Notes under the pieces: generated by a model | What the model was told of the DNA's origin: nothing | Databases searched by the model: none | Seen by the model: the letters and a program-made list of their open reading frames with translations, nothing else | Position numbers and translations under genes: made by a program | Assembly: GCF_040958095.1 (NCBI RefSeq) | Contig: NC_091228.1 | Span: forward strand, 9,002,340-9,066,339 | Direction: 5' to 3' | DNA: 64,000 nt | Origin: Procambarus clarkii | Lineage: Eukaryota; Arthropoda; Malacostraca; Decapoda; Cambaridae | Part shown: positions 1 to 64,000 of the stretch, one piece after another | Position numbering within the stretch: the first letter of the stretch is position 1 | How the letters are laid out: each line of letters opens with the position of its first letter

Positions 1-95
1 ATTTCCTGGTTTTCTCCTCTCGCCTTGCACTTTTTCCTTGCTTCTGCTGCTATCGCTCTCTCCTACCTTGTCATGTCTATTGGGCTCTATCATAT

Positions 96-497
96 CAAAA
101 TTTGAAACTGTGTATGGAATCAGCCTCCACCACATCACTGCCTAATGCATTCCATTTGTTAACTACTCTGACATTGAAAAAATTCTTTAGAACATCCCTG
201 TGGCGAATTTGGGTACTCAGTTTCTACCTGTGTCCCCTTGTTCATGTACAATCCATACTAAACAGTTTATTTTTATCTACTGTGTCAATTCCTCTGAGAA
301 TTTGGTAGATCGTGATCATGTCTCCCCTAACTCGTCTGCCCTCCAGTGTCATGAGGTTCAGTGCCAGTAATTTTTCCCCATAGCTCATTCCTCTCAGTGT
401 ACTCTCTTTCTCCTCTCATTCCTTGGGGACTAGCCTGGTGGCATACCTCTGAACCTTTTCTAACTTCGTTTTGTGTTTGACTAAAGGTGGACGCCAC
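96..497 (-). mobile_element. LINE reverse transcriptase C-terminal fragment
   Basis: Minus-strand translation in shifting frames gives the C-terminal end of a jockey/CR1-type LINE polymerase: a KVQRYATRLVP segment, then LRGMSYGEKLLALN, RRVRGDMITIYQILRGID and a tail ending in FNVRVVNKWNALG. The same segments occur in the plus-strand LINE at 4.8-6.0 kb. Stops and frameshifts show a dead copy. It lies downstream of the last A2M exon seen here, so it is probably intronic. Confidence 0.8.
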
Positions 498-507
498 GCT
501 GTGCGTA

Positions 508-510
<3 letters not shown>

Positions 511-586
<76 letters not shown>
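511..586. repeat. (GT)n microsatellite
   Basis: About 38 uninterrupted GT dinucleotides between the LINE fragment and a PLE fragment. Cys-Val and Thr-His open frames through it are artefacts of the repeat. Confidence 0.97.
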
Positions 587-588
<2 letters not shown>

Positions 589-639
589 TTACTATATGTA
601 TCTTGAATTTGTATGTATATTTGTATCAAGGCACAATGG

Positions 640-950
640 GTATAATTGTCTATTGCATGTTCCATCTTCTTGTTATACTATGTTGGTTACGGGGTCTTGA
701 AGTAGGTAGAATGTTTTTATGTGTTAACTGGCTGTTGATTGCTGGGTTTGAGTTTTTGATGTGCAGTGCCTCGCTGATGTCGAGTCTCCTGTTGTTATAA
801 TTTCTGTGTTGCTTGAAAGATTTCTCTGGTGATGGTCTGGTTGTGTGAGGAGATTATATGCTCCTTAAAGGAGCCCTGTTGCTTGTGCATTGTAAATGTA
901 AACTGTGTCTTCTGATTTTTGTCTGTGGTGATAACGTTCCTATTAATAAT
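640..950 (-). mobile_element. Penelope-like element C-terminal fragment (decayed)
   Basis: The plus strand is a diverged copy of the segment at 18.35-18.75 kb, which on the minus strand encodes the GIY-YIG endonuclease region and C-terminus of the intact PLE. Shared blocks include the region antisense to the HIKKS and REI segments. Several indels break the frame, so this is an old relic. Confidence 0.75.
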
Positions 951-1057
951 ATATATCCATCAATCACTGCATGGGGAATTGTGTAAAACCCTGATTTGCG
1001 TCTCGGAGAGGCTGCAGGATCCGTGTGAATTCAATGGAATTCCCGGTTGCAATTCTT

Positions 1058-1140
1058 TTGACCGTGTCGTGGCCTAGTCGACTAAGGCGGCGTCTGGGAT
1101 CATCCCAGTCGAAAGTTCGAATCCTCATCACGGCCCTTGT
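1058..1140 (+). mobile_element. tRNA-derived SINE head
   Basis: An A-box-like stretch (TGGCCTAGTCGACTAAGG) and a B box (GTTCGAATCC) are spaced as in a tRNA, and short ends GACCGTG/CACGGCC can pair. No clean anticodon arm is seen, so a SINE head is more likely than a working tRNA gene. There is no obvious tail. Confidence 0.6.
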
Positions 1141-1726
1141 GGATTTGTTCATAAGAACTTTCACTTTAGAAGGATGGGCTGAGCAGAGACCAGGGGTTAC
1201 CCTAGCTATATATGAAAGAGAAAGTATTTGTCTATCCAAGGATGGAAGCCATAGACTTGAGGTTAATCTCGCACAACTTTGGACGGTGATTGGTGATATT
1301 TGGAGTGTTTGGGGGTTGTGGTGGGAGACCTGTGAGGGAGTGCTACTGGTCTAGGCACGGGGTCCACCCGGGTGCTGCTGGGTACCGCCTCTAGTAACAC
1401 AAAGGGTGCATTACTGGCACTAACCTTACGACCGACCTCCTCCAAAGGATCAGCTTCTTGTTAGACAATACACATTTAATTATTGCAACATTATTGTAAG
1501 ATACCTGAAGATATTCTCGTTCAATGGTGTTAATTTGAGAAAATTTGAAATTTCTCAAATTTCTTAATTTGAGAAAGCTTTTTTAAGAAAAGAAAATAAT
1601 AAATGATTATTTGGTTTATAAAATTATTATAAAATGATTCCGCAAAATGTAAAAAAAATATTGAGACTAGTCTGTTAGTATACTTTAAAAGGAATTAAAT
1701 TTACTTAAATTTATCCGTGGGCTTCT
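1141..1726. other. No gene recognised
   Basis: A moderately GC-rich stretch followed by AT-rich sequence. No frame with splice sites resembles the next expected A2M segment. Confidence 0.5.
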
Positions 1727-1778
1727 ATCTCAAGTGGTCTTGATGGGGCCAGAAAGCCGACGGCTTGTCAAGGGTCCA
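1727..1778. repeat. Dispersed repeat, copy 1
   Basis: About 50 bp containing GTGGTCTTGATGGGGCCA and GGCTTGTCAA recurs at 27765-27815 in the same orientation. Both copies are followed by retroelement or repeat sequence. The family is unknown; it may be the end of a larger interspersed repeat. Confidence 0.6.
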
Positions 1779-1790
1779 TCTTTCTTTCTC

Positions 1791-2372
1791 CATGGCAACA
1801 CTGTTATACTGAACCATAACATGTCAACACTGTTATACTGACCCATAACATGGCAACACTGTTATACTGAACCATAACATGGCAACACTGTTATACTGAA
1901 CCATAACATGGCAACACTGTTATACTGAACCATAACATGGCAACACTGTTATACTGAACCATAACATGTCAACACTGTTATACTGAACCATAACATGGCA
2001 ACGCTGTTATACTGAACCATAACATGGTAACATTGTTATACTGAACCATAACATGTCAATACTGTTTTACTGAACTATAACATGTCAACACTGTTATACT
2101 GAACCATAACATGGCAACACTGTTATACTGAACCATAACATGGCAACACTGTTATACTGAACCATAACATGGCAACACTGTTATACTGAACCATAACATG
2201 GTAACACTGTTATACTGAACTATAACATGTCAACACTGTTATACTGAACCATAACATGGCAACACTGTTATACTGAACCATAACATGGCAACACTGTTAT
2301 ACTGAACCATAACATGGCAACACTGTTATACTGAACCATAACATGGCAACACTGTTATACTGAACCATAACA
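1791..2372. repeat. 29-bp minisatellite, about 20 copies
   Basis: Tandem 29-bp units built around CAACACTGTTATACTGAACC, with point variation between units. The array starts about 13 bp beyond the splice donor of the A2M exon at 2386-2574 and fills the start of that intron. Confidence 0.95.
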
Positions 2373-2385
2373 AATTTGAACCAAC

Positions 2386-2574
2386 CTATATTAGAGCTTT
2401 CAGGTTTCGCACTCGCTATCCTTTCTCTCCTCTTTCTTTCACAGTATTTATAGTCGTCGATCTGAGAGCCGAGCCATCGTCCCACATCAAAACTTCCAGC
2501 AAAGTTGAACACTGCTTCCAGGGAAATGGGGTCAGGGTTTACTGCCAGCAGCTCTGTGCTTCTGTCTACCACTC
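2386..2574 (-). CDS. A2M: Alpha-2-macroglobulin exon (MG6)
   Basis: The acceptor reads CCCAG|GAGTGG; the two exon bases complete a glycine codon begun in the exon at 2782-2956. The peptide starts VVDRSTELLAVNPDPI and continues FAGSFDVGRWLGSQIDDYKYC. In A2M proteins the MG6 segment has the same pattern (C-x-L-x-x-V-D-x-S-x-x-L). The likely donor is ATAG|GTTGGT, giving 189 bp and ending in phase 1. A stop lies further downstream, so the 3' boundary is less sure than the start. This is the leftmost A2M exon identified; bait region, thioester site and receptor-binding domain must lie beyond the window. Confidence 0.75.
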
Positions 2575-2781
2575 CTGGGTTTAGGAAATAATAAAGCTTT
2601 ATGTTAGTGTCTGGGCTGGCATATGCATATAAATATATGGTATGGTAAAATAAGAATAGAATTTTCTTACTGTACTAGAATAATAACAAAATTTGCTTGT
2701 TTTGCTTGAATGAGCATCAGATTTTCTCAGCACATGTTTCCCTCAAGCAGGTCTAAGTCAGCCTTGGCGTGCTTTACTTAC

Positions 2782-2956
2782 CCAGGCTACACACAGAGTC
2801 TGGCTCTGAGGAGAGGGACAGAGAGGCTTGTTCCCCAGGTTGTACGCGAGAAGCTGACCAAGTGAGGTTTACGGTGTTACTGAGGCACTTGTCCACCTCC
2901 AGCTCCCTCGAGTCCGCCACAACCTCCCCATCTTGACGGGTATACCACACCAACAC
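2782..2956 (-). CDS. A2M: Alpha-2-macroglobulin exon (MG5-MG6)
   Basis: Exon bounded by GCAG|GTGTTG and CCTGG|GTAAGT, 175 bp, phase 0 in and phase 1 out. It encodes VLVWYTRQDGEVVADS, then VDKCLSNTVNLTW and SEPDSVCSL. Family A2Ms carry the same succession: a beta strand with Y-x-x-x-x-G-x-V-x-x-D-S, a conserved N-C-L-x-N-x-V and S-V-C-A-L before the MG6 strand. The intron to the next exon is only 207 bp. Human A2M is an extracellular protease-trapping protein; arthropod homologues act in haemolymph immunity and clotting (family knowledge). Confidence 0.92.
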
Positions 2957-3191
2957 CTGCAAAACATTATCAGTCTTAGTGCCCCTCTTCATATGGCATA
3001 CCAAACCTGGAACATATTATTGTTTTAGAGTTATTAACGGAGGGGAGAAAATAAGGTTAATGCCATCATTCCAGGTTACACATTCTACCAACAGTGTTAC
3101 AGACCCAATAGCTGGTCATATTTGGGACGGGAAGATGATTATCTAGCACGCAGCATCCCAGTATATTGAATTAGCTATTTAGTTGTCATAC

Positions 3192-3263
3192 ATTGATAGC
3201 AGTATTGGCGTTGAGCTCGGCCTGCAAGCTGTTCACACTCAGGGTCCTTTCCAGACTTTTCTT
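3192..3263 (-). CDS. A2M: Alpha-2-macroglobulin small exon (MG5)
   Basis: A 72-bp exon bounded by GTTCAG|AAGAAA and ATCAAT|GTATGA, phase 0 on both sides, so it joins in frame to VLVWYTRQ. It encodes KKSLERTLSVNSLQ and then AELNANTAIN. It matches the short MG5 strand pair just before the (L/V)-x-Y stretch of A2Ms and lies one 235-bp intron upstream of the next exon. The exon is small, so the call rests on splice sites, phase and position. Confidence 0.7.
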
Positions 3264-3880
3264 CTGAACATGAAATAAAAATGTCAGTATTTTTCACATT
3301 TTAGGTAAGTAAATACACAATTCTAAGACGTGGGACAAAATTTTAGCAGTGTAGCCTTAAAAATTAATTACAAATAAAATAAAATTGCATCTTTAAAAAC
3401 GAAACGTGCACAAATAAATGTTGACTTAAAATTTTGAAACATTTAAATTGTAACCGATTATTCGTTTCAAAGTTTCAAAAACTCACTTTTAATTAAATAA
3501 ACTTGAAACTTTTCCCCACTAATAGGAGAGGCAGATATGGGCTGATTATTATCAAACTTTACACATCTGTTGAGTCTGGCGGACTCATTGTGGTACGTAC
3601 TGTTGCAACTATATTGATTTTGAAGCAAATGAGAAAAAATTCACGAATCAATGATAATTTTACTCATTAGCAGATATATATTTCTGCATATGTATATCTA
3701 ATTTCTTTAGTTAATGCATTTAGTTTTATCTTGTAGCACATTTATACACTAAAAGCCATGTATTCGGTATGGCTAATATATGTATTCCCTGTATACACAG
3801 TATGTTGTATATAATTTAGTATACCATGTGTAGTGTATATTTATTATTCATTTATTGCAATAAAAGTCCAGGGCCTTTCT
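3264..3880. other. Intronic, AT-rich, no gene recognised
   Basis: AT-rich sequence upstream (in gene sense) of the small MG5 exon. One short open stretch near 3488-3557 ends in a donor-like GTGAGT but its length would break the phase; see rejected items. Confidence 0.5.
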
Positions 3881-4582
3881 CCTACAACAAGCCACAATTG
3901 TGTCCGCCTACAACAAGCCACAGTTGTGTCCGCCCACAACAAGCCACAATTGTGTCCGCCTACAACAAGTTACAATTGTGTCCACCTACAACAAGCCACA
4001 GTTATGTCCGCCTACAACAAGCCACAGTTGTGTCCGCCTACAACAAGCCACAGTTGTGTCCGCCTACAACAAGCCACAGTTGTGTCCGCCTACAACAAGG
4101 CACAGTTGTGTCCACCTACAACAAGCCACAGTTGTGTCCACCTACAACAAGCCACAGTTGTGTCCGCCTACAACAAGCCAGAGTTGTGTCCACCTACAAC
4201 CAGCTACAGTTGTGTCCGCCTACAACAAGCCACAGTTATGTCCGCCTACAACAAGCCACAGTTGTGTCCGCCTACAACAAGCCACAGTTGTGTCCGCCTA
4301 CAACAAGCCACAGTTGTGTCCGCCTACAACAAGCCACAGTTGTGTCCACCTACAACAAGCCACAGTTGTGTCCGCCTACAACAAGCCACAGTTGTGTCCG
4401 CCTACAACAAGCCACAGTTGTGTCCACCTACAACAAGCCACAGTTGTGTTCACCTACAACAAGCCACAGTTGTGTCCACCTACAACAAGCCACAGTTGTG
4501 TCCGCCTACAACAATCTACAGTTGTGTCCGCCTACAACAAGCTACAGTTGTGGCCGCCTACAACAAGCCACAGTTGAGTGCT
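3881..4582. repeat. 26-bp minisatellite, about 27 copies
   Basis: Tandem 26-bp units containing CCACAGTTGTGTCCGCC and CTACAACAAG. Three units make 78 bp, so all three plus frames are open for over 220 codons. These are not genes. The array is in the intron between the exons at 8165-8308 and 3192-3263. Confidence 0.95.
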
Positions 4583-4839
4583 CACTACACGACCATGTAA
4601 GGCTGGAGGGAACATGTTGAGGACCTCTCCAGACCAGCGGCCACACACGCGGTGTAACTCTTCTTTCAGGCGGTGTTTTGCTGACTGTATTATAGCGCTA
4701 CTTTACTAATTTCGACCTGTGTATTTTCACATAATAGTTTCAATAGTTTGATTTTCACATTCAGTATTCATGGTATATAAATAAAATAAGGATATATTAT
4801 GGCAAAAAAAAAATGACCGCAGGTGTGTTGACTCAAGAG

Positions 4840-5470
4840 CATAATCCCTCCTCTCCTGAACGTCACAGTGAGGGGTGAGACCTCAGACTGGCGTGAAGTC
4901 ACCAGTGGAGTCCCACAGGGCTCTGTACTTGGACCTATCCTGTTTCTGATACACGTAAATGATCTCCCGGAGGGTATAGACTCATTCCTCTCAATGTTTG
5001 CTGACGACGCCAAAATTATGAGAAGGATTAAGACAGAGGAGGACAGCTTGAGGCTTCAAGAAGACCTGGACAAGCTGCAGGAATGGTCGAACAAATGGCT
5101 GTTAGAGTTTAATCCAAGCAAATGTAATGTAATGAAGATAGGGGTAAGAAGCAGGAGACCAGATACAAGGTATCACTTGGGAGATGAAATACTTCAAGAC
5201 TCCGAGAGAGAGAAAGACCTGGGGGTTGATATCACGCGAGACCTGTCCCCTGATGCTCATATCAAGAGGATAACAGCAGCAGCATATGCCAGGTTGGCTA
5301 ACATAAGAACGGCCTTTAGAAACTTGTGTAAGGAATCTTTCAGAACATTTTATACCACATATGTCAGACCAATCCTGGAGTATGCGGCACCAGCATGGAG
5401 TCCATATCTAATCAAGCATAAGACTAAAATGGAAAAGGTTCAAAGGTTTGCCACCAGACTAGTACCCTAG
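4840..5470 (+). mobile_element. Jockey/CR1-type LINE reverse transcriptase fragment
   Basis: The frame contains TSGVPQGSVLGPILFLI (RT palm), FADDAKIM (catalytic Asp pair) and the thumb segments LQEWSNKWLLEFNPSKC and YVRPILEYAAPAWSPY. Endonuclease and fingers are missing (5' truncated). It ends at a TAG just after RFATRLVP, where a second partial copy of the same region begins. Intronic to A2M on the opposite strand. Confidence 0.9.
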
Positions 5471-5480
5471 CTGAGAGGTA

Positions 5481-6003
5481 TGTAACCAAATGTAATGTAA
5501 TGAAGATAGGTGTAGGGAGCAGGAGGCCAGATACAAGGTATCATCTGGGAGAGGAAATTCTTCAGGAGTCAGAGAAGGAAAAAGCCTTGGGGGTTGATAT
5601 CACGCCAGACCTGTCTCCTGCAGCACATATCAAGCGGATAACATCAGCGGCATATGCCAGGCTGGCCAACATACGAACGGCATTCTGAAACTTGTGTAAA
5701 GAATCATTCAGAACATTGTATACCACATATGTCAGGCCAATCCTGGAGTATGCAGCCCCAGCATGGAGTCCATATCTAGTCAAGGATAAGACTAAACTGG
5801 AAAAGGTTCAAAGGTTTGCCACCAGACTAGTACCCGAGCTGAGAGGTATGAGCTACGAGGAGAGACTACGGGAATTAAACCTCATTTCGCTGGAAGACAG
5901 AAGAGTTAGGGGGGACATGATCACCACATTCAAGATTCTGAAGGGGATTGATAGGGTAGATAACGAGCATCACAACTACCGTGAACCACCAGCACCGAAG
6001 TAA
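5481..6003 (+). mobile_element. Tandem partial duplicate of the LINE RT thumb and C-terminus
   Basis: From codons CNVMKIG onward the RT sequence starts again at 5487 and runs past the point where the first copy stopped, adding LRGMSYEERLRELNLISL and RRVRGDMITTFKILKGIDRV. One internal stop lies at the position after NIRTAF. The 3' end merges into a 40-bp array. This looks like a local tandem duplication of a LINE fragment, not two insertions. Confidence 0.8.
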
Positions 6004-6655
6004 CGAGCAACACAACTACCGTGAACCACCAGCACAGAAGTAACGAAGCAACACAACTACCGTGAACCACCAGCACAGAAGTAACGAGGCAACACAACTA
6101 CCGTGAACCACCAGCACAGAAGTAACGAGGCAACACAACTACCGTGAACCACCAGCACAGAAGTAACGAGGCAACACAACTACCGTGAACCACCAGCACA
6201 GAAGTAACTTGGCAACACAACTACCGTGAACCACCAGCACAGAAGTAACGAGCAACACAACTACCGTGAACCACCAGCACAGAGGTAACGAGCAACACAA
6301 CTACCGTGAACCACCAGCACAGAAGTAACGAGGCAACACAACTACCGTGAACCACCAGCACAGAAGTAACGAGCAACACAACTACCGTGAACCACCAGCA
6401 CAGAAGTAACGAGCAACACAACTACCGTGAACCACCGGCACAGAAGTAACGAGGCAACACAACTACCGTGAACCACTAGCACAGAGGTAACGAGCAACAC
6501 AACTACCGTGAACCACCAGCACAGAAGTAACGAGCATCACAACTACCGTGAACCACCAGCACAGAAGTAACGAGCAACACAACTACCGTGAACCACCAGC
6601 ACAGAAGTAACGAGGCAACACAACTACCGTGAACCACCGGCACAGAGGTAACGAG
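5964..6655. repeat. 40-bp minisatellite, about 17 copies
   Basis: Units of about 40 bp with ACAACTACCGTGAACCACC and CACAGAAGTAACGAGC; some have one extra G, giving 41 bp. The array grows directly out of the LINE coding end (codons for DRVDNEH). Confidence 0.93.
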
Positions 6656-6879
6656 CACAAGCTCAGAAGTCAAGATTCAAATATGTGTCAACACAGAACT
6701 AGCGAACACAGTAATATATGGGACTGCGCAAGGCGTGTTGTCCCATGTGAGGCAGCTCTTATTTATGCTACACAACTCGTCCATTCATGTTTATATTCAT
6801 TGATCCTACTTGTATTTTATTTATAAGTAATATCTTTTATAAATCAACAAATCCATTCTCAAACCTGTATTTACCCAGG

Positions 6880-7700
6880 CCTTTCCTGAATCTAAACGTC
6901 CAGTTTGTACCCATTGTTTCGTGCTTTACTTTGTCTTCCTATAAACTATGAGTTCCGTCCTCTCCCTTGTTCTTGCTCCTCTCCAATCACTATACAGAGT
7001 ATTTGAACCTCTTCTTCCCACTGTTGATACTCGTCCCTCTCCCTGGTTTGGCTATGTTGATGACAGTTTTGTTCTATGGGCTCATAACCGTCTTTTTCTA
7101 GCATTTCCTCTCCTCTCTTAACAATCTGGCTCCTCCTATAAATTTCTAAGTATAATTGTAATCCAATTCCATCCTTCCTTTCCTAGACGTTCAAGTTCAC
7201 AGCTCTGTGTCCGGTTTGTCTTTCTGTGTGCCCCAATCTTAAGCACAATGGTACATATATTTACTTCATTTCCTACCATCCACTTTGTCAAGAAAAGTGT
7301 CCTTGTCTCTCTTCCTCCACGTCCAACACATCAGTGACCTTCAGTTTTTTATTCTGAAATTTCTATTATTTACAAGTCTTTCTCTCGCCTTGGTTACCTT
7401 TTACATTTTATCAACTTTGCCTATTATCAAGCTAAAGGAAATTTCTTTCATCTTAAACCTGTTTCAACACTAGTAGTACAGTCCACTACGGGCTCACCAT
7501 AGCCCGTGCTACTTGGAACGTTTTGTTCCGAGTAGCAAATCTTTAACAACAACAACAAACTAGTAGTACTATGTTCTGCCTTCCTTTCATATCTGAACTA
7601 AAAAAAAAATCACTAATACCCTCCGTCCTCTTGATGTAAAGCTCACCTGTCAACAAAAATTTAGTGTTGTTAAAAGTGCTTCAGACTTTTACTGTAAAGT
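6880..7700 (+). mobile_element. Penelope-like element fragment (decayed)
   Basis: In three shifting plus frames the sequence gives PSPWFGYVDDSFVLWAHN (the RT catalytic YVDD box), FLDVQVHSS and, near 7390-7450, the linker also found in the PLE at 59.3-60.5 kb (FINFAYYQAKGNFFHLKP). Copy 2 of that linker continues after a small SINE at 7480-7558. Many stops mark an old relic. Confidence 0.75.
7480..7558 (+). mobile_element. 79-bp SINE tail/mini-element with 11-bp target-site duplication
   Basis: The insert is flanked by ACTAGTAGTAC at 7469-7479 and 7559-7569. It contains a stem-loop, TGCTACTTGGAAC pairing with GTTCCGAGTAGCA around a GTTTT loop, and ends in an (AAC)n tail. The shape is that of the 3' end of a LINE-mobilised SINE whose tRNA head is missing. 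It interrupts a PLE relic. Confidence 0.8.
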
Positions 7701-7742
7701 TATGTTGAGAAACTGAACAACACTTGTAATTTATATTAGAAA

Positions 7743-8147
7743 CTATAATAATAATTGTTTACTGACTAAACGTTATAATAATTATTGTTTACTGACTAAA
7801 CGTTATAATAATAATTGTTTACTGACTAAACGTTATAATAATAATTCTTTACTACTAAATGTTATAATAATAATTGTTTACTGACTAAACGTTATAATAA
7901 TAATTGTTTACTGACTAAACGTTATAATAATAATTGTTTACTGACTAAACGTTATAATAATAATTGTTTACTGACTAAACGTTATAATAATAATTGTTTA
8001 CTGACTAAACGTTATAATAATAATTGTTTATTGACTAAACGTTATAATAATAATTGTTTACTGACTAAACGTTATAATAATAATTGTTTACTGACTAAAC
8101 GTTATAATAATAATTGTTTACTGACTAAACGTTATAATAATAATTAA
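7743..8147. repeat. 30-bp minisatellite, about 13 copies
   Basis: Highly regular 30-bp units containing TAATAATAATTGTTTACTG and ACTAAACG. It ends about 15 bp from the donor of the MG4 exon at 8165-8308, but the unit does not include the splice site. Confidence 0.95.
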
Positions 8148-8164
8148 GTCAAGAAGACACTTAC

Positions 8165-8308
8165 GTTAACTCTGTTGGTGTTGTAGACTGGCAAGACTGT
8201 TGTGAAGAGACCATCTGGTGCTATGGTCATGTTGGTGCAGCGACCAGCTGCACACACCTCCATGGGGACACCACCTGCCGGAGTGCCGTCTGGCTTCTCA
8301 GCCCTCAC
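8165..8308 (-). CDS. A2M: Alpha-2-macroglobulin exon (MG4)
   Basis: Bounded by TTGCAG|GTGAGG and GTTAAC|GTAAGT; 144 bp, exactly 48 codons, phase 0 on both sides. The peptide begins VRAEKPDGTPAGGVPMEV and includes CAAGRCTNMTIAPDGLF. It continues the MG4 strand of the preceding exon (PYSLK|VRAEKPDGTP); A2Ms have the pattern G-x-V-x-x-x-D-G-x-P-x-x-x-x-x-V followed by T-x-x-x-G-L-x-x-F. NMT is a possible N-glycosylation site. The next coding segment (about 90-100 residues) is not found in the following intron. Confidence 0.93.
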
Positions 8309-8395
8309 CTGCAACATGTTAAAGAAGTTCTGGAGGTTTAGATATTATGCAGACGAGGAGTCACAATAACGTGGTTGAAATATGTTGACCAAACC

Positions 8396-8475
8396 CCACA
8401 CTAGAAAGTGAAGGGACGACGACGTTTCGGTCCATCCTGGACCATTCTCAAGTCGATTGTGAAGAGACCATCACA
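8396..8475 (-). mobile_element. PLE 3'-end relic with hammerhead-like motif
   Basis: On the minus strand: TTGAGAA, a stem GGTCC/GGACC with a short loop, then GAAACG and GTC. A near-identical block ends the PLE inserted at 59.3 kb. The order core-stem-GAAA resembles the hammerhead ribozymes reported in PLEs, but no convincing stem I is seen here. Confidence 0.5.
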
Positions 8476-9462
8476 ATCTACTTTACATATTAATTTTATT
8501 AAGTTAACAGTATCTTAGATGCCGTCACTGGCATCCCTGATGACTAGCTTAGTCCTGGAAAACTGTAGGTTGCCAGGACAGTGTTCTGCTGTATGGCTAA
8601 ACACCATATATTTTTTTAAGTTTATATTTTACACGCGATAGATTATTTGGCCTTGGAATTGTAAACAAGTTGATACTTGATGAGTCAGTAAGATCACAAA
8701 GTATCTAGGAAAATCGACACAGAACTTGAAGTAAGAGTTATCAAGTATATACAATAATTACCATCTCCTGTTGAGTTATCACAATGATCTGTATCTTAAC
8801 GTAACATAATTAACAATTAATGCTTATCCTAGGTAAAATAACAGTGAATAATGGCTGATTGCTATGTAAGTATGTATGAAAAAGGCACGAAGTCTCGAAG
8901 ACTGTTCTGCACGCCTGTGGGCTGAACAGTAAAACACTCCTGGATATTGTTCATGATGCAAATGTGCAAAAACAAAACAAAAAACAAGACGATTGAAGTA
9001 AAGAAAATAAAATTCGCTCTGGATTTTATCGAGGGACAAGACACACGAGGTACATTTGTAAACAAGATTTCCAATAATTTTTAAAACCAGCCTGGACAAT
9101 AAGGCAGGTGTGTACCATTAGTGTACACGAGTTATGAGTGTGATCGATATGCCACCTTACCTCAGCTGTTTCCTATCAGCTATGTTAGTAAGAGGAAGAC
9201 TCTGGTTAAAGATCACATATAATTGTACACAAATATGTGATAATGTTTGTATATTTGGGCAGCAGGCGTTACTTTAAGCATATTTGGTTAAATATGACCG
9301 CAATGTTGGCGTTGTTAATGTTAAAGTGCTAGTTTTTTTATGCTTCTAACTTATTTTCTCTTCATCAGTGCCAAGGAGAGCAATCTTAAGGAATTAATAA
9401 ACAAGGAGCAATTTCGGATTAAATACACATGTGTAAGGGGATGAATTGAAGCCTTAGGTAAT
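8476..9462. other. Intronic, no gene recognised
   Basis: Non-repetitive, AT-rich intron sequence of A2M. No frame of note and no RNA gene seen. Confidence 0.5.
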
Positions 9463-9506
9463 CTCCTTCGACGCCACTGTTGCCGCCTGCAACAGTGGCG
9501 TCGGAG
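9463..9506. other. Strong inverted repeat (hairpin)
   Basis: A perfect 14-bp stem CGACGCCACTGTTG / CAACAGTGGCGTCG around a 7-nt loop, extended outward by CTCC/GGAG past a two-base bulge. The GC content is well above the flanks. It could be the terminus of a DNA transposon or a transcribed hairpin; no partner is seen. Confidence 0.75.
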
Positions 9507-9895
9507 GTGTATGGGGGCAATGAAACGTAGGGTAAGGAATAGGGGAATAAGGTAAGAGTAAGGGAAAAGGGGCAATCATATATTGGGTAAGGCGTTGCAT
9601 AGGACTAGTACTCTCTGTGGGCGGTAAGAATCCGGTAGAGATGTGGTAGTTACCCCGTGATGTAGGTGAGTTCTGCATCTAAGTGTTACCAGGGAAGCGA
9701 AGTAGTTATTCAATATATTTATAAGTGATTTTTTCTCTCATTTTAGTATAGCTGCCAGGATTTGTAGTCGTCTTAGGTCAGTGGTCGACTCCAGGATTTT
9801 TGTATTGTCAACTAGCAAGTTCCTAGGGAGTGTTGTGTTATGTTCACTATGAATTGAACCCGAAGTAAGTAAGTAATTATCAAAAGAAGGCACCA
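9507..9895. other. No gene recognised
   Basis: Purine-rich then AT-rich intron sequence; possibly 3' flank of the LINE ORF1 fragment to the right. Confidence 0.4.
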
Positions 9896-11430
9896 GACAT
9901 CCCGAGAAAGTCTCAACACCTGTCCCTCACGGATCACGTACCCGGCAGCCGGGACAAGGCTCCCCCCCCCCTGACCGGGGGAACCGCAGGGGACGCAGGC
10001 ACGGCATCGTCCCCGCCACCGGGCACAGGAGCCGAGGACCCCTGGCGCACATCCCTTCTCAGCACCATGACAAGATCCTGATCATCAGGGAAAACTTCGC
10101 ACTGCGGGGATCCAACAGCGCAGTAGACACAGGAGGTGGGGGCACAGGAAGCAACTCGGAGCCGCTCACAGCCCCGTCACCGATGGAGGGGGACGCCGGA
10201 GCACCATACTTCTCCACCTCCTCCCAAGGCTCACCACGATGGGGAGACACACTCTGAACCCGCTTCGATCATTTCGAGACAGGCCGCCGGTCGTTCGAGT
10301 TATCACTCCCATCTTCCTGCACCACAACAGAACTCTCCGGCAGGTGTGCTTGTAAAGCACGACCCCCGAGAACCACAGCTTTAACAACCGGGGCCACCGG
10401 ACCACACACTGCAGGAGACAACCCCTCGCGGACAGCCAGACCGACAGGAGACACCGTATCCTGGAACATAGTAGGCAGATACGGCTGAGACGGGGCGGGG
10501 TGAGGCAGCTGGGGCAGGGATGGTCGTGGCGGGGCCACACTAACCTCCACGTCAACACCCACATCTGCACCCAGACGAGCCGCAGGATCCGACACCGGAG
10601 CAGCAGACAGTAGGGAATCAACACACAAATCCCAGCACCCATTGACGGGTCCGAGGTCGACAACGGGAGAGAATCCTCCTCCCAGAAGAGGTTAATAGGG
10701 GTGACCCCGTGGACCTCACACCCTGCAGCCTGGTGGCCCTGTAGGTCACACTTGAAACACATCTGGAGCTGGCCCGTATGAAACAAACATAGAGGGAAAC
10801 GCAACAGCATGATGGAGGACAGTATCTGATCCCTAAGGCACATGGTGAGAGTGTGGGTCCACATGGGACCCGATTCTACCTCCCGGTGGGGACGGCGTTC
10901 ATCCGCACATGAAGAACCCGCCAAAAACGGGCAAATTACCGACGTAGAAGGTCCTCAAGGAACTCGAAGGGTGCCCCATGCACTGCCACATACATTGTCA
11001 TAGGTCAGCGATCAGAGAAAGTCACTGATCCACCATTACCAAGAAGAGGGAAAGTGTCCCCATCATAGCACGTGACGTGATCACCGTAAACCACTGAGGA
11101 GCCAAACTTCACAATCGCACGTCCCCCAGCAACCAGCTACACACCACACACAGCCTCCAAATAAACACGTAACATGTCCAAAATCACCAATTCTACTGCT
11201 TGGTAGGAAGTATTACTGGAAAATTCCAGGCCTGAAGACAGGTGGCACAGGCTTCCCCATACTGCAGGCCGACACGGCCACTTTCAAGTCACGCCAGCAG
11301 CCACACCAAGGCCCGCACATCATGCCGGGTTGTCAACAAACCCCACACCGGCCAAGTAACAACTGGATAGGCAAAGAGAAGCGACCTGCTCGCCACACCA
11401 CCCAGCGCCGGACTGACGTGCTGTCAAACT
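9896..11430 (-). mobile_element. LINE ORF1-like fragment with CCHC zinc knuckle
   Basis: This GC-rich block differs from its AT-rich surroundings. On the minus strand a frame open from 10924 contains CFKCDLQGHQAAGC at 10718-10759, a C-x2-C-x4-H-x4-C zinc knuckle as in LINE ORF1 and Gag proteins (nucleic-acid binding). Downstream the likely coding frame shifts by one into a proline-rich tract open to 10059, as LINE ORF1 tails often are. No RT follows. It is probably an ORF1 remnant of an I- or jockey-type LINE; a Gag origin cannot be excluded. Confidence 0.6.
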
Positions 11431-11810
11431 GATCTCAAACGTTGTCGTTCTGGATTAGGTGATACTGTATGTCGTGTATATGTTCACACTACGTACTGAT
11501 ATTCGTCATCCCAATGTTATCCCTGTGTCAACATTTCTTAATATTCTTTTGGTACTTGATAACTGAATTATTTAATTATCTATATTTATTGTGTTTAAGT
11601 TGATGTACAGTAATATTAACAGCTATTATTTATCGATTGCTGAGTCATTTCATTAACTGGTTAGTATTAAAGTTTCAGTCTATTATTTTTTCTGGCGGAG
11701 TTAATAGTTTAGGGTTATAATAGTTTCGGGTTAAAAACTGTAAATAATGACGTAAACGAGTTTTTTTGTTATACACGTGTGTGATCACATTTACACACAC
11801 AGGTGACACG
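11431..11810. other. Intronic, no gene recognised
   Basis: AT-rich sequence between the ORF1 fragment and a 31-bp array; nothing coding seen. Confidence 0.4.
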
Positions 11811-12030
11811 TCCAACAGTCTAGTCGTGTCCATCTCCCAGTAGCAACAGTCTTGTTGTGTCCATCTCCCAGTAGCAACAGTCTTGTCGTGTTCATCTCCC
11901 AATAGCATCAGTCTTGTCGTGCCCATCTCCCAGTAGTAACAGTCTTGTCGTGTCCATCCCCCAGTAGCAACAGTCTTGTCGTGTCCATCCCCCAGTAGCA
12001 ACAGTCTTGTCGTGTCCATCCACCAGTAGC
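11811..12030. repeat. 31-bp minisatellite, about 7 copies
   Basis: Units containing CAGTCTTGTCGTGTCCATC and CCCAGTAGCAA with period 31. On the minus strand it reads as a false C-terminal extension of the A2M exon at 12179-12394. Confidence 0.93.
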
Positions 12031-12178
12031 AACAATAGGCGGTGTTGAACGCCCAGAAGATGGAAATCAATGAACTATAAAATGTGTTGCACAGCAAGCC
12101 AAATCGACAATATTTAGTGAATAATAAAACATGAACATAAATTTGTTCTAACACATTTTTACAATTATAATTACCAAC

Positions 12179-12394
12179 CTTGAGGGAGTAAGGAAGGTTC
12201 GGCTTCATGTAAGCGTCTTTGTAGATAGTTTTGAAGGTCACGGCGTTGCGGGTGATGGAGACTGAGGCGTCCTTTTTAATTCCTACTCCAGTACCTTCCT
12301 CAGTGACGATGGCCGATGCCTTGAAACTGTACACGTTGCAGTGAATGATCCTCAGCTCCGATGCCTGCACCTCCACTTCCTTACACCCGGAGAT
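12179..12394 (-). CDS. A2M: Alpha-2-macroglobulin exon (MG3-MG4)
   Basis: Bounded by TTGCAG|ATCTCC and CTCAAG|GTTGGT; 216 bp, exactly 72 codons, phase 0 both sides. The peptide begins ISGCKEVEVQASELRI and includes SAIVTEEGTG and RNAVTFKTIYKDAYMKPNLP. The E-E-G-T-G motif at the end of MG3 and the F-K-x-x-Y-K-P-x-L-P-Y opening of MG4 are typical of the A2M/TEP family. The donor is a weak GTTGGT. Confidence 0.95.
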
Positions 12395-12474
12395 CTGCAA
12401 TGAGAACCTCTCATGTATATTGTGTCGGTGTCTGGAGGAATACACCACTTATGACAGTATACCCCATTAATTTA

Positions 12475-13500
12475 CGTAACCCATTAGTTTGCATAACCCA
12501 TTAGTTTATGTAACCCATTAGTTTATGTAACCCATTAGTTTATGTAACCCATTAGCTTATGTAACCCATTAGTTTACGTAACTCTTTAGTTTATGTAACC
12601 TATTAGTTTATGTAACCCATTACTTTACACAACCAATTAGTTTATATAACCCATTAGTTTACGAACCCATTAGTTTATGTAACCTATTAGTTTATGTAAC
12701 CCATTAGTTTATGTAACTCATTAGTTTATATAAACCCATAAGTTTATGTAACCCATTAGTATATGTGAACCCATTTGTTTCTTTATCCCATTAGTTTATG
12801 TATCCCATTAGTTTATGTAAACCCCATTAGTTTATGTAACCCATTAGTTTACATAAACCCATAAGTTTATGTAGCCCATTAGTTTATGTGAACCCATTTG
12901 TTTCTGTAACCCATTAGTTTATGTAACCCATTAGTTTATGTAAACATATTAGTTTATGTAACCCATTAGTTTACGTAACCCATTAGTTTATATAAACCTA
13001 ATAGTTTATGTGAACCCATTATATTCTGTAACACATTAGTTTATATAATCCATTAGTTTATGTAAACCCATTAGTTTATGTAACCCATTAGTTTACATAA
13101 ACACATTATTTTACATAACCCATTACTACATGTAACCTATTAGTTTATGTAAACTATTAGTTTATGTAACCCATTAGTTTACATAGCCCATTAGTATATG
13201 TAACCCATTAGTTTATGTAAACCATTAGTTTATGTAACACATTAATTTACATAGCCCATTAGTCTATGAAACCCATTAGTTTTTGTAACCCATTAGTTTA
13301 TATAAACCCATCAGTTTATGTATCCCATTAGTTTACGTAAACCATTAGTTTATGTAACCCCGTTAGTTTAGCTTATGTAACCCATTACTTTATGTAAACC
13401 CAATAGTTTATATAAACCATTAGTTAATGTAAACCATTAGTTTACTTAACCCATTAGTTTGTCACCCAATAGTTTATGTAACCCATTAGTTTATGTAAAA
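12475..13500. repeat. 17-bp minisatellite, about 58 diverged copies
   Basis: Units of about 17 bp (CCCATTAGTTTATGTAA) with frequent substitutions and 1-3 bp indels, so this is an older array than its neighbour. It lies in the intron upstream (in gene sense) of the exon at 12179-12394. Confidence 0.95.
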
Positions 13501-13552
13501 TCTTCAACTTTTTCAAAGGATTAAGAATACTTGAAGGAGACCAATTGTGTGG

Positions 13553-14486
13553 AAATCACAGTAACACTGAGGTACTCACTGTAACACTGAGGTACTCACC
13601 GTAACACTGAGGTACTCACAGTAACACTGAGGTACTCACCGTAACACTGAGGTACTCACAGTAACACTGAGGTACTCACAGTAACACTGAGGTACTCACA
13701 GTAACACTGAGGTACTCACAGTAACACTGAGGTACTCACAGTAACACTGAGGTACTCACAGTAACACTGAGGTACTCACAGTAACACTGAGGTACTCACA
13801 GTAACACTGAGGTACTCACAGTAACACTGAGGTACTCACCGTAACACTGAGGTATTCACAGTAACACTGAGGTGCTCACAGTAACACTGAAGTACTCACA
13901 GTAACACTGAGGTACTCACAGTAACACTGAGGTACTCACAGTAACACTGAGGTATTCAAAGTAACACTGAGGTACTCACAGTAACACTGAGGTACTCCCA
14001 GTAACACTGAGGTACTCACAGTATCACTGAGGTACTCACAGTAACAATGAGGTACTCACGGTAACACTGAGGTACTCCCAGTAACACTGAGGTGCTCACA
14101 GTAACACTGAGGTACTCACGGTAACACTGAGGTAGTCACAGTAACACTGAGGTACTCACAGTAACACTGAGGTACTCACAGTAACACTGAGGTACTCACG
14201 GTAACACTGAGATACTCACCGTAACACTGAGGTATTCACCGTAACACTGAGGTACTCACGGTAACACTGAGGTACTCACAGTAACACTGAGTTACTCACG
14301 GTAACACTGAGGTACTCACAGTAACACCGAGGTACTCACGGTAACACTGAGGTACTCACAGTAACACTGAGGTACTCACAGTAACACTGAGGTACTCACC
14401 GTAACACTGAGGTACTCACAGTAACACTGAGGTACTCACAGTAACACTGAGGTACTCACAGTAACAATGAGGTACTCACCTTGAGG
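13553..14486. repeat. 20-bp splice-donor minisatellite, left part
   Basis: Near-perfect 20-bp units. Read on the minus strand each unit contains GTGAGTACCTCAG preceded by TTACG or TTACT, so many copies reproduce the exon|intron boundary GTTACG|GTGAGT of the A2M exon at 15705-15801. Interrupted by a SINE-related insertion at 14487-14757 and continued on the other side. Confidence 0.95.
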
Positions 14487-14757
14487 CTACCTTGAGGTGC
14501 TTCCGGGGCTTAGTGTCCCCGCGGCCCGGTCGTCGACCAGGCCTCCTGGTTGCTGGACTGATCAACCAGGCTGTTAGACGCGGCTGCTCGCAGCCTGACG
14601 TATGAGTCACAGCCTGGTTGATCAGGTATCCTTTGGAGGTGCTTATCCAGTTCTCTCTTGAACACTGTGAGGGGTTTGCCAGTTATGCCCCTTATGTGTA
14701 GTGGAAGCGTGTTGAACAGTCTCGGGCCTCTGATGTTGATAGAGTTCTTTCTACAGA
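14487..14757 (-). mobile_element. SINE-related insertion inside the 20-bp array
   Basis: GC-rich 270-bp insert. Its left end is the reverse complement of the tail of the SINE at 38.8 kb: both share a block with CGCGGGGACACTAA-like sequence, a GGCCTGGTCGA segment and the CCCCGAA end. Array units resume immediately after it. It may be a longer element that shares a 3' domain with that SINE. Confidence 0.7.
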
Positions 14758-15704
14758 GTACTCACAGTAACACTGAGGTACTCACAGTAACACTGAGGTA
14801 CTCACCGTAACACTGAGGTACTCATCGTAACACTGAGGTACTCACGGTAACACTGGGGTACCACAGTAACACTGAGGTACTCACGGTAACACTGAGGTAC
14901 TCACAGTAACACTGAGGTACTCACAGTAACACTGTGGTACTCACAGTAACACTGAGGTACTCACCGTAACACTGAGGTACTCACCGTAACACTGAGGTAC
15001 TCACAGTAACACTGAGGTACTCACGGTAACACTGAGGTACTCACGGTAACACTGAGGTACTCACGGTAACACTGAGGTACTCACAGTAACACTGAGGTAC
15101 TCACCGTAACACTGAGGTACTCACAGTAACACTGAGGTACTCACCGTAACACTGAGGTACTCACCGTAACACTGAGGTACTCACAGTAACACTGAGGTAC
15201 TCACAGTAACACTGAGGTACTCACGGTAACACTGAGGTACTCACCGTAACACTGCGGTACTCACCGTAACACTGAGGTACTCACAGTAACACTGAGGTAC
15301 TCACGGTAACACTGAGTTACTCACCATAACACTGAGGTACTCACGGTAACACTGAGGTACTCACAGTAACACTTAGGTACTCACAGTAACACTGAGGTAC
15401 TCACGGTAACACTGAGGTACTCACGGTAACACTGAGGTACTCACGGTAACACTGAGGTACTCACAGTAGCACTGAGGTACTCACAGTAACACTGAGGTAC
15501 TCACAGTAACACTGAGGTACTCACGGTAACACTGAGTTACTCACCATAACACTGAGGTACTCACGGTAACACTGAGTTACTCACCGCAACACTGAGGTAC
15601 TCACAGTAACACTGAGGTACTCACCGTAACACTGAGGTACTCACGGTAACACTGAGTTACTCACCGCAACACTGAGGTACTCACCGTAACACTGAGGTAC
15701 TCAC
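14758..15704. repeat. 20-bp splice-donor minisatellite, right part
   Basis: Same units as at 13553-14486, running without a gap into the donor of the A2M exon at 15705-15801. The real donor (ACG|GTGAGTACC) is the first unit of the array. Since 20 is not a multiple of three, use of a later donor would shift the frame and meet a stop. Confidence 0.95.
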
Positions 15705-15801
15705 CGTAACGTTGTTGGTGACGTCCAACTTGCACTTCCTTCTCTGGGTGTTGTCCAGAGTCAGTGACAGGTTGCCCTTAACCGGTTGTCCGAAGGTGTA
15801 G
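15705..15801 (-). CDS. A2M: Alpha-2-macroglobulin exon (MG3)
   Basis: Acceptor TTTACAG|CTACACC; the first base completes the AA| left by the exon at 27381-27538, giving VCAN-YTFGQPVKGNLS. A2Ms have C-x-x-Y-T-Y-G-x-P-V-x-G at this place in MG3. The exon continues DNTQRRKCKLDVTNNVT and ends GTTACG|GTGAGT, 97 bp, phase 0 out. NVT is a possible N-glycosylation site. The donor is repeated about 90 times downstream. Confidence 0.92.
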
Positions 15802-15825
15802 CTGTAAACAACCATGACAGGTTAG

Positions 15826-16100
15826 ACACGCACCAGGAAGGTCTCACGGACACGTGCACAACAGTAAACAGACACGCACCAGGAGACTCTCACGGACACG
15901 TGCACAACAGTAAACAGTCACGCACCAGGAGGCTCTTACGGACACGTGCACAACAGTAAACAGACACGCACCAGGAGGCTCTCACGGACACGTGCAAAAC
16001 AGTAAACAGACACGCACCAGGAGGCTCTCACGGACACGTGCACAACAGTAAACAAACACGTTCCAGGAGGCTCTCACGGACACGTGCATAGCGTGATGTC
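15826..16100. repeat. 46-bp minisatellite, about 6 copies
   Basis: Units of about 46 bp containing CACGCACCAGGAGGCTC and CACGTGCACAACAGTAAAC. The array begins some 25 bp intronward of the MG3 exon's acceptor. Confidence 0.9.
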
Positions 16101-16154
16101 GTTTTGCACGGACATCAGTGAGCACCATTAGTGCACTAAACGTATTTCTACCAT

Positions 16155-16546
<392 letters not shown>

Positions 16547-17376
16547 GCAAACAAGCCTGAATGGTCCCCAGGACTATATGCGACTGAAAACTCACACCCC
16601 AGAAGTGACTCGAACCCATACTGCCAGGAGCAACGCAACTGGTATGTACAGGGACGCCTTAATCCGCTTGACCATCACGACCGGAAAAAGGAAGTGATAG
16701 CCGAAGCTATTTGAACCACTCCCCCGCCGGCACTCGGATGGTAATCTTGGGCATAGCATTTTATCAAATCACCTCATTCTTTGGGGCACACGTGAGGAAC
16801 ACAAATGCAAACAAGCCTGAATGGTCCCCAGGACTATATGCGACTGAAAACTCACACCCCAGAAGTGACTCGAACCCATACTGCCAGGAGCAACGCAACT
16901 GGTATGTACAGGGACGCCTTAATCCGCTTGACCATCACGACCGGACTAAGGAAGTGATAGCCGAAGCTATTTGAACAACTCCCCCGCCGGCACTCGGATG
17001 GTAATCTTGGGCATAGCATTTTATCAAATCACCTCATTCTTTGGGGCACACGTGAGGAACACAAATGCAAACAAGCCTGAATGGTCCCCAGGACTATATG
17101 CGACTGAAAACTCACAACCCAGAAGTGACTCGAACCCATACTGCCAAGAGCAACGCAACTGGTATGTACAGGGACGCCTTAATCCGCTTGTCCATCACGA
17201 CCGGACTAAGGAAGTGATAGCCGAAGCTATTTGAACCACTCCCCCTCCGGCACTCGGATGGTAATCTTGGGCATAGCATTTTATCAAATCACCTCATTCT
17301 TTGGGGCACACGTGAGGAACACAAATGCAAACAAGCCTGAATGGTCCCCAGGACTATATGCGACTGAAAACTCAGG
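16547..17376 (-). repeat. 260-bp tandem repeats of a tRNA-derived element
   Basis: Copies start at 16547, 16807, 17067 and 17327 (the fourth is truncated), period exactly 260 bp with few differences. On the minus strand each unit has an A-box-like TGGTCAAGCGGATTAAGG and a B box GGGTTCGAGTC, so it contains a tRNA-like SINE head, perhaps leucine-tRNA derived given the long gap between boxes. Short ORFs in the plus direction are repeats of the same unit. Confidence 0.85.
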
Positions 17377-17461
17377 GACGGATTAAGGCGTCCCTGTACA
17401 TACCAGTTGCGTTGCTCCTTGCAGTATGGGTTCGAGTCACTTCTGGGGTGTGAGTTTTCAG

Positions 17462-17462
<1 letters not shown>
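17377..17462 (+). mobile_element. Inverted partial copy of the tRNA-derived repeat
   Basis: The truncated fourth copy is joined directly to the reverse complement of the unit's tRNA-like part, making a fold-back junction at about 17376. It ends at an (AT)n run. A related single copy is at 63824-64000. Confidence 0.8.

Positions 17463-17557
<95 letters not shown>
17463..17557. repeat. (AT)n microsatellite
   Basis: About 95 bp of AT between the tRNA-derived repeat and an inverted PLE pseudo-LTR. Confidence 0.97.
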
Positions 17558-17560
<3 letters not shown>

Positions 17561-17757
17561 GTTGTGTATGTGTTAACTAAAGTCTTTGAAAAAGTAATAA
17601 GTTTTACGAAACGCGCTCAAGTGTCGCGTCAGACTAGAAATAAAAATGAATTTTGGAGAATTGATTTTTGAATTACCTCCTACAGTGGAAAGAAATGTAC
17701 GAAAGATTGAGAAAATTCGTGTTAGAATTATTAATCTTACTTTTTCGGTCATATTTA
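17558..17757 (+). mobile_element. Inverted partial PLE pseudo-LTR
   Basis: About 200 bp that is the reverse complement of 17945-18149. It carries the hammerhead-like motif and the first codons of the PLE ORF (MNFGELIFEL) in plus orientation, cut off after the ...FSVIFNN codons. With the following AT-rich stretch it forms a large palindrome at the 3' end of the intact PLE. Confidence 0.85.
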
Positions 17758-17833
17758 ATAATAAATATATATATAATAAATATATATATATATTAATAAT
17801 AAATAATAATAAATAAATATATATTAATAATAA

Positions 17834-17883
<50 letters not shown>

Positions 17884-17943
17884 AATATATATTTATTTAT
17901 TATTATTTATTATTAATATATATATATTTATTATATATATATT
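17758..17943. repeat. AT-rich palindromic spacer
   Basis: Almost entirely A and T, itself roughly self-complementary (TATTTATTATTAATA-like arms). It joins the two opposed pseudo-LTR arms. Confidence 0.8.
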
Positions 17944-18273
17944 TATTATTAAATATGACCGAAAAAGTAAGATTAATAATTCTATCACGAATTTTCTCAA
18001 TCTTTCGTACATTTCTTTCCACTGTAGGAGGTAATTCAAAAATCAATTCTCCAAAATTCATTTTTATTTCTAGTCTGACGCGACACTTGAGCGCGTTTCG
18101 TAAAACTTATTACTTTTTCAAAGACTTTAGTTAACACATACACAACTGAATAGAACTTACACATCTCCGATTTTGTTTATATCTACATTTGAGTGAGGAG
18201 GATGGGGTGAGGTGGTATTTAATAAGGTATTAATTTCATCAACACAAGCCAGAACATGAAACAATGGGTATTG
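17944..18273 (-). mobile_element. PLE 3' pseudo-LTR (330 bp)
   Basis: Aligned base for base with 20644-20973 at a constant offset of 2700 bp with 7 mismatches counted by eye (about 98% identity, no indels). On the minus strand it follows the ORF stop. It includes a hammerhead-like fold at 18073-18125. Confidence 0.9.
18073..18125 (-). ncRNA. Hammerhead-ribozyme-like motif in PLE pseudo-LTR
   Basis: Minus strand: stem I GTCT/AGAC; core TTGAAAA in place of CUGANGA; stem II GTAA/TTAC; GAAA; a 4-bp stem III CGCG/CGCG; and the cleavage-type triplet GTC before the stem I return strand. All parts of a hammerhead are in order, but C3 is U and G8 is A, which would keep the 3-8 pair as U-A. The same core is in the copies at 17.6 and 20.8 kb; activity is unproven. 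Confidence 0.5.
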
Positions 18274-18295
18274 AATAGAAGTGATTGTAGAAAGC

Positions 18296-20761
18296 CTATT
18301 GGTCCATATTTCTTGATGCTTCTATATTGGAGCGGAGTCTTGAGGTGGGTAGAATATAGTTGTGCATTAATTGGCTGTTGATTGCTGGTGTTGACTTCTT
18401 GATGTGTAATGCCTCGCAAACGTCAAGCCGCCTGCTATCGCTGTATCTATCGATGATTTCTGTGTTGCTTACTATGATTTCTCTGGCGATGGTTTGGTTG
18501 TGGGAAGAGATTATATGTTCCTTAATGGAGCCCTGTTGCTTATGCATCATTAAACGCCTAGAAAGAGATGTTGTTGTCTTGCCTATATACTGGGTTTTTT
18601 GGAGCTTACAGTCCCCAAGAGGGCATTTGAAGGCATAGACGACGTTAGTCTCTTTTAAAGCGTTCTGTTTTGTGTCTGGAGAGTTTCTCATGAGTAGGCT
18701 GGCCGTTTTTCTGGTTTTATAGTAAATCGTCAGTTGTATCCTCTGATTTTTGTCTGTAGGGATAACGTTTCTATTAACAATATCTTTCAGGACCCTTTCC
18801 TCCGTTTTATGAGCTGTGGAAAAGAAGTTCCTGTAAAATAGTCTAATAGGGGGTATAGGTGTTGTGTTGGTTGTCTCTTCAGAGGTTGCATGGCGTTTCA
18901 CTTTCCTTCTTATGATGTCTTCGATGAAACCATTGGAGAAGCCGTTGTTGACTAGGACCTGCCTTACCCTACAGAGTTCTTCGTCGACTTGCTTCCATTC
19001 TGAGCTGTGGCTGAGAGCACGGTCGACATATGCGTTAACAACACTCCTCTTGTACCTATCTGGGCAGTCGCTTTTGGCATTTAGGCACATTCCTATGTTC
19101 GTTTCCTTAGTGTAGACTGCAGTGTGGAAACCTCCGCTCTTTTCCATGACTATTACATCTAGAAAGGGCAGCTTCCCATCCTTTTCCATCTCGTAAGTGA
19201 AACGCAGCACGGAACTCCGCTCAAATGCCTCCTTCAACTCCTGCAGATGTCTGACATCAGGTACCTGTGTAAAAATGTCGTCAACATACCTGCAGTATAT
19301 GGCCGGTTTCAAGTTCATGTCGACTAAGACTTTTTGCTCGATGGTACCCATGTAGAAGTTTGCAAACAGGACACCTAGGGGAGAACCCATGGCGACCCCA
19401 TCTACTTGCTTATACATGTGCCCATCCGGGCTCAAGAAGGGTGCCTCTTTAGTACAAGCTTGGAGTAGTTTCCTTAGGATATTTTCTGGTATGTCAAGAG
19501 GAGTACAGGCTGGATCACGGTACACTCTGTCGGCTATCATCCCGATTGTCTCGTCCACTGGTACGTTAGTGAACAGCGATTCTACGTCCAACGAGGCTCT
19601 TATTCCTGTGCCCCGTGTGCCCCGCAGTAAGTCAACAAATTCCTTTGGCGACTTCAGGCTGAAGGCGCAAGGGACATAAGGAGTCAGCAGGCCGTTGAGT
19701 CGCTTCGCTAGTCTGTACGTGGGTGTGGGTATCTGGCTAATGATTGGCCGAAGTGGGTTTCCAGGCTTGTGTGTCTTGACATTTCCATACGCATATCCAG
19801 GTTTATATTCCCCAATAATCTTTGGCAGGTGGAGTCCTGATTTCTTGGCGTTCACAGTTTCGATTAGTTTGTTGACCTTTGCTTTCAATTCGGCTGTAGT
19901 GTCCTTCGTTACCCTTTGGAATTTAGTTTGGTCAGAGAGTATGAGGTTCATTTTCGCCAGATATTCGTCTTTTTTAAGAATGACGTATATTGGCGACTTG
20001 TCACCTCTCCTGACAACTATCTCCTTGTTCTCACGAAGGCTTTTGGCTGCCGCTTTGAGCGCAGGGGACAGTATGGTGCTTCTGTAATTGCCTCGATTCT
20101 TTCCTCCTTCCGTAATAAGTTCTGCTTGTAAGGTATCTTTGGTAGTGACCTTCTTTTGTGTCTCGAGGTCGAATATGTCGTCCAACAGAATTTCCAACTC
20201 CACTTTTCGGGCCATCTCACTCGGTCTGGACATAACGTGACAGTTTATGCCCAGATTTAGGAGAGTGACTTGGTCCTCAGTGAGGTTAATTCCTGCAAGG
20301 TTCAGGAAGCCATCTCTTGGTCGTGGAATTGCCATAGGTCCTCCATATAACGATGTTAGTTTCTTGATAATCCTCGTTTCAGTGCTGAGGTGATGTCGGT
20401 CTGTGAGGATGTCGAGGTGTTGTTCAATGCGGGTACGGATACTTTCGTCGATGTTGCTATTTCTCCACTCGTTCGTAGCATGAAGTAGTTGCGTTTTGTT
20501 GTCTTTGATTTCATTCTCTGCCTTGTATATCTGATCACGAATCAGATCCTGGCGATATTTTATCGTGAAGGCTTGATTCCTTGCTGCTGGGTCGTGCGTT
20601 TTAATATTAGTATATTTTGGTAGCAGTCTTTCCTGTAGACATATATTATTAAATATGACCGAAAAAGTAAGATTAATAATTCTAACACGAATTTTCTCAA
20701 TCTTTCGTACATTTCTTCTCACTGTTGGAGGTAATTCAAAAATCAATTCTCCAAAATTCAT
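18296..20761 (-). CDS. Penelope-like element polymerase (RT + GIY-YIG), intact
   Basis: An uninterrupted 821-residue ORF. RT motifs, in order: KTHKPGNPLRPIIS (329-342), LDVESLFTNVP (391-401), GVAMGSPLG (455-463), catalytic YVDD (492-495) and LPFLDV (531-536). A C-terminal GIY-YIG endonuclease has VVY (707-709), YIG (725-727), SRR (734-736) and E748, with a CPLGDC cysteine pair (713, 718) and histidines 740 and 754 as a possible zinc site. This is the diagnostic domain order of endonuclease-bearing PLEs, which copy RNA into chromosomal DNA. The start ATG lies inside the upstream pseudo-LTR. Length and absence of stops suggest a recently active copy. It sits in the A2M intron between the exons at 27381 and 15801, in the same orientation as the gene. 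Confidence 0.95.
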   Translation of the reverse strand: MNFGELIFELPPTVRRNVRKIEKIRVRIINLTFSVIFNNICLQERLLPKYTNIKTHDPAARNQAFTIKYRQDLIRDQIYKAENEIKDNKTQLLHATNEWRNSNIDESIRTRIEQHLDILTDRHHLSTETRIIKKLTSLYGGPMAIPRPRDGFLNLAGINLTEDQVTLLNLGINCHVMSRPSEMARKVELEILLDDIFDLETQKKVTTKDTLQAELITEGGKNRGNYRSTILSPALKAAAKSLRENKEIVVRRGDKSPIYVILKKDEYLAKMNLILSDQTKFQRVTKDTTAELKAKVNKLIETVNAKKSGLHLPKIIGEYKPGYAYGNVKTHKPGNPLRPIISQIPTPTYRLAKRLNGLLTPYVPCAFSLKSPKEFVDLLRGTRGTGIRASLDVESLFTNVPVDETIGMIADRVYRDPACTPLDIPENILRKLLQACTKEAPFLSPDGHMYKQVDGVAMGSPLGVLFANFYMGTIEQKVLVDMNLKPAIYCRYVDDIFTQVPDVRHLQELKEAFERSSVLRFTYEMEKDGKLPFLDVIVMEKSGGFHTAVYTKETNIGMCLNAKSDCPDRYKRSVVNAYVDRALSHSSEWKQVDEELCRVRQVLVNNGFSNGFIEDIIRRKVKRHATSEETTNTTPIPPIRLFYRNFFSTAHKTEERVLKDIVNRNVIPTDKNQRIQLTIYYKTRKTASLLMRNSPDTKQNALKETNVVYAFKCPLGDCKLQKTQYIGKTTTSLSRRLMMHKQQGSIKEHIISSHNQTIAREIIVSNTEIIDRYSDSRRLDVCEALHIKKSTPAINSQLMHNYILPTSRLRSNIEASRNMDQ

Positions 20762-20973
20762 TTTTATTTCTAGTCTGACGGGACACTTGAGCGCGTTTCG
20801 TAAAACTTATTACATTTTCAAAGACTTTAGTTAACACATACACAACTGAATAGAACTTACACATCTCCGATTTTGTTTATATCTACATTTGAGTGAGGTG
20901 GATGGGGTGAGGTGGTATTTAATAAGGTATTAATTTCATCAACACAAGCCAGAACATGAAACAATGGGTATTG
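20644..20973 (-). mobile_element. PLE 5' pseudo-LTR (330 bp)
   Basis: Partner of 17944-18273. It supplies the first ~39 codons of the polymerase ORF and a hammerhead-like motif at 20773-20825 whose stem III has one mismatch (CGCG/CCCG). It abuts a different PLE in the opposite orientation at 20974. Confidence 0.9.
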
Positions 20974-21899
20974 TTGACACATTTTTGTTATTTAAGGACC
21001 AATGTCATATTGAGAGATTTAGAGAGTATCTTAATGCACAACATAGTAATATACGTTTTACTGCAGAGTGTGAAGTTGATAATTCATTGTCGTTTCTTGA
21101 TGTAAAAGTGAATAACCTTAATGGGTTCAACAGTAATGTTTTTAGGAAACCAACCTTTACCGGTTTAGGTTTAAATTTTAATTCTTTTGTTCCTGATATT
21201 TTTAAGAAAAATGAAATTAACACTCTACTGAATAGGGCCTTTGTTTTATGTTCTAATTGGAATAACTTTGATCAAGAAATTAATTTTCTTGTGAAATTTT
21301 TTTCAAATAATGGTTATCCTGTGCTTATGGTTTATACCTTCATAAGGAATTTCTTAAATAAGAAGTTTCACCCATCGTGTATGAATACTACAGTGGAAAG
21401 GGATCTTAAATATATTAAATTACCATTTTGTGGCACTATTAGCTTTTCTGTAAGGAGTCGTTTGAGGAGACTGTTGCAGCAGTGTTATCCTCAAGTAGAC
21501 TTTAGATTTATTTTTGTCAACACAAATACCATAGGCTCTTATTTTAAATTTAAAGATAAAGTGCCTACCCCCTTGTGCTCAAATGTCGTATATATGTATA
21601 ATTGTTCCAGCTGTAATGCTGGATATATCGGGAGTTCCATTCGGAACTTTAAGATTAGGATACTTGAGCACCGGGGATTATCTTTTAGGACTGGATTACC
21701 ATTGTCTAAACCAGCATTTTCGGAGATTAGAAACCATTGTTATGAGTTTGATCATTCTCTGCTGGAATCTGATTTTAAAATTCTGGACACTTGTATGAAT
21801 GGCCAGTCAGATTTGAGAGTAATGGAATCCTTATATATAAAGGAGCTGCGGCCTCTGTTAAATAGCAACCTTTCAGCTGTTCAATTGTACACTGTATAG
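20974..21899 (+). mobile_element. Second PLE family: RT thumb + GIY-YIG fragment
   Basis: An open frame of about 308 codons beginning at the catalytic box (VDTFLLFKDQCHIERF, where YVDD is cut), then SFLDVKVNN, FRKPTFTGLGL, and a GIY-YIG domain NVVYMYNCSSCNAGYIGSSI with RILEHRG. It ends in a stop at 21897-21899. It is 5'-truncated exactly where the minus-strand PLE begins, so one insertion or rearrangement cut the other. Confidence 0.88.
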
Positions 21900-22476
21900 T
21901 GCACAGTAGGCCCTGTAATTTGATTTATAGTTCATTTTGGTAGTTTAATTTTATTATAATTTTGTTTAGTTTACCATGTCTTTGCCCTTTCTTACTTATT
22001 TCAAGTCTTGACATTGTACATTAATATAATCTTTTATTTAGGATATATAATACATTTTTTGGTATTTAATTTAATTTAATATTTGAGTTTTTTATAAGAT
22101 TTTGGTTAGTACTTTATAATTGTCGTTTATTCTGTTTGTATTTTACATACATTTTTTGTAGATTTGTAGTCATTATATAAATATTTGTTATAGTGTTTAG
22201 TATCGATTGTTAGGTATCAAGTTTCACTTCTGATCACTTCACGTAAGTTTAATAGAATGGTTTGTTTTAGTAGTTATAAAATTCATCTTGTAGTTTAATG
22301 GATTTTTAAATTAGCTTTAATATATGTGACAGTTAATAAGTTTTATTTGTATTGATCACTTTTAGTGCGCTTAAGTGTTATGTTTTTTAAGCATTTTCCT
22401 TTCTCTGATAGGCAATTATATTCAGTATGAGTTCTTTGTTTGCCAGTTATTTGATTGTCATTTCTGTTTTTTCTTT
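21900..22476 (+). other. 3' untranslated region of the second PLE
   Basis: AT-rich sequence without coding potential between the PLE stop codon and its hammerhead-like motif; taken as element UTR. Confidence 0.5.
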
Positions 22477-22538
22477 TAGATCTGATGATGAATACGAGAA
22501 GTATTCGAAACGTTATGCATTTTAAAGTAAAGAATCTG
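22477..22538 (+). ncRNA. Hammerhead ribozyme-like motif (PLE 3' region)
   Basis: The full conserved core is present: CTGATGA (22482-22488), a 6-bp stem II GAATAC/GTATTC, then GAAAC (22507-22511). Stem I can form from AGAT/ATCT, and a weak stem III (CGTT with AAAG, one mismatch) leads to a GTA cleavage-type triplet. Hammerheads with short stem III are known from PLEs (established); folding and cleavage of this copy are inferred. Confidence 0.68.
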
Positions 22539-22596
22539 AAACAAGATGTTCAGTATATCCCTGGTTTTCCTATTCATCTTGAAATATATATATATA

Positions 22597-22972
22597 TGTC
22601 GTACCTAGTAGCCAGAAGGCACTTCTCGGCCTACTATGCAAGGCCCGATTTGCCTAAAAAGCCAAGTTTTCCTGAATTAATATATTTTCTCTAATTTTTT
22701 TCTTATGAAATGATAAACCTAAACATTTCATTATGTATGAGGTCAATTTTTTTTAATTGGAGTTAAAATTAACGTAGATATATGACAGAACCTAACCAAC
22801 CCTACCTAACCTAACCTAACCTATCTTTATAGGTTAGGTTAGGTTAGGTAGCCGAAAAAGTTAGGTTTGGTTAGGTTAGGTAGTCGAAAAACAATTAATT
22901 CATGAAAACTTGGCTTATTAGGCAAATCGGGCCTTGCATAGTAGGCTGAGAAGTGTGTTCTGGCTACTAGGT

Positions 22973-22978
<6 letters not shown>
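22597..22978. mobile_element. Fold-back MITE, copy 1
   Basis: About 380 bp with long terminal inverted repeats starting TGTCGTACCTAGTAGCCAGA and ending with the reverse complement, flanked by (AT)n. The centre holds short AACCT/AGGTT runs in both orientations, the arthropod telomere motif. No ORF. Copies 2-4 are at 23015, 24911 and 63397. Confidence 0.88.
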
Positions 22979-23014
<36 letters not shown>

Positions 23015-23017
<3 letters not shown>

Positions 23018-23395
23018 TAGTAGCCAGAACGCACTTTTAAGCCTACTATGCAAGGCCCGATTTGCCTAATAAGCCAAGTTTTCATGAATTAATGTTTTTT
23101 CGACTACCTAACCTACCTAACCTAACCTAACCTACCTTTTTCGGCTACCTAACCCAACCTAACCTATAAAGATAGGTTAGGTTAGGTTAGGTAGGGTTGG
23201 TTAGGTTTGGTCATATATCTACGTTAATTTTAACTACAATAAAACAAAATTGACCTCATACATAATGAAATGGGTAGCTTTATCATTTCATAAGAAAAAA
23301 ATTAGAGAAAATATATTAATTCAGGAAAACTTGGCTTATTAGGCAAATCGGGCCTTGCATAGTAGGCTGAGAAGTGCGTTCTGGCTACTAGGTAC

Positions 23396-23399
<4 letters not shown>
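23015..23399. mobile_element. Fold-back MITE, copy 2
   Basis: Same family, separated from copy 1 by about 35 bp of AT; the first few bases of the left terminus are missing. The right terminus GTACGACA is intact and followed by (AT)n. Confidence 0.88.

Positions 23400-23475
<76 letters not shown>
23400..23475. repeat. (AT)n microsatellite
   Basis: About 75 bp of AT between the MITE and an inverted PLE fragment. Confidence 0.97.
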
Positions 23476-23480
<5 letters not shown>

Positions 23481-23838
23481 TTCATCAACACAAGACAGAA
23501 CACGAAACAATGGGTATTGAATAGAAGTGTTTGTAGAAAGCCTATTGGTCCATATTTCTTGATGCTTCTATATTGGAGCGGAGTCTTGAGGTGGGTAGAA
23601 TATATGTTACTTATGCATCGTTAAACGCCTAGAAAGAGATGTTGTTGTCTTGCCTATATACTGGGTTTTTTGGAGCTTACAGTCCCCAAGAGGGCATTTG
23701 AAGGCATAGACGACGTTAGTCTCTTTTAAAGCGTTCTGTTTTGTGTCTGGAGAGTTTCTCATGAGTAGGCTGGCAGTTTTTCTGGTTTTATAGTAAATCG
23801 TCAGTTGTATCCTCTGATTTTTGTCTGTAGGGATAACG
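23476..23838 (-). mobile_element. PLE C-terminal fragment, inverted arm
   Basis: Reverse-strand copy of the end of the first PLE family: pseudo-LTR start, the final codons, and the GIY-YIG region. It carries an internal deletion of about 190 bp compared with the intact copy. It is fused head to head with the plus-strand fragment at 23839. Confidence 0.85.
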
Positions 23839-24720
23839 AACATAGGAATGTGCCTTAATGCCAACAGCGACTGCCCAGACAGGTACAAGAGGAGTGTTGT
23901 TAACGCATATGTCGACCGTGCTCTCAGCCACAGCTCAGAATGGAAGCAAGTCGAAGAAGAACTCTGTAGGGTAAGGCAGGTCCTAGTCAAGAACGGCTTC
24001 TCCAATGGTTTCGTCGAAGACATCATAAGAAGGAAAGTGAAAAGCCATGCAACCTCTGAAGAGACAACTAACAAAACACCTATACCCCCTATTAGACTAT
24101 TTTACAGGAACTTCTTTTCCACAGCTCATAAAACGGAGGAAAGGGTCCTGAAAGATATTGTTAATAGAAACGTTATCCCTACAGACAAAAATCAGAGGAT
24201 ACAACTGACGATTTACTATAAAACCAGAAAAACGGCCAGCCTACTCATGAGAAACTCTCCAGACACAAAACAGAACGCTTTAAAGGAGACTAACGTCGTC
24301 TATGCCTTCAAATGCCCTCTTGGCGACTGTAAGCTCCAAAAAACCCAGTATATAGGCAAGACAACAACATCTCTTTCTAGGCGTTTAACGATGCATAAGC
24401 AACAGGGCTCCATTAAGGAACATATAATCTCTTCCCACAACAAAACCATCGCCAGAGAAATCCTAGTAAACAACACAGAAATCATCGATAGATACAGCGA
24501 TAGCAGGCGGCTTGACGTTTGCGAGGCACTACACATCAAGAAGTCAACACCAGCAATCAACAGCCAATTAATGCACAACTATATTCTACCCACCTCAAGA
24601 CTCCGCTCCAATATAGAAGCATCAAGAAATATGGACCAATAGGCTTTCTACAAACACTTCTATTCAATACCCATTGTTTCGTGTTCTGTCTTGTGTTGAT
24701 GAAATTAATACCCTATTAAT
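23839..24720 (+). mobile_element. PLE fragment, thumb + GIY-YIG + start of pseudo-LTR
   Basis: An open frame encodes the last ~268 residues of the first PLE family (from NIGMCLNAN to SRNMDQ, stop at 24640-24642), very close in sequence to the intact copy, including VVYAFKCPLGDC and YIGKTTTSLSRRL. It starts abruptly in the RT thumb and is followed by about 75 bp of pseudo-LTR. RT catalytic motifs are missing, so it cannot mobilise itself. Confidence 0.9.
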
Positions 24721-24799
24721 GCCACCTCTTGTTCTGTCTTGTGTTGATTTAAATTAATACCCTATTAATGCCACCTCACCCCATCCACCTCACTCAAAT

Positions 24800-25302
<503 letters not shown>

Positions 25303-25323
25303 TATATATATATATATATATAT

Positions 25324-25405
<82 letters not shown>
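25303..25405. repeat. (AT)n microsatellite
   Basis: About 100 bp of AT with one CA break, passing directly into the 14-bp array. Confidence 0.97.
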
Positions 25406-25407
<2 letters not shown>

Positions 25408-26342
25408 CTTCAATATATACCCTGTAATATATACCCCTGCAATATATACCCTGCAATATATACCCTGCAATATATACCCTGCAATATATACCCTGCAATA
25501 TATACTCTGCAATATATACCCCTGCAATATATACCCCTGCAATATATACCCTTCAATATATACCATGCAATATTTACCCTGCAATATATACCCTGCAATA
25601 TATACTCTTCAATATATTCCCTTCAATATATACCCTGTAATATATACCTCTGCAATATATACCCTGCAATATATACCCTTCAATATATACCCTGCAATAT
25701 ATACCCCTGCAATATATACACTGCAATATATACCCTTCAATATATACCCTGTAATATATACCTCTGCAATATATATACCCTGCAATATATTCCCTGCAAT
25801 ATATACTCTTCAATATATACCCTGCAATATATACCCCTGCAATATATACCCCTGCAATATAAACCCTTCAATATATACCCTGCAATATATATACCCTGCA
25901 ATATATACCCTTCAATATATACCCTGCAATATATACCCTGCAATATATATACCCTGCAATATATACCCCTGCAATATATACCTTGCAATATATACCCTTC
26001 AATATATTCCCTGCAATATATACCCTGCAATATATACCCCTGCAATATATACCCTACAATATATATACCCTGCAATATATACCTTTCAATATGTACCCTG
26101 CAATATATTCCCTTCAATATATACCCTGCAATATATGCCCTGCAATATATACCCCTGCAACATATACCAAACAATATATATCCTGCAATATATACCGCTG
26201 TAATATATATATATATATACAGGGTATATATATATACCCTGCAATATATATCCTGTAATATATACCTTGCAATATATACCGCTGTAATATATTCTCCTGT
26301 AATATATACCCCTGCAATATATACCCTGCAATATATACTCTG
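25406..26342. repeat. 14-bp minisatellite, about 65 copies
   Basis: Units near 14 bp (CCCTGCAATATATA) with one-base length variants. It keeps frames open on both strands for up to 364 codons; these have no coding meaning. It probably grew from the adjoining AT run, as at 16.2 kb. Confidence 0.95.
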
Positions 26343-26364
26343 CAGTCGGTGATGTGCTCTACAC

Positions 26365-26870
26365 CCAGGGCGTTTGAGTAGGAAGAGCCCTATACCCACG
26401 TGACCCTAGATTAGGAAGAGCCCAATACCCCCGTGACCCTAGAGTAGGAAGAGCCCTATACCTCCTTGACCCTAGAGTAGGTAGAGCCCAGTACTTCAGT
26501 GACCCTAGAGTAGGTAGATCCCTATACCTCCTTGACCCTAGAGTAGGTAGGGCCCAGTACTTCAGTGACCCTAGAGTAGGTAGAACCCTGTACCTCCTTG
26601 ACCCTAGAGTAGGTAGAGCCCAGTACTTCAGTGACCCTAGAGTAGGTAGAACCCTGTACTTCCTTGACCCTAGAGTAGGTAGAGCCCAGTACTTCAGTGA
26701 CCCTAGAGTAGGTAGAACCCTATACCTCATTGACCCTAGAGTAGGTAGAGCCCAGTACGTCAGTGACCCTAAAGTAGGTAGAGACTTATACCCCCGTGAC
26801 CCTAGAGTAGGTAGAGCCCTATACCCCCGTGACCCTAGAGTAGGTAGAGCCCTATACCCCCATGGTCCTA
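26365..26870. repeat. 33-bp minisatellite, about 15 copies
   Basis: Units contain GTGACCCTAGAGTAGGTAGA. Alternating variants (CCCAGTACTTC against CCCTATACCTC) make a 66-bp higher-order repeat in the middle. An 11-residue periodic frame on the minus strand is spurious. Confidence 0.93.
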
Positions 26871-27380
26871 GACATTTATAAGTTATTATATACAATCAAT
26901 TTAGAAGATTTTAAAGCCGAATTTGAGTAATGCGTGTGTGAAGGAAGGGGAGATGAGGAAGAGGAGACGTGCGAAGGAAGAGATGAGGAAGGGGAGATAA
27001 GGAAGAGGGGGTGAGGAAGAAGAGATGAGGACTGAGCTACAAACTTCTGGAGAATAACTCACATCTGAGACGAGTTACCTGCCGCCCTCATATGAATGTT
27101 TTAATGATTAGCACAATATAAAATAGTCAGGAAATACGTGCCTCACTTTAATAACATTTTTGTGGGTTTACTTAAACAGTTCAGTGTTCAGTGAATTAGG
27201 TTAATGTTCTAGCAGTTACACAACTACTGGGCTCTGAAACGCTTCACATTAACATTCAGATAACATTGACTACTTTCGGAAACCTTTGATCCCAAAATGT
27301 AACCTAAACTATACGGAGTTGTTTAGCAAGTGTGAGAGTAGCGGGTGGGTGGCGGGGGGAGGGGGGGGGGTGCGGCTCAC
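26871..27380. other. Intronic, no gene recognised
   Basis: A purine-rich stretch (AGGAAG repeats near 26.94-27.03 kb), then plain sequence and a run of 15 or more G at about 27355-27370 just past the A2M donor. Confidence 0.5.
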
Positions 27381-27538
27381 TTGGCGCACACGGTGAAGGT
27401 GAAGGCTTCGTCAGTGCCCAGGATGTAGGCGGGAGGCTTGAGCACCACCTCGTAGCGAGGCAGCACGAACTCCTCCACCTTGTAGGTCACACTCTGTTGT
27501 TGGCCCCGGGGCGTCTTCACGAACAGCGTGTACAATCC
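27381..27538 (-). CDS. A2M: Alpha-2-macroglobulin exon (MG2-MG3)
   Basis: Acceptor TTGTCAG|GGATTG, donor GCCAA|GTGAGC; 158 bp, phase 0 in and 2 out. The peptide is GLYTLFVKTPRG then VTYKVEEFVLPRYEV and GTDEAFTFTVCA(N). V-E-E-(F/Y)-V-L-P-x-(F/Y)-E-V is the hallmark MG2/MG3 junction of A2M and TEP proteins. GC-rich compared with its intron. A G-run 10 bp past the donor is unusual. Confidence 0.96.
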
Positions 27539-27764
27539 CTGACAAAAATGGTCGGATTAGTTACATCAAATATTTTGACACATTAAACATATTTTTTTAT
27601 CATTATTCAAGAATCAGTAATAAATAATTCCTAGTGATGAGGAGCAAGTTATTAAGTATCATCAGTCAACAGCAAGATATTTTTGTTGTTTGTTAGTGAC
27701 CAAAATGTGACATAATAACTCAAAACCACGATAAGTTGGTGCTTAATGTACCCGAGGTCCAAAG

Positions 27765-27815
27765 TCTCTAGTGGTCTTGATGGGGCCACGAAGTAGGCGG
27801 CTTGTCAAAGGTCCC
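27765..27815. repeat. Dispersed repeat, copy 2
   Basis: Same 50-bp block as 1727-1778 (GTGGTCTTGATGGGGCCA), followed here by a LINE relic. Confidence 0.6.
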
Positions 27816-27839
27816 TGAATTATTCCTATGTTTCTTTTC

Positions 27840-28740
27840 AACTGAATTAATGTCTCTGTATCTACTGCTTCGACAAGTAGGTGATATCATGGACTTATTT
27901 ATCTAAGATGAAAATCATCTCTTGTTTTGTGTCCTCCAGAAAACACTGTTAGGTCTCATGATGATGCACTTTGTGAGTTATATTACACATTTTAATAATG
28001 TGGTCTGGATTATTATACTACAAATTGTTTAGTATTTTAAAAGTTCCACTGAGATCCGGCCAGTCATGTCCGGTGTGCAGTGTTGTTAGTCCTGCTCTGG
28101 CTCTCAACCGTTCCTGGAACGACTTGTTCAGTTGAACAACCACTTTCTTGTCCTTCAAATTAACGTTTCGTTTGACTATTCACAAGGTGTTGTTGACATT
28201 TTTACCGCAGCGTCTACTTGTTGAGCAACTGTCAGTGACTGGTGGATCATAAGGCCTAGGTGCTTCTCTTCATCAATCTCCACCATGTTCGTCTTGTTGA
28301 TATGGTAGTTATAGTGTATATTGATATGCTCTGCAAGCACCGTTTTGGATTTGAAATATTGAATCGCCTTGCAAGAAATTAACCTTTTTTTGCTTCCCAC
28401 TTTATCATTGATTCTAATGTCATCTGTAAATTTGATTATTTGGTTTCTAATATTCTCTTCTATATCGTGTTATATATTACAAGAAGTGTTGGTCCCAGGA
28501 TGGAACCTTGCGGTGCTACACTTGGCATTCTTATCTATATTTATATCCACCTGAGACAACCTCTTGCTTTCCTTGTTGTATAATTTTTTTATCCAATCAA
28601 ATGTTTTACCATTTATCCTACGACTAGAGAGTAGGATAAATGTCCTATCCTAAGACTAGAGAGTCTTTCATGTGGTTCATTATCTAAAGCTTTAGAGAAG
28701 TCCACGTACACTATATCTGCTGTTCTGCACTTGCGCCTCA
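27840..28740 (-). mobile_element. Diverged LINE reverse transcriptase relic
   Basis: Minus-strand frames, broken by stops, give FSKALDNEPHERL, FDWIKKLYNKESKRLSQVD, FTDDIRINDKVG (from the FADD box) and HLGLMIHQSLTVAQQVDAA. These follow the usual order of the CR1/jockey RT palm and thumb. It is far older than the LINE at 53.9-56.1 kb. Confidence 0.75.
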
Positions 28741-28956
28741 GCTAACATCTTAGTTTACTCGTGTTTCTTCAGGAAAGACGCAAGTTACCCTTCAAGAGCC
28801 GCAGTTACTTCGTTCATCCTCCAAGTGAATGGTATGTTTATGTCCCCAGAAGTGTGGATGACAATATTATTCCTGCAGGTCTCTGTCCAGGGTAAACACA
28901 GTCACCACAACCACAGGTTGTTCAGCCAGCAGCAGAAGGAAGCCCTCTCCCGCCCC

Positions 28957-29648
28957 CTAGGACGATAGACCAGAGCCCCCAGGACGGTGTACCAGAGCCC
29001 CCAGGGCGGTGTACCAGAGCCCCCAGGACGGTGTACCAGAGCGCCCAGGGCGGTGTACCAGAGCCCCCCCCCCCACGACGGTGTACCAGAGCCCCCAGGA
29101 CGGTGTACCAGAGCCCCCAGGACGGTGCACCAGAGCCCCCAGGACGGTGTACCAGAGCCCCCAGGGCGGTGTACCAGAGCCCCCCCACGACGGTGTACCA
29201 GAGCCCCCAGGACGGTGTACCAGAGCCCCCAGGACGGTGTACCAGAGCCCCCAGGACGGTGCACCAGAGCCCCCAGGACGGTGTACCAGAGCCCCCAGGA
29301 CGGTGCACCAGAGCCCCCAAGACGGTGTACCAGATCCCCCAGGACGGTGCACCAGAGCCCCCAGGGCGGTGTACCCGAGCCCCCAGGACGGTGTACCACA
29401 GCCCCCAGGACGGTATACCAGAGCCCCCAGGACGGTGTACCAGATCCCCCAGGACGGTGTACCAGAGCCCCCAGGGCAGTGTACCAGAGCCCCCAGGACG
29501 GTGTACCAGAGCCCTCTGGACGGTGTACCAGAGCCCCCAGGACGGTGCACCAGAGCCCCTAGGACGGTGCACCAGAGCCCCCAGGACGGTGCACCAGAGC
29601 CCCCAGGACGGTGTACCAGAGCCCCCAGGACGGTGTACCAGAGCCCCC
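28957..29648. repeat. 22-bp minisatellite, left part
   Basis: About 31 units of 22 bp containing CCAGAGCCCCCAGGACGGTG. The same array resumes at 31249, so the intervening 1.6 kb is an insertion. Frames are open on both strands for hundreds of codons, all spurious. Confidence 0.95.
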
Positions 29649-31248
29649 TGTGTTGGATATTTCCAACACCGAATACAACATTGTTGTATTCTCATTACTT
29701 ATTACTAACCATACTAATTATTGTAGTAAGTAAAATTAACAACACGTAGAATTCTCATGTACTAATAATTTCATCTGTACAGTAGGCTAGAATTCTCACG
29801 TCACCTGACGCCAGTATTGCGTCAGATTTCCTTACAGTAAACACATTATATCCAATGTGTGTGAGAATTAAATTCGATTCTCCATAATTAAAGCATTCTG
29901 TATGATAACTAATTGCAGACGAATTGATCTCTAACTAAAAGCCGAATAGAACGTTAGAATCATAGCGTCTATCTAGTGATAAAATTAACGTCACAAATGA
30001 ATGCCATGGGGAGACATTAATTCCTCTCCCTTATATATTTACTATTCTTAAATTGGTAAATAACAATATTTTGTTCCTCTAAATAATAAACCCGTCCAGT
30101 CTTTAACGTTTCAAGCGCAAATGCGAGAAATATTAATGTTCGAGACAATAATTTGTTTTATGAACGCGGGCTCGGCGTGGGTAGAGGGACGCCATTTCAG
30201 TACACGTGGAGAGCTGATCAAGAGCAGACCTGCGCTTACCGTACTCATAAGAAGACGCCATTGCCCAGCAAATAGGGCTGGTGTTATCCATCCTCAGATG
30301 AAAGTCGCCACTGTGAGGCGTGAATAACCTTGCAGATAGTATCTTCAGCTAGTGCTGGTGTCAAATAAGGAGCCCTTTGACTTGGTTCCTGACGACACAT
30401 GACCAGCCAGCGGAACGCATCATTATTCAGGATAGGCTTAGCCGGAGCCTGAGATGCGAAACACGGCAATCTTAATACTTATACAGTGCCCACAGCTAAG
30501 TAAATTCTTTTATGTGATGCATCAGGTAGAAGTTTTGATAGTAGCAGGGTGATTGTCCGTTACGACGCGCGATGACACCTATTAACAGGTGATTAAATTT
30601 GTCACCTGTAACTCTTAATATTCTTGAATATAGATTTAGTAGTCAAATCAGTTGCTACTGAAAATTTATTTGTCTTGCAGCACGAGAGAAGAATTCTTCA
30701 TACTGCCTTCCCCCATGTTAACCCGTTCCACTCGTCAGTCGACCGAGTCTGGAGAATAAGAGGACTTCTATGGTTTTCTAAAGGAATCTTCATTAAGCTA
30801 AGATTTATTTCCTTTTATAATTCTATTGCAATTTATTTTGTGCAGAATTCTTTGGGATTAATATGTGGTTTACTGTAACTCATTACTATGCTCATAATCT
30901 ATGTTCCTTCCTTTGGTAATGATATCAGTTTCAATATTATTTTATAGGATTAGATTATTATTAATTGAATTAGTGAACGAACCACACTAATTCCTGGACG
31001 TACTTACCTCCAGTAATAACCCCCCAATGTAGGTGTTTGAGGTTTGTTTCATTTAATAATACAGCCCATTAATTATTATTATGATCATACTTTCTAGTTT
31101 TATCCATAGTTACTGGTTTCATCTAGGAATTATCTAATGATCAGAAATTCTCAGTTTCCCTCTTTACTTTAAAATCGGGTGGTCCTTCGTAATTTAATTT
31201 ACTACATTAATATTTAAATAATCAGATTCAAGCCCCAAATATCCCACA
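29649..31248. mobile_element. 1.6-kb LTR-like insertion splitting the 22-bp array
   Basis: The insert starts TGTGTTGGATATTT and ends AAATATCCCACA, imperfect inverted ends of the TG...CA type. The flanks are the same minisatellite, so the boundaries are clear. It is AT-rich without a convincing ORF, consistent with a solo LTR or a non-autonomous terminal-repeat element. A target duplication cannot be resolved in the C-run. Confidence 0.6.
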
Positions 31249-34200
31249 CCCTGGACGGTGTACCAGAGCCCCCAGGACAGTGCACCAGAGCACCTAGGAC
31301 GGTGCACCAGAGCCCCCAGGACGGTGTACCAGAGCCCCCAGGACGGTGTACCAGATCCCCCAGGACGGTGTACCAGAGCCCCCAGGGCGGTGTACCAGAG
31401 CCCCCAGGACGGTGTACCAGAGCCCCCTGGACGGTATACCAGAGCCCCCAGGACGGTGCACCAGAGCCCCTAGGACGGTGCACCAGAGCCCCCAGGACAG
31501 TGCACCAGAGCCCCCAGGACGGGGCAACAGAGCCCCCAGGACGGTGCACCAGAGCCCCCGGGACGGTGTACCAGAGCCCCCAGGACGGTGTACCAGAGCC
31601 CCCAGGACGGTATACCAGATCCCCCAGGACGGTGCACCAGAGCCCCCTGGACAGTGTACCAGAGCCCCCAGGACGGTGCACCAGAGCCCCCAGGACGGTG
31701 TACCAGAGCCCCCAGGACGGTGTACCAGAGCCCCCAGGACGGTGCACCAGAGCCCCCAGGACGGTGCACAAGAGCCCCCAGGGCGGTGTACCAGAGCCTC
31801 CAGGACGGTGTACCAGAGCCCCCAGGGCGGTGTACCAGAGCCCCCAGGGCGGTGTACCAGAGCCCCCAGGGCGGTGTACCAGAGCCCCCAGGACGGTGCA
31901 CCAGAGCCCCCAGGACGGTGCACCAGAGCCCCCAGGAAGGTGTACCAGAGCCCCCAGGACGGTGTACCAGAGCCCCCAGGACGGTGCACCAGAGCCCCCA
32001 GGACGGTGCACAAGAGCCCCCAGGGCGGTGTACCAGAGCCCCCAGGACGGTGTACCAGAGCCCCCAGGGCGGTGTACCAGAGCCCCCAGGACGGTGCAAC
32101 AGAGCCCCCAGGACGGTGCACCAGAGCCCCCAGGACGGTGTACCAGAGCCCCCAGGACGGTATACCAGATCCCCCAGGACGGTGCACCAGAGCCCCCTGG
32201 ACAGTGTACCAGAGCCCCCAGGACGGTGCACCAGAGCCCCCAGGACGGTGCACCAGAGCCCCTGGACGGTGTACCAGAGCCCCCAGGACGTTGCACCAGA
32301 GCCCCCTGGACAGTGTACCAGAGCCCCCAGGACGGTGCACCAGAGCCCCCAGGAAGGTGTACCAGAGCCCCCAGGACGGTGTACCAGAGCCCCCAGGACG
32401 GTGTACCAGAGCCCCCAGGACGGTGCACCAGAGCCCCCAGGACGGTGCACAAGAGCCCCCAGGGCGGTGTACCAGAGCCCCCAGGACGGTGTACCAGAGC
32501 CCCCAGGGCGGTGCACCAGAGCCCCCTGGACGATGTACCAGAGCCCCCAGGACGGTGCACAAGAGCCCCCAGGGCGGTGTACCAGAGCCCCCAGGACGGT
32601 GCACCAGAGCCCCTAGGACGGTGCACCAGAGCCCCCTGGACGATGTACCAGAGCCCCCAGGACGGTGCACCAGAGCCCCTTGGACGGTGTACCAGAGCCC
32701 CTAGGACGGTGCACCAGAGCCCCCAAGACCGTGCACCAGAGCCCCCAGGACAGTGTACCAGAGTCCCTCACCAGAGCCCCCAGGACGGTGCACCAGAGCC
32801 CCCTGGACGGTGTACCAGAGCCCCCAGGACGGTGCACCAGAGCCCCTAGGACGGTGCACCAGAGCCCCTAGGACGGTGCACCAGAGCCCCCTGGACGGTG
32901 TACCAGAGCCCCCAGGACGGTGCACCAGAGCCCCTAGGACGGTGCACCAGAGCCCCCAGGACGGTGCAACAGAGCCCCCAGGACGGTGCAACAGAGCCCC
33001 CAGGACGGTGCACCAGAGCCCCCAGGACGGTGTACCAGAGCCCCCAGGACGGTATACCAGATCCCCCAGGACTTTGCACCAGAGTCCCCAGGACGGTGCA
33101 CCAGAGCCCCCAGGACGGTGCGCCAGAGCCCCTCACCAGAGCCCCCTGGACGGTGTACCAGAGCCCCCAGGACGGTGCAGTAGAGCCCCTAGGACGGTGC
33201 ACCAGAGCCCCCAGGACGGTGCACCAGAGCCCCCAGGACGGTGCACCAGAGCCCCCAGGACGGTGCACCAGATCCCCCAGGACGGTGCACCAGAGCCTCC
33301 AGGACGGTGCACCAGAGCCCCCAGGACTGTGCACCAGAGCCCCCAGGACGGTGCACCAGAGCCTCCAGGACGGTGCACCAGAGCCCCCAAGATGGTGCGC
33401 CAGAGCCCCTCACCAGAGCCCCCAGGACGGTGCGCCAGAGCCCCTCACCAGAGCTCCCAAGACGGTGCACCAGAGCCCCCAGGACGGTGCACCAGAGCCC
33501 CCAGGACGGTGCACCAGAGCCTCTCAGCAGAGCCCCCAGGACGGTGCACCAGAGCCCCAGGACGGTGTACCAGAGCCCGCAGGACGGTGTACCAGAGCCC
33601 CCAGGACGGTGTACCAGAGCCCCCAGGACGGTGACCAGAGCCCCCTGGACGGTGCACCAGAGCCCCTCACCAAAGCCCCCAGGACGGTGTACCAGAGCCC
33701 CCAGGACGGTGCACCAGAGCCCCCAGGACGGTGTACCAGAGCCCCCAGGACGGTGCACCAGAGCCCCCAGGACGGTGTACCAGAGCCCCCAGGACGGTGT
33801 ACCAGAGCCCCCAGGATGGTGTCCCAGAGCCCCCAGGACGGTGTACCAGAGCCCCCAGGACGGTGAACCAGAGCCCCCAGGACGGTGTACCAGCGCCCCC
33901 AGGACGGTGTACCAGAGCCCCCAGGACAGTGTACCAGAGCCCCCAGGACGGTGTACCAGAGCCCCCCAGGACAGTGTACCAAAGCCCCCAGGATGGTGCA
34001 CCAGAGCCCCCAGGACAGTGTACCAGAGGCCCCAGGACTGTGCACCAGAGCCCCCAGGACAGTGTACCAGAGCCCTCAGGACGGTGCACCAGAGCCCCCA
34101 GGACGGTGCACCAGAGCCCCCAGGACTGTGCACCAGAGCCCCCAGGACGGTGCACCAGAGCCCCCAGGACTGTGCACCAGAGGCCCCAGGACTGTGCACC

Positions 34201-34612
34201 AGAGCCCCCAGGACTGTGCACCAGAGCCCCCAGGACTGTGCACCAGAGCCCCCAGGACTGTGCACCAGAGGCCCCAGGACTGTGCACCAGAGCCCCCAGG
34301 ACTGTGCACCAGAGCCCCCAGGACTGTGCACCAGAGCCCCCAGGACTGTGCACCAGAGCCCCCAGGACTGTGCACCAGAGCCCCCAGGACTGTGCACCAG
34401 AGCCCCCAGGATTGTGCACCAGAGCCCCCAGGATTGTGCACCAGAGCCCCCAGGACTGTGCACCAGAGCCCCCAGGACGGTGCACCAGAGCCCCCAGGAC
34501 GGTGCACCAGAGCCCCCAGGACTGTGCACCAGAGCCCCCAGGACTGTGCACCAGAGCCCCCAGGACAGTGCACCAGAGCCCCCAGGACTGTGCACCAGAG
34601 CCCCTCACCACG
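31249..34612. repeat. 22-bp minisatellite, right part, about 150 copies
   Basis: Continuation of the array at 28957-29648. Unit types are clustered: GGTGTACCAG dominates on the left and GACTGTGCACCAG after about 34.1 kb, with scattered deletion units ending CCCCTCACCAG at 32.75-33.7 kb. It ends about 190 bp from the A2M donor at 34801. Confidence 0.96.
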
Positions 34613-34800
34613 TCAATTGAGCACCAATGAGCCCAGTCCTACTTAACCAGACCACAATAACTTTCCACTGTGAGAAGCGAGGTTTATTACAATAATATTT
34701 TTCTCATTTTGTAAACATACTCACCAAAACTATATTACTTCATTGTGTGTTGTATTTTCGTCTCGTGTTCCTATCGTCTATTACCACAAGTGTGTCTCAC

Positions 34801-34917
34801 CTTCTCGGGCTCGTCAGCGAGGTCGAAGTCGAGGTGGACGAGGCCGGCGGTGTTGTCGACGTTCTTCCACTGGGCGACGCGGGTGCCGGCCGGCGTCTGC
34901 ACCCAGACCTTCGGGTA
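34801..34917 (-). CDS. A2M: Alpha-2-macroglobulin exon (MG2)
   Basis: Acceptor CCGGCAG|TACCCG, donor GAGAAG|GTGAGA; 117 bp, 39 codons, phase 0 both sides. It encodes YPKVWVQTPAGTRVAQW, then KNVDNTAGLVHLDFDLADEP. A2M family members have the same succession (V-x-x-P-x-G-x-R-(V/I)-A-Q-W, then a G-L strand and S-x-E-P). Strongly GC-rich. It joins in frame both to the exon ending ...STDP and to GLYTLFVK. Confidence 0.96.
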
Positions 34918-35028
34918 CTGCCGGGGACACCAACACATTACTTGTCAGACCTCATGCAGTGGTCAAACATTTACCCCTTCACTCACTACTTAATAAAATT
35001 ATGAGAGATACTGGTTAAAATGGATTGA

Positions 35029-35142
<114 letters not shown>

Positions 35143-35150
35143 GACCACGG

Positions 35151-36806
35151 AAGAAGAATTGAAACAGGAATTTCCTTAAGTATTTTCGTATTAATACATC
35201 TTCAGAAGGAGTGATTTACAGGTCAAGAATTTTACATATATAGGCAGGAGAGAGTGGTGGAGTGAGGTGAGGTACAATGACAAATGAATGGGAATTAGGT
35301 GGACACAAATATGAGCCGCATGAGAACTGCAGAAGGCCTATTGGCCAATACGAGGCATCTCCTATTCATACCCACCAATGGACCCACACATGGATAATAA
35401 TAGCATAAGATAGTAAATATTTACAATGAATTAGTGAGACAAATGTGTATCAATGATCCTACTCAAATCGCCCTCTAATTGATCTATCGAAAATGGATCC
35501 AAGTTATATAAACCACTGCTAACGTTCAAATTACTTTCTTTTGTAATCTGTGGCAAAGCAGATTCAATTATGTTATTGTTATAAGTGCTTTTACAATTCA
35601 TTATTGAAGAAGCCATCTCCCAATCAATTTGGTGAGCATCTGCTGACAGATGAACAAACAAAGCATTAGACAATTGGCCGTGTCTTACAGAGTATTTATA
35701 TTGCGAAATTCTACATTTCAAATTTTTAGATGTTTGCCCAACATAGAATTTATTACAGTCTTTACAATGTATTTTATATATGACACAATTATCACTACGA
35801 GGACTGTTTCTAACTAATAGCTTACCAACAGTATTTTCGTAGCTAAACAATACATGTATATCAAAACGTTTCAAGGCCTTGACAATATTCTCAAACACAG
35901 AGAAATATGGTAAACATAACACATTCTTTGGGCGAATATTTTTTCTGCATATATTATTATAATATGTACGACGTGCTTTGCTACGGCAAACTTCCAAAAA
36001 ACTCAGTTGGTAACAAAGCTTGAGACCAATCGAATCAATATTCTTAAACTCTTCATCTAAGAATTCTGGACTCACAACTCGAAGAGCTCTTAGATACATT
36101 GAAGAAAAAATAGAGTTTTTTCACATTGTATCTATGCCTTGAAAAATAATGAACATAAGATAAATTATTCGTAGGTTTTCTGTAGATACTAAACTTTAGT
36201 GAAAAATTTTCCCTGTGAATAAGTACATCTAGGAATGGCAAACATTTATCAATTTCAGTCTCCACAGTAAATTTTATAGCGGTGACTTGATCATTAAAGT
36301 TTGGCTACAAATTCGTCAGTGTTTACATCTGTAGGCCATATACACAAAATATCAACAACATATCTAAACCATGGAATGATTCCAGGGGTAATTTTTGAGA
36401 CAAATTTCTTTTCGAAGAACTCCATGTACAAGTTTGAAAGCAATGGCGATAAAGGATTCCCCATTGCCATTCCAAAAGTCTGTAAATAATTCTCATTATT
36501 AAAGGTAAATGTACATTCTTTAATGCACAACTTAACAAGATTGACAATAATATCAGCAGAAAGAGGTAAAATATGATTCATTAGTTCACGAGCAAGATAA
36601 TCAAGAATATCATCAACCGGTACCTTTGTAAACAAAGAACAAACGTCAAAATTGATTAACTTTATATCAGGAGTAACAGGAATACTATTAAATTTGTTAA
36701 CTAATTCAAGAGAATTAGTCAAATGAGAAGAGGAAATAGTTCCTAACAATGGGGACAAGATTTTGGTGAGCCATATAGAAAGCTTGTAAGAAATGGATCC
36801 CACGGA
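35151..36806 (-). mobile_element. Third PLE family: 5'-truncated RT + GIY-YIG
   Basis: Three consecutive minus frames (36803-36294, 36265-36053, 36099-35431), displaced by two frameshifts, give one polymerase: LINFDVCSLFTKVP, FGMAMGNPLSPLLSNLYM, then RYVVD where YVDD is expected (first catalytic Asp lost to Val), LPFLDVLIH, FSIYRKPTN, and a GIY-YIG part CVIYKIHCKDCNKFYVGQTS. It begins in the segment just after the RPIIS motif and is inserted at the left edge of the 30-bp array in the A2M intron. Frameshifts plus the catalytic change mark it as dead. Confidence 0.88.
35173..35210 (-). ncRNA. Minimal hammerhead-like motif of the third PLE
   Basis: Minus strand: stem I TCCTT/AAGGA, core CTGAAGA (fits CUGANGA), a short stem II GTA/TAC with loop TTAA, then GAAA and, after a very short link, TT before stem I returns. 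Stem III is almost absent, as in the most reduced hammerheads. It lies in the 3' untranslated end of the element, where PLE hammerheads are expected. Confidence 0.45.
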
Positions 36807-37858
36807 ACTGGTCAGTAGAGACGTTGAGGTAACTCACCGGGTCAGTATAGAGATTGAGGTAACTCACTGGGTCAGTAGAGACGTAGTGGTAACTCACCGG
36901 GTCAGTAGAGACGTTGAGGTAACTCCCCCTGGTCAGTAGAGAGGTTGAGGTAACTCACCGGGTCAGTAGAGACGCTGAGGTAACTCACCGGGTTAGTAGA
37001 GACGCTGAGGTAACTCACCGGGTTAGTACAGACGCTGAGGTAACTCACCGGGTTAGTAGAGACGCTGAGGTAACTCACCGGGTCAGTAGAGACGCTGAGG
37101 TAACTCAACGGGTCAGTATAGAGATTGAGGTAACTCACCGGGTCAGCAGAGACGCTGAGGTAACTCACCGGGTCAGCAGAGATGCTGAGGTAACTCACCG
37201 GGTTAGTAGAGACGCTGAGGTAATTCACCGGGTCAGTAGAGACGCTGAGGTAACTCACTGGGTCAGCAGAGACGCTGAGGTAACTCACCGGGTCAGTAGA
37301 GACGCTGAGGTAACTCACCGGGTCCGTAGAGACGCTGAGGTAACTCACCGGGTCAGTAGAGATGCTGAGGTAACTCAACGGGTCAGTATTGAGATTGAGG
37401 TAACTCACCGGGTCAGCAGAGATGCTGAGGTAACTCACCGGGTTAGTAGAGACGCTGAGGTAACTCACCGGGTCAGTAGAGACGCTGAGGTAACTCACCG
37501 GGTCAGCAGAGACGCTGAGGTAACTCACCGGGTCAGTAGAGACGCTGAGATAACTCACCGGGTCAGTAGAGACGCTGAGGTAACTCACCGGGTCAGCAGA
37601 GACGCTGAGGTAACTCACCGGGTCAGTAGAGACGCTGAGGTAACTCACCGGGTCAGTAGAGACGTTGAGGTAACTCTCCGGGTCAGTAGAGACGCTGAGG
37701 TCACTCACCGGGTCAGTAGAGACGCTGAGGTAACTCACCGGGTCAGTAGAGACGCTGAGGTAACTCACCGGGTCAGCAGAGACGCTGAGGTAACTCACCG
37801 GGTCAGTAGAGACGCTGAGGTAACTCACCGGGTCAGTAGAGACGCTGAGGTAACTCAC
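36807..37858. repeat. 30-bp splice-donor minisatellite, about 35 copies
   Basis: Each unit, on the minus strand, is the last 24 nt of the MG1/MG2 exon (encoding YLSVSTDP) plus GTGAGT, the first 6 nt of the intron. The period is exactly 30 bp, so frame is kept and the minus strand is open from the exon through the array for over 390 codons. Use of any later donor would add multiples of ten residues (VSYLSVSTDP-like). Confidence 0.95.
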
Positions 37859-38097
37859 CGGGTCAGTAGAGACGCTGAGGTAAGGTCCGGTGAGAGTGAG
37901 GATCCTGAACTTGACATTCTGGCTGGGCTCGTACAGGTACTTGTCCGTCTGGACGAAGGTGATGTCGCTGGTGCTCTTGAGGGTGAGAGAAACGGTGCGG
38001 GTGAGCTTGGCGCCGCCCACCACGCCCGCCACGTGTAGTGAGTGGGTGTACACCGAGGAACTCGGCACCGACACGTCGTAGCACGAACCTGTCCTTC
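37859..38097 (-). CDS. A2M: Alpha-2-macroglobulin exon (MG1-MG2)
   Basis: Acceptor GTTCCAG|GAAGGA; two bases complete the codon left by the previous exon. It encodes RTGSCYDVSVPSSSV, LTRTVSLTLKSTSDITFV and QTDKYLYEPSQNVKFRIL, then LTGPYLSVSTDP. F-V-Q-T-D-K-x-x-Y-x-P-x-Q-x-V-x-F-R is the defining MG2 opening of A2M proteins. The first of many identical donors, GACCCG|GTGAGT, gives 239 bp ending in phase 0 and joins YPKVWV as expected; which donor is used in vivo is unknown. Confidence 0.95.
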
Positions 38098-38321
38098 CTG
38101 GAACACTGAACAGTAACTCTAGTTGTTATATATATATTTATTATGTGTTTAAACTTTGTATTCTTGATATGGAAATAATGCGTATATAACATTTAATCAA
38201 CAACAGGGTGTCGATTTGTGGAACCAAGAGTGGCCACTAGACGCCCCGTCACGAGGACATGTTTGTCAACTTAAAAATGTGACTTTGGTGATTGTTTCCA
38301 CTTTCCTCGTGGTGTACTAAC

Positions 38322-38509
38322 CTGCTGGAATGTATAGAGTGGTCTGGGGAATGATGGTAATGTTCCGCTCCTCAGGCAGCTGCTGGTAGTCGTAGGCAGT
38401 GACTGCTACCGTCAGTTTCCCAGCTGGAGCTGACGGGTCGTCCACGACCACACACAGCTGGGCGGTTGTTCCTGCCTCCCACTGCTTGGGCGTGGTGACC
38501 ACGTAGCCT
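38322..38509 (-). CDS. A2M: Alpha-2-macroglobulin exon (MG1)
   Basis: Acceptor CCCACAG|AGGCTAC, donor CCAGCAG|GTTAGT; 188 bp, phase 2 in and 1 out, with a 224-bp intron to the next exon. It encodes GYVVTTPKQWEAGTTAQL, CVVVDDPSAPAGKLTV and RNITIIPQTTLYIPA. MG1 of A2Ms starts Y-x-V-x-x-P and contains G-x-x-x-x-x-C. The family's signal peptide should be encoded just upstream but no such exon was found in the window. Confidence 0.93.
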
Positions 38510-38804
38510 CTGTGGGGGGCACGGCGAGCTGTTAGTTCTTGCCTATCTCCACCATAATGAACACCAACTCAAACGGAAGCAAATTTGTGTAGGTTGTGTA
38601 TCAATACATATAAATTAATACAAGCATGCCTAATGCCAGGCAATAATTATTTATTGGCATTAATTAATGCCAATCATTAATTATCATATATAAAAAATAA
38701 TTCTAGCCAGATGTAGAGACAAGTGTAATCTTGGTACTAGGAAAGGGACTCCAGTATTGACTTATAAACCGGGAAAATATCTGTGAAGAATAAAAATGGT
38801 CGAA
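38510..38804. other. No gene recognised
   Basis: AT-rich sequence to the right of the MG1 exon; no signal-peptide exon seen. Confidence 0.4.
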
Positions 38805-39042
38805 TAACAGGAGTCGGTCGGCCGAGCGGACAGCACGCGGGACTTGTGATCCTGGGTTCGATCCCAGGCGCCGGCGAGAAACAATGGGCAGAGTTTCTTT
38901 CACCCTATGCCCCTGTTACCTAGCAGTAAAATAGGTACCTGGGTGTTAGTCAGCTGTCACGGGCTGCTTCCTGGGGGTGGAGGCCTGGTCGAGGACCGGG
39001 CCGCGGGGACACTAAAAAGCCCCGAAATCATCTCAAGATGGT
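38805..39042 (+). mobile_element. tRNA-derived SINE
   Basis: A tRNA-like head has an A box (CGGTCGGCCGAGCGGAC) and a strong B box in GGGTTCGATCCCAGG, followed by a conserved body with ACCTAGCAGTAAAATAGGTA and a GC-rich tail GGGCCGCGGGGACACTAA. The tail domain is shared with the insert at 14487-14757. About 240 bp and well preserved. Confidence 0.85.
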
Positions 39043-39837
39043 TACTTTTCCATATCCTGCCAATTTAAACTAAACTGTGTTCGCCCTTTAGTTTACTCTC
39101 AACCTCCGTCGTTCACACCAACTACTAAACATCTGCCACAACGGTCAGTGTGTCCTCATGACGCACATATTGTCTCATCAACACCTGTTTAATCCCACCT
39201 TTCTCAAAATAATATTGAAAACTATAAATATTTGAAGTTAATTTAAAACTCTCTTTAATCAACCAACATTATACAGGACTCTTGACCTGTCGTTATGTGG
39301 TATTTATGTTCTTTTATTCTCCCATGGTGATGTTTGTCAGTTTGTCCCACAAATAATTTATTGCAAGTTTTATAAAGGATTTTCTTAGCATCAATTATAC
39401 GTATTAAGTGTTTTATTTATGAAATTAAATTTCCTAAATGCTATATTCATAAACATTTATTTAGACATTTCATTAACATTTTCATGAAATGCTAGAATTA
39501 ATATTTATTACTTTGTAATCTCTATCAAACTTAAGGCATTTTCTGAAACTTTTCAATTTTTACTATTTAATAAAATACTTTACTATTTAAATAAAATATT
39601 TAGAGTATTTTAAGGTGAATTCGTTTGTGAGAAGATGTAATTGGTTGTCCAATATTACGCTGATGGGATTGGTTCAGACATGACTCATATATTCTCAGGA
39701 GAGAAAAATCTTAGACAGTAATAATCTTGTGTTGATATAAGTTCGGACTGGACTTAGACAAAACAATCTTGTATCATTGCTGGTGACAACAACAATGTGA
39801 TTACTGAAATTCAGTCAAGTTCCCTTGTCCCTGATGT
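39043..39837. other. No gene recognised
   Basis: AT-rich, non-repetitive. No exon with family features found on either strand. Confidence 0.4.
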
Positions 39838-40084
39838 CCCCTGCATACAGCTATGGTACCTGCAGTACTGCTTAACACCTTGTCGTCCCCTGCATACAGC
39901 TATGGTACCTGCAGTACTGCTTGACACCTTGTCGTCCCCTGCATACTGCTATGGTACCTGCAGTACTGCTTGACACCTTGTCGTCCCCTGCATACTGCTA
40001 TGGTACCTGCAGTACTGCTTGACACCTTGTCGTCCCCTGCATACAGCTATGGTACCTGCAGTACTGCTTGACCTTGTCCCTGGT
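39838..40084. repeat. 49-bp minisatellite, about 5 copies
   Basis: Units include CCCCTGCATACAGCTATGG and TACCTGCAGTACTGCTTGAC, with near-identical copies. Confidence 0.92.
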
Positions 40085-40812
40085 ACCATGGCAGGTACTA
40101 CTATGGTAACTGCTGTCCTCCATAGCACCGCTACCTTTCTGAGAATCTTGTCTGCTCTTTACTAATATGTAGGATTGCCAGAGAGACAACGTTTAAATTC
40201 TTCTGTATAAATTTAAGTAGAGATTCTTTAATCTTATAGTTTTTGATATCTCTGAGATGTTCCGATAGATATGATAGCGCTTGGCACAGCCATCATGTCA
40301 GGGGGAAGTCATGATACATTCGAAACACGTAACTAAGAGGACCAATGGAAGGAGACCAGGAACGTGCCGGGTCACCTAGTCTGCTTCCTGATTGGTCAAC
40401 ACTCAGGACTCACTGCTCAGACAGTTACAGTCTTTGAGCGAACTGAGGTCCGTGAGATGACTCAAATCTGAGGGTTAGAGTAGCGGCAGTCTTCGCGAGA
40501 GAGGAGTACCCGACAACCCTGAAGCACAGGTCTGGCTCACACCTACAGCCATTCTGTGTCCACACAGGTAGTCAAGGTCAGCTGACTCTTGACGGGTGAA
40601 TGGTGACCGCTGACTGCAAAAATAGTGCCCAAACTGGTAGTCAAATACAGCTGAATGATATTCATTTCACTCATTCTACTCGGATTTTCAAACCGAGTAA
40701 AGCTTGACTTACTTCAAATATACTCGGTCAGCCAATAACTACCAGCGAACACAGTAACTATTCTACCATCGTCGAGACCAAGACAACATCCGGCATACTG
40801 ACCCGAAACGAA
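40085..40812. other. No gene recognised
   Basis: Mixed-composition sequence between a minisatellite and the duplicated block. A promoter or first exon of A2M could lie here but none can be pointed out. Confidence 0.35.
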
Positions 40813-42198
40813 CCGTGTGTTGGGGGGGGGGGAGGGAGAGAGGAACGGTGTGTGGGGGAGACAGGAACGGTGTGTGGGAGGAGACAGGAACGGTGTGTGG
40901 AGGGAGACAGGAACGGTGTGTGTTGGGGGGAGACAGGAACGGTGTGTGGGGGGAGACAGGAACGGTGTGGGGGGAGACAGAAACGGTGTGTGGGGGAAAA
41001 GACAGGAACGGTGTGTGTGAGGGAGACAGGAACGGTGTGTGGAGAGACAGGAACGGTGTGTGGGGAGAGACAGGAAGGGTGTGTGGAGGGAGACAGGAAC
41101 GGTGTGTGTGGGGGAGAGAGAGGAACGGTGTGTGGGGAGAGACAGGAACGGTGTGTGTGGAGAGACAGGAACGGTGGGTGTGGGGGAGAGTCAGGAACGG
41201 TGTGTTGAGGGAGAGACAGGAACGGTGTGTGGAGAGGAGACAGGAACGGTGTGTGGGGGAGACAGGAATGGTGTGTGGGGGGAGAGACAGGAACGGTGTG
41301 TAGGGGAGACAAAAACGGTGTGTGGGGGGACACGAACGGTGTGTGGGGGAGAGACAGGAAAGGTGTGTGGTGGGGGAAGATAGGAACGGTGTGGTGGGGG
41401 GAGACAGGAACGGTGTGTGGGGGAGACAGAAAGGGTGTGTGTGTGGGGGGGGGGAGACAGGAACGGTGTGTGGGGGAGACAAGAACGGTGTGTGGGGAGA
41501 CAGGAACGGTGTGGGGTGGGGAAAGACAGGAACAGTGTGTGTGAGAGAGACAGGAACGGTGTATGTGGGAGACAGGAACGGTGTATGTGGGGGAGACAGG
41601 AACCGTGTGTGGAGGAGACAGGAACGGTGTGTGGGGGAGACAGGAACGGTGTGTGGGGGGAAGAGACAGGAACGGTGTGTGGGGGAGAGAGGAACAGTGT
41701 GGGTGGAAGAGACAGGAACGGTGTGTGGTGGGGAAAGACAGGAACGGTGTGTGTGGGAGAGACAGGAACGGTGTGTGGGGAGGGAGACAGGAACGGTGTA
41801 TGTGGGGGAGACAGGAACTGTGTGGGTGGGAGAGACAGGAACGGTGTGTGGTGGGGAACGACAGGAACGGTGTGTGTGTGGGAGACAGGAACGGTGTGTG
41901 GTGGGGAAAGACAGGAACGGTGTATGTGGGAGAGACAGGAACGGTGTGTGGGGGAGACAGGAACGGTGTATGTGGGGGAGACAAAAACGGTGTTGGGGGA
42001 GACAGGAACGGTGTGTAGGGGAGACAGGAACGGTGTGATGGGGAAGAGACAGGAACGGTGTATGGGCGGAGAAAAGAACGGTGTCTGGGGGAGACAGGAA
42101 CGGTGTGTGGGGGAGACAGAAATGGTGTGTGGGAGAGACAGGAACGGTGTGTGGGGGAGTCAGGAACGGTGTCTGGGTGAGACAGGAACGGTGTGTGG
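40813..42198. repeat. G-rich 21-bp minisatellite, first array
   Basis: Units of 19-25 bp with GACAGGAACGGTGTGTGGGG and a variable G-run, so length shifts by single G bases. The same motif forms arrays at 44.2, 44.9 (inverted), 45.8-46.4 (inverted), 47.1-49.1, 49.7-50.6 and 51.6-52.9 kb. All frames are open and none is a gene. Confidence 0.95.
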
Positions 42199-42781
42199 GT
42201 GTAAGAGTGCAAGTATTTTGCACTCTTTCATGTATAATTGTGAATTGTAATTGTGGGTGGGTGTGTGTATGTATGCGTATGTGCATGTTGGGGTTGTGCG
42301 AGATGGTATGAGGTGAGCTGTTGACTAGCTTCTATCCGCTGACATGGCATTACTTATCAAAGAGCCGGTTGTAGTGGCTTAGGAGAGTACGCACTCCTGG
42401 CTTGGCCAGCGAGGTGTGTTGAGCAGTGAGAGTGGAACCTTTGTAAGGGAGAGTACATCCAACCAGCTCCTCCATCCGGGTGGGAGATTAGCCATCATCC
42501 ATCCCTGGGTGACCTTGTTAGTGAGGTAAGAGTGTCAGTAATGCATTGTTTTAATTGAGTGTAGTAGTGTTGACGAGCTGGTGGAGTCTGAACCATTTAG
42601 CCATGTATGGTGTGGGCGTGTATGGAGAGGGTGATCCCCCCCACCTTTTAATTTGGTTAATATTGTATTAAATAATAGAATGTCAAAGTGTTAAATATCA
42701 ATTGATGGAAATTGAAAAAAATTGTTAATAAATTTCTATGTGTAGAAGAACAAGCTTGGCTTTTGTTTAGTCCTCTTTTTG
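42199..42781. repeat. Duplicated block B, copy 1
   Basis: About 580 bp beginning with a small hairpin (GTGCAA/TTGCAC) and ending after an AATAAA-type signal. A direct, closer-to-intact copy is at 49091-49675 and an inverted copy at 45205-45790. The ends resemble a TG-starting LTR, but this is not certain. Confidence 0.8.
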
Positions 42782-44151
42782 TGTAATAACCCATATCCAT
42801 TGTAATAACCCACTGACCTCTATGATCGTCTCTCGTGATCGTAATCGTTCGCTATCCCTGTTGTAATTCTCTTTCTCTCTTCACTCAATACCCCAGCTTA
42901 ACACTGTTACAGTCCAGTATGACCCCTCACTGAACTGCCACATATATCAGAGGAATATTAAATGAGGAAGATACATCAAGGACAAGGGGTATAAATTTAA
43001 AAAAAAAAATATAAAAATCATTAAACACTGCCACCACCTTCCCGACCAACCATATCTGAATGTGTCTATCACCGATCCCCCAGGAAGGCAAGGAATCAGT
43101 AATCATGGGACTCCCGGGTAATATGAATTTCAGTAATAAGTTTTGGGAAATTAGTTTGTTTAATTTACGTTACTTATTTAAATCCAAGGACAACTTTAGT
43201 ATCTATTAACTGTAGGAGAACATGGAAGTTTCCAATTCAACACATAAAAATGACAGAGTAGAGAAATATATCACAGGGGAGTTAAGTGAATACCACTGGA
43301 CAAGTTATACGATTTATTTTATGAAACATGTAAATTAAAACAATTTGAGCATATACCCTATTCTATTCTATTAACCTAGAGGCACAATGGATATCTACTG
43401 AGGACATGAGATTAAAGTGCACAATACCTTAATATCGCACTGAGGCCACGATGTTGATGGCTGCCCTCAGCCCCTAGGATGCGGGCTTGCGGCCCCTTTT
43501 ATTCCACACACTCCCGAGACACACTAATCAAATTTTATTTTACCAGCTTATTGCTGGGAAGGATTACTCCTCCCACCATCTAATACAGCCCCAGGGCTCC
43601 ACCCATTATTTTGGCAAAGGTCAACCATTTAACACTTAGGCCTGAGGTCTGGCTCTCTAGGGCCAATAAGGACTTGGCCCTTATCTCCCGCCAATCACCT
43701 TCCCTGATCTGCCGTGGAAGAATACATGAATTCCTGAAGATTTAGTCAGCTCTCCCCAGCTATTAGAAAGGAAACAAGGCGCCTCTGTGGAGCCCAGTGC
43801 ACCTGCGAGCAATGTTTACCAATTGATAAATTATGTTCAAGCCTGTCTTCTCCAAGATAAAGGGTAGGGACATTTGACTCGCCTGGTATGGGGAAGGGAA
43901 CGGTGAGAAGGGAAAGAGAGGGACTTGAGAGGGGGATGGAAAGGGGAAATCTGAGTGGGGGAAGTTGAGTTGGGGAAGCCAAAGGTATCACGAGGCAAGA
44001 CCACCCTCAGGTCAACCTCTTTGTCCTTGACAAATGGGCGACAGGGGGGGGGTGAAAGGGGGGAGACGAATGACGGCCAAGAAGAAAGGAGAAAGGGAGA
44101 AGGAAGGAGGGGAGAAGGGAGAACCAATGATCTGAGCCCCAGATCATTACA
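42782..44151. mobile_element. Solo-LTR-like insertion (1370 bp) with TTTG target duplication
   Basis: Starts TGTAATAACC and ends TCATTACA, flanked by TTTG on both sides (42778-42781 and 44152-44155). The uninterrupted site is seen at about 49673, where blocks B and C are contiguous. It contains no convincing ORF. TG...CA ends with a 4-bp duplication point to an LTR retrotransposon reduced to one LTR. Confidence 0.75.
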
Positions 44152-44410
44152 TTTGAATCAAAGTTCCCTCCAGTAAGAAATAAGGCTAGAGAGATATCTA
44201 GATGAACACGTGAGAGGTGGGGGAGACAGGAACGGTGTGTGGGGGAGACAGGAACGGTGTGGGGGGGGGAAGACAGGAATGATGTGTGGGGGAGACAGGA
44301 ACGGTGTGTGGTGGGAGAAAGGAACGGTGTTTATGGGAGACAGGAACGGTGTGGGGGGAGACAGAAGCGGTGTGTGTGGGAGACAGGAACGGTGTGGAGG
44401 GGTGACAGGA
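44152..44410. repeat. Duplicated block C and short G-rich 21-bp array
   Basis: Block C (about 65 bp, with GAGAGATATCTAGATGAACA) is followed by about nine G-rich units. The same order C then array occurs at 49676-50585, and inverted at 44880-45204. Confidence 0.85.
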
Positions 44411-44419
44411 ACACCTTAG

Positions 44420-44737
44420 TCAGTCGTCTCTTCTATTAGCCAGCCCCGGGTGCGGCGAATCCCGTTTCTGCCACTCCACAGGAAGACAGTAGAACACTTC
44501 ACAGTTCTCTTCCGGCGGCGGCTCACTGCTTCCGTAAAGCAGACTGGTGTAGTGATCTTGGCTGCCCAGGGTAGACTGACCTCGTATCACAGCAGCCCTA
44601 CGTCGGCTCTGTAAATACAGACACTTCATCAGTACACTGGGACACTAGGAAATAGCACTTACGGACCCTGCATAAACGTACACCTTTTCGCTCAATAAAT
44701 GCGCTGATTTTCTAGGCGCCACCTCAACAGAGGTCAG
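44420..44737 (-). pseudogene. Duplicated gene fragment D, inverted copy
   Basis: Reverse-strand copy of the spliced fragment at 50752-51069: a partial exon ending VYVYAGS at 44663, a 54-nt GT-AG intron (44609-44662) and a terminal exon (44420-44608) of 62 codons plus stop. Compared with the other copy there are a few replacements (STLGSQD for STQGSQG, QKRD for QRRD). Function not recognised. Frame and splice sites are kept in both copies, so the original was a real gene. Confidence 0.55.
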
Positions 44738-44879
44738 CCCCAGCTACCTCTCGAGTCTGGCTGGTATAGTCCTGTCACTAATAAATGGCGTCGTCCAAGT
44801 TGTGGAGGTTTCGGGAGCAGACTCACAGATGGCGTTGATGTCGCTGCTCCACGCTCCGACGGTAGAGTCGGGTTCGTTC

Positions 44880-45140
44880 GTTCCTATCTCTCATCCACAC
44901 ACCGTTCCTCTCTCTCCCCCACACACCGTTCGTCTCCCCTTACACCGTTCCTTTCTCCCCCCACACACCGTTCCTGTCTCTCCCCCACACACCGTTCGTC
45001 TCCCCTTACACCGTTCCTGTCTCCCCCCACACACCGTTCCTGTCTCTCCCCCTCACACCGTTCGTCTCCCCTTACACCGTTCCTGTCTCCCCCCACACAC
45101 CATTCCTGTCTCCCCTAAACACCGTTCCTGTCTCCCCCAC
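44880..45140. repeat. G-rich 21-bp array, inverted
   Basis: C-rich on the plus strand; contains the shortened unit with TCTCCCCTTACACCGTTC, which also occurs reversed at 49.8-49.95 kb, so the two arrays are copies of one another. Confidence 0.93.
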
Positions 45141-45790
45141 CTCTCACGTGTTCATCTAGATATCTCTTTAGCCTTATTTCTTACTAGAGGGAACTTTGAT
45201 TAAAAAAGATGACTAAACAATAGCCAAGTTTATTCTTCTACACACAGAAATTTATTAACAAATTATTTCAATTTCCATCAATTGATCTTTAACACTTTGA
45301 CATTCTATTATTTAATACAATATTGACCAAATTAAAAGGGGGGGGGGATCACCCACTCCATACACGCCCAAACCATACATAGCTAAATGGTTCCGACTCC
45401 ACTAGCTAGTCAACACTACTACACCCAATAAAGACAATGCATTACTGACACTCATACCTCACTAACAAGTTCACCCAGGGGTGGGTGATGACAAATTTAC
45501 CCGCCCGGATGTAGGAGCTGGTTGGATGTACTCTCCCTTGCAAAGGTTCCACTCTCACTGCTCAACACACCTCTTTGGCCAAGCCAGGAGTGAGTATTCT
45601 CCCAAGTCTCCACAACGGGCTCTTTGATAAGTACTGCCATGTCAGCGGATTGAAGCTAGTCAACACCTCACCTCATACCATCTCGCACCACCCCAACATG
45701 CACATACGCATATATACACACACCCACCCACAATTACAACTCACAATTATACATGAAAGAGTGCAAAATACTTGCACTGTTACACCCACA
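45141..45790. repeat. Duplicated blocks C and B, inverted copy
   Basis: Reverse complement of 49091-49742, with few differences. Here B and C are contiguous, confirming that the 1.37-kb element at 42.8 kb is an insertion. Confidence 0.9.
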
Positions 45791-46440
45791 CACCGTTCCT
45801 GTCTCCCGCAGACACCGTTCCTGTCTCTCCCACATACACCGTTCCTGTCTCCCCCACACACCGTTTCTGTCTCCCCCACATAAACCGTTCCGTTCTCCCT
45901 CAAACACCGTTCCTGTCTCTTCCCCCACACACCGTTTCTGTCTCCCCCACATACACCGTTCCTGTCTCCCCCACACACCGTTTCTGTCTCCCCCACATAA
46001 ACCGTTCCTGTCTCCCTCAAACAGCGTTCCTGTCTCTTCCCCCACACACCGTTCCTGTCTTCCCTACACACAGTTTCTGTCTCCTCCACACACAGTTCCT
46101 GTCTCCCCCACACACCGTTCCTGTCTCCCCCACACACCGTTCCTGTCTCCCCCACACACCGTTCCTGTCTCCCCCACACACCGTTCCTGTCTCCCCCACA
46201 CACCGTTCCTGTCTCCCGCACACACTGTTCTTGTCTCCCCCATACACTGTTCCTGTCTCTTCCCCAACACACTGTTCCTGTCTTCCCCACACACACCGTT
46301 CCTGTCTCCCACACACTCTGTTTCTGTCTCCCCCACACACACCGTTCCTGTCTCCCCCACACAGTTCCTGTCTCTCCCACACACACCGTTCCAGTCTTTT
46401 CTCACCACACACCTTTCCTGTCTCTCCTACACATACTACT
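45791..46440. repeat. G-rich 21-bp array, inverted
   Basis: Reverse complement of about 48.43-49.09 kb: the same succession of unit variants gives identical 237-residue readings on opposite strands, so this is a duplicated array segment, not an independent expansion. Confidence 0.95.
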
Positions 46441-46457
46441 CCTCCTACTGACACTCC

Positions 46458-47060
46458 TACTGTCTTCCTGTGGAGTGGCAGAAACGGGATTCGCCGCACC
46501 CGGGGCTGGCTAATAGAAGAGACGACTGACTAAGGTGCTGAAGAGGAGAGTAACCAGCGAGTTACACGAAGCTTCTGCCTAGGGCTTGCTACCCTAGTAT
46601 TTGCACGTGAAGTGGCCCAGCAACGCGAAGCTGAAGGTATCTGCCATCACCGGGCTGGACTGTGATTGTGGGCCTTCACGTGGAAGCTCTTAGTGAGACT
46701 GTGGTTTGGCTGGCCAGTGGCCAGGGGTAGACTCATTGTTTCCCGGTACCTGCTAAGGATCGTACTACGGATGAGGAAACACGATAGCTTACAAGACTGA
46801 AACGCCAGCATCGAAGAGCGCTTAGTGTTCCATGAGACGCTTTTGTACATATTAGGTGTACTAATTCTTTTGTTAGGATTATTTACGAGGTGATGGAAAA
46901 AGTTATCATATGTAAAAAATATCGACATTTTATGAAGTGTATTTTGTTTTACATGCATTACCGAGCTCACTCCTTGAAAGCCACTACTTACTTGGGACCG
47001 GATACCAGAACATTAGAACCACCCGAAAAGAACCCTGATGCGACCCATTGTGGCCGTAAC
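46458..47060 (+). pseudogene. Duplicated D end and E ORF, broken copy
   Basis: Direct copy of 51001-51605. It carries only the last 25 codons of fragment D (FYCLPVEWQKRDSPHPGL...), then the E region. The E frame has a TGA where the other copy has Trp (LQDW) and an indel upstream, so it is inactive. Confidence 0.6.
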
Positions 47061-49090
47061 AGGGGGGGGGACAGGAACGGTGTGTGGTGGGAGAGACAGG
47101 AACGGTGTGTGTGTGGGAGACAGGAACGGTATGTTGGGAGACAGGAATGGTGTGGGGTGGGAGACAGGAACGGTGTGGGAGAGAGAGAGGAACGATGTGG
47201 GGGGAGACTGGAACGGTGTGTGGATGAGAGACAGGAACGGTGTGTGGATGAGTGACAGGAATGGTGTGTGGATGAGAGACAGGAACAGTGTGTGGATGAG
47301 AGACAGGAACAGTGTATGGGGAAGGCAGGAACGGTGTGTGTTGGGGAAAGACAGGAACGGTGTGTGTGGGAGAGACAGGAACGGCGTGCGGTGGGAGAGA
47401 GGAACGGTGTGGGGGGAGACAGGAACGGTGTGTGGGGGAGACAGGAACGGTGTGTGGGGGGAGACAGGAATGGTGTGTGAGGAAGAGAGGAACGGTGTGT
47501 GTGGGAGAGACACAAACGGTGTGTGGGGGGAGAAAGGAACTATGTGTGGGGGAGAGAGGAACGGTGTGTGTGGGAGAGACAGGAACGGTGTGTGGGGGAA
47601 AGACAGGAACGGTGTTGGGGGAGACAGGAACGGTGTATGTGGGGGAGACAGGAACGGTGTATGGTGGGGGAAGACAGGAACAGTGTGTGTGGGAGAGACA
47701 GGAACGGTGTTGGGGGAGACTGGAACGGTGTTGGGGGAGACTGGAACGGTGTGTGGATGAGAGACAGGAACGGTGTGTGGGGGAGACAGGAACGGTGTGT
47801 GTGGGAGAGACAGGAACGGTGTGTGGGGGAGACAGGAACGGTGTGTTGTGGGGAAAGACAGGAACGGTGTGTGTGGGAGAGACAGGAACGGTGTGTGGTG
47901 GGGAAAGACTGAAACGGTGTGTATGGGAGAGACAGGAACTGTGTGGGGAAGACAGGAACGGTGTATGTGGGGGAGACAGGAACGGTGTGTGTGGGGGAGA
48001 CAGGAACGGTGTGTGTGGGGGGAGACAGGAACGGTGTGTGGGAGGACACAGGAACGGTGTGTGTGGGAGAGAGGAACGGTGTGTGGTGGGGAAAGACAGG
48101 AACGGTGTGTGTAGGAGAGACAGGAACGGTGTGTGGTGGGGAAAGACTGAAACGGTGTGTATGGGAGAGACAGGAACTGTGTGGGGAAGACAGGAACGGT
48201 GTATGTGGGGGAGACAGGAACGGTGTGTGTGGGGGAGACAGGAACGGTGTGTGTGGGGGGAGACAGGAACGGTGTGTGCGGGAAGAGACACGAACAGTGA
48301 GTGGTGGGGAAAGACAGAAACGATGTGTGGGGGGACACAGGAACGGTGTGTGGGGGAGAGAGAAACGGTGTGTGTAGGAGAGACAGGAACGGTGTGTGGT
48401 GGGGAAAGACAGGAACGGTATGTGTAGGAGAGACAGGAAAGGTGTGTGGTGAGAAAAGACTGGAACGGTGTGTGTGGGAGAGACAGGAACTGTGTGGGGG
48501 AGACAGGAACGGTGTGTGTGGGGGAGACAGAAACAGAGTGTGTGGGAGACAGGAACGGTGTGTGTGGGGAAGACAGGAACAGTGTGTTGGGGAAGAGACA
48601 GGAACAGTGTATGGGGGAGACAAGAACAGTGTGTGCGGGAGACAGGAACGGTGTGTGGGGGAGACAGGAACGGTGTGTGGGGGAGACAGGAACGGTGTGT
48701 GGGGGAGACAGGAACGGTGTGTGGGGGAGACAGGAACGGTGTGTGGGGGAGACAGGAACGGTGTGTGGGGGAGACAGGAACTGTGTGTGGAGGAGACAGA
48801 AACTGTGTGTAGGGAAGACAGGAACGGTGTGTGGGGGAAGAGACAGGAACGCTGTTTGAGGGAGACAGGAACGGTTTATGTGGGGGAGACAGAAACGGTG
48901 TGTGGGGGAGACAGGAACGGTGTATGTGGGGGAGACAGAAACGGTGTGTGGGGGAAGAGACAGGAACGGTGTTTGAGGGAGAACGGAACGGTTTATGTGG
49001 GGGAGACAGAAACGGTGTGTGGGGGAGACAGGAACGGTGTATGTGGGAGAGACAGGAACGGTGTCTGCGGGAGACAGGAACGGTGTGTGG
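47061..49090. repeat. G-rich 21-bp array, longest copy
   Basis: About 95 units; internally a block of about 230 bp is itself repeated (47.84-48.05 and 48.07-48.28 kb), showing larger-scale duplication inside the array. Confidence 0.95.
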
Positions 49091-49742
49091 GTGTAACAGT
49101 GCAAGTATTTTGCACTCTTTCATGTATAATTGTGAGTTGTAATTGTGGGTGGGTGTGTGTATATATGCGTATGTGCATGTTGGGGTGGTGCGAGATGGTA
49201 TGAGGTGAGGTGTTGACTAGCTTCAATCCGCTGACATGGCAGTACTTATCAAAGAGCCCGTTGTGGAGACTTGGGAGAATACTCACTCCTGGCTTGGCCA
49301 AAGAGGTGTGTTGAGCAGTGAGAGTGGAACCTTTGCAAGGGAGAGTACATCCAACCAGCTCCTACATCCGGGCGGGTAAATTTGTCATCACCCACCCCTG
49401 GGTGAACTTGTTAGTGAGGTATGAGTGTCAGTAATGCATTGTCTTTATTGGGTGTAGTAGTGTTGACTAGCTAGTGGAGTCGGAACCATTTAGCTATGTA
49501 TGGTTTGGGCGTGTATGGAGTGGGTGATCCCCCCCCCCCCTTTAATTTGGTCAATATTGTATTAAATAATAGAATGTCAAAGTGTTAAAGATCAATTGAT
49601 GGAAATTGAAATAATTTGTTAATAAATTTCTGTGTGTAGAAGAATAAACTTGGCTATTGTTTAGTCATCTTTTTTAATCAAAGTTCCCTCTAGTAAGAAA
49701 TAAGGCTAAAGAGATATCTAGATGAACACGTGAGAGGTGGGG
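49091..49742. repeat. Duplicated blocks B and C, copy 2
   Basis: Direct copy of 42199-42781 plus 44152-44218 without the LTR-like insertion. A 50-codon frame from 49236 (MAVLIKEPVVETWENTHSW) is closed by a stop in copy 1, so it is not supported as a gene. Confidence 0.9.
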
Positions 49743-50585
49743 GAGACAGGAACGGTGTTTAGGGGAGACAGGAATGGTGTGTGGGGGGAGACAGGAACGG
49801 TGTAAGGGGAGACGAACGGTGTGAGGGGGAGAGACAGGAACGGTGTGTGGGGGGAGACAGGAACGGTGTAAGGGGAGACGAACGGTGTGTGGGGGAGAGA
49901 CAGGAACGGTGTGTGGGGGGAGAAAGGAACGGTGTAAGGGGAGACGAACGGTGTGTGGATGAGAGACAGGAACGGTGTGTGAGGGGGAGACAGGAACGGT
50001 GTGTGGGGAGACAGGAACGGTAAGTGGGGGGGATGGAGACAGGAACAGTGTGGGGGTGAGAGAGGAACGGTGTGGGGGTGAGAGAGGAACGGTGTGGGGG
50101 GAGACAGGTACGGTGTGTGGAAGAGAGAGAAAGGAACGGTGAGTGGATGAGAGACAGGAACAGAGTGTGGATGAGAGACAGGAACGGTGAGTGGGGGGAG
50201 ACAGGAACGGTGTGTGGGGGAGACAGAAACGGTGTGTGGGAGAGACTGGAACGATGTGTGGGGGAGAGAGGAACGGTGTGTGTTGGAGAGACAGGAACGG
50301 TGTGAGGGGGGGGGTAGACAGGAACGGTGTTTGGGGAAGAGAGAAACGGTGTGTGTGAGAGAGACAGGAACGGTGTGTGGTGCGGGGAGACGAGGAACAG
50401 TGTGTGTGGGAGAGACAGGAACGGTGTGTGGTGGCGAAAGGCAGGAACAATGTGTGTGGGAGAGACAGGAACGGTGTATGCGCAGAGACAGGAATGGTGT
50501 ATGTGTGGGAGACAGGAATGGTGTGGGGGGGGACAGGAAAGGTGTGTGGGAGAGAAAAAACGGTGTGAGGATGAGAGACAGGAAC
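49743..50585. repeat. G-rich 21-bp array
   Basis: About 40 units between block C and fragment D; the inverted counterpart at 44.9-45.1 kb holds only about 12, so array length changed after duplication. Confidence 0.94.
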
Positions 50586-50751
50586 GAACGAACCCGACTC
50601 TACCGTCGGAGCATGGAGCAGCGACATCAACGCCATCTGTGAGTCCGCTCCCGGAACCTCCACAACTTGGACGACGCCATTTATTAGTGACAGGACTATA
50701 CCAGCCAGAAATGCTAGATTCTTGTCCTAGTAGCTCGAGAGGTAGCTGGGG

Positions 50752-51069
50752 CTGACCTCTTGTGAGGTGGCGCCTAGAAAATCAGCGCATTTATTGAGCG
50801 AAAAGGTGTACGTTTATGCAGGGTCCGTAAGTGCTATTTCCTAGTGTCCCAGTGTACTGATGAAGTGTCTGTATTTACAGAGCCGACGTAGGGCTGCTGT
50901 GATACGAGGTCAGTCTACCCAGGGCAGCCAAGGTCACTACACCAGTCTGCTTTACGGAAGCAGTGAGCCGCCGCCGGAAGAGAACTGTGAAGTGTTCTAC
51001 TGTCTTCCTGTGGAGTGGCAGAGACGGGATTCGCCGCACCCGGGGCTGGCTAATAGAAGAGACGACTGA
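50752..51069 (+). CDS. Unrecognised gene fragment D (two exon pieces, 54-nt intron)
   Basis: Frame EVAPRKSAHLLSEKVYVYAGS ends at 50826 before GTAAGT; a 54-nt intron ends TTTACAG at 50880; the next exon starts SRRRAAVIRGQST, includes SLLYGSSEPPPEENCEVFY and CLPVEWQRRDSPHPGL, and stops TGA at 51069. Base composition is coding-like and the structure is conserved in the inverted copy at 44.4-44.7 kb. The 5' part is missing: an upstream in-frame TAG lies near 50740. It may be a captured host gene end or a cargo gene of a mobile element; no family is recognised. Confidence 0.45.
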
Positions 51070-51201
51070 CTAAGGTGCTGAAGAGGAGATTAACCAGCGA
51101 GTTGCACGAAGCTCCTGCCTAGGGCTCGCTACACTAGTATTTGCACATGAAGTGGCCCAGCAACGCGAAGCTGAAGGTATCTGCCAGCACCGGGCTGGAC
51201 T

Positions 51202-51435
51202 GTGATTGTGGGCCTTCACGAGGAAGCTCTTAGTGAGCTGTGGTTTGGCTGGCCCGTGGCCAGGGGTAGACTCACTGTTGTTTCCCGGTACCTGATAAGG
51301 ACCGTTCTACGGATGAGGAAACATGATAGCTTACAAGACTGGATCGCCAGCATCGAAGAGCGCTTAGTGTTCCATGAGACACTTTTGTACATATTAGGTG
51401 TACTAATACTTTTGTTAGGATTATTTACGAGGTGA
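51202..51435 (+). CDS. Unrecognised small ORF E with C-terminal membrane segment
   Basis: A 77-codon frame. The last part is HDSLQDWIASIEERLVFHET followed by LLYILGVLILLLGLFTR, a hydrophobic segment of about 15 residues ending three residues from the stop, typical of a tail-anchored or C-terminally anchored protein. The copy at 46.6-46.9 kb is broken. The true start is uncertain; it could be a final exon. It could be the end of an envelope-like or other membrane protein of a mobile element. Confidence 0.35.
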   Translation: MIVGLHEEALSELWFGWPVARGRLTVVSRYLIRTVLRMRKHDSLQDWIASIEERLVFHETLLYILGVLILLLGLFTR

Positions 51436-51605
51436 TGGAAAAAGTTATCATATGTAAAATATATCGACATTTTATGAAGTGTATTTTATTTTACTTGCAT
51501 TGCCAAGCTCACTCCTTGGAAGCCACTACTTACTTGGGGCCGGATACCAGAACTTTAGAACCACCCGAAAAGAACCCTGTTGCGACCCATTGTGACCGTA
51601 ACAGG

Positions 51606-52875
51606 GGGGGGGACAGGAACGGTGTGTGGTGGGAGAGACAGGAACGGTGTGTGTGTGGGAGACAGGAACGGTGTGTGGGGGAGAGAGGAACGATGTGTGT
51701 GGGAGAGACAGGAACGGTGTGTGTAGGGGGAAGACAGGAACGGTGTGTGTGGAAAAGACAGGAACGGTGTGTGGGGGGAGACAGGAATGGTGTATGTGGG
51801 GGAGAGAGGAACGGTGTGTGTGGTGGGAGACAGGAACGTTGTGTGGGGGGAGACAGAAACGGTGTGTGGGAGAGACAAGAACGGTGTGTGGGGGAAGGAG
51901 GAACGGTGTGTGTGGGAGAGACAGGAACGGTGTGTGTAGGGGAGACAAGGAACGGTGTGTGTGTGGGAGAGACAGGAACGGAGTTTGGTGGGAGAGACAG
52001 GAACGGAGTTTGGTGGGAGAGACAGGAATAATGTGTGGTGGATGGGAGACAGGCACGGTGTGGGGGGAGAAAGAAATGGTGTGTGGATGAGAGACAGGAA
52101 CGGTGTGTGTAAGGGAGACAGGAACGGTGTGTGGGGGAGACAGGAACGGTGTGTGGGGAAGACAGGAACGGTGTGTGAGGGTGACAGGAACAGTGTGTGG
52201 AGGGAGACAGGAACGGTATGTGGATGAGAGACAGGAACGGTGTGTGGGTAAGAGACAAGAACGGTGTGTGGATGAGAGACAGGAACGGTGTGTGGGAGAG
52301 ACAGGAACGGTGTGCGGGGGAGACTGAAACGATGTGTGGGGGAGACAGGAACGGTGTGTAGGGAAGGCAGGAACGGTGTGTGGGGGGGAGAGAGAAACGG
52401 TGTGTGTGGGAGAGACAGGAACGGTGTGTGGTGGGAGGAGACAGGATCGATGTGTGTGGGAGGGACAGGAACGGTGTGTGGTGGGGGAAGACAGGAACGG
52501 TGTTTGGGGGAGAGAAAGAAAAGGTGTGTGGTGGGGGAGACAGGAACGATGTATGTGGGAGAGACAGGGACGGTGTGTGTGTGGGGGAGACAAGAACGGT
52601 GTGTGGGGGAGAGGCAGGAACGGTGTGTGGGGGAGATACAGGAACGATGTGTGGGGAGAAAGGAACGGTATGGGGTGCGAGACAGGAACGGTGTGTGGGG
52701 GGGGGAGACTGGAACGGTGTATGTGGGGGAGACAGGAATGGTGAGGGGGGAGACAGGAACGGTTGGTGGGGGGAGATTCAGGAACGGTGTGTGGGGGAGA
52801 CAGGAACGATGTGTGGCGGAGACAGGATTGGTATGTGGGGAGAGAGGAACGGTGAGTGGTGGGGAAAGACAGGAT
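51606..52875. repeat. G-rich 21-bp array, last copy
   Basis: Begins after the same CGTAACAGGGGGGGG junction as the array at 47061, so block E plus array start is part of the duplicated unit. It passes into a different array at 52876. Confidence 0.94.
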
Positions 52876-53812
52876 CGAGCCCACAACCGTTGTGGGCTCC
52901 CCACAACGGTTGTATGCTCCCCACGACGGTTGTGGGTCCACACTACGGTTGTGGGTCCTCACGACGGTTGTGGGTCCACACGACGGTTGTGGGTCCCCCA
53001 CGACGGTTGTGGGGGCCCCCACGACGGTTGTGGGCCCCCACGACGGTTGTGGGCCCCCACGACGGTTGTGGGTCCACACTACGGTTGTGGGTCCTCACGA
53101 CGGTTGTGGGTCCACACGACGGTGTTGGGTTCTCACGACGGTTGTGGGCCCCCCACGACGGTTGTGGGGGTTCCCACGACGGTTGTGGGGCCCTTACGAG
53201 GATTGTGAGCCCCCACGACAGTTGTGGGTCCCCACGTTAGCTGTAGGTCCACACGACGGATGTGGGGCCCCATGACGGTTGTTGGCCCCCCACGATGGTT
53301 GTGGGTCCCCACGACGGTTGTGGGCCCCCACGAAGGCTGTGGGTCCACACGACGGTTGTGGGCTCCCCACGACGGTTGTGGGCCCCCACGACGGTTGTGG
53401 GTCCACACAACGGTTGTGGGCTCCCCACGACGGTTGTGGGCCCCCACGACGGTTGTGGGTCCACACGACGGTTGAGGGCTCCCCACGACGGTTGTGGGCT
53501 CCCCACAACGGTTGTATGCTCCCCACGACGGTTGTGGGTCCACACAACGGTTGTGGGTCCTCACGACGGTTGTGGGTCCACACGATGGTTGTGGGTCCCC
53601 ACGACGGTTGTGGGCCCCCCCACGACGATTGTGGGGGCCCCCACGACGGTTGTGGGCCCCCACGACGGTTGTGGGCCCCCACGACGGTTGTGGGTCCACA
53701 CGACGGTTGTGGGTCCTCACGACGGTTGTGGGTCCTCACGACGGTTGTGGGTCCACACGACGATTGTGGGCCCCCCACGACGGTTGTGGACCCCTCACGA
53801 CGTGGGGGAACA
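52876..53812. repeat. 19-bp minisatellite, about 47 copies
   Basis: Units containing CACGACGGTTGTGGG plus 4-7 variable C/T bases. Larger stretches recur (52.89-53.1 against 53.49-53.75 kb). Confidence 0.95.
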
Positions 53813-53904
53813 GTGTTGACTGACGGATCATGTATGCACAGTGATGACTGACGGATCATGTATGAACAGTGATGACTGACGGATCATGTATGAACAATGA
53901 TGAC
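53813..53904. repeat. 28-bp minisatellite, left part
   Basis: Three or four units with GACTGACGGATCATGTATGA; continues at 56124 beyond an inserted LINE. Confidence 0.93.
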
Positions 53905-56123
53905 TTTTTTTTTGCAGGGATATTCCTGCGTGGGCCCTAAGCCTCTGACTGGCTCACTAAGTGTTGCTTGTTTCTGTTTTACTTGGGCGGAGTATGAGTA
54001 TTTATTACTCGTATGGTCGCTTCAGTAAGATTTTGCCATATGTGTTTAACAACTTCTTCTGCTCTGTTGAATCTAAGTTGAAATCTTAATGGGTTTGTAA
54101 CTGTGCACTGTGTTAGATAATATTCCAGTGGTCTGTCGGGCATTTCTCCACAGTGTTGACATTTCCTCTCATCTTCCGGAACCTGTAAGCCTGTTTCCCA
54201 TGCACATGGGTATCCAAGCCTGATGCGATGCAAGTGCACTTCTGTTGCTCTACTGCTCCCTTTCATCAAACTAAGTGGTTCGTAGTTGGTTGAATTCTTG
54301 TACCAACCCGCAGATCCTGATGTTGCAACTGATGTGTTGTGGTCACTGTACATCTTTTGCATTGCTCTGTTTCTAATTACTTTCTTAATCTGTGATAGAC
54401 TCTGTGGTATGTAAATGTCTACATTTCTTCTCTTAGTTGCAAGTTTTGCAGCTTCGTCTGCAATGTCATTTCCTATTATTCCCACATGACTTGGCACCCA
54501 GTTGATAAGTACTCGTCGGCCTTGTCGTTTGAGTGTTTGCATTAATGATATGACATTTGTGATCAGATGTATGTTATCACATATGTGTTCTTGTTGCAAG
54601 GTTTCAATGGCGGTTCTCGAATCTGTATGTATGATAACATGTTGTCGGTGTTGAGCAAGAGCATGTTCCAAAGCCTTTTGAATGGCTAGCATCTCTGTTT
54701 GTAAAGTCGAACACCCATTTGAGAGCCTCCAACTATTTACAGAGTTTCCTGCTTTAACTGCAGCTCCGGTTTCTTGTCCCTGCTGGTCTACTGATCCATC
54801 TGTGAAGTAAGTGAAGCGTTCGGATGCCATGTTTGCTTCCATATGCATCTGTGCAATGTTACGTAGCAGATGAGGATTTGTCTGGTTCTTTTTTCCTTCA
54901 ATAACCGTAATCTTAAAGTCTGCTGGCGGAGATTCCCAAGGGGCTTGCATAACAAAGTCTGCATGTATTTCGTCGACACCCTTCTCAGTGACTGTGTTTG
55001 TTATATCGAATGTATTGATGGTGTGTATCGCACAATGGGTCCACCTGTTGCTATCGGGGGCTCTTCTGTCCAGAGTTAGTGCTCCAGTGATTATATCTTT
55101 AAGTGAACTGATTCTAGGTCTAGTCAATATATTGGTCAGCATGCACGCAGCGATCCCTTTTACCCTTATTTCAATCGATGTTAGCTTGGTTTCTAGTCTT
55201 AGGTTCAGTATTTTAGTCCATCTGGGAGCTCCTGTTATGATTCGCAATGCATCGTTTTGAATAACCTCAACGTTTGCCCACTGACTAGGAGAAAGAGTGA
55301 GTAAGGGAGGCGCTGCATAATCAACTAGGGAACGAACGGCGTGTATGTAAAACATTCTTAACACTTTGTGTCCCGCTCCTAGACGGGGCCCTGTGATTGC
55401 TCTCATTATATTTAGTCGTGATTTTGCTTTCTCCTTTAGATATTGAATTTGCTTGTTGGATGTCATTTTTAAATCTATCTACACTCCGAGATATTGATAT
55501 TGTGTAACCCACTGAAGGTTAATGTCTTGAATGCGTAGGTGCCTGTCTGGAGTGTTGCCGCCTAATCTCATTGCCTTAGACTTCTGTGCAGATATTTTTA
55601 GCCCTAAAACGCTGCATTCAGATGTTACTTTATCTAATGCACCTTGTGCTTTATTTAGAAGTGAAGGACCTGTAATGACTAATGCTATATCATCAGCATA
55701 GTTTAGCAATTTAACCCCTTCTGTAAATGTCATGGTAACAAGGTTTTCCATAAGGATGTTAAAAAGACTAGGACTGAGGACTCCACCTTGTGGAGTCCCA
55801 TTCTCATGCAGGTGGTAGTCCGACACTTGTCCTTGCAACTTTACTCTGGCATACCTGTGACTTAGGTAATCTTGAATCCATGCTACCATTTTTCCCTTTA
55901 CACCTTTTTTAACTAAGGTGTGTAAAATTGCTTGCGTGTTTGCAAGTTCGAATGCTTTTTCTAAATCAAGGAAGATCACTATAGCCGGACCCGAGTTAAC
56001 TGTTCCTAGTAATGTTGCTATGCAGTTGGCAGTACCTACTCCTCTAGTGAAGCCAAATATGTGTTTATGAAGGTCTCCAGTCTTCCACAGTAGCCTATTT
56101 AAGACCATCCGTTCTGCAGTTTA
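53905..56123 (-). mobile_element. LINE with RT and RNase H (I-clade-like), 5' truncated
   Basis: One minus frame from 56108 to 53979 is broken by a single TAG (55479-55481) in YLGV*IDLKM. Before it: IFLDLEKAFE, NGTPQGGVLSPSLFN and catalytic YADD (LLNYADDIAL). After it: thumb, then RNase H with FTDGSVD, TEMLAIQKAL, IHTDSRTAIE and WVPSHVGIIGNDIADEAAK, and a C-terminal C-x2-C...YYLTQC finger in which the usual His is Tyr. RT plus RNase H in one ORF fits the I group of LINEs. A T-run at 53905-53913 is the poly(A) tail. It is inserted into the 28-bp array. Confidence 0.92.
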
Positions 56124-56689
56124 ATGATGACTGACGGATCATGTATGAACAATGATAACTGACGGATCATGTATGAACAATGATGACTGACGGATCATGT
56201 ATGAACAATGATGACTGACGGATCATGTATGAACAATGATGACTGACGGATCATGTATGAACAGTGATGACTGGCGGATCATGTATGAACAAGAATGGCT
56301 GACAGATCATGTATGATCGGTGATGACTGACGGATCATGTATGAACAATGATGAGTGACGGATCATGTATGAACAATGATGAGTGACGGATCATGTATGA
56401 TCGGTGATGAGTGACGGATCATGTATGATCGGTGATGACTGACGGATCATGTATGATCGGTGATGAGTGACGGATCATGTATGATCGGTGATGACTGACG
56501 GATCATGTATGATCGGTGATGACTGACGGATCATGTATGATCGGTGATGACTGACGGATCATGTATGATCGGTGATGACTGACGGATCATGTATGATCGG
56601 TGATGACTGACGGATCATGTATGATCGGTGATGACTGACGGATCATGTATGATCGGTGATGACTGACGGATCATGTATGACCAGTGTTG
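56124..56689. repeat. 28-bp minisatellite, right part, about 20 copies
   Basis: Units with GACTGACGGATCATGTATGA followed by ACAAT (left) or TCGGT (right), a gradient of variants across the array. Confidence 0.95.
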
Positions 56690-56900
56690 ACCAAAGATCA
56701 ACACCAATGTCGGCAACAGGTACACAGGGATATTTTGACGAGCAACACCGAAATATTTGATAGATACAATGACAACAGAAGATTAGACATCAGTGAAGTG
56801 CTTCATATCAAGAAATCTAGACCAGCGATCAATAAGCGGCTAATACACAGTTACACTCTACCCACTTTTAAGACCCCGGGCCAATGCAGAAGCTGGACAG
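56690..56900 (+). mobile_element. PLE C-terminal fragment
   Basis: The plus frame reads TSNTEIFDRYNDNRRLDISE, LHIKKSRPAINKRLIHSYTL, close to the C-terminus of the intact PLE (NTEIIDRYSDSRRLDVCEALHIKKS). Only the last ~60 residues remain. Confidence 0.82.
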
Positions 56901-56984
56901 AATTACCCTACAACAGGAACGGCAGCAACCAGAAGAACATAAACTGCCAACATGTCAGTCTTAATTTGCTACCCCATTAATATC

Positions 56985-57065
56985 CCGTTATACAGGACCC
57001 CATAATACAGGACCCCATTATACAGGACCCCATTATACAGGACCCCATTATACAGGACCCCATTA
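56985..57065. repeat. 17-bp short tandem array
   Basis: About five units of TATACAGGACCCCATTA just after the PLE fragment. Confidence 0.88.
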
Positions 57066-57216
57066 ATACCCAATGTATGTCATTCATCCATGTCATCTAC
57101 CACCTCACCATTAGGGGAAATAATCAGGTGCTACACAGAAGAATTTATCTTTAAGAATTTGAGGCGAGACCTTATGAAATACATCACTAGGCATTAGACC
57201 CAAATAATAAGGAATA

Positions 57217-57360
57217 ATGAACTTTAGAGAGTTTATTTTTAATCTTCCTGCTTCTGTGAAGAAAAACATGAGGAATATTGAAAAGATTCGTCCCCTCAAT
57301 CATAACTCTAAACCTTTCTCTCGTTTTCAACGAAATATAACTATATGGGATGTGATTTAA
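57217..57360 (+). mobile_element. PLE N-terminal coding fragment
   Basis: From the ATG at 57217 the frame reads MNFREFIFNLPASVKKNM and RNIEKIRPLNH, a homologue of the first ~25 residues of the intact PLE (MNFGELIFELPPTVRRNVRKIEKIR). The frame then ends. It shows that this N-terminus is shared between PLE copies and is probably real protein. Confidence 0.7.
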
Positions 57361-57454
57361 CAACTTTAAGAACAAAAGTAACGCGGAAAAATTAATAAAC
57401 AATATTTTTAACACGTGGAATATAAATATAACTTCCAAATATAACACAACTGGC

Positions 57455-58890
57455 CGTTCCTCGGTGGCATGATTGGCTTAGTTGTCCGTCTGGCTCTGAG
57501 GCGGCCGGTCGAGCCCTGCCCTGCCAGCGGTCCTTGTCAGGGTGGGCTGACTGCTGACCTTAGCAGTCTGTGTAGGATGTGCGTGTGTGCTGACCTTGGC
57601 TTAACTGTCTGGGTGGGATGTGACTGCTGACCTTAGCAGTCCGTGTAGGATGTGCGTGTGTGCTGACCTTGGCTTAACTGTCTGGGTGGGATGTGACTGC
57701 TGACCTGGGCTTAACTGTCTGGGTGGGATGTGACTGCTGACCTTAACAGTCTGTGTAGGATGTGCACGTGTGCTGACCTGGGCTTAACTGTCTGGGTGGG
57801 ATGTGACTGCTGACCTTAACTGTCTGTGTAGGAAGTGCGTGTGTGCTGACCTTGGCTTAACTGTCTGGGTGGGATGTGACTGCTGACCTTAACAGTCTGT
57901 GTAGGATGTGCGTGTGTGCTGACCTTGGCTTAACTGTCTGGGTGGGATGTGACTGCTGACCTGGGCTTAACTGTCTGGGTGGGATGTGCGTGTGTGCTGA
58001 CCTGGGCTTAACTGTCTGGGTGGGATGTGACTGCTGACCTGGGCTTAACTGTCTGGGTGGGATGTGCGTGTGTGCTGACCTGGGCTTAACTGTCTGGGTG
58101 GGATGTGACTGCTGACCTTAGCAGTCGTGTAGGATGTGCGTGTGTGCTGACCTTGCCTTAACTGTCTGGGTGGGATGTGACTGCTGACCTTAGCAGTCGT
58201 GTAGGATGTGCGTGTGTGCTGACCTTGCCTTAACTGTCTGGGTGGGATGTGACTGCTGACCTTAGCAGTCGTGTAGGATGTGCGTGTGTGCTGACCTGGG
58301 CTTAACTGTCTGGGTGGGATGTGCCTGCTGACCTGGGCTTAACTGTCTGGGTGGGATGTGACTGTTGACCGTAGCAGTCGTGTAGGATGTGCGTGTTTGC
58401 TGACCTGGGCTTAACTGTCTGGGTGGGATGTGCCTGCTGACCTGGGCTTAACTGTCTGGGTGGGATGTGACTTCTGACCTTAACAGTCGTGTAGGATGTG
58501 CGTGTGTGCTGACCTGGGCTTGGCTGGGTGGGATGTGACTGCTGACCTTAGCAGTCCGTGTAGGATGTGCGTGTGTGCTGATCTTGGCTTAACTGTCTGG
58601 GTGGGATGTGACTGCTGACCTGGGCTTAACTGTCTGGGTGGGATGTGACTGCTGACCTGGGCTTAACTGTCTGGGTGGGATGTGACTGCTGACCTTGCCT
58701 TAACTGTCTGGGTGGGATGTGACTGCTGACCTTAGCAGTCGTGTAGGATGTGCGTGTGTGCTGACCTTGGCTTAACTGTCTGGGTGTGATGTGACTGTTG
58801 ACCTTGGCTTAACTGTCTGGGTGGGATGTGACTGCTGACCTTAGCAGTCCGTGTAGGATGTGCGTGTGTGCTGACCTGGGCTTAACTGTC
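57455..58890. repeat. 37-bp-class minisatellite with composite units
   Basis: Units built from GCTTAACTGTCTGGGTGGGA and TGTGACTGCTGACCT, alternating with a variant AGCAGTCCGTGTAGGATGTG. Two unit types in irregular order, so higher-order structure is loose. Its left edge (57460-57540) has a tRNA-like B-box sequence (GGTCGAGCCC). Confidence 0.9.
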
Positions 58891-58929
58891 TGGGAAAGCG
58901 GTACTAATATACTTACATAATAACTATGT

Positions 58930-59309
58930 AAATTAGCTTACATAATAACTGCCATAGGATGTTAGAGGCTCATGGTATTGGGGTGCCATATTAAGTTGGT
59001 TTAGGGCATGGCATGGCAAAGGAAACAGAGTTAGTATAAATGGGGTTAAGTCAAAGTGGCAAAATGTTGTAAGTCCCTCAAGGCTCGGCTCGGACCTCTT
59101 GCTAATAATATATATATGATTTAGATTCAGGTTTGAGTAGCAATATTTGCAAATTTGCCTATGATACAAAAATCGGTAGGGAAATTAACACGGAAGAAGA
59201 CTCACTATCACTTCAAGTTGATCTAAATACGGTTTTGAAATGGTATAAAGATTGGCAGATGCAGTTTAATACTGATAAATGTAAAGTTCTGAGGGTAGGT
59301 AATGATGAT
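58930..59309 (+). mobile_element. CR1-like LINE RT, part 1
   Basis: Shifting frames give AHGIG, VPQGS and then SGLSSNICKFAYDTKIGREI (FADD mutated to FAYD), LKWYKDWQMQFNTDKCKVLR. Interrupted at 59309 by a PLE and resumed after 60467. Confidence 0.8.
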
Positions 59310-60466
59310 GACCAGACCACACACTAGAATGTGAAGGGACGACGACGTTTCGGTCCGTCCTGGACCATTCTCAAGTCGATTGTGATGAGGAAGTAGAGAC
59401 AGGCAATAAATAGGCACGAAAGATGAGGAGCAAAGTAAGGTGTAGTAGAGTGGCTAGTAGTAGGAACTGCAGAGGGCCTGTTGGCCCATACGAGGCAGGT
59501 CCTATTATAACCACCGAAAGAGAAGGAGAAAATAATGAGAAGAGGAAAACGAGGGAACGTAGGAGAAGACAATAAACAGAAAAAAGAGAGAAAAGAGAAA
59601 GAAAGGAAAGAGAAAGAAAGGTAAATGAAATGGGTAAGCTTATGTTAGGTCACGTTTGTTAGAAAGATTAGAGCATTTGAGTATATACTGTGAAAGGGAA
59701 GAGTCCACAGCAACAAAGCGAGGACTCAAGTTCATGTTGGGTACATTGTGTATTAGAGCCGTGTATTTATCTACAAACCATTCTCTCGCCTTGGTTACCC
59801 TTTGCATTTCATCAACTGTGCCTACTCTCAAGCTAAACGAAATTTCTTTCATCCTAAACCTCCTTCCAACACTAGTAGCACTGTACTATGCCTTCCCTTC
59901 ATATCTGAACTCAAAACTTTTACCAATACCTTTCGTCCTCTTGACATTAAGCTCGCCTTTCGACAAACTAACACACTTCGTAGCAAGACGGCGTCTGTAT
60001 AGAGTAGAGGCAGGAAAGATTATTTTGGAGGAAGACCAATCAATGTGATGATAAGGATCCCTCACATGGCAGAAGAGAGCATTGTTAGTGTCTGCAGACT
60101 TAACACTTCTCTTGTGTTCTTTAAGTCTGTCATTCAGTGTACGGCCAATTTCGCCAAAGTATTGGAGAGGACAAGATGAACAGGAAATAGAGTAGACACC
60201 AGCAGCATTAGAAGCAGGAGGAGCAGTGTGAACTAGATTGCTACGAAGTGTGTTAGTTTGTCGAAAGGCGAGCTTAATGTCAAGAGGACGAAAGGTATTG
60301 GTAAAAGTTTTGAGTTCAGATATGAAGGGAAGGCATAGTACAGTGCTACTAGTGTTGGAAGGAGGTTTAGGATGAAAGAAATTTCGTTTAGCTTGAGAGT
60401 AGGCACAGTTGATGAAATGCAAAGGGTAACCAAGGCGAGAGAATGGTTTGTAGATAAGGGCAATTT
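59310..60466 (-). mobile_element. PLE inserted in a LINE, with internal inversion
   Basis: Flanked by GGTAATGATGAT at 59298-59309 and 60467-60478 (12-bp target duplication). On the minus strand: linker FINCAYSQAKRNFFHPKP, GIY-YIG part VYSISCSSCPLQYFGEIG with RLKEHKRSVK, then an inverted copy of the linker (59757-59990, plus strand), then a C-terminus (PNMNLSPRFVAV...) and a 3' region with a hammerhead-like block. Only the endonuclease end of the element is present. Confidence 0.85.
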
Positions 60467-60850
60467 GGTAATGATGATAGTTACAAGATACGAGCTAGAT
60501 GGTGTTGAGTTGGGAAAGTCGGATTGCAAAAGGGATCTGGGAGTTATGATTAGTAAGAATTTAAAACCAAATGATCAATGCATGAATGCTCGTAATAAAG
60601 CAAATAGGACACTGGGATTTATTAATCGAAGCGTTAGTAACAAGACACCTGGTGTTATTTTCCAACTATATCCTGCTATGGTTAGACCCCATGTAGAATT
60701 TGCAGTTCAGTTTTGGTCGCCGTACTATAGAATGGATATAAATTCACTTGAACGTGTCCAGTATAGGATGACAAAGCTAATTCCCTAAATTAGAAACCTG
60801 TCATATGAAGAGAGATTAACAAAACTTAATGTTGCTGTAATATTATTATA
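60467..60850 (+). mobile_element. CR1-like LINE RT, part 2 (thumb and C-terminus)
   Basis: Continues part 1: YELDGVELGKSDCKRDLGVM, ARNKANRTLGFINRSV, YPAMVRPHVEFAVQFWSPYY, VQYRMTKLIP, then RNLSYEERLTKLN after a stop. Confidence 0.85.
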
Positions 60851-60856
60851 GCAACA

Positions 60857-61216
60857 ATGGAAGGTGTAGTGAAGGAACTGAAGAATCTCGTTAAAGCTCT
60901 GAGGACAGATTTGGATTCCCTACGGGAGGAAGTACGAAAGCTGAAACATCAGGAAGAAACAAAGGAGGCGACAAGTATTAAAAAGACCTTGTCTTGGCAA
61001 GTTGTAAAGGACAGGGGGCTTAAGAAGACTTTGACAAAGCCGCCTAATGACATCCTAAGGACGTCTAACGCATTTGCTGTGTTGGAGGACGAGTGCTGTG
61101 GTGAGCCTGCAGTTCAACGAGGAGGCAAAGGCAAAGCAACGAGGAGCAACGAAGCGCAGGTCGCTCAAAGTGCTCAAAAGGTAAAAGGAGGAACCAAGGG
61201 AATTTTTATTGCGTGA
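60857..61216 (+). mobile_element. CR1-like LINE ORF1, coiled-coil segment
   Basis: A 119-codon ORF rich in Lys and Glu with a heptad-like start (MEGVVKELKNLVKALRTDLD, SLREEVRKLKHQEE), as in the coiled-coil N-terminal part of LINE ORF1 proteins. It is followed out of frame by an esterase-like segment, so ORF1 is broken. Confidence 0.6.
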
Positions 61217-61321
61217 GATCACCAGGTGAGGTATTTAGACAGAACGTTTTGAGCCAGAGATAGGGAGAACAGGTTAAGAGTTTGCTATCCGGGAGCTGGA
61301 ATTGGAGATATTGTTGGCAAC

Positions 61322-61800
61322 ATGAATGATATTATGGCTGCTAATAAAAATAAACCAATTATTGGTAATAGTGCAGGTGGAAATGATGTTAGGCGAGTTA
61401 GGAGTGAGGAACTAATACTGAGATTTAAGACAGCCATAGAACTAGTTAGAAGCAAGGGAGGAATCCCGATCATATGTGGCATTCTTCAAAGAAAGGAAGT
61501 TGGAAATGAATGGATGTCGAGGACACTTGGGGTCCCTCAATTTTGTCTAGCGTGGGTTGGACATGTATATGAGTGGGATTGAGTGGTTATAAATAAGGGC
61601 TGAATCGTATGGGCAAATAGGCCTTCAGCAGTTACCTTTGTTCTTATATTCTTATCTGGGAGTTTTGATTAGTAAAAATTGCCGGCTGGAAAGATATTGA
61701 AAATGAAATGCAAAATCGTAAATAGACAACTGGGAACACTTCTATGGAAGAAACGGAATGTATGCTAGTAATGGGGTGCATCTATCGAGGGCTGGGGTGG
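61322..61800 (+). mobile_element. CR1-like LINE ORF1, SGNH/GDSL esterase remnant
   Basis: MNDIMAANKNKPIIGNSAGG and NDVRR give a GGND block, followed by a helix and IPIICGILQRK. After a gap, NWEHFYGRNGMY and NGVHLSRAG at about 61730-61795 look like the last esterase block (usual D-x-x-H; Asp is Asn here). CR1/L2-type LINEs are known to carry such an esterase in ORF1. Confidence 0.65.
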
Positions 61801-61939
61801 TTGTTGTTGTTGTTGCGATCTCGTTGGAACCAGTGGATGGAGGCGTTTGTTTGGGTTTGGGTTTAAACTGTTAGTAGATAGTGGTATGGGAATTGAAATG
61901 GAGGAAAGAGGTAATAAAAGTAAGTGTTTGTGGGAGAAA

Positions 61940-62880
61940 CAAATTGGCAAAATGATTAGGGAAAGAGAAGGGCCTCAAAATAACAATACACTTAGGATAT
62001 ATTACACTAACATTAGAAGATTAAGAAATAAAATCAATGATTTAAATACTCTTGTCTGCACAGAAAAAATAGATATTATTACACCAACCGAAACGTGGAT
62101 GAATGTAGAAAATAGAAAACTATTAGCTGAATATCAAATAAATGGATTTAAACTAGTACACACAGATAGATATATTAGACGGGGAGGGGGAGTAGCTATA
62201 TAAGTTAGGGAAAATTTGAAATGTAATCTCAAAGATGGAATTAAAACTGAGCCACAAACAGAAACTATTTGGATAGAATTAAACGAAAAAGCAAATAATC
62301 TTATAGGAGTTATATACAGGCCACCAAACATAGACAGGAAGGAAGCAAAGCACCTATGAGGCGAAATATCTAGAGCATCTAGGACTAGCAGTACTTGTCA
62401 TGGGTGACTTTAATTTTAGTGGAATAAATTGGTTTAACAGAACAGGGAATAATGAAGCAGAAGATTTTCAGGAATTAATTGAAGATTGGTTTCTTATGCA
62501 ACACATTAAGGAACAAACGTGGGTAAGTAATATTTTAGATTTAGTGTTAACTAACAGGGAAACGCAAATTAATGCCATCGAAATAGGGAGTGAGCTAGGG
62601 AACAGTGATCATAAAGAAATCAGATTCAGCATTGGATGGAATAGATCTGTAGGGGGAAAATTCTATTTAAGTGCCTTATTTTCGAAAAGATTATTTCAAT
62701 AGCCTAAGAAATGTTTTGGGTCAAATAGATTGGAAAGTCTTGGGCATGGGGGCGGGCCGGTCTTGGAGCGAGACGTGAACCCAGCGATAGGAGACGTAAA
62801 TTTCGATGTGGATTCAAAATATAACTTATTTAAAAATATTCTAAGCAAAGCACAGGAAGGTAGTATAACTTATAAATTGA
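61940..62880 (+). mobile_element. CR1-like LINE AP endonuclease domain
   Basis: Broken frames give YYTNIRRLRNKINDLN, IITPTETWMN, GFKLVHTDRYIRRGGGVAI (then stop), LIGVIYRPPN, GDFNFSGINW and NSDHKEIRF: the ordered endonuclease motifs (N, E in TETW, GDFN, SDH). A linker to RT follows. Two stops and a frameshift make it inactive. Confidence 0.85.
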
Positions 62881-62884
62881 ATAG

Positions 62885-63330
62885 ATCAAATACTAATTGC
62901 ATCTGCAAATCTTTTGACCATTTCAAAACCCTATTTAGATCGACATGAAGTGATAGTGAGTCTTCTTCCATGTTTATTTCTCTATCGATTTTTGTATCAT
63001 CCGCAAATTTGCAAATGTTGCTACTCAAACCTGATTCTAAATCATTTATATATATTATAAACAACAGAGGTCCCAGGACAAAGTCTTGATGCATTCCACT
63101 TAAAACATTCTCCCATACAGACTTAACCCCATTTATATTAACTCTATGTTTCCTTTGGTATAGCCATGCCCTAATCCAACTTAATATAGCACCCCCAATG
63201 CCATGAGCCTCTATCTTCTTAATCAGTCTTTCATGTGGCACTGTATCAAAGCTTTGCTAAAGTCAAGGTACACAACATCGCAATCCTTACCACTATCTAT
63301 TGCCTCAACTATATAGTTGAGGCAATAGAT
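62885..63330 (-). mobile_element. Inverted LINE RT segment
   Basis: Minus-strand frame: VVYLDFSKA, PHERLIKKIEAHGIGGAIL, RVNINGVKSVWENVLSG, MHQDFVLGPLLFIIYINDL (from VPQGSVLGP) and FADDTKI. It is the RT continuation of the endonuclease segment but in opposite orientation, joined at about 62.885 kb. Confidence 0.85.
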
Positions 63331-63396
63331 AGCTGCCTCAACTATATATGTATAACTATATATGTATATACATAGTTGAGTATATATGTATATATA

Positions 63397-63800
63397 TGTC
63401 GTACCTAGTAGCCAGAACACGCTTCTCGGCCTACTATGCAAGGCCTGATTTGCCTAACAGGCCGAGAGATTTTCTTTATTTTCAATAAATTGTTTCCAAT
63501 TAGCTTATTTGAATGATTATTATTATATTATATTAAGAACATATATTATTGACTTAATTGTGATAGTTTAGGTTAGGTTAAGATTGGTTAGGTTAGGTAG
63601 GGTTGGTTAGGTTCGGTCATATATCTACGTTAGTTTTAACTCAAATTTTAAAAAATTTACTCGTACAAAATGAAATGGATAGCTTTACTATTTCATAAGA
63701 AAAAAATATTGTAAAATATATTCAGGAAAACTTGGCTTATTAGGCAAATCGGGCCTTGCATAGTAGGTCAAGTACGACGTTCTGGCTACTAGGTGCAACA
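63397..63800. mobile_element. Fold-back MITE, copy 4 (diverged)
   Basis: Left end TGTCGTACCTAGTAGCCAGA, right end with a small rearrangement (AAGTACGACGTTCTGG, then AGGTGCAACA). The inner AACCT half is lost, leaving only the AGGTT half. Confidence 0.82.
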
Positions 63801-63823
63801 TTATACACACATATATATACATA

Positions 63824-64000
63824 TGCGAACAAGCCTGAATGGTCCCCAGGACTATATGCAACTGAAAACTCACACCACAGAAGTGACTCGAACCCATACT
63901 GCCAGGAGCACTCTGCTGGCGTACATGCTCCCTTAACCGCTCAACCAACATGACCGGACAAAGAGGATGGTAGCTGAGGCTATTTCCATCCCCCGCCGGC
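63824..64000 (-). mobile_element. tRNA-derived repeat, single copy
   Basis: Homologous to the 260-bp repeats at 16.5-17.4 kb, with differences in the A-box half (TGGTTGAGCGGTTAAGG on the minus strand, a better A box) and the same B box GGGTTCGAGTC. Runs off the window. Confidence 0.8.

Follow-up and report, generated by a model that had tools for sequence, protein, structure and literature searches.

Arrays of tandemly repeated splice donors, the kind of structure analysed in this study, are in our reading already known from two human genes, 6-16 (G1P3/IFI6) and ABCA7. A minisatellite in the interferon-induced gene 6-16 was reportedly described by Turri, Cuin and Porter in 1995; its unit is said to be 12 bp long and in frame, and donor usage is said to have been demonstrated there. 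This gene would be the in-frame precedent for the crayfish array, from which it differs in unit length, sequence, gene and phylum. For ABCA7, passages of a published study describe a 25-bp VNTR in intron 18 that includes the donor of exon 18 and has 23.7 repetitions in the reference (PMC5954066). Canonical splicing, retention of one unit and skipping of exon 19 are described in the same passages, and the alternative transcripts together exceed the canonical one in 90% of BA10 brain samples (PMC5954066). As far as these passages go, ABCA7 resembles the crayfish locus in that the minisatellite directly flanks an exon and includes its donor. It differs in that the use of a further donor one unit downstream was measured in ABCA7, whereas usage in the crayfish is deduced from the sequence, and in that the ABCA7 unit starts with the donor GT and one retained unit breaks the frame, whereas the crayfish unit adds 25 nt of coding sequence and keeps the frame. 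Sections of two further papers deal with intron gain by tandem duplication of AGGT segments, citing fission-yeast genes with several 24-bp copies (PMC4974935), and with tandem repeats at exon-intron boundaries of human paralogs (PMC2812944). The cases in these sections share with the crayfish the tandem duplication of splice signals but, unlike in intron gain, an existing intron has been lengthened in the crayfish. Our search of the open-licence literature, within the text sections that it returned, found no description of such an array of donors in the genes of crayfish or other decapods.

The stretch of DNA analysed here, called the window, comprises 64,000 nucleotides of the Procambarus clarkii genome (contig NC_091228.1, positions 9,002,340 to 9,066,339). 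Judging from its exon translations, the minus strand of the window carries part of an alpha-2-macroglobulin (A2M) gene, as a first-pass annotation of the same DNA had proposed. The translations match the MG2, MG3 and A2M bait-region (A2M_BRD) domains above the Pfam cut-offs (PF01835, 54.2 bits with a cut-off of 32.8; PF17791, 27.1 with 23.1; PF07703, 50.1 with 22.7), while the MG4 exon stays below its cut-off (14.8 versus 24.7 bits). The exon sequence also matches human A2M chains in the PDB (best E 6.9e-5), and its nearest proteins are two P. clarkii A2Ms, P0001 and P0002, with 97% and 95% identity over 234 residues. By tblastn with P0002 together with splice sites, we placed nine exons, all on the minus strand: MG1 (38322..38509), MG1/MG2 (37859..38097, 239 nt, with the donor GT after base 37859), the exon after the intron that holds the 30-bp array (34801..34917, starting with YPKVWVQTPAGTRVAQW and YPKVW, acceptor GGCAG/TACCCG at 34917), MG3a (27381..27538), MG3b (15705..15801, 97 nt, the host of a 20-bp array), MG3/MG4 (12179..12394), MG4 (8165..8308), and the bait-region domain exons BRDa (2782..2956, also supported by Pfam) and BRDb (2386..2574). 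A 30-bp array at 7744-8145 begins 20 nt past the MG4 donor, and a 29-bp array at 1791-2372 begins 14 nt past the BRDb donor. GT/AG borders are present at each of the nine exons, which when joined give an open frame, including across a gap in the P0002 residues. The gene leaves the window after about residue 660, and its 3' half lies outside.

The minisatellite at exon MG1/MG2 occupies 36803..37883 on the minus strand and was parsed into 36 units, including a degenerate last one; 35 of them are 30 bp long and one is 31 bp. TRF calls it at 36810-37883 with a period of 30, 35.8 copies and a score of 1803. Its unit, TTACCTCAGCGTCTCTACTGACCCG/GTGAG, joins 25 nt from the end of the exon to 5 nt from the start of the intron, and unit 1 (37883-37854) overlaps the exon end itself. 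This agrees with the first-pass annotation, which had derived the unit from the exon end and its 5' splice site and had divided it into 24 plus 6 nt, an equivalent division in which one T is shared. That annotation had placed about 35 copies at 36807..38097; the tandem array is there, but 37884-38097 is plain exon. Nor does every unit carry GACCCG/GTGAGT, as had been stated: CCCGGTGAGT is present in 28 of the 36 units, as is CCCG/GTGAGT, while GACCCGGTGAGT was counted 23 times and GTGAGT 30 times. The array is far beyond chance, because it alone holds 30 of the 129 GTGAGT motifs on the minus strand of the window, when the whole plus strand has 14. There are 18 unit types, 11 units are identical to unit 1, and most units contain CTCAG or CTCAA. 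Units 32-36 carry an indel and up to 5 changes, but divergence along the array is not a clean gradient, since units 17 and 26 are equally diverged (6 and 5 changes).

Comparison with related proteins indicates which of these donors is the original one. Among 36 A2M-like proteins retrieved, 35 cross the MG1/MG2 junction without a repeat copy, 30 of them by pattern and five (P0008, P0010, P0012, P0030 and P0041) by alignment, with gaps of at most 4 residues. The remaining one, P0013 of Cherax quadricarinatus, departs from the same exon end and passes over the following exon; it had been considered as a sign of repeat use at the junction and was dismissed, as it represents only this skipping. By our own reading, the P0013 model is fused on both sides to unrelated retroelement-like sequence. 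The conserved junction of the relatives is TDP/YP. Since none of the 36 proteins holds a repeat copy at the junction, the donor of unit 1 is the canonical and ancestral one. The crayfish locus thus presents what characterises 6-16 and ABCA7, tandem units with a consensus 5' splice site (28 of 36) derived from a real exon end, the donor of the first unit being the canonical one. Repeat-directed protein searches, each of which scored only about 8000 candidates sharing most words, found no repeat-bearing A2M in a collection clustered at 90% identity, a clustering that could conceal isoforms longer by a few units. One of these searches gave 5 weak matches with E of 0.13 or worse, and P0032, with four repeat-like words, was discarded as an unrelated 278-residue protein (PF04024).

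Could the other donors be used as well? The frame that enters the array from exon MG1/MG2 is open until just past unit 32 and ends there; unit 32, the 31-bp unit (36923..36953, minus strand), is without a donor and shifts the frame. The earlier statement that the repeat is a multiple of three without a stop consequently applies up to that point and fails beyond it. GGTGAG is kept in 28 of the 36 units and 26 of these would splice to the following exon in phase and free of stops, while the two past the 31-bp unit would not; about 35 donors in phase, as previously proposed, come down to these 26. Strength does not favour the first donor, because 27 of the 30 GTRAG donors in the array share its computed U1 pairing energy of -9.4 kcal/mol. 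The substitutions in the units look as they would under neutrality, since the first 31 units, which are in frame, show 12 nonsynonymous and 4 synonymous substitution types, when the 90 possible single changes in the unit comprise 66 nonsynonymous and 22 silent ones. The absence of stops from these units says little, as only the other 2 of the 90 changes create one. The donor core (6 of 30 sites) is not significantly conserved either, taking 6 of 43 substitutions (P 0.22) in a test on 34 units from which the 31-bp unit and the degenerate last unit were dropped.

The same build is found at a second exon of the gene. The end of exon MG3b, AACAACGTTACG/GTGAGTACCTCAGT, passes directly into a 20-bp array (13556..15710, minus strand, unit GTTACG/GTGAGTACCTCAGT, 107.5 copies by TRF), which begins in the last 6 nt of the exon and contains 84 GTGAGT. 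This array can add no protein segment of note, since a 20-bp unit is not divisible by three and the MG3b frame stops seven codons past the exon (39 residues from 15800). As a non-coding array, it therefore serves as an internal control: donor arrays arise without coding use. The two arrays together hold 114 of the 129 minus-strand GTGAGT of the window, and their units are more alike than shuffles that keep GTGAGT (p 0.0016). Derivation from the adjoining junction is supported for both arrays, at MG1/2 with none of 2000 (p 0) and at MG3b with p 0.008. For four of the nine A2M donors an array edge is no more than 30 nt away (MG1/2 at -24, MG3b at -5, BRDb at 14 and MG4 at 20 nt), a closeness with P of 2e-5 to 5e-5 against intronic positions, although it concerns one gene, a hand-condensed list of arrays and a pattern noticed before testing. 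The window is repeat-rich, with 30 tandem arrays, condensed by hand from the TRF list, covering 38% of it. The idea that all four donor-adjacent arrays are donor-derived was rejected, because two are and the flanks of MG4 and BRDb match their own arrays no better than random stretches (p 0.40 and 0.12). A wider reading of the closeness is that 5' splice sites are hot spots of minisatellite birth in the crayfish genome, through a slippage at donors linked to transcription or hairpins, and that many genes would carry dozens of near-identical competing donors; we consider this rather unlikely.

Several other repeats and elements were observed around these arrays. Pieces of a Penelope-like element lie in the same intron directly behind the 30-bp array (35431..36794, minus strand), with an RVT_1 match in 36294-36794 just under the cut-off (28.5 versus 29.6 bits) and a GIY-YIG match in 35431-36120 above it. 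Another Penelope-like element with RVT_1 and GIY-YIG matches lies in an A2M intron at 18296-20806 on the minus strand and has an 836-residue open frame; some of the RVT_1 and GIY-YIG matches of these two elements are under the Pfam cut-off. A (GA)54 tract at 35033-35140, on the sense strand, precedes the acceptor of the intron with the 30-bp array by about 115 nt. Exon MG3b is flanked by arrays on both sides, as the near edge of a 46-bp array (15824-16088) is 23 nt before its acceptor. Upstream of the gene, at 40834-52874, many arrays of one family (GGGAGACAGGAACGGTGTGTGG) are found on both strands.

The explanation that we prefer, and regard as probable, is that of a minisatellite seeded at an exon/intron junction in a Procambarus A2M paralog and nearly free of selection, with the first donor mainly used and some slippage. 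A tandem duplication across the junction, taking 25 nt of the exon end and 5 nt of the intron start, would have produced the first repeat; later growth would have been towards the intron, under hardly any selection, and most new units would have received a copy of the 5' splice site. For most transcripts the donor in use is most likely the first, at the true end of the exon, since no other yields the conserved TDP/YP junction. Low-level splicing at donors 2, 3 and a few further ones is probable, and every step downstream would lengthen the protein by ten residues (VSYLSVSTDP), as tolerated noise. The slippage to downstream donors could nevertheless be large, because in ABCA7 the alternative transcripts outnumber the canonical one in 90% of BA10 samples, according to the passages available (PMC5954066). 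The first-pass annotation had proposed a function instead, a length-variable insertion in the protein. Such a protein-diversifying device would make wide use of the in-frame donors and place 0 to 30 extra decapeptides in MG2, perhaps varying between individuals, and the 26 donors that splice in frame, the open frame of the nine exons and a 30-bp unit divisible by three speak for it. An AF2 single-sequence model of the exon-plus-array frame might be added, as its best model folds the array part into beta strands with blocks mostly at 85-93 pLDDT, but only two of the five models are confident for the array and the exon part is under 50. We discounted this model as evidence of an array fold, because AF2 is reported, in the part of the source seen, to yield confident but unrealistic beta-solenoids for repeats (PMC11795689). 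The neutral pattern of substitutions in the units, the out-of-frame sister array with its stops and the lack of a repeat in any retrieved A2M-like protein led us to reject protein diversification as a function, and the gene copy is moreover without exons for about 127 residues, so that we rate the device as very improbable. That the build recurs at a second exon points to a DNA-copying accident that happened more than once, not to a means of varying the protein, and a by-product explains the array better than a device does.

It may also be asked whether the array acts on splicing itself, by binding many U1 snRNPs or by having its donors masked by the exonic CTCACCGG, in such a way that array length sets splicing or output. 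The two introns hold 30 and 84 GTGAGT, and the 8-nt exonic CTCACCGG (37887..37894, minus strand) is a perfect antisense match to CCGGTGAG, of which the 30-bp array has 28 copies, and could form a candidate hairpin with the donor; the junction folds at -14.6 kcal/mol as RNA. In ABCA7, too, the length of the VNTR is associated with expression and alternative splicing in the passages at hand (PMC5954066). Against such a role, the antisense match at the MG1/MG2 donor has a p of 0.008 before correction for nine donors, the fold of the junction as DNA has a z of -1.60 with 11 of 200 shuffles equally good, and no comparable pairing exists at MG3b (5 nt, p 0.33). The donors of the 20-bp array argue against it as well, since 63 of the 84 have lost the G at -1 and pair with U1 at -6.6 to -6.9 kcal/mol, versus -10.5 kcal/mol for the first, and the donor sites of the 30-bp array are not significantly conserved. 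A role in splicing control is thus hardly likely in our judgement. The hairpin of CTCACCGG and CCGGTGAG may have aided the first duplication, or may mask donors, but both are guesses. A different question is whether the gene copy makes a functional protein at all. It may be a degenerate duplicate, dead or dying, in which the array would be irrelevant to any functional protein, and this is compatible with the origin of the array that we propose. Between 8165 and 2956 we found no exons for P0002 residues about 410-536 (some 127 conserved residues), the window yielded no signal-peptide exon, although a short first exon is easily missed, and the copy in the window thus shows neither a complete MG4-MG5 stretch nor a secretion signal. 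The P. clarkii model P0001 is also without P0002 residues about 289-536 as aligned and shares with the window gene a read-through before exon MG1. On the other side, the nine exons keep their GT/AG ends and a joint frame open across the gap, residues 289-408, missing from the P0001 model, do have exons in the window, and the 3' half of the gene lies beyond the window. Decay of this copy is consequently a serious possibility, to which we give somewhat less than even weight.

A minisatellite seeded at the junction, with the first donor mainly used, remains our preferred reading, and the recurrence of a donor array within one gene is the interesting part of the finding. If transcripts choose among 28 near-identical donors spaced at 30 nt, the role of position alone in the choice of a donor could be seen directly, here and at the neighbouring array with its 84 donors. 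If splicing is confined to the first donor, the locus would instead show how well decoys are tolerated. Should 5' splice sites indeed prove to be hot spots of minisatellite birth, the crayfish genome would offer a natural system for studying how the spliceosome selects a single donor among many equivalent ones. And if similar arrays stand at donors across decapod genomes, the birth of minisatellites would be linked to the ends of exons, which crayfish gene models and studies of copy number would have to take into account.
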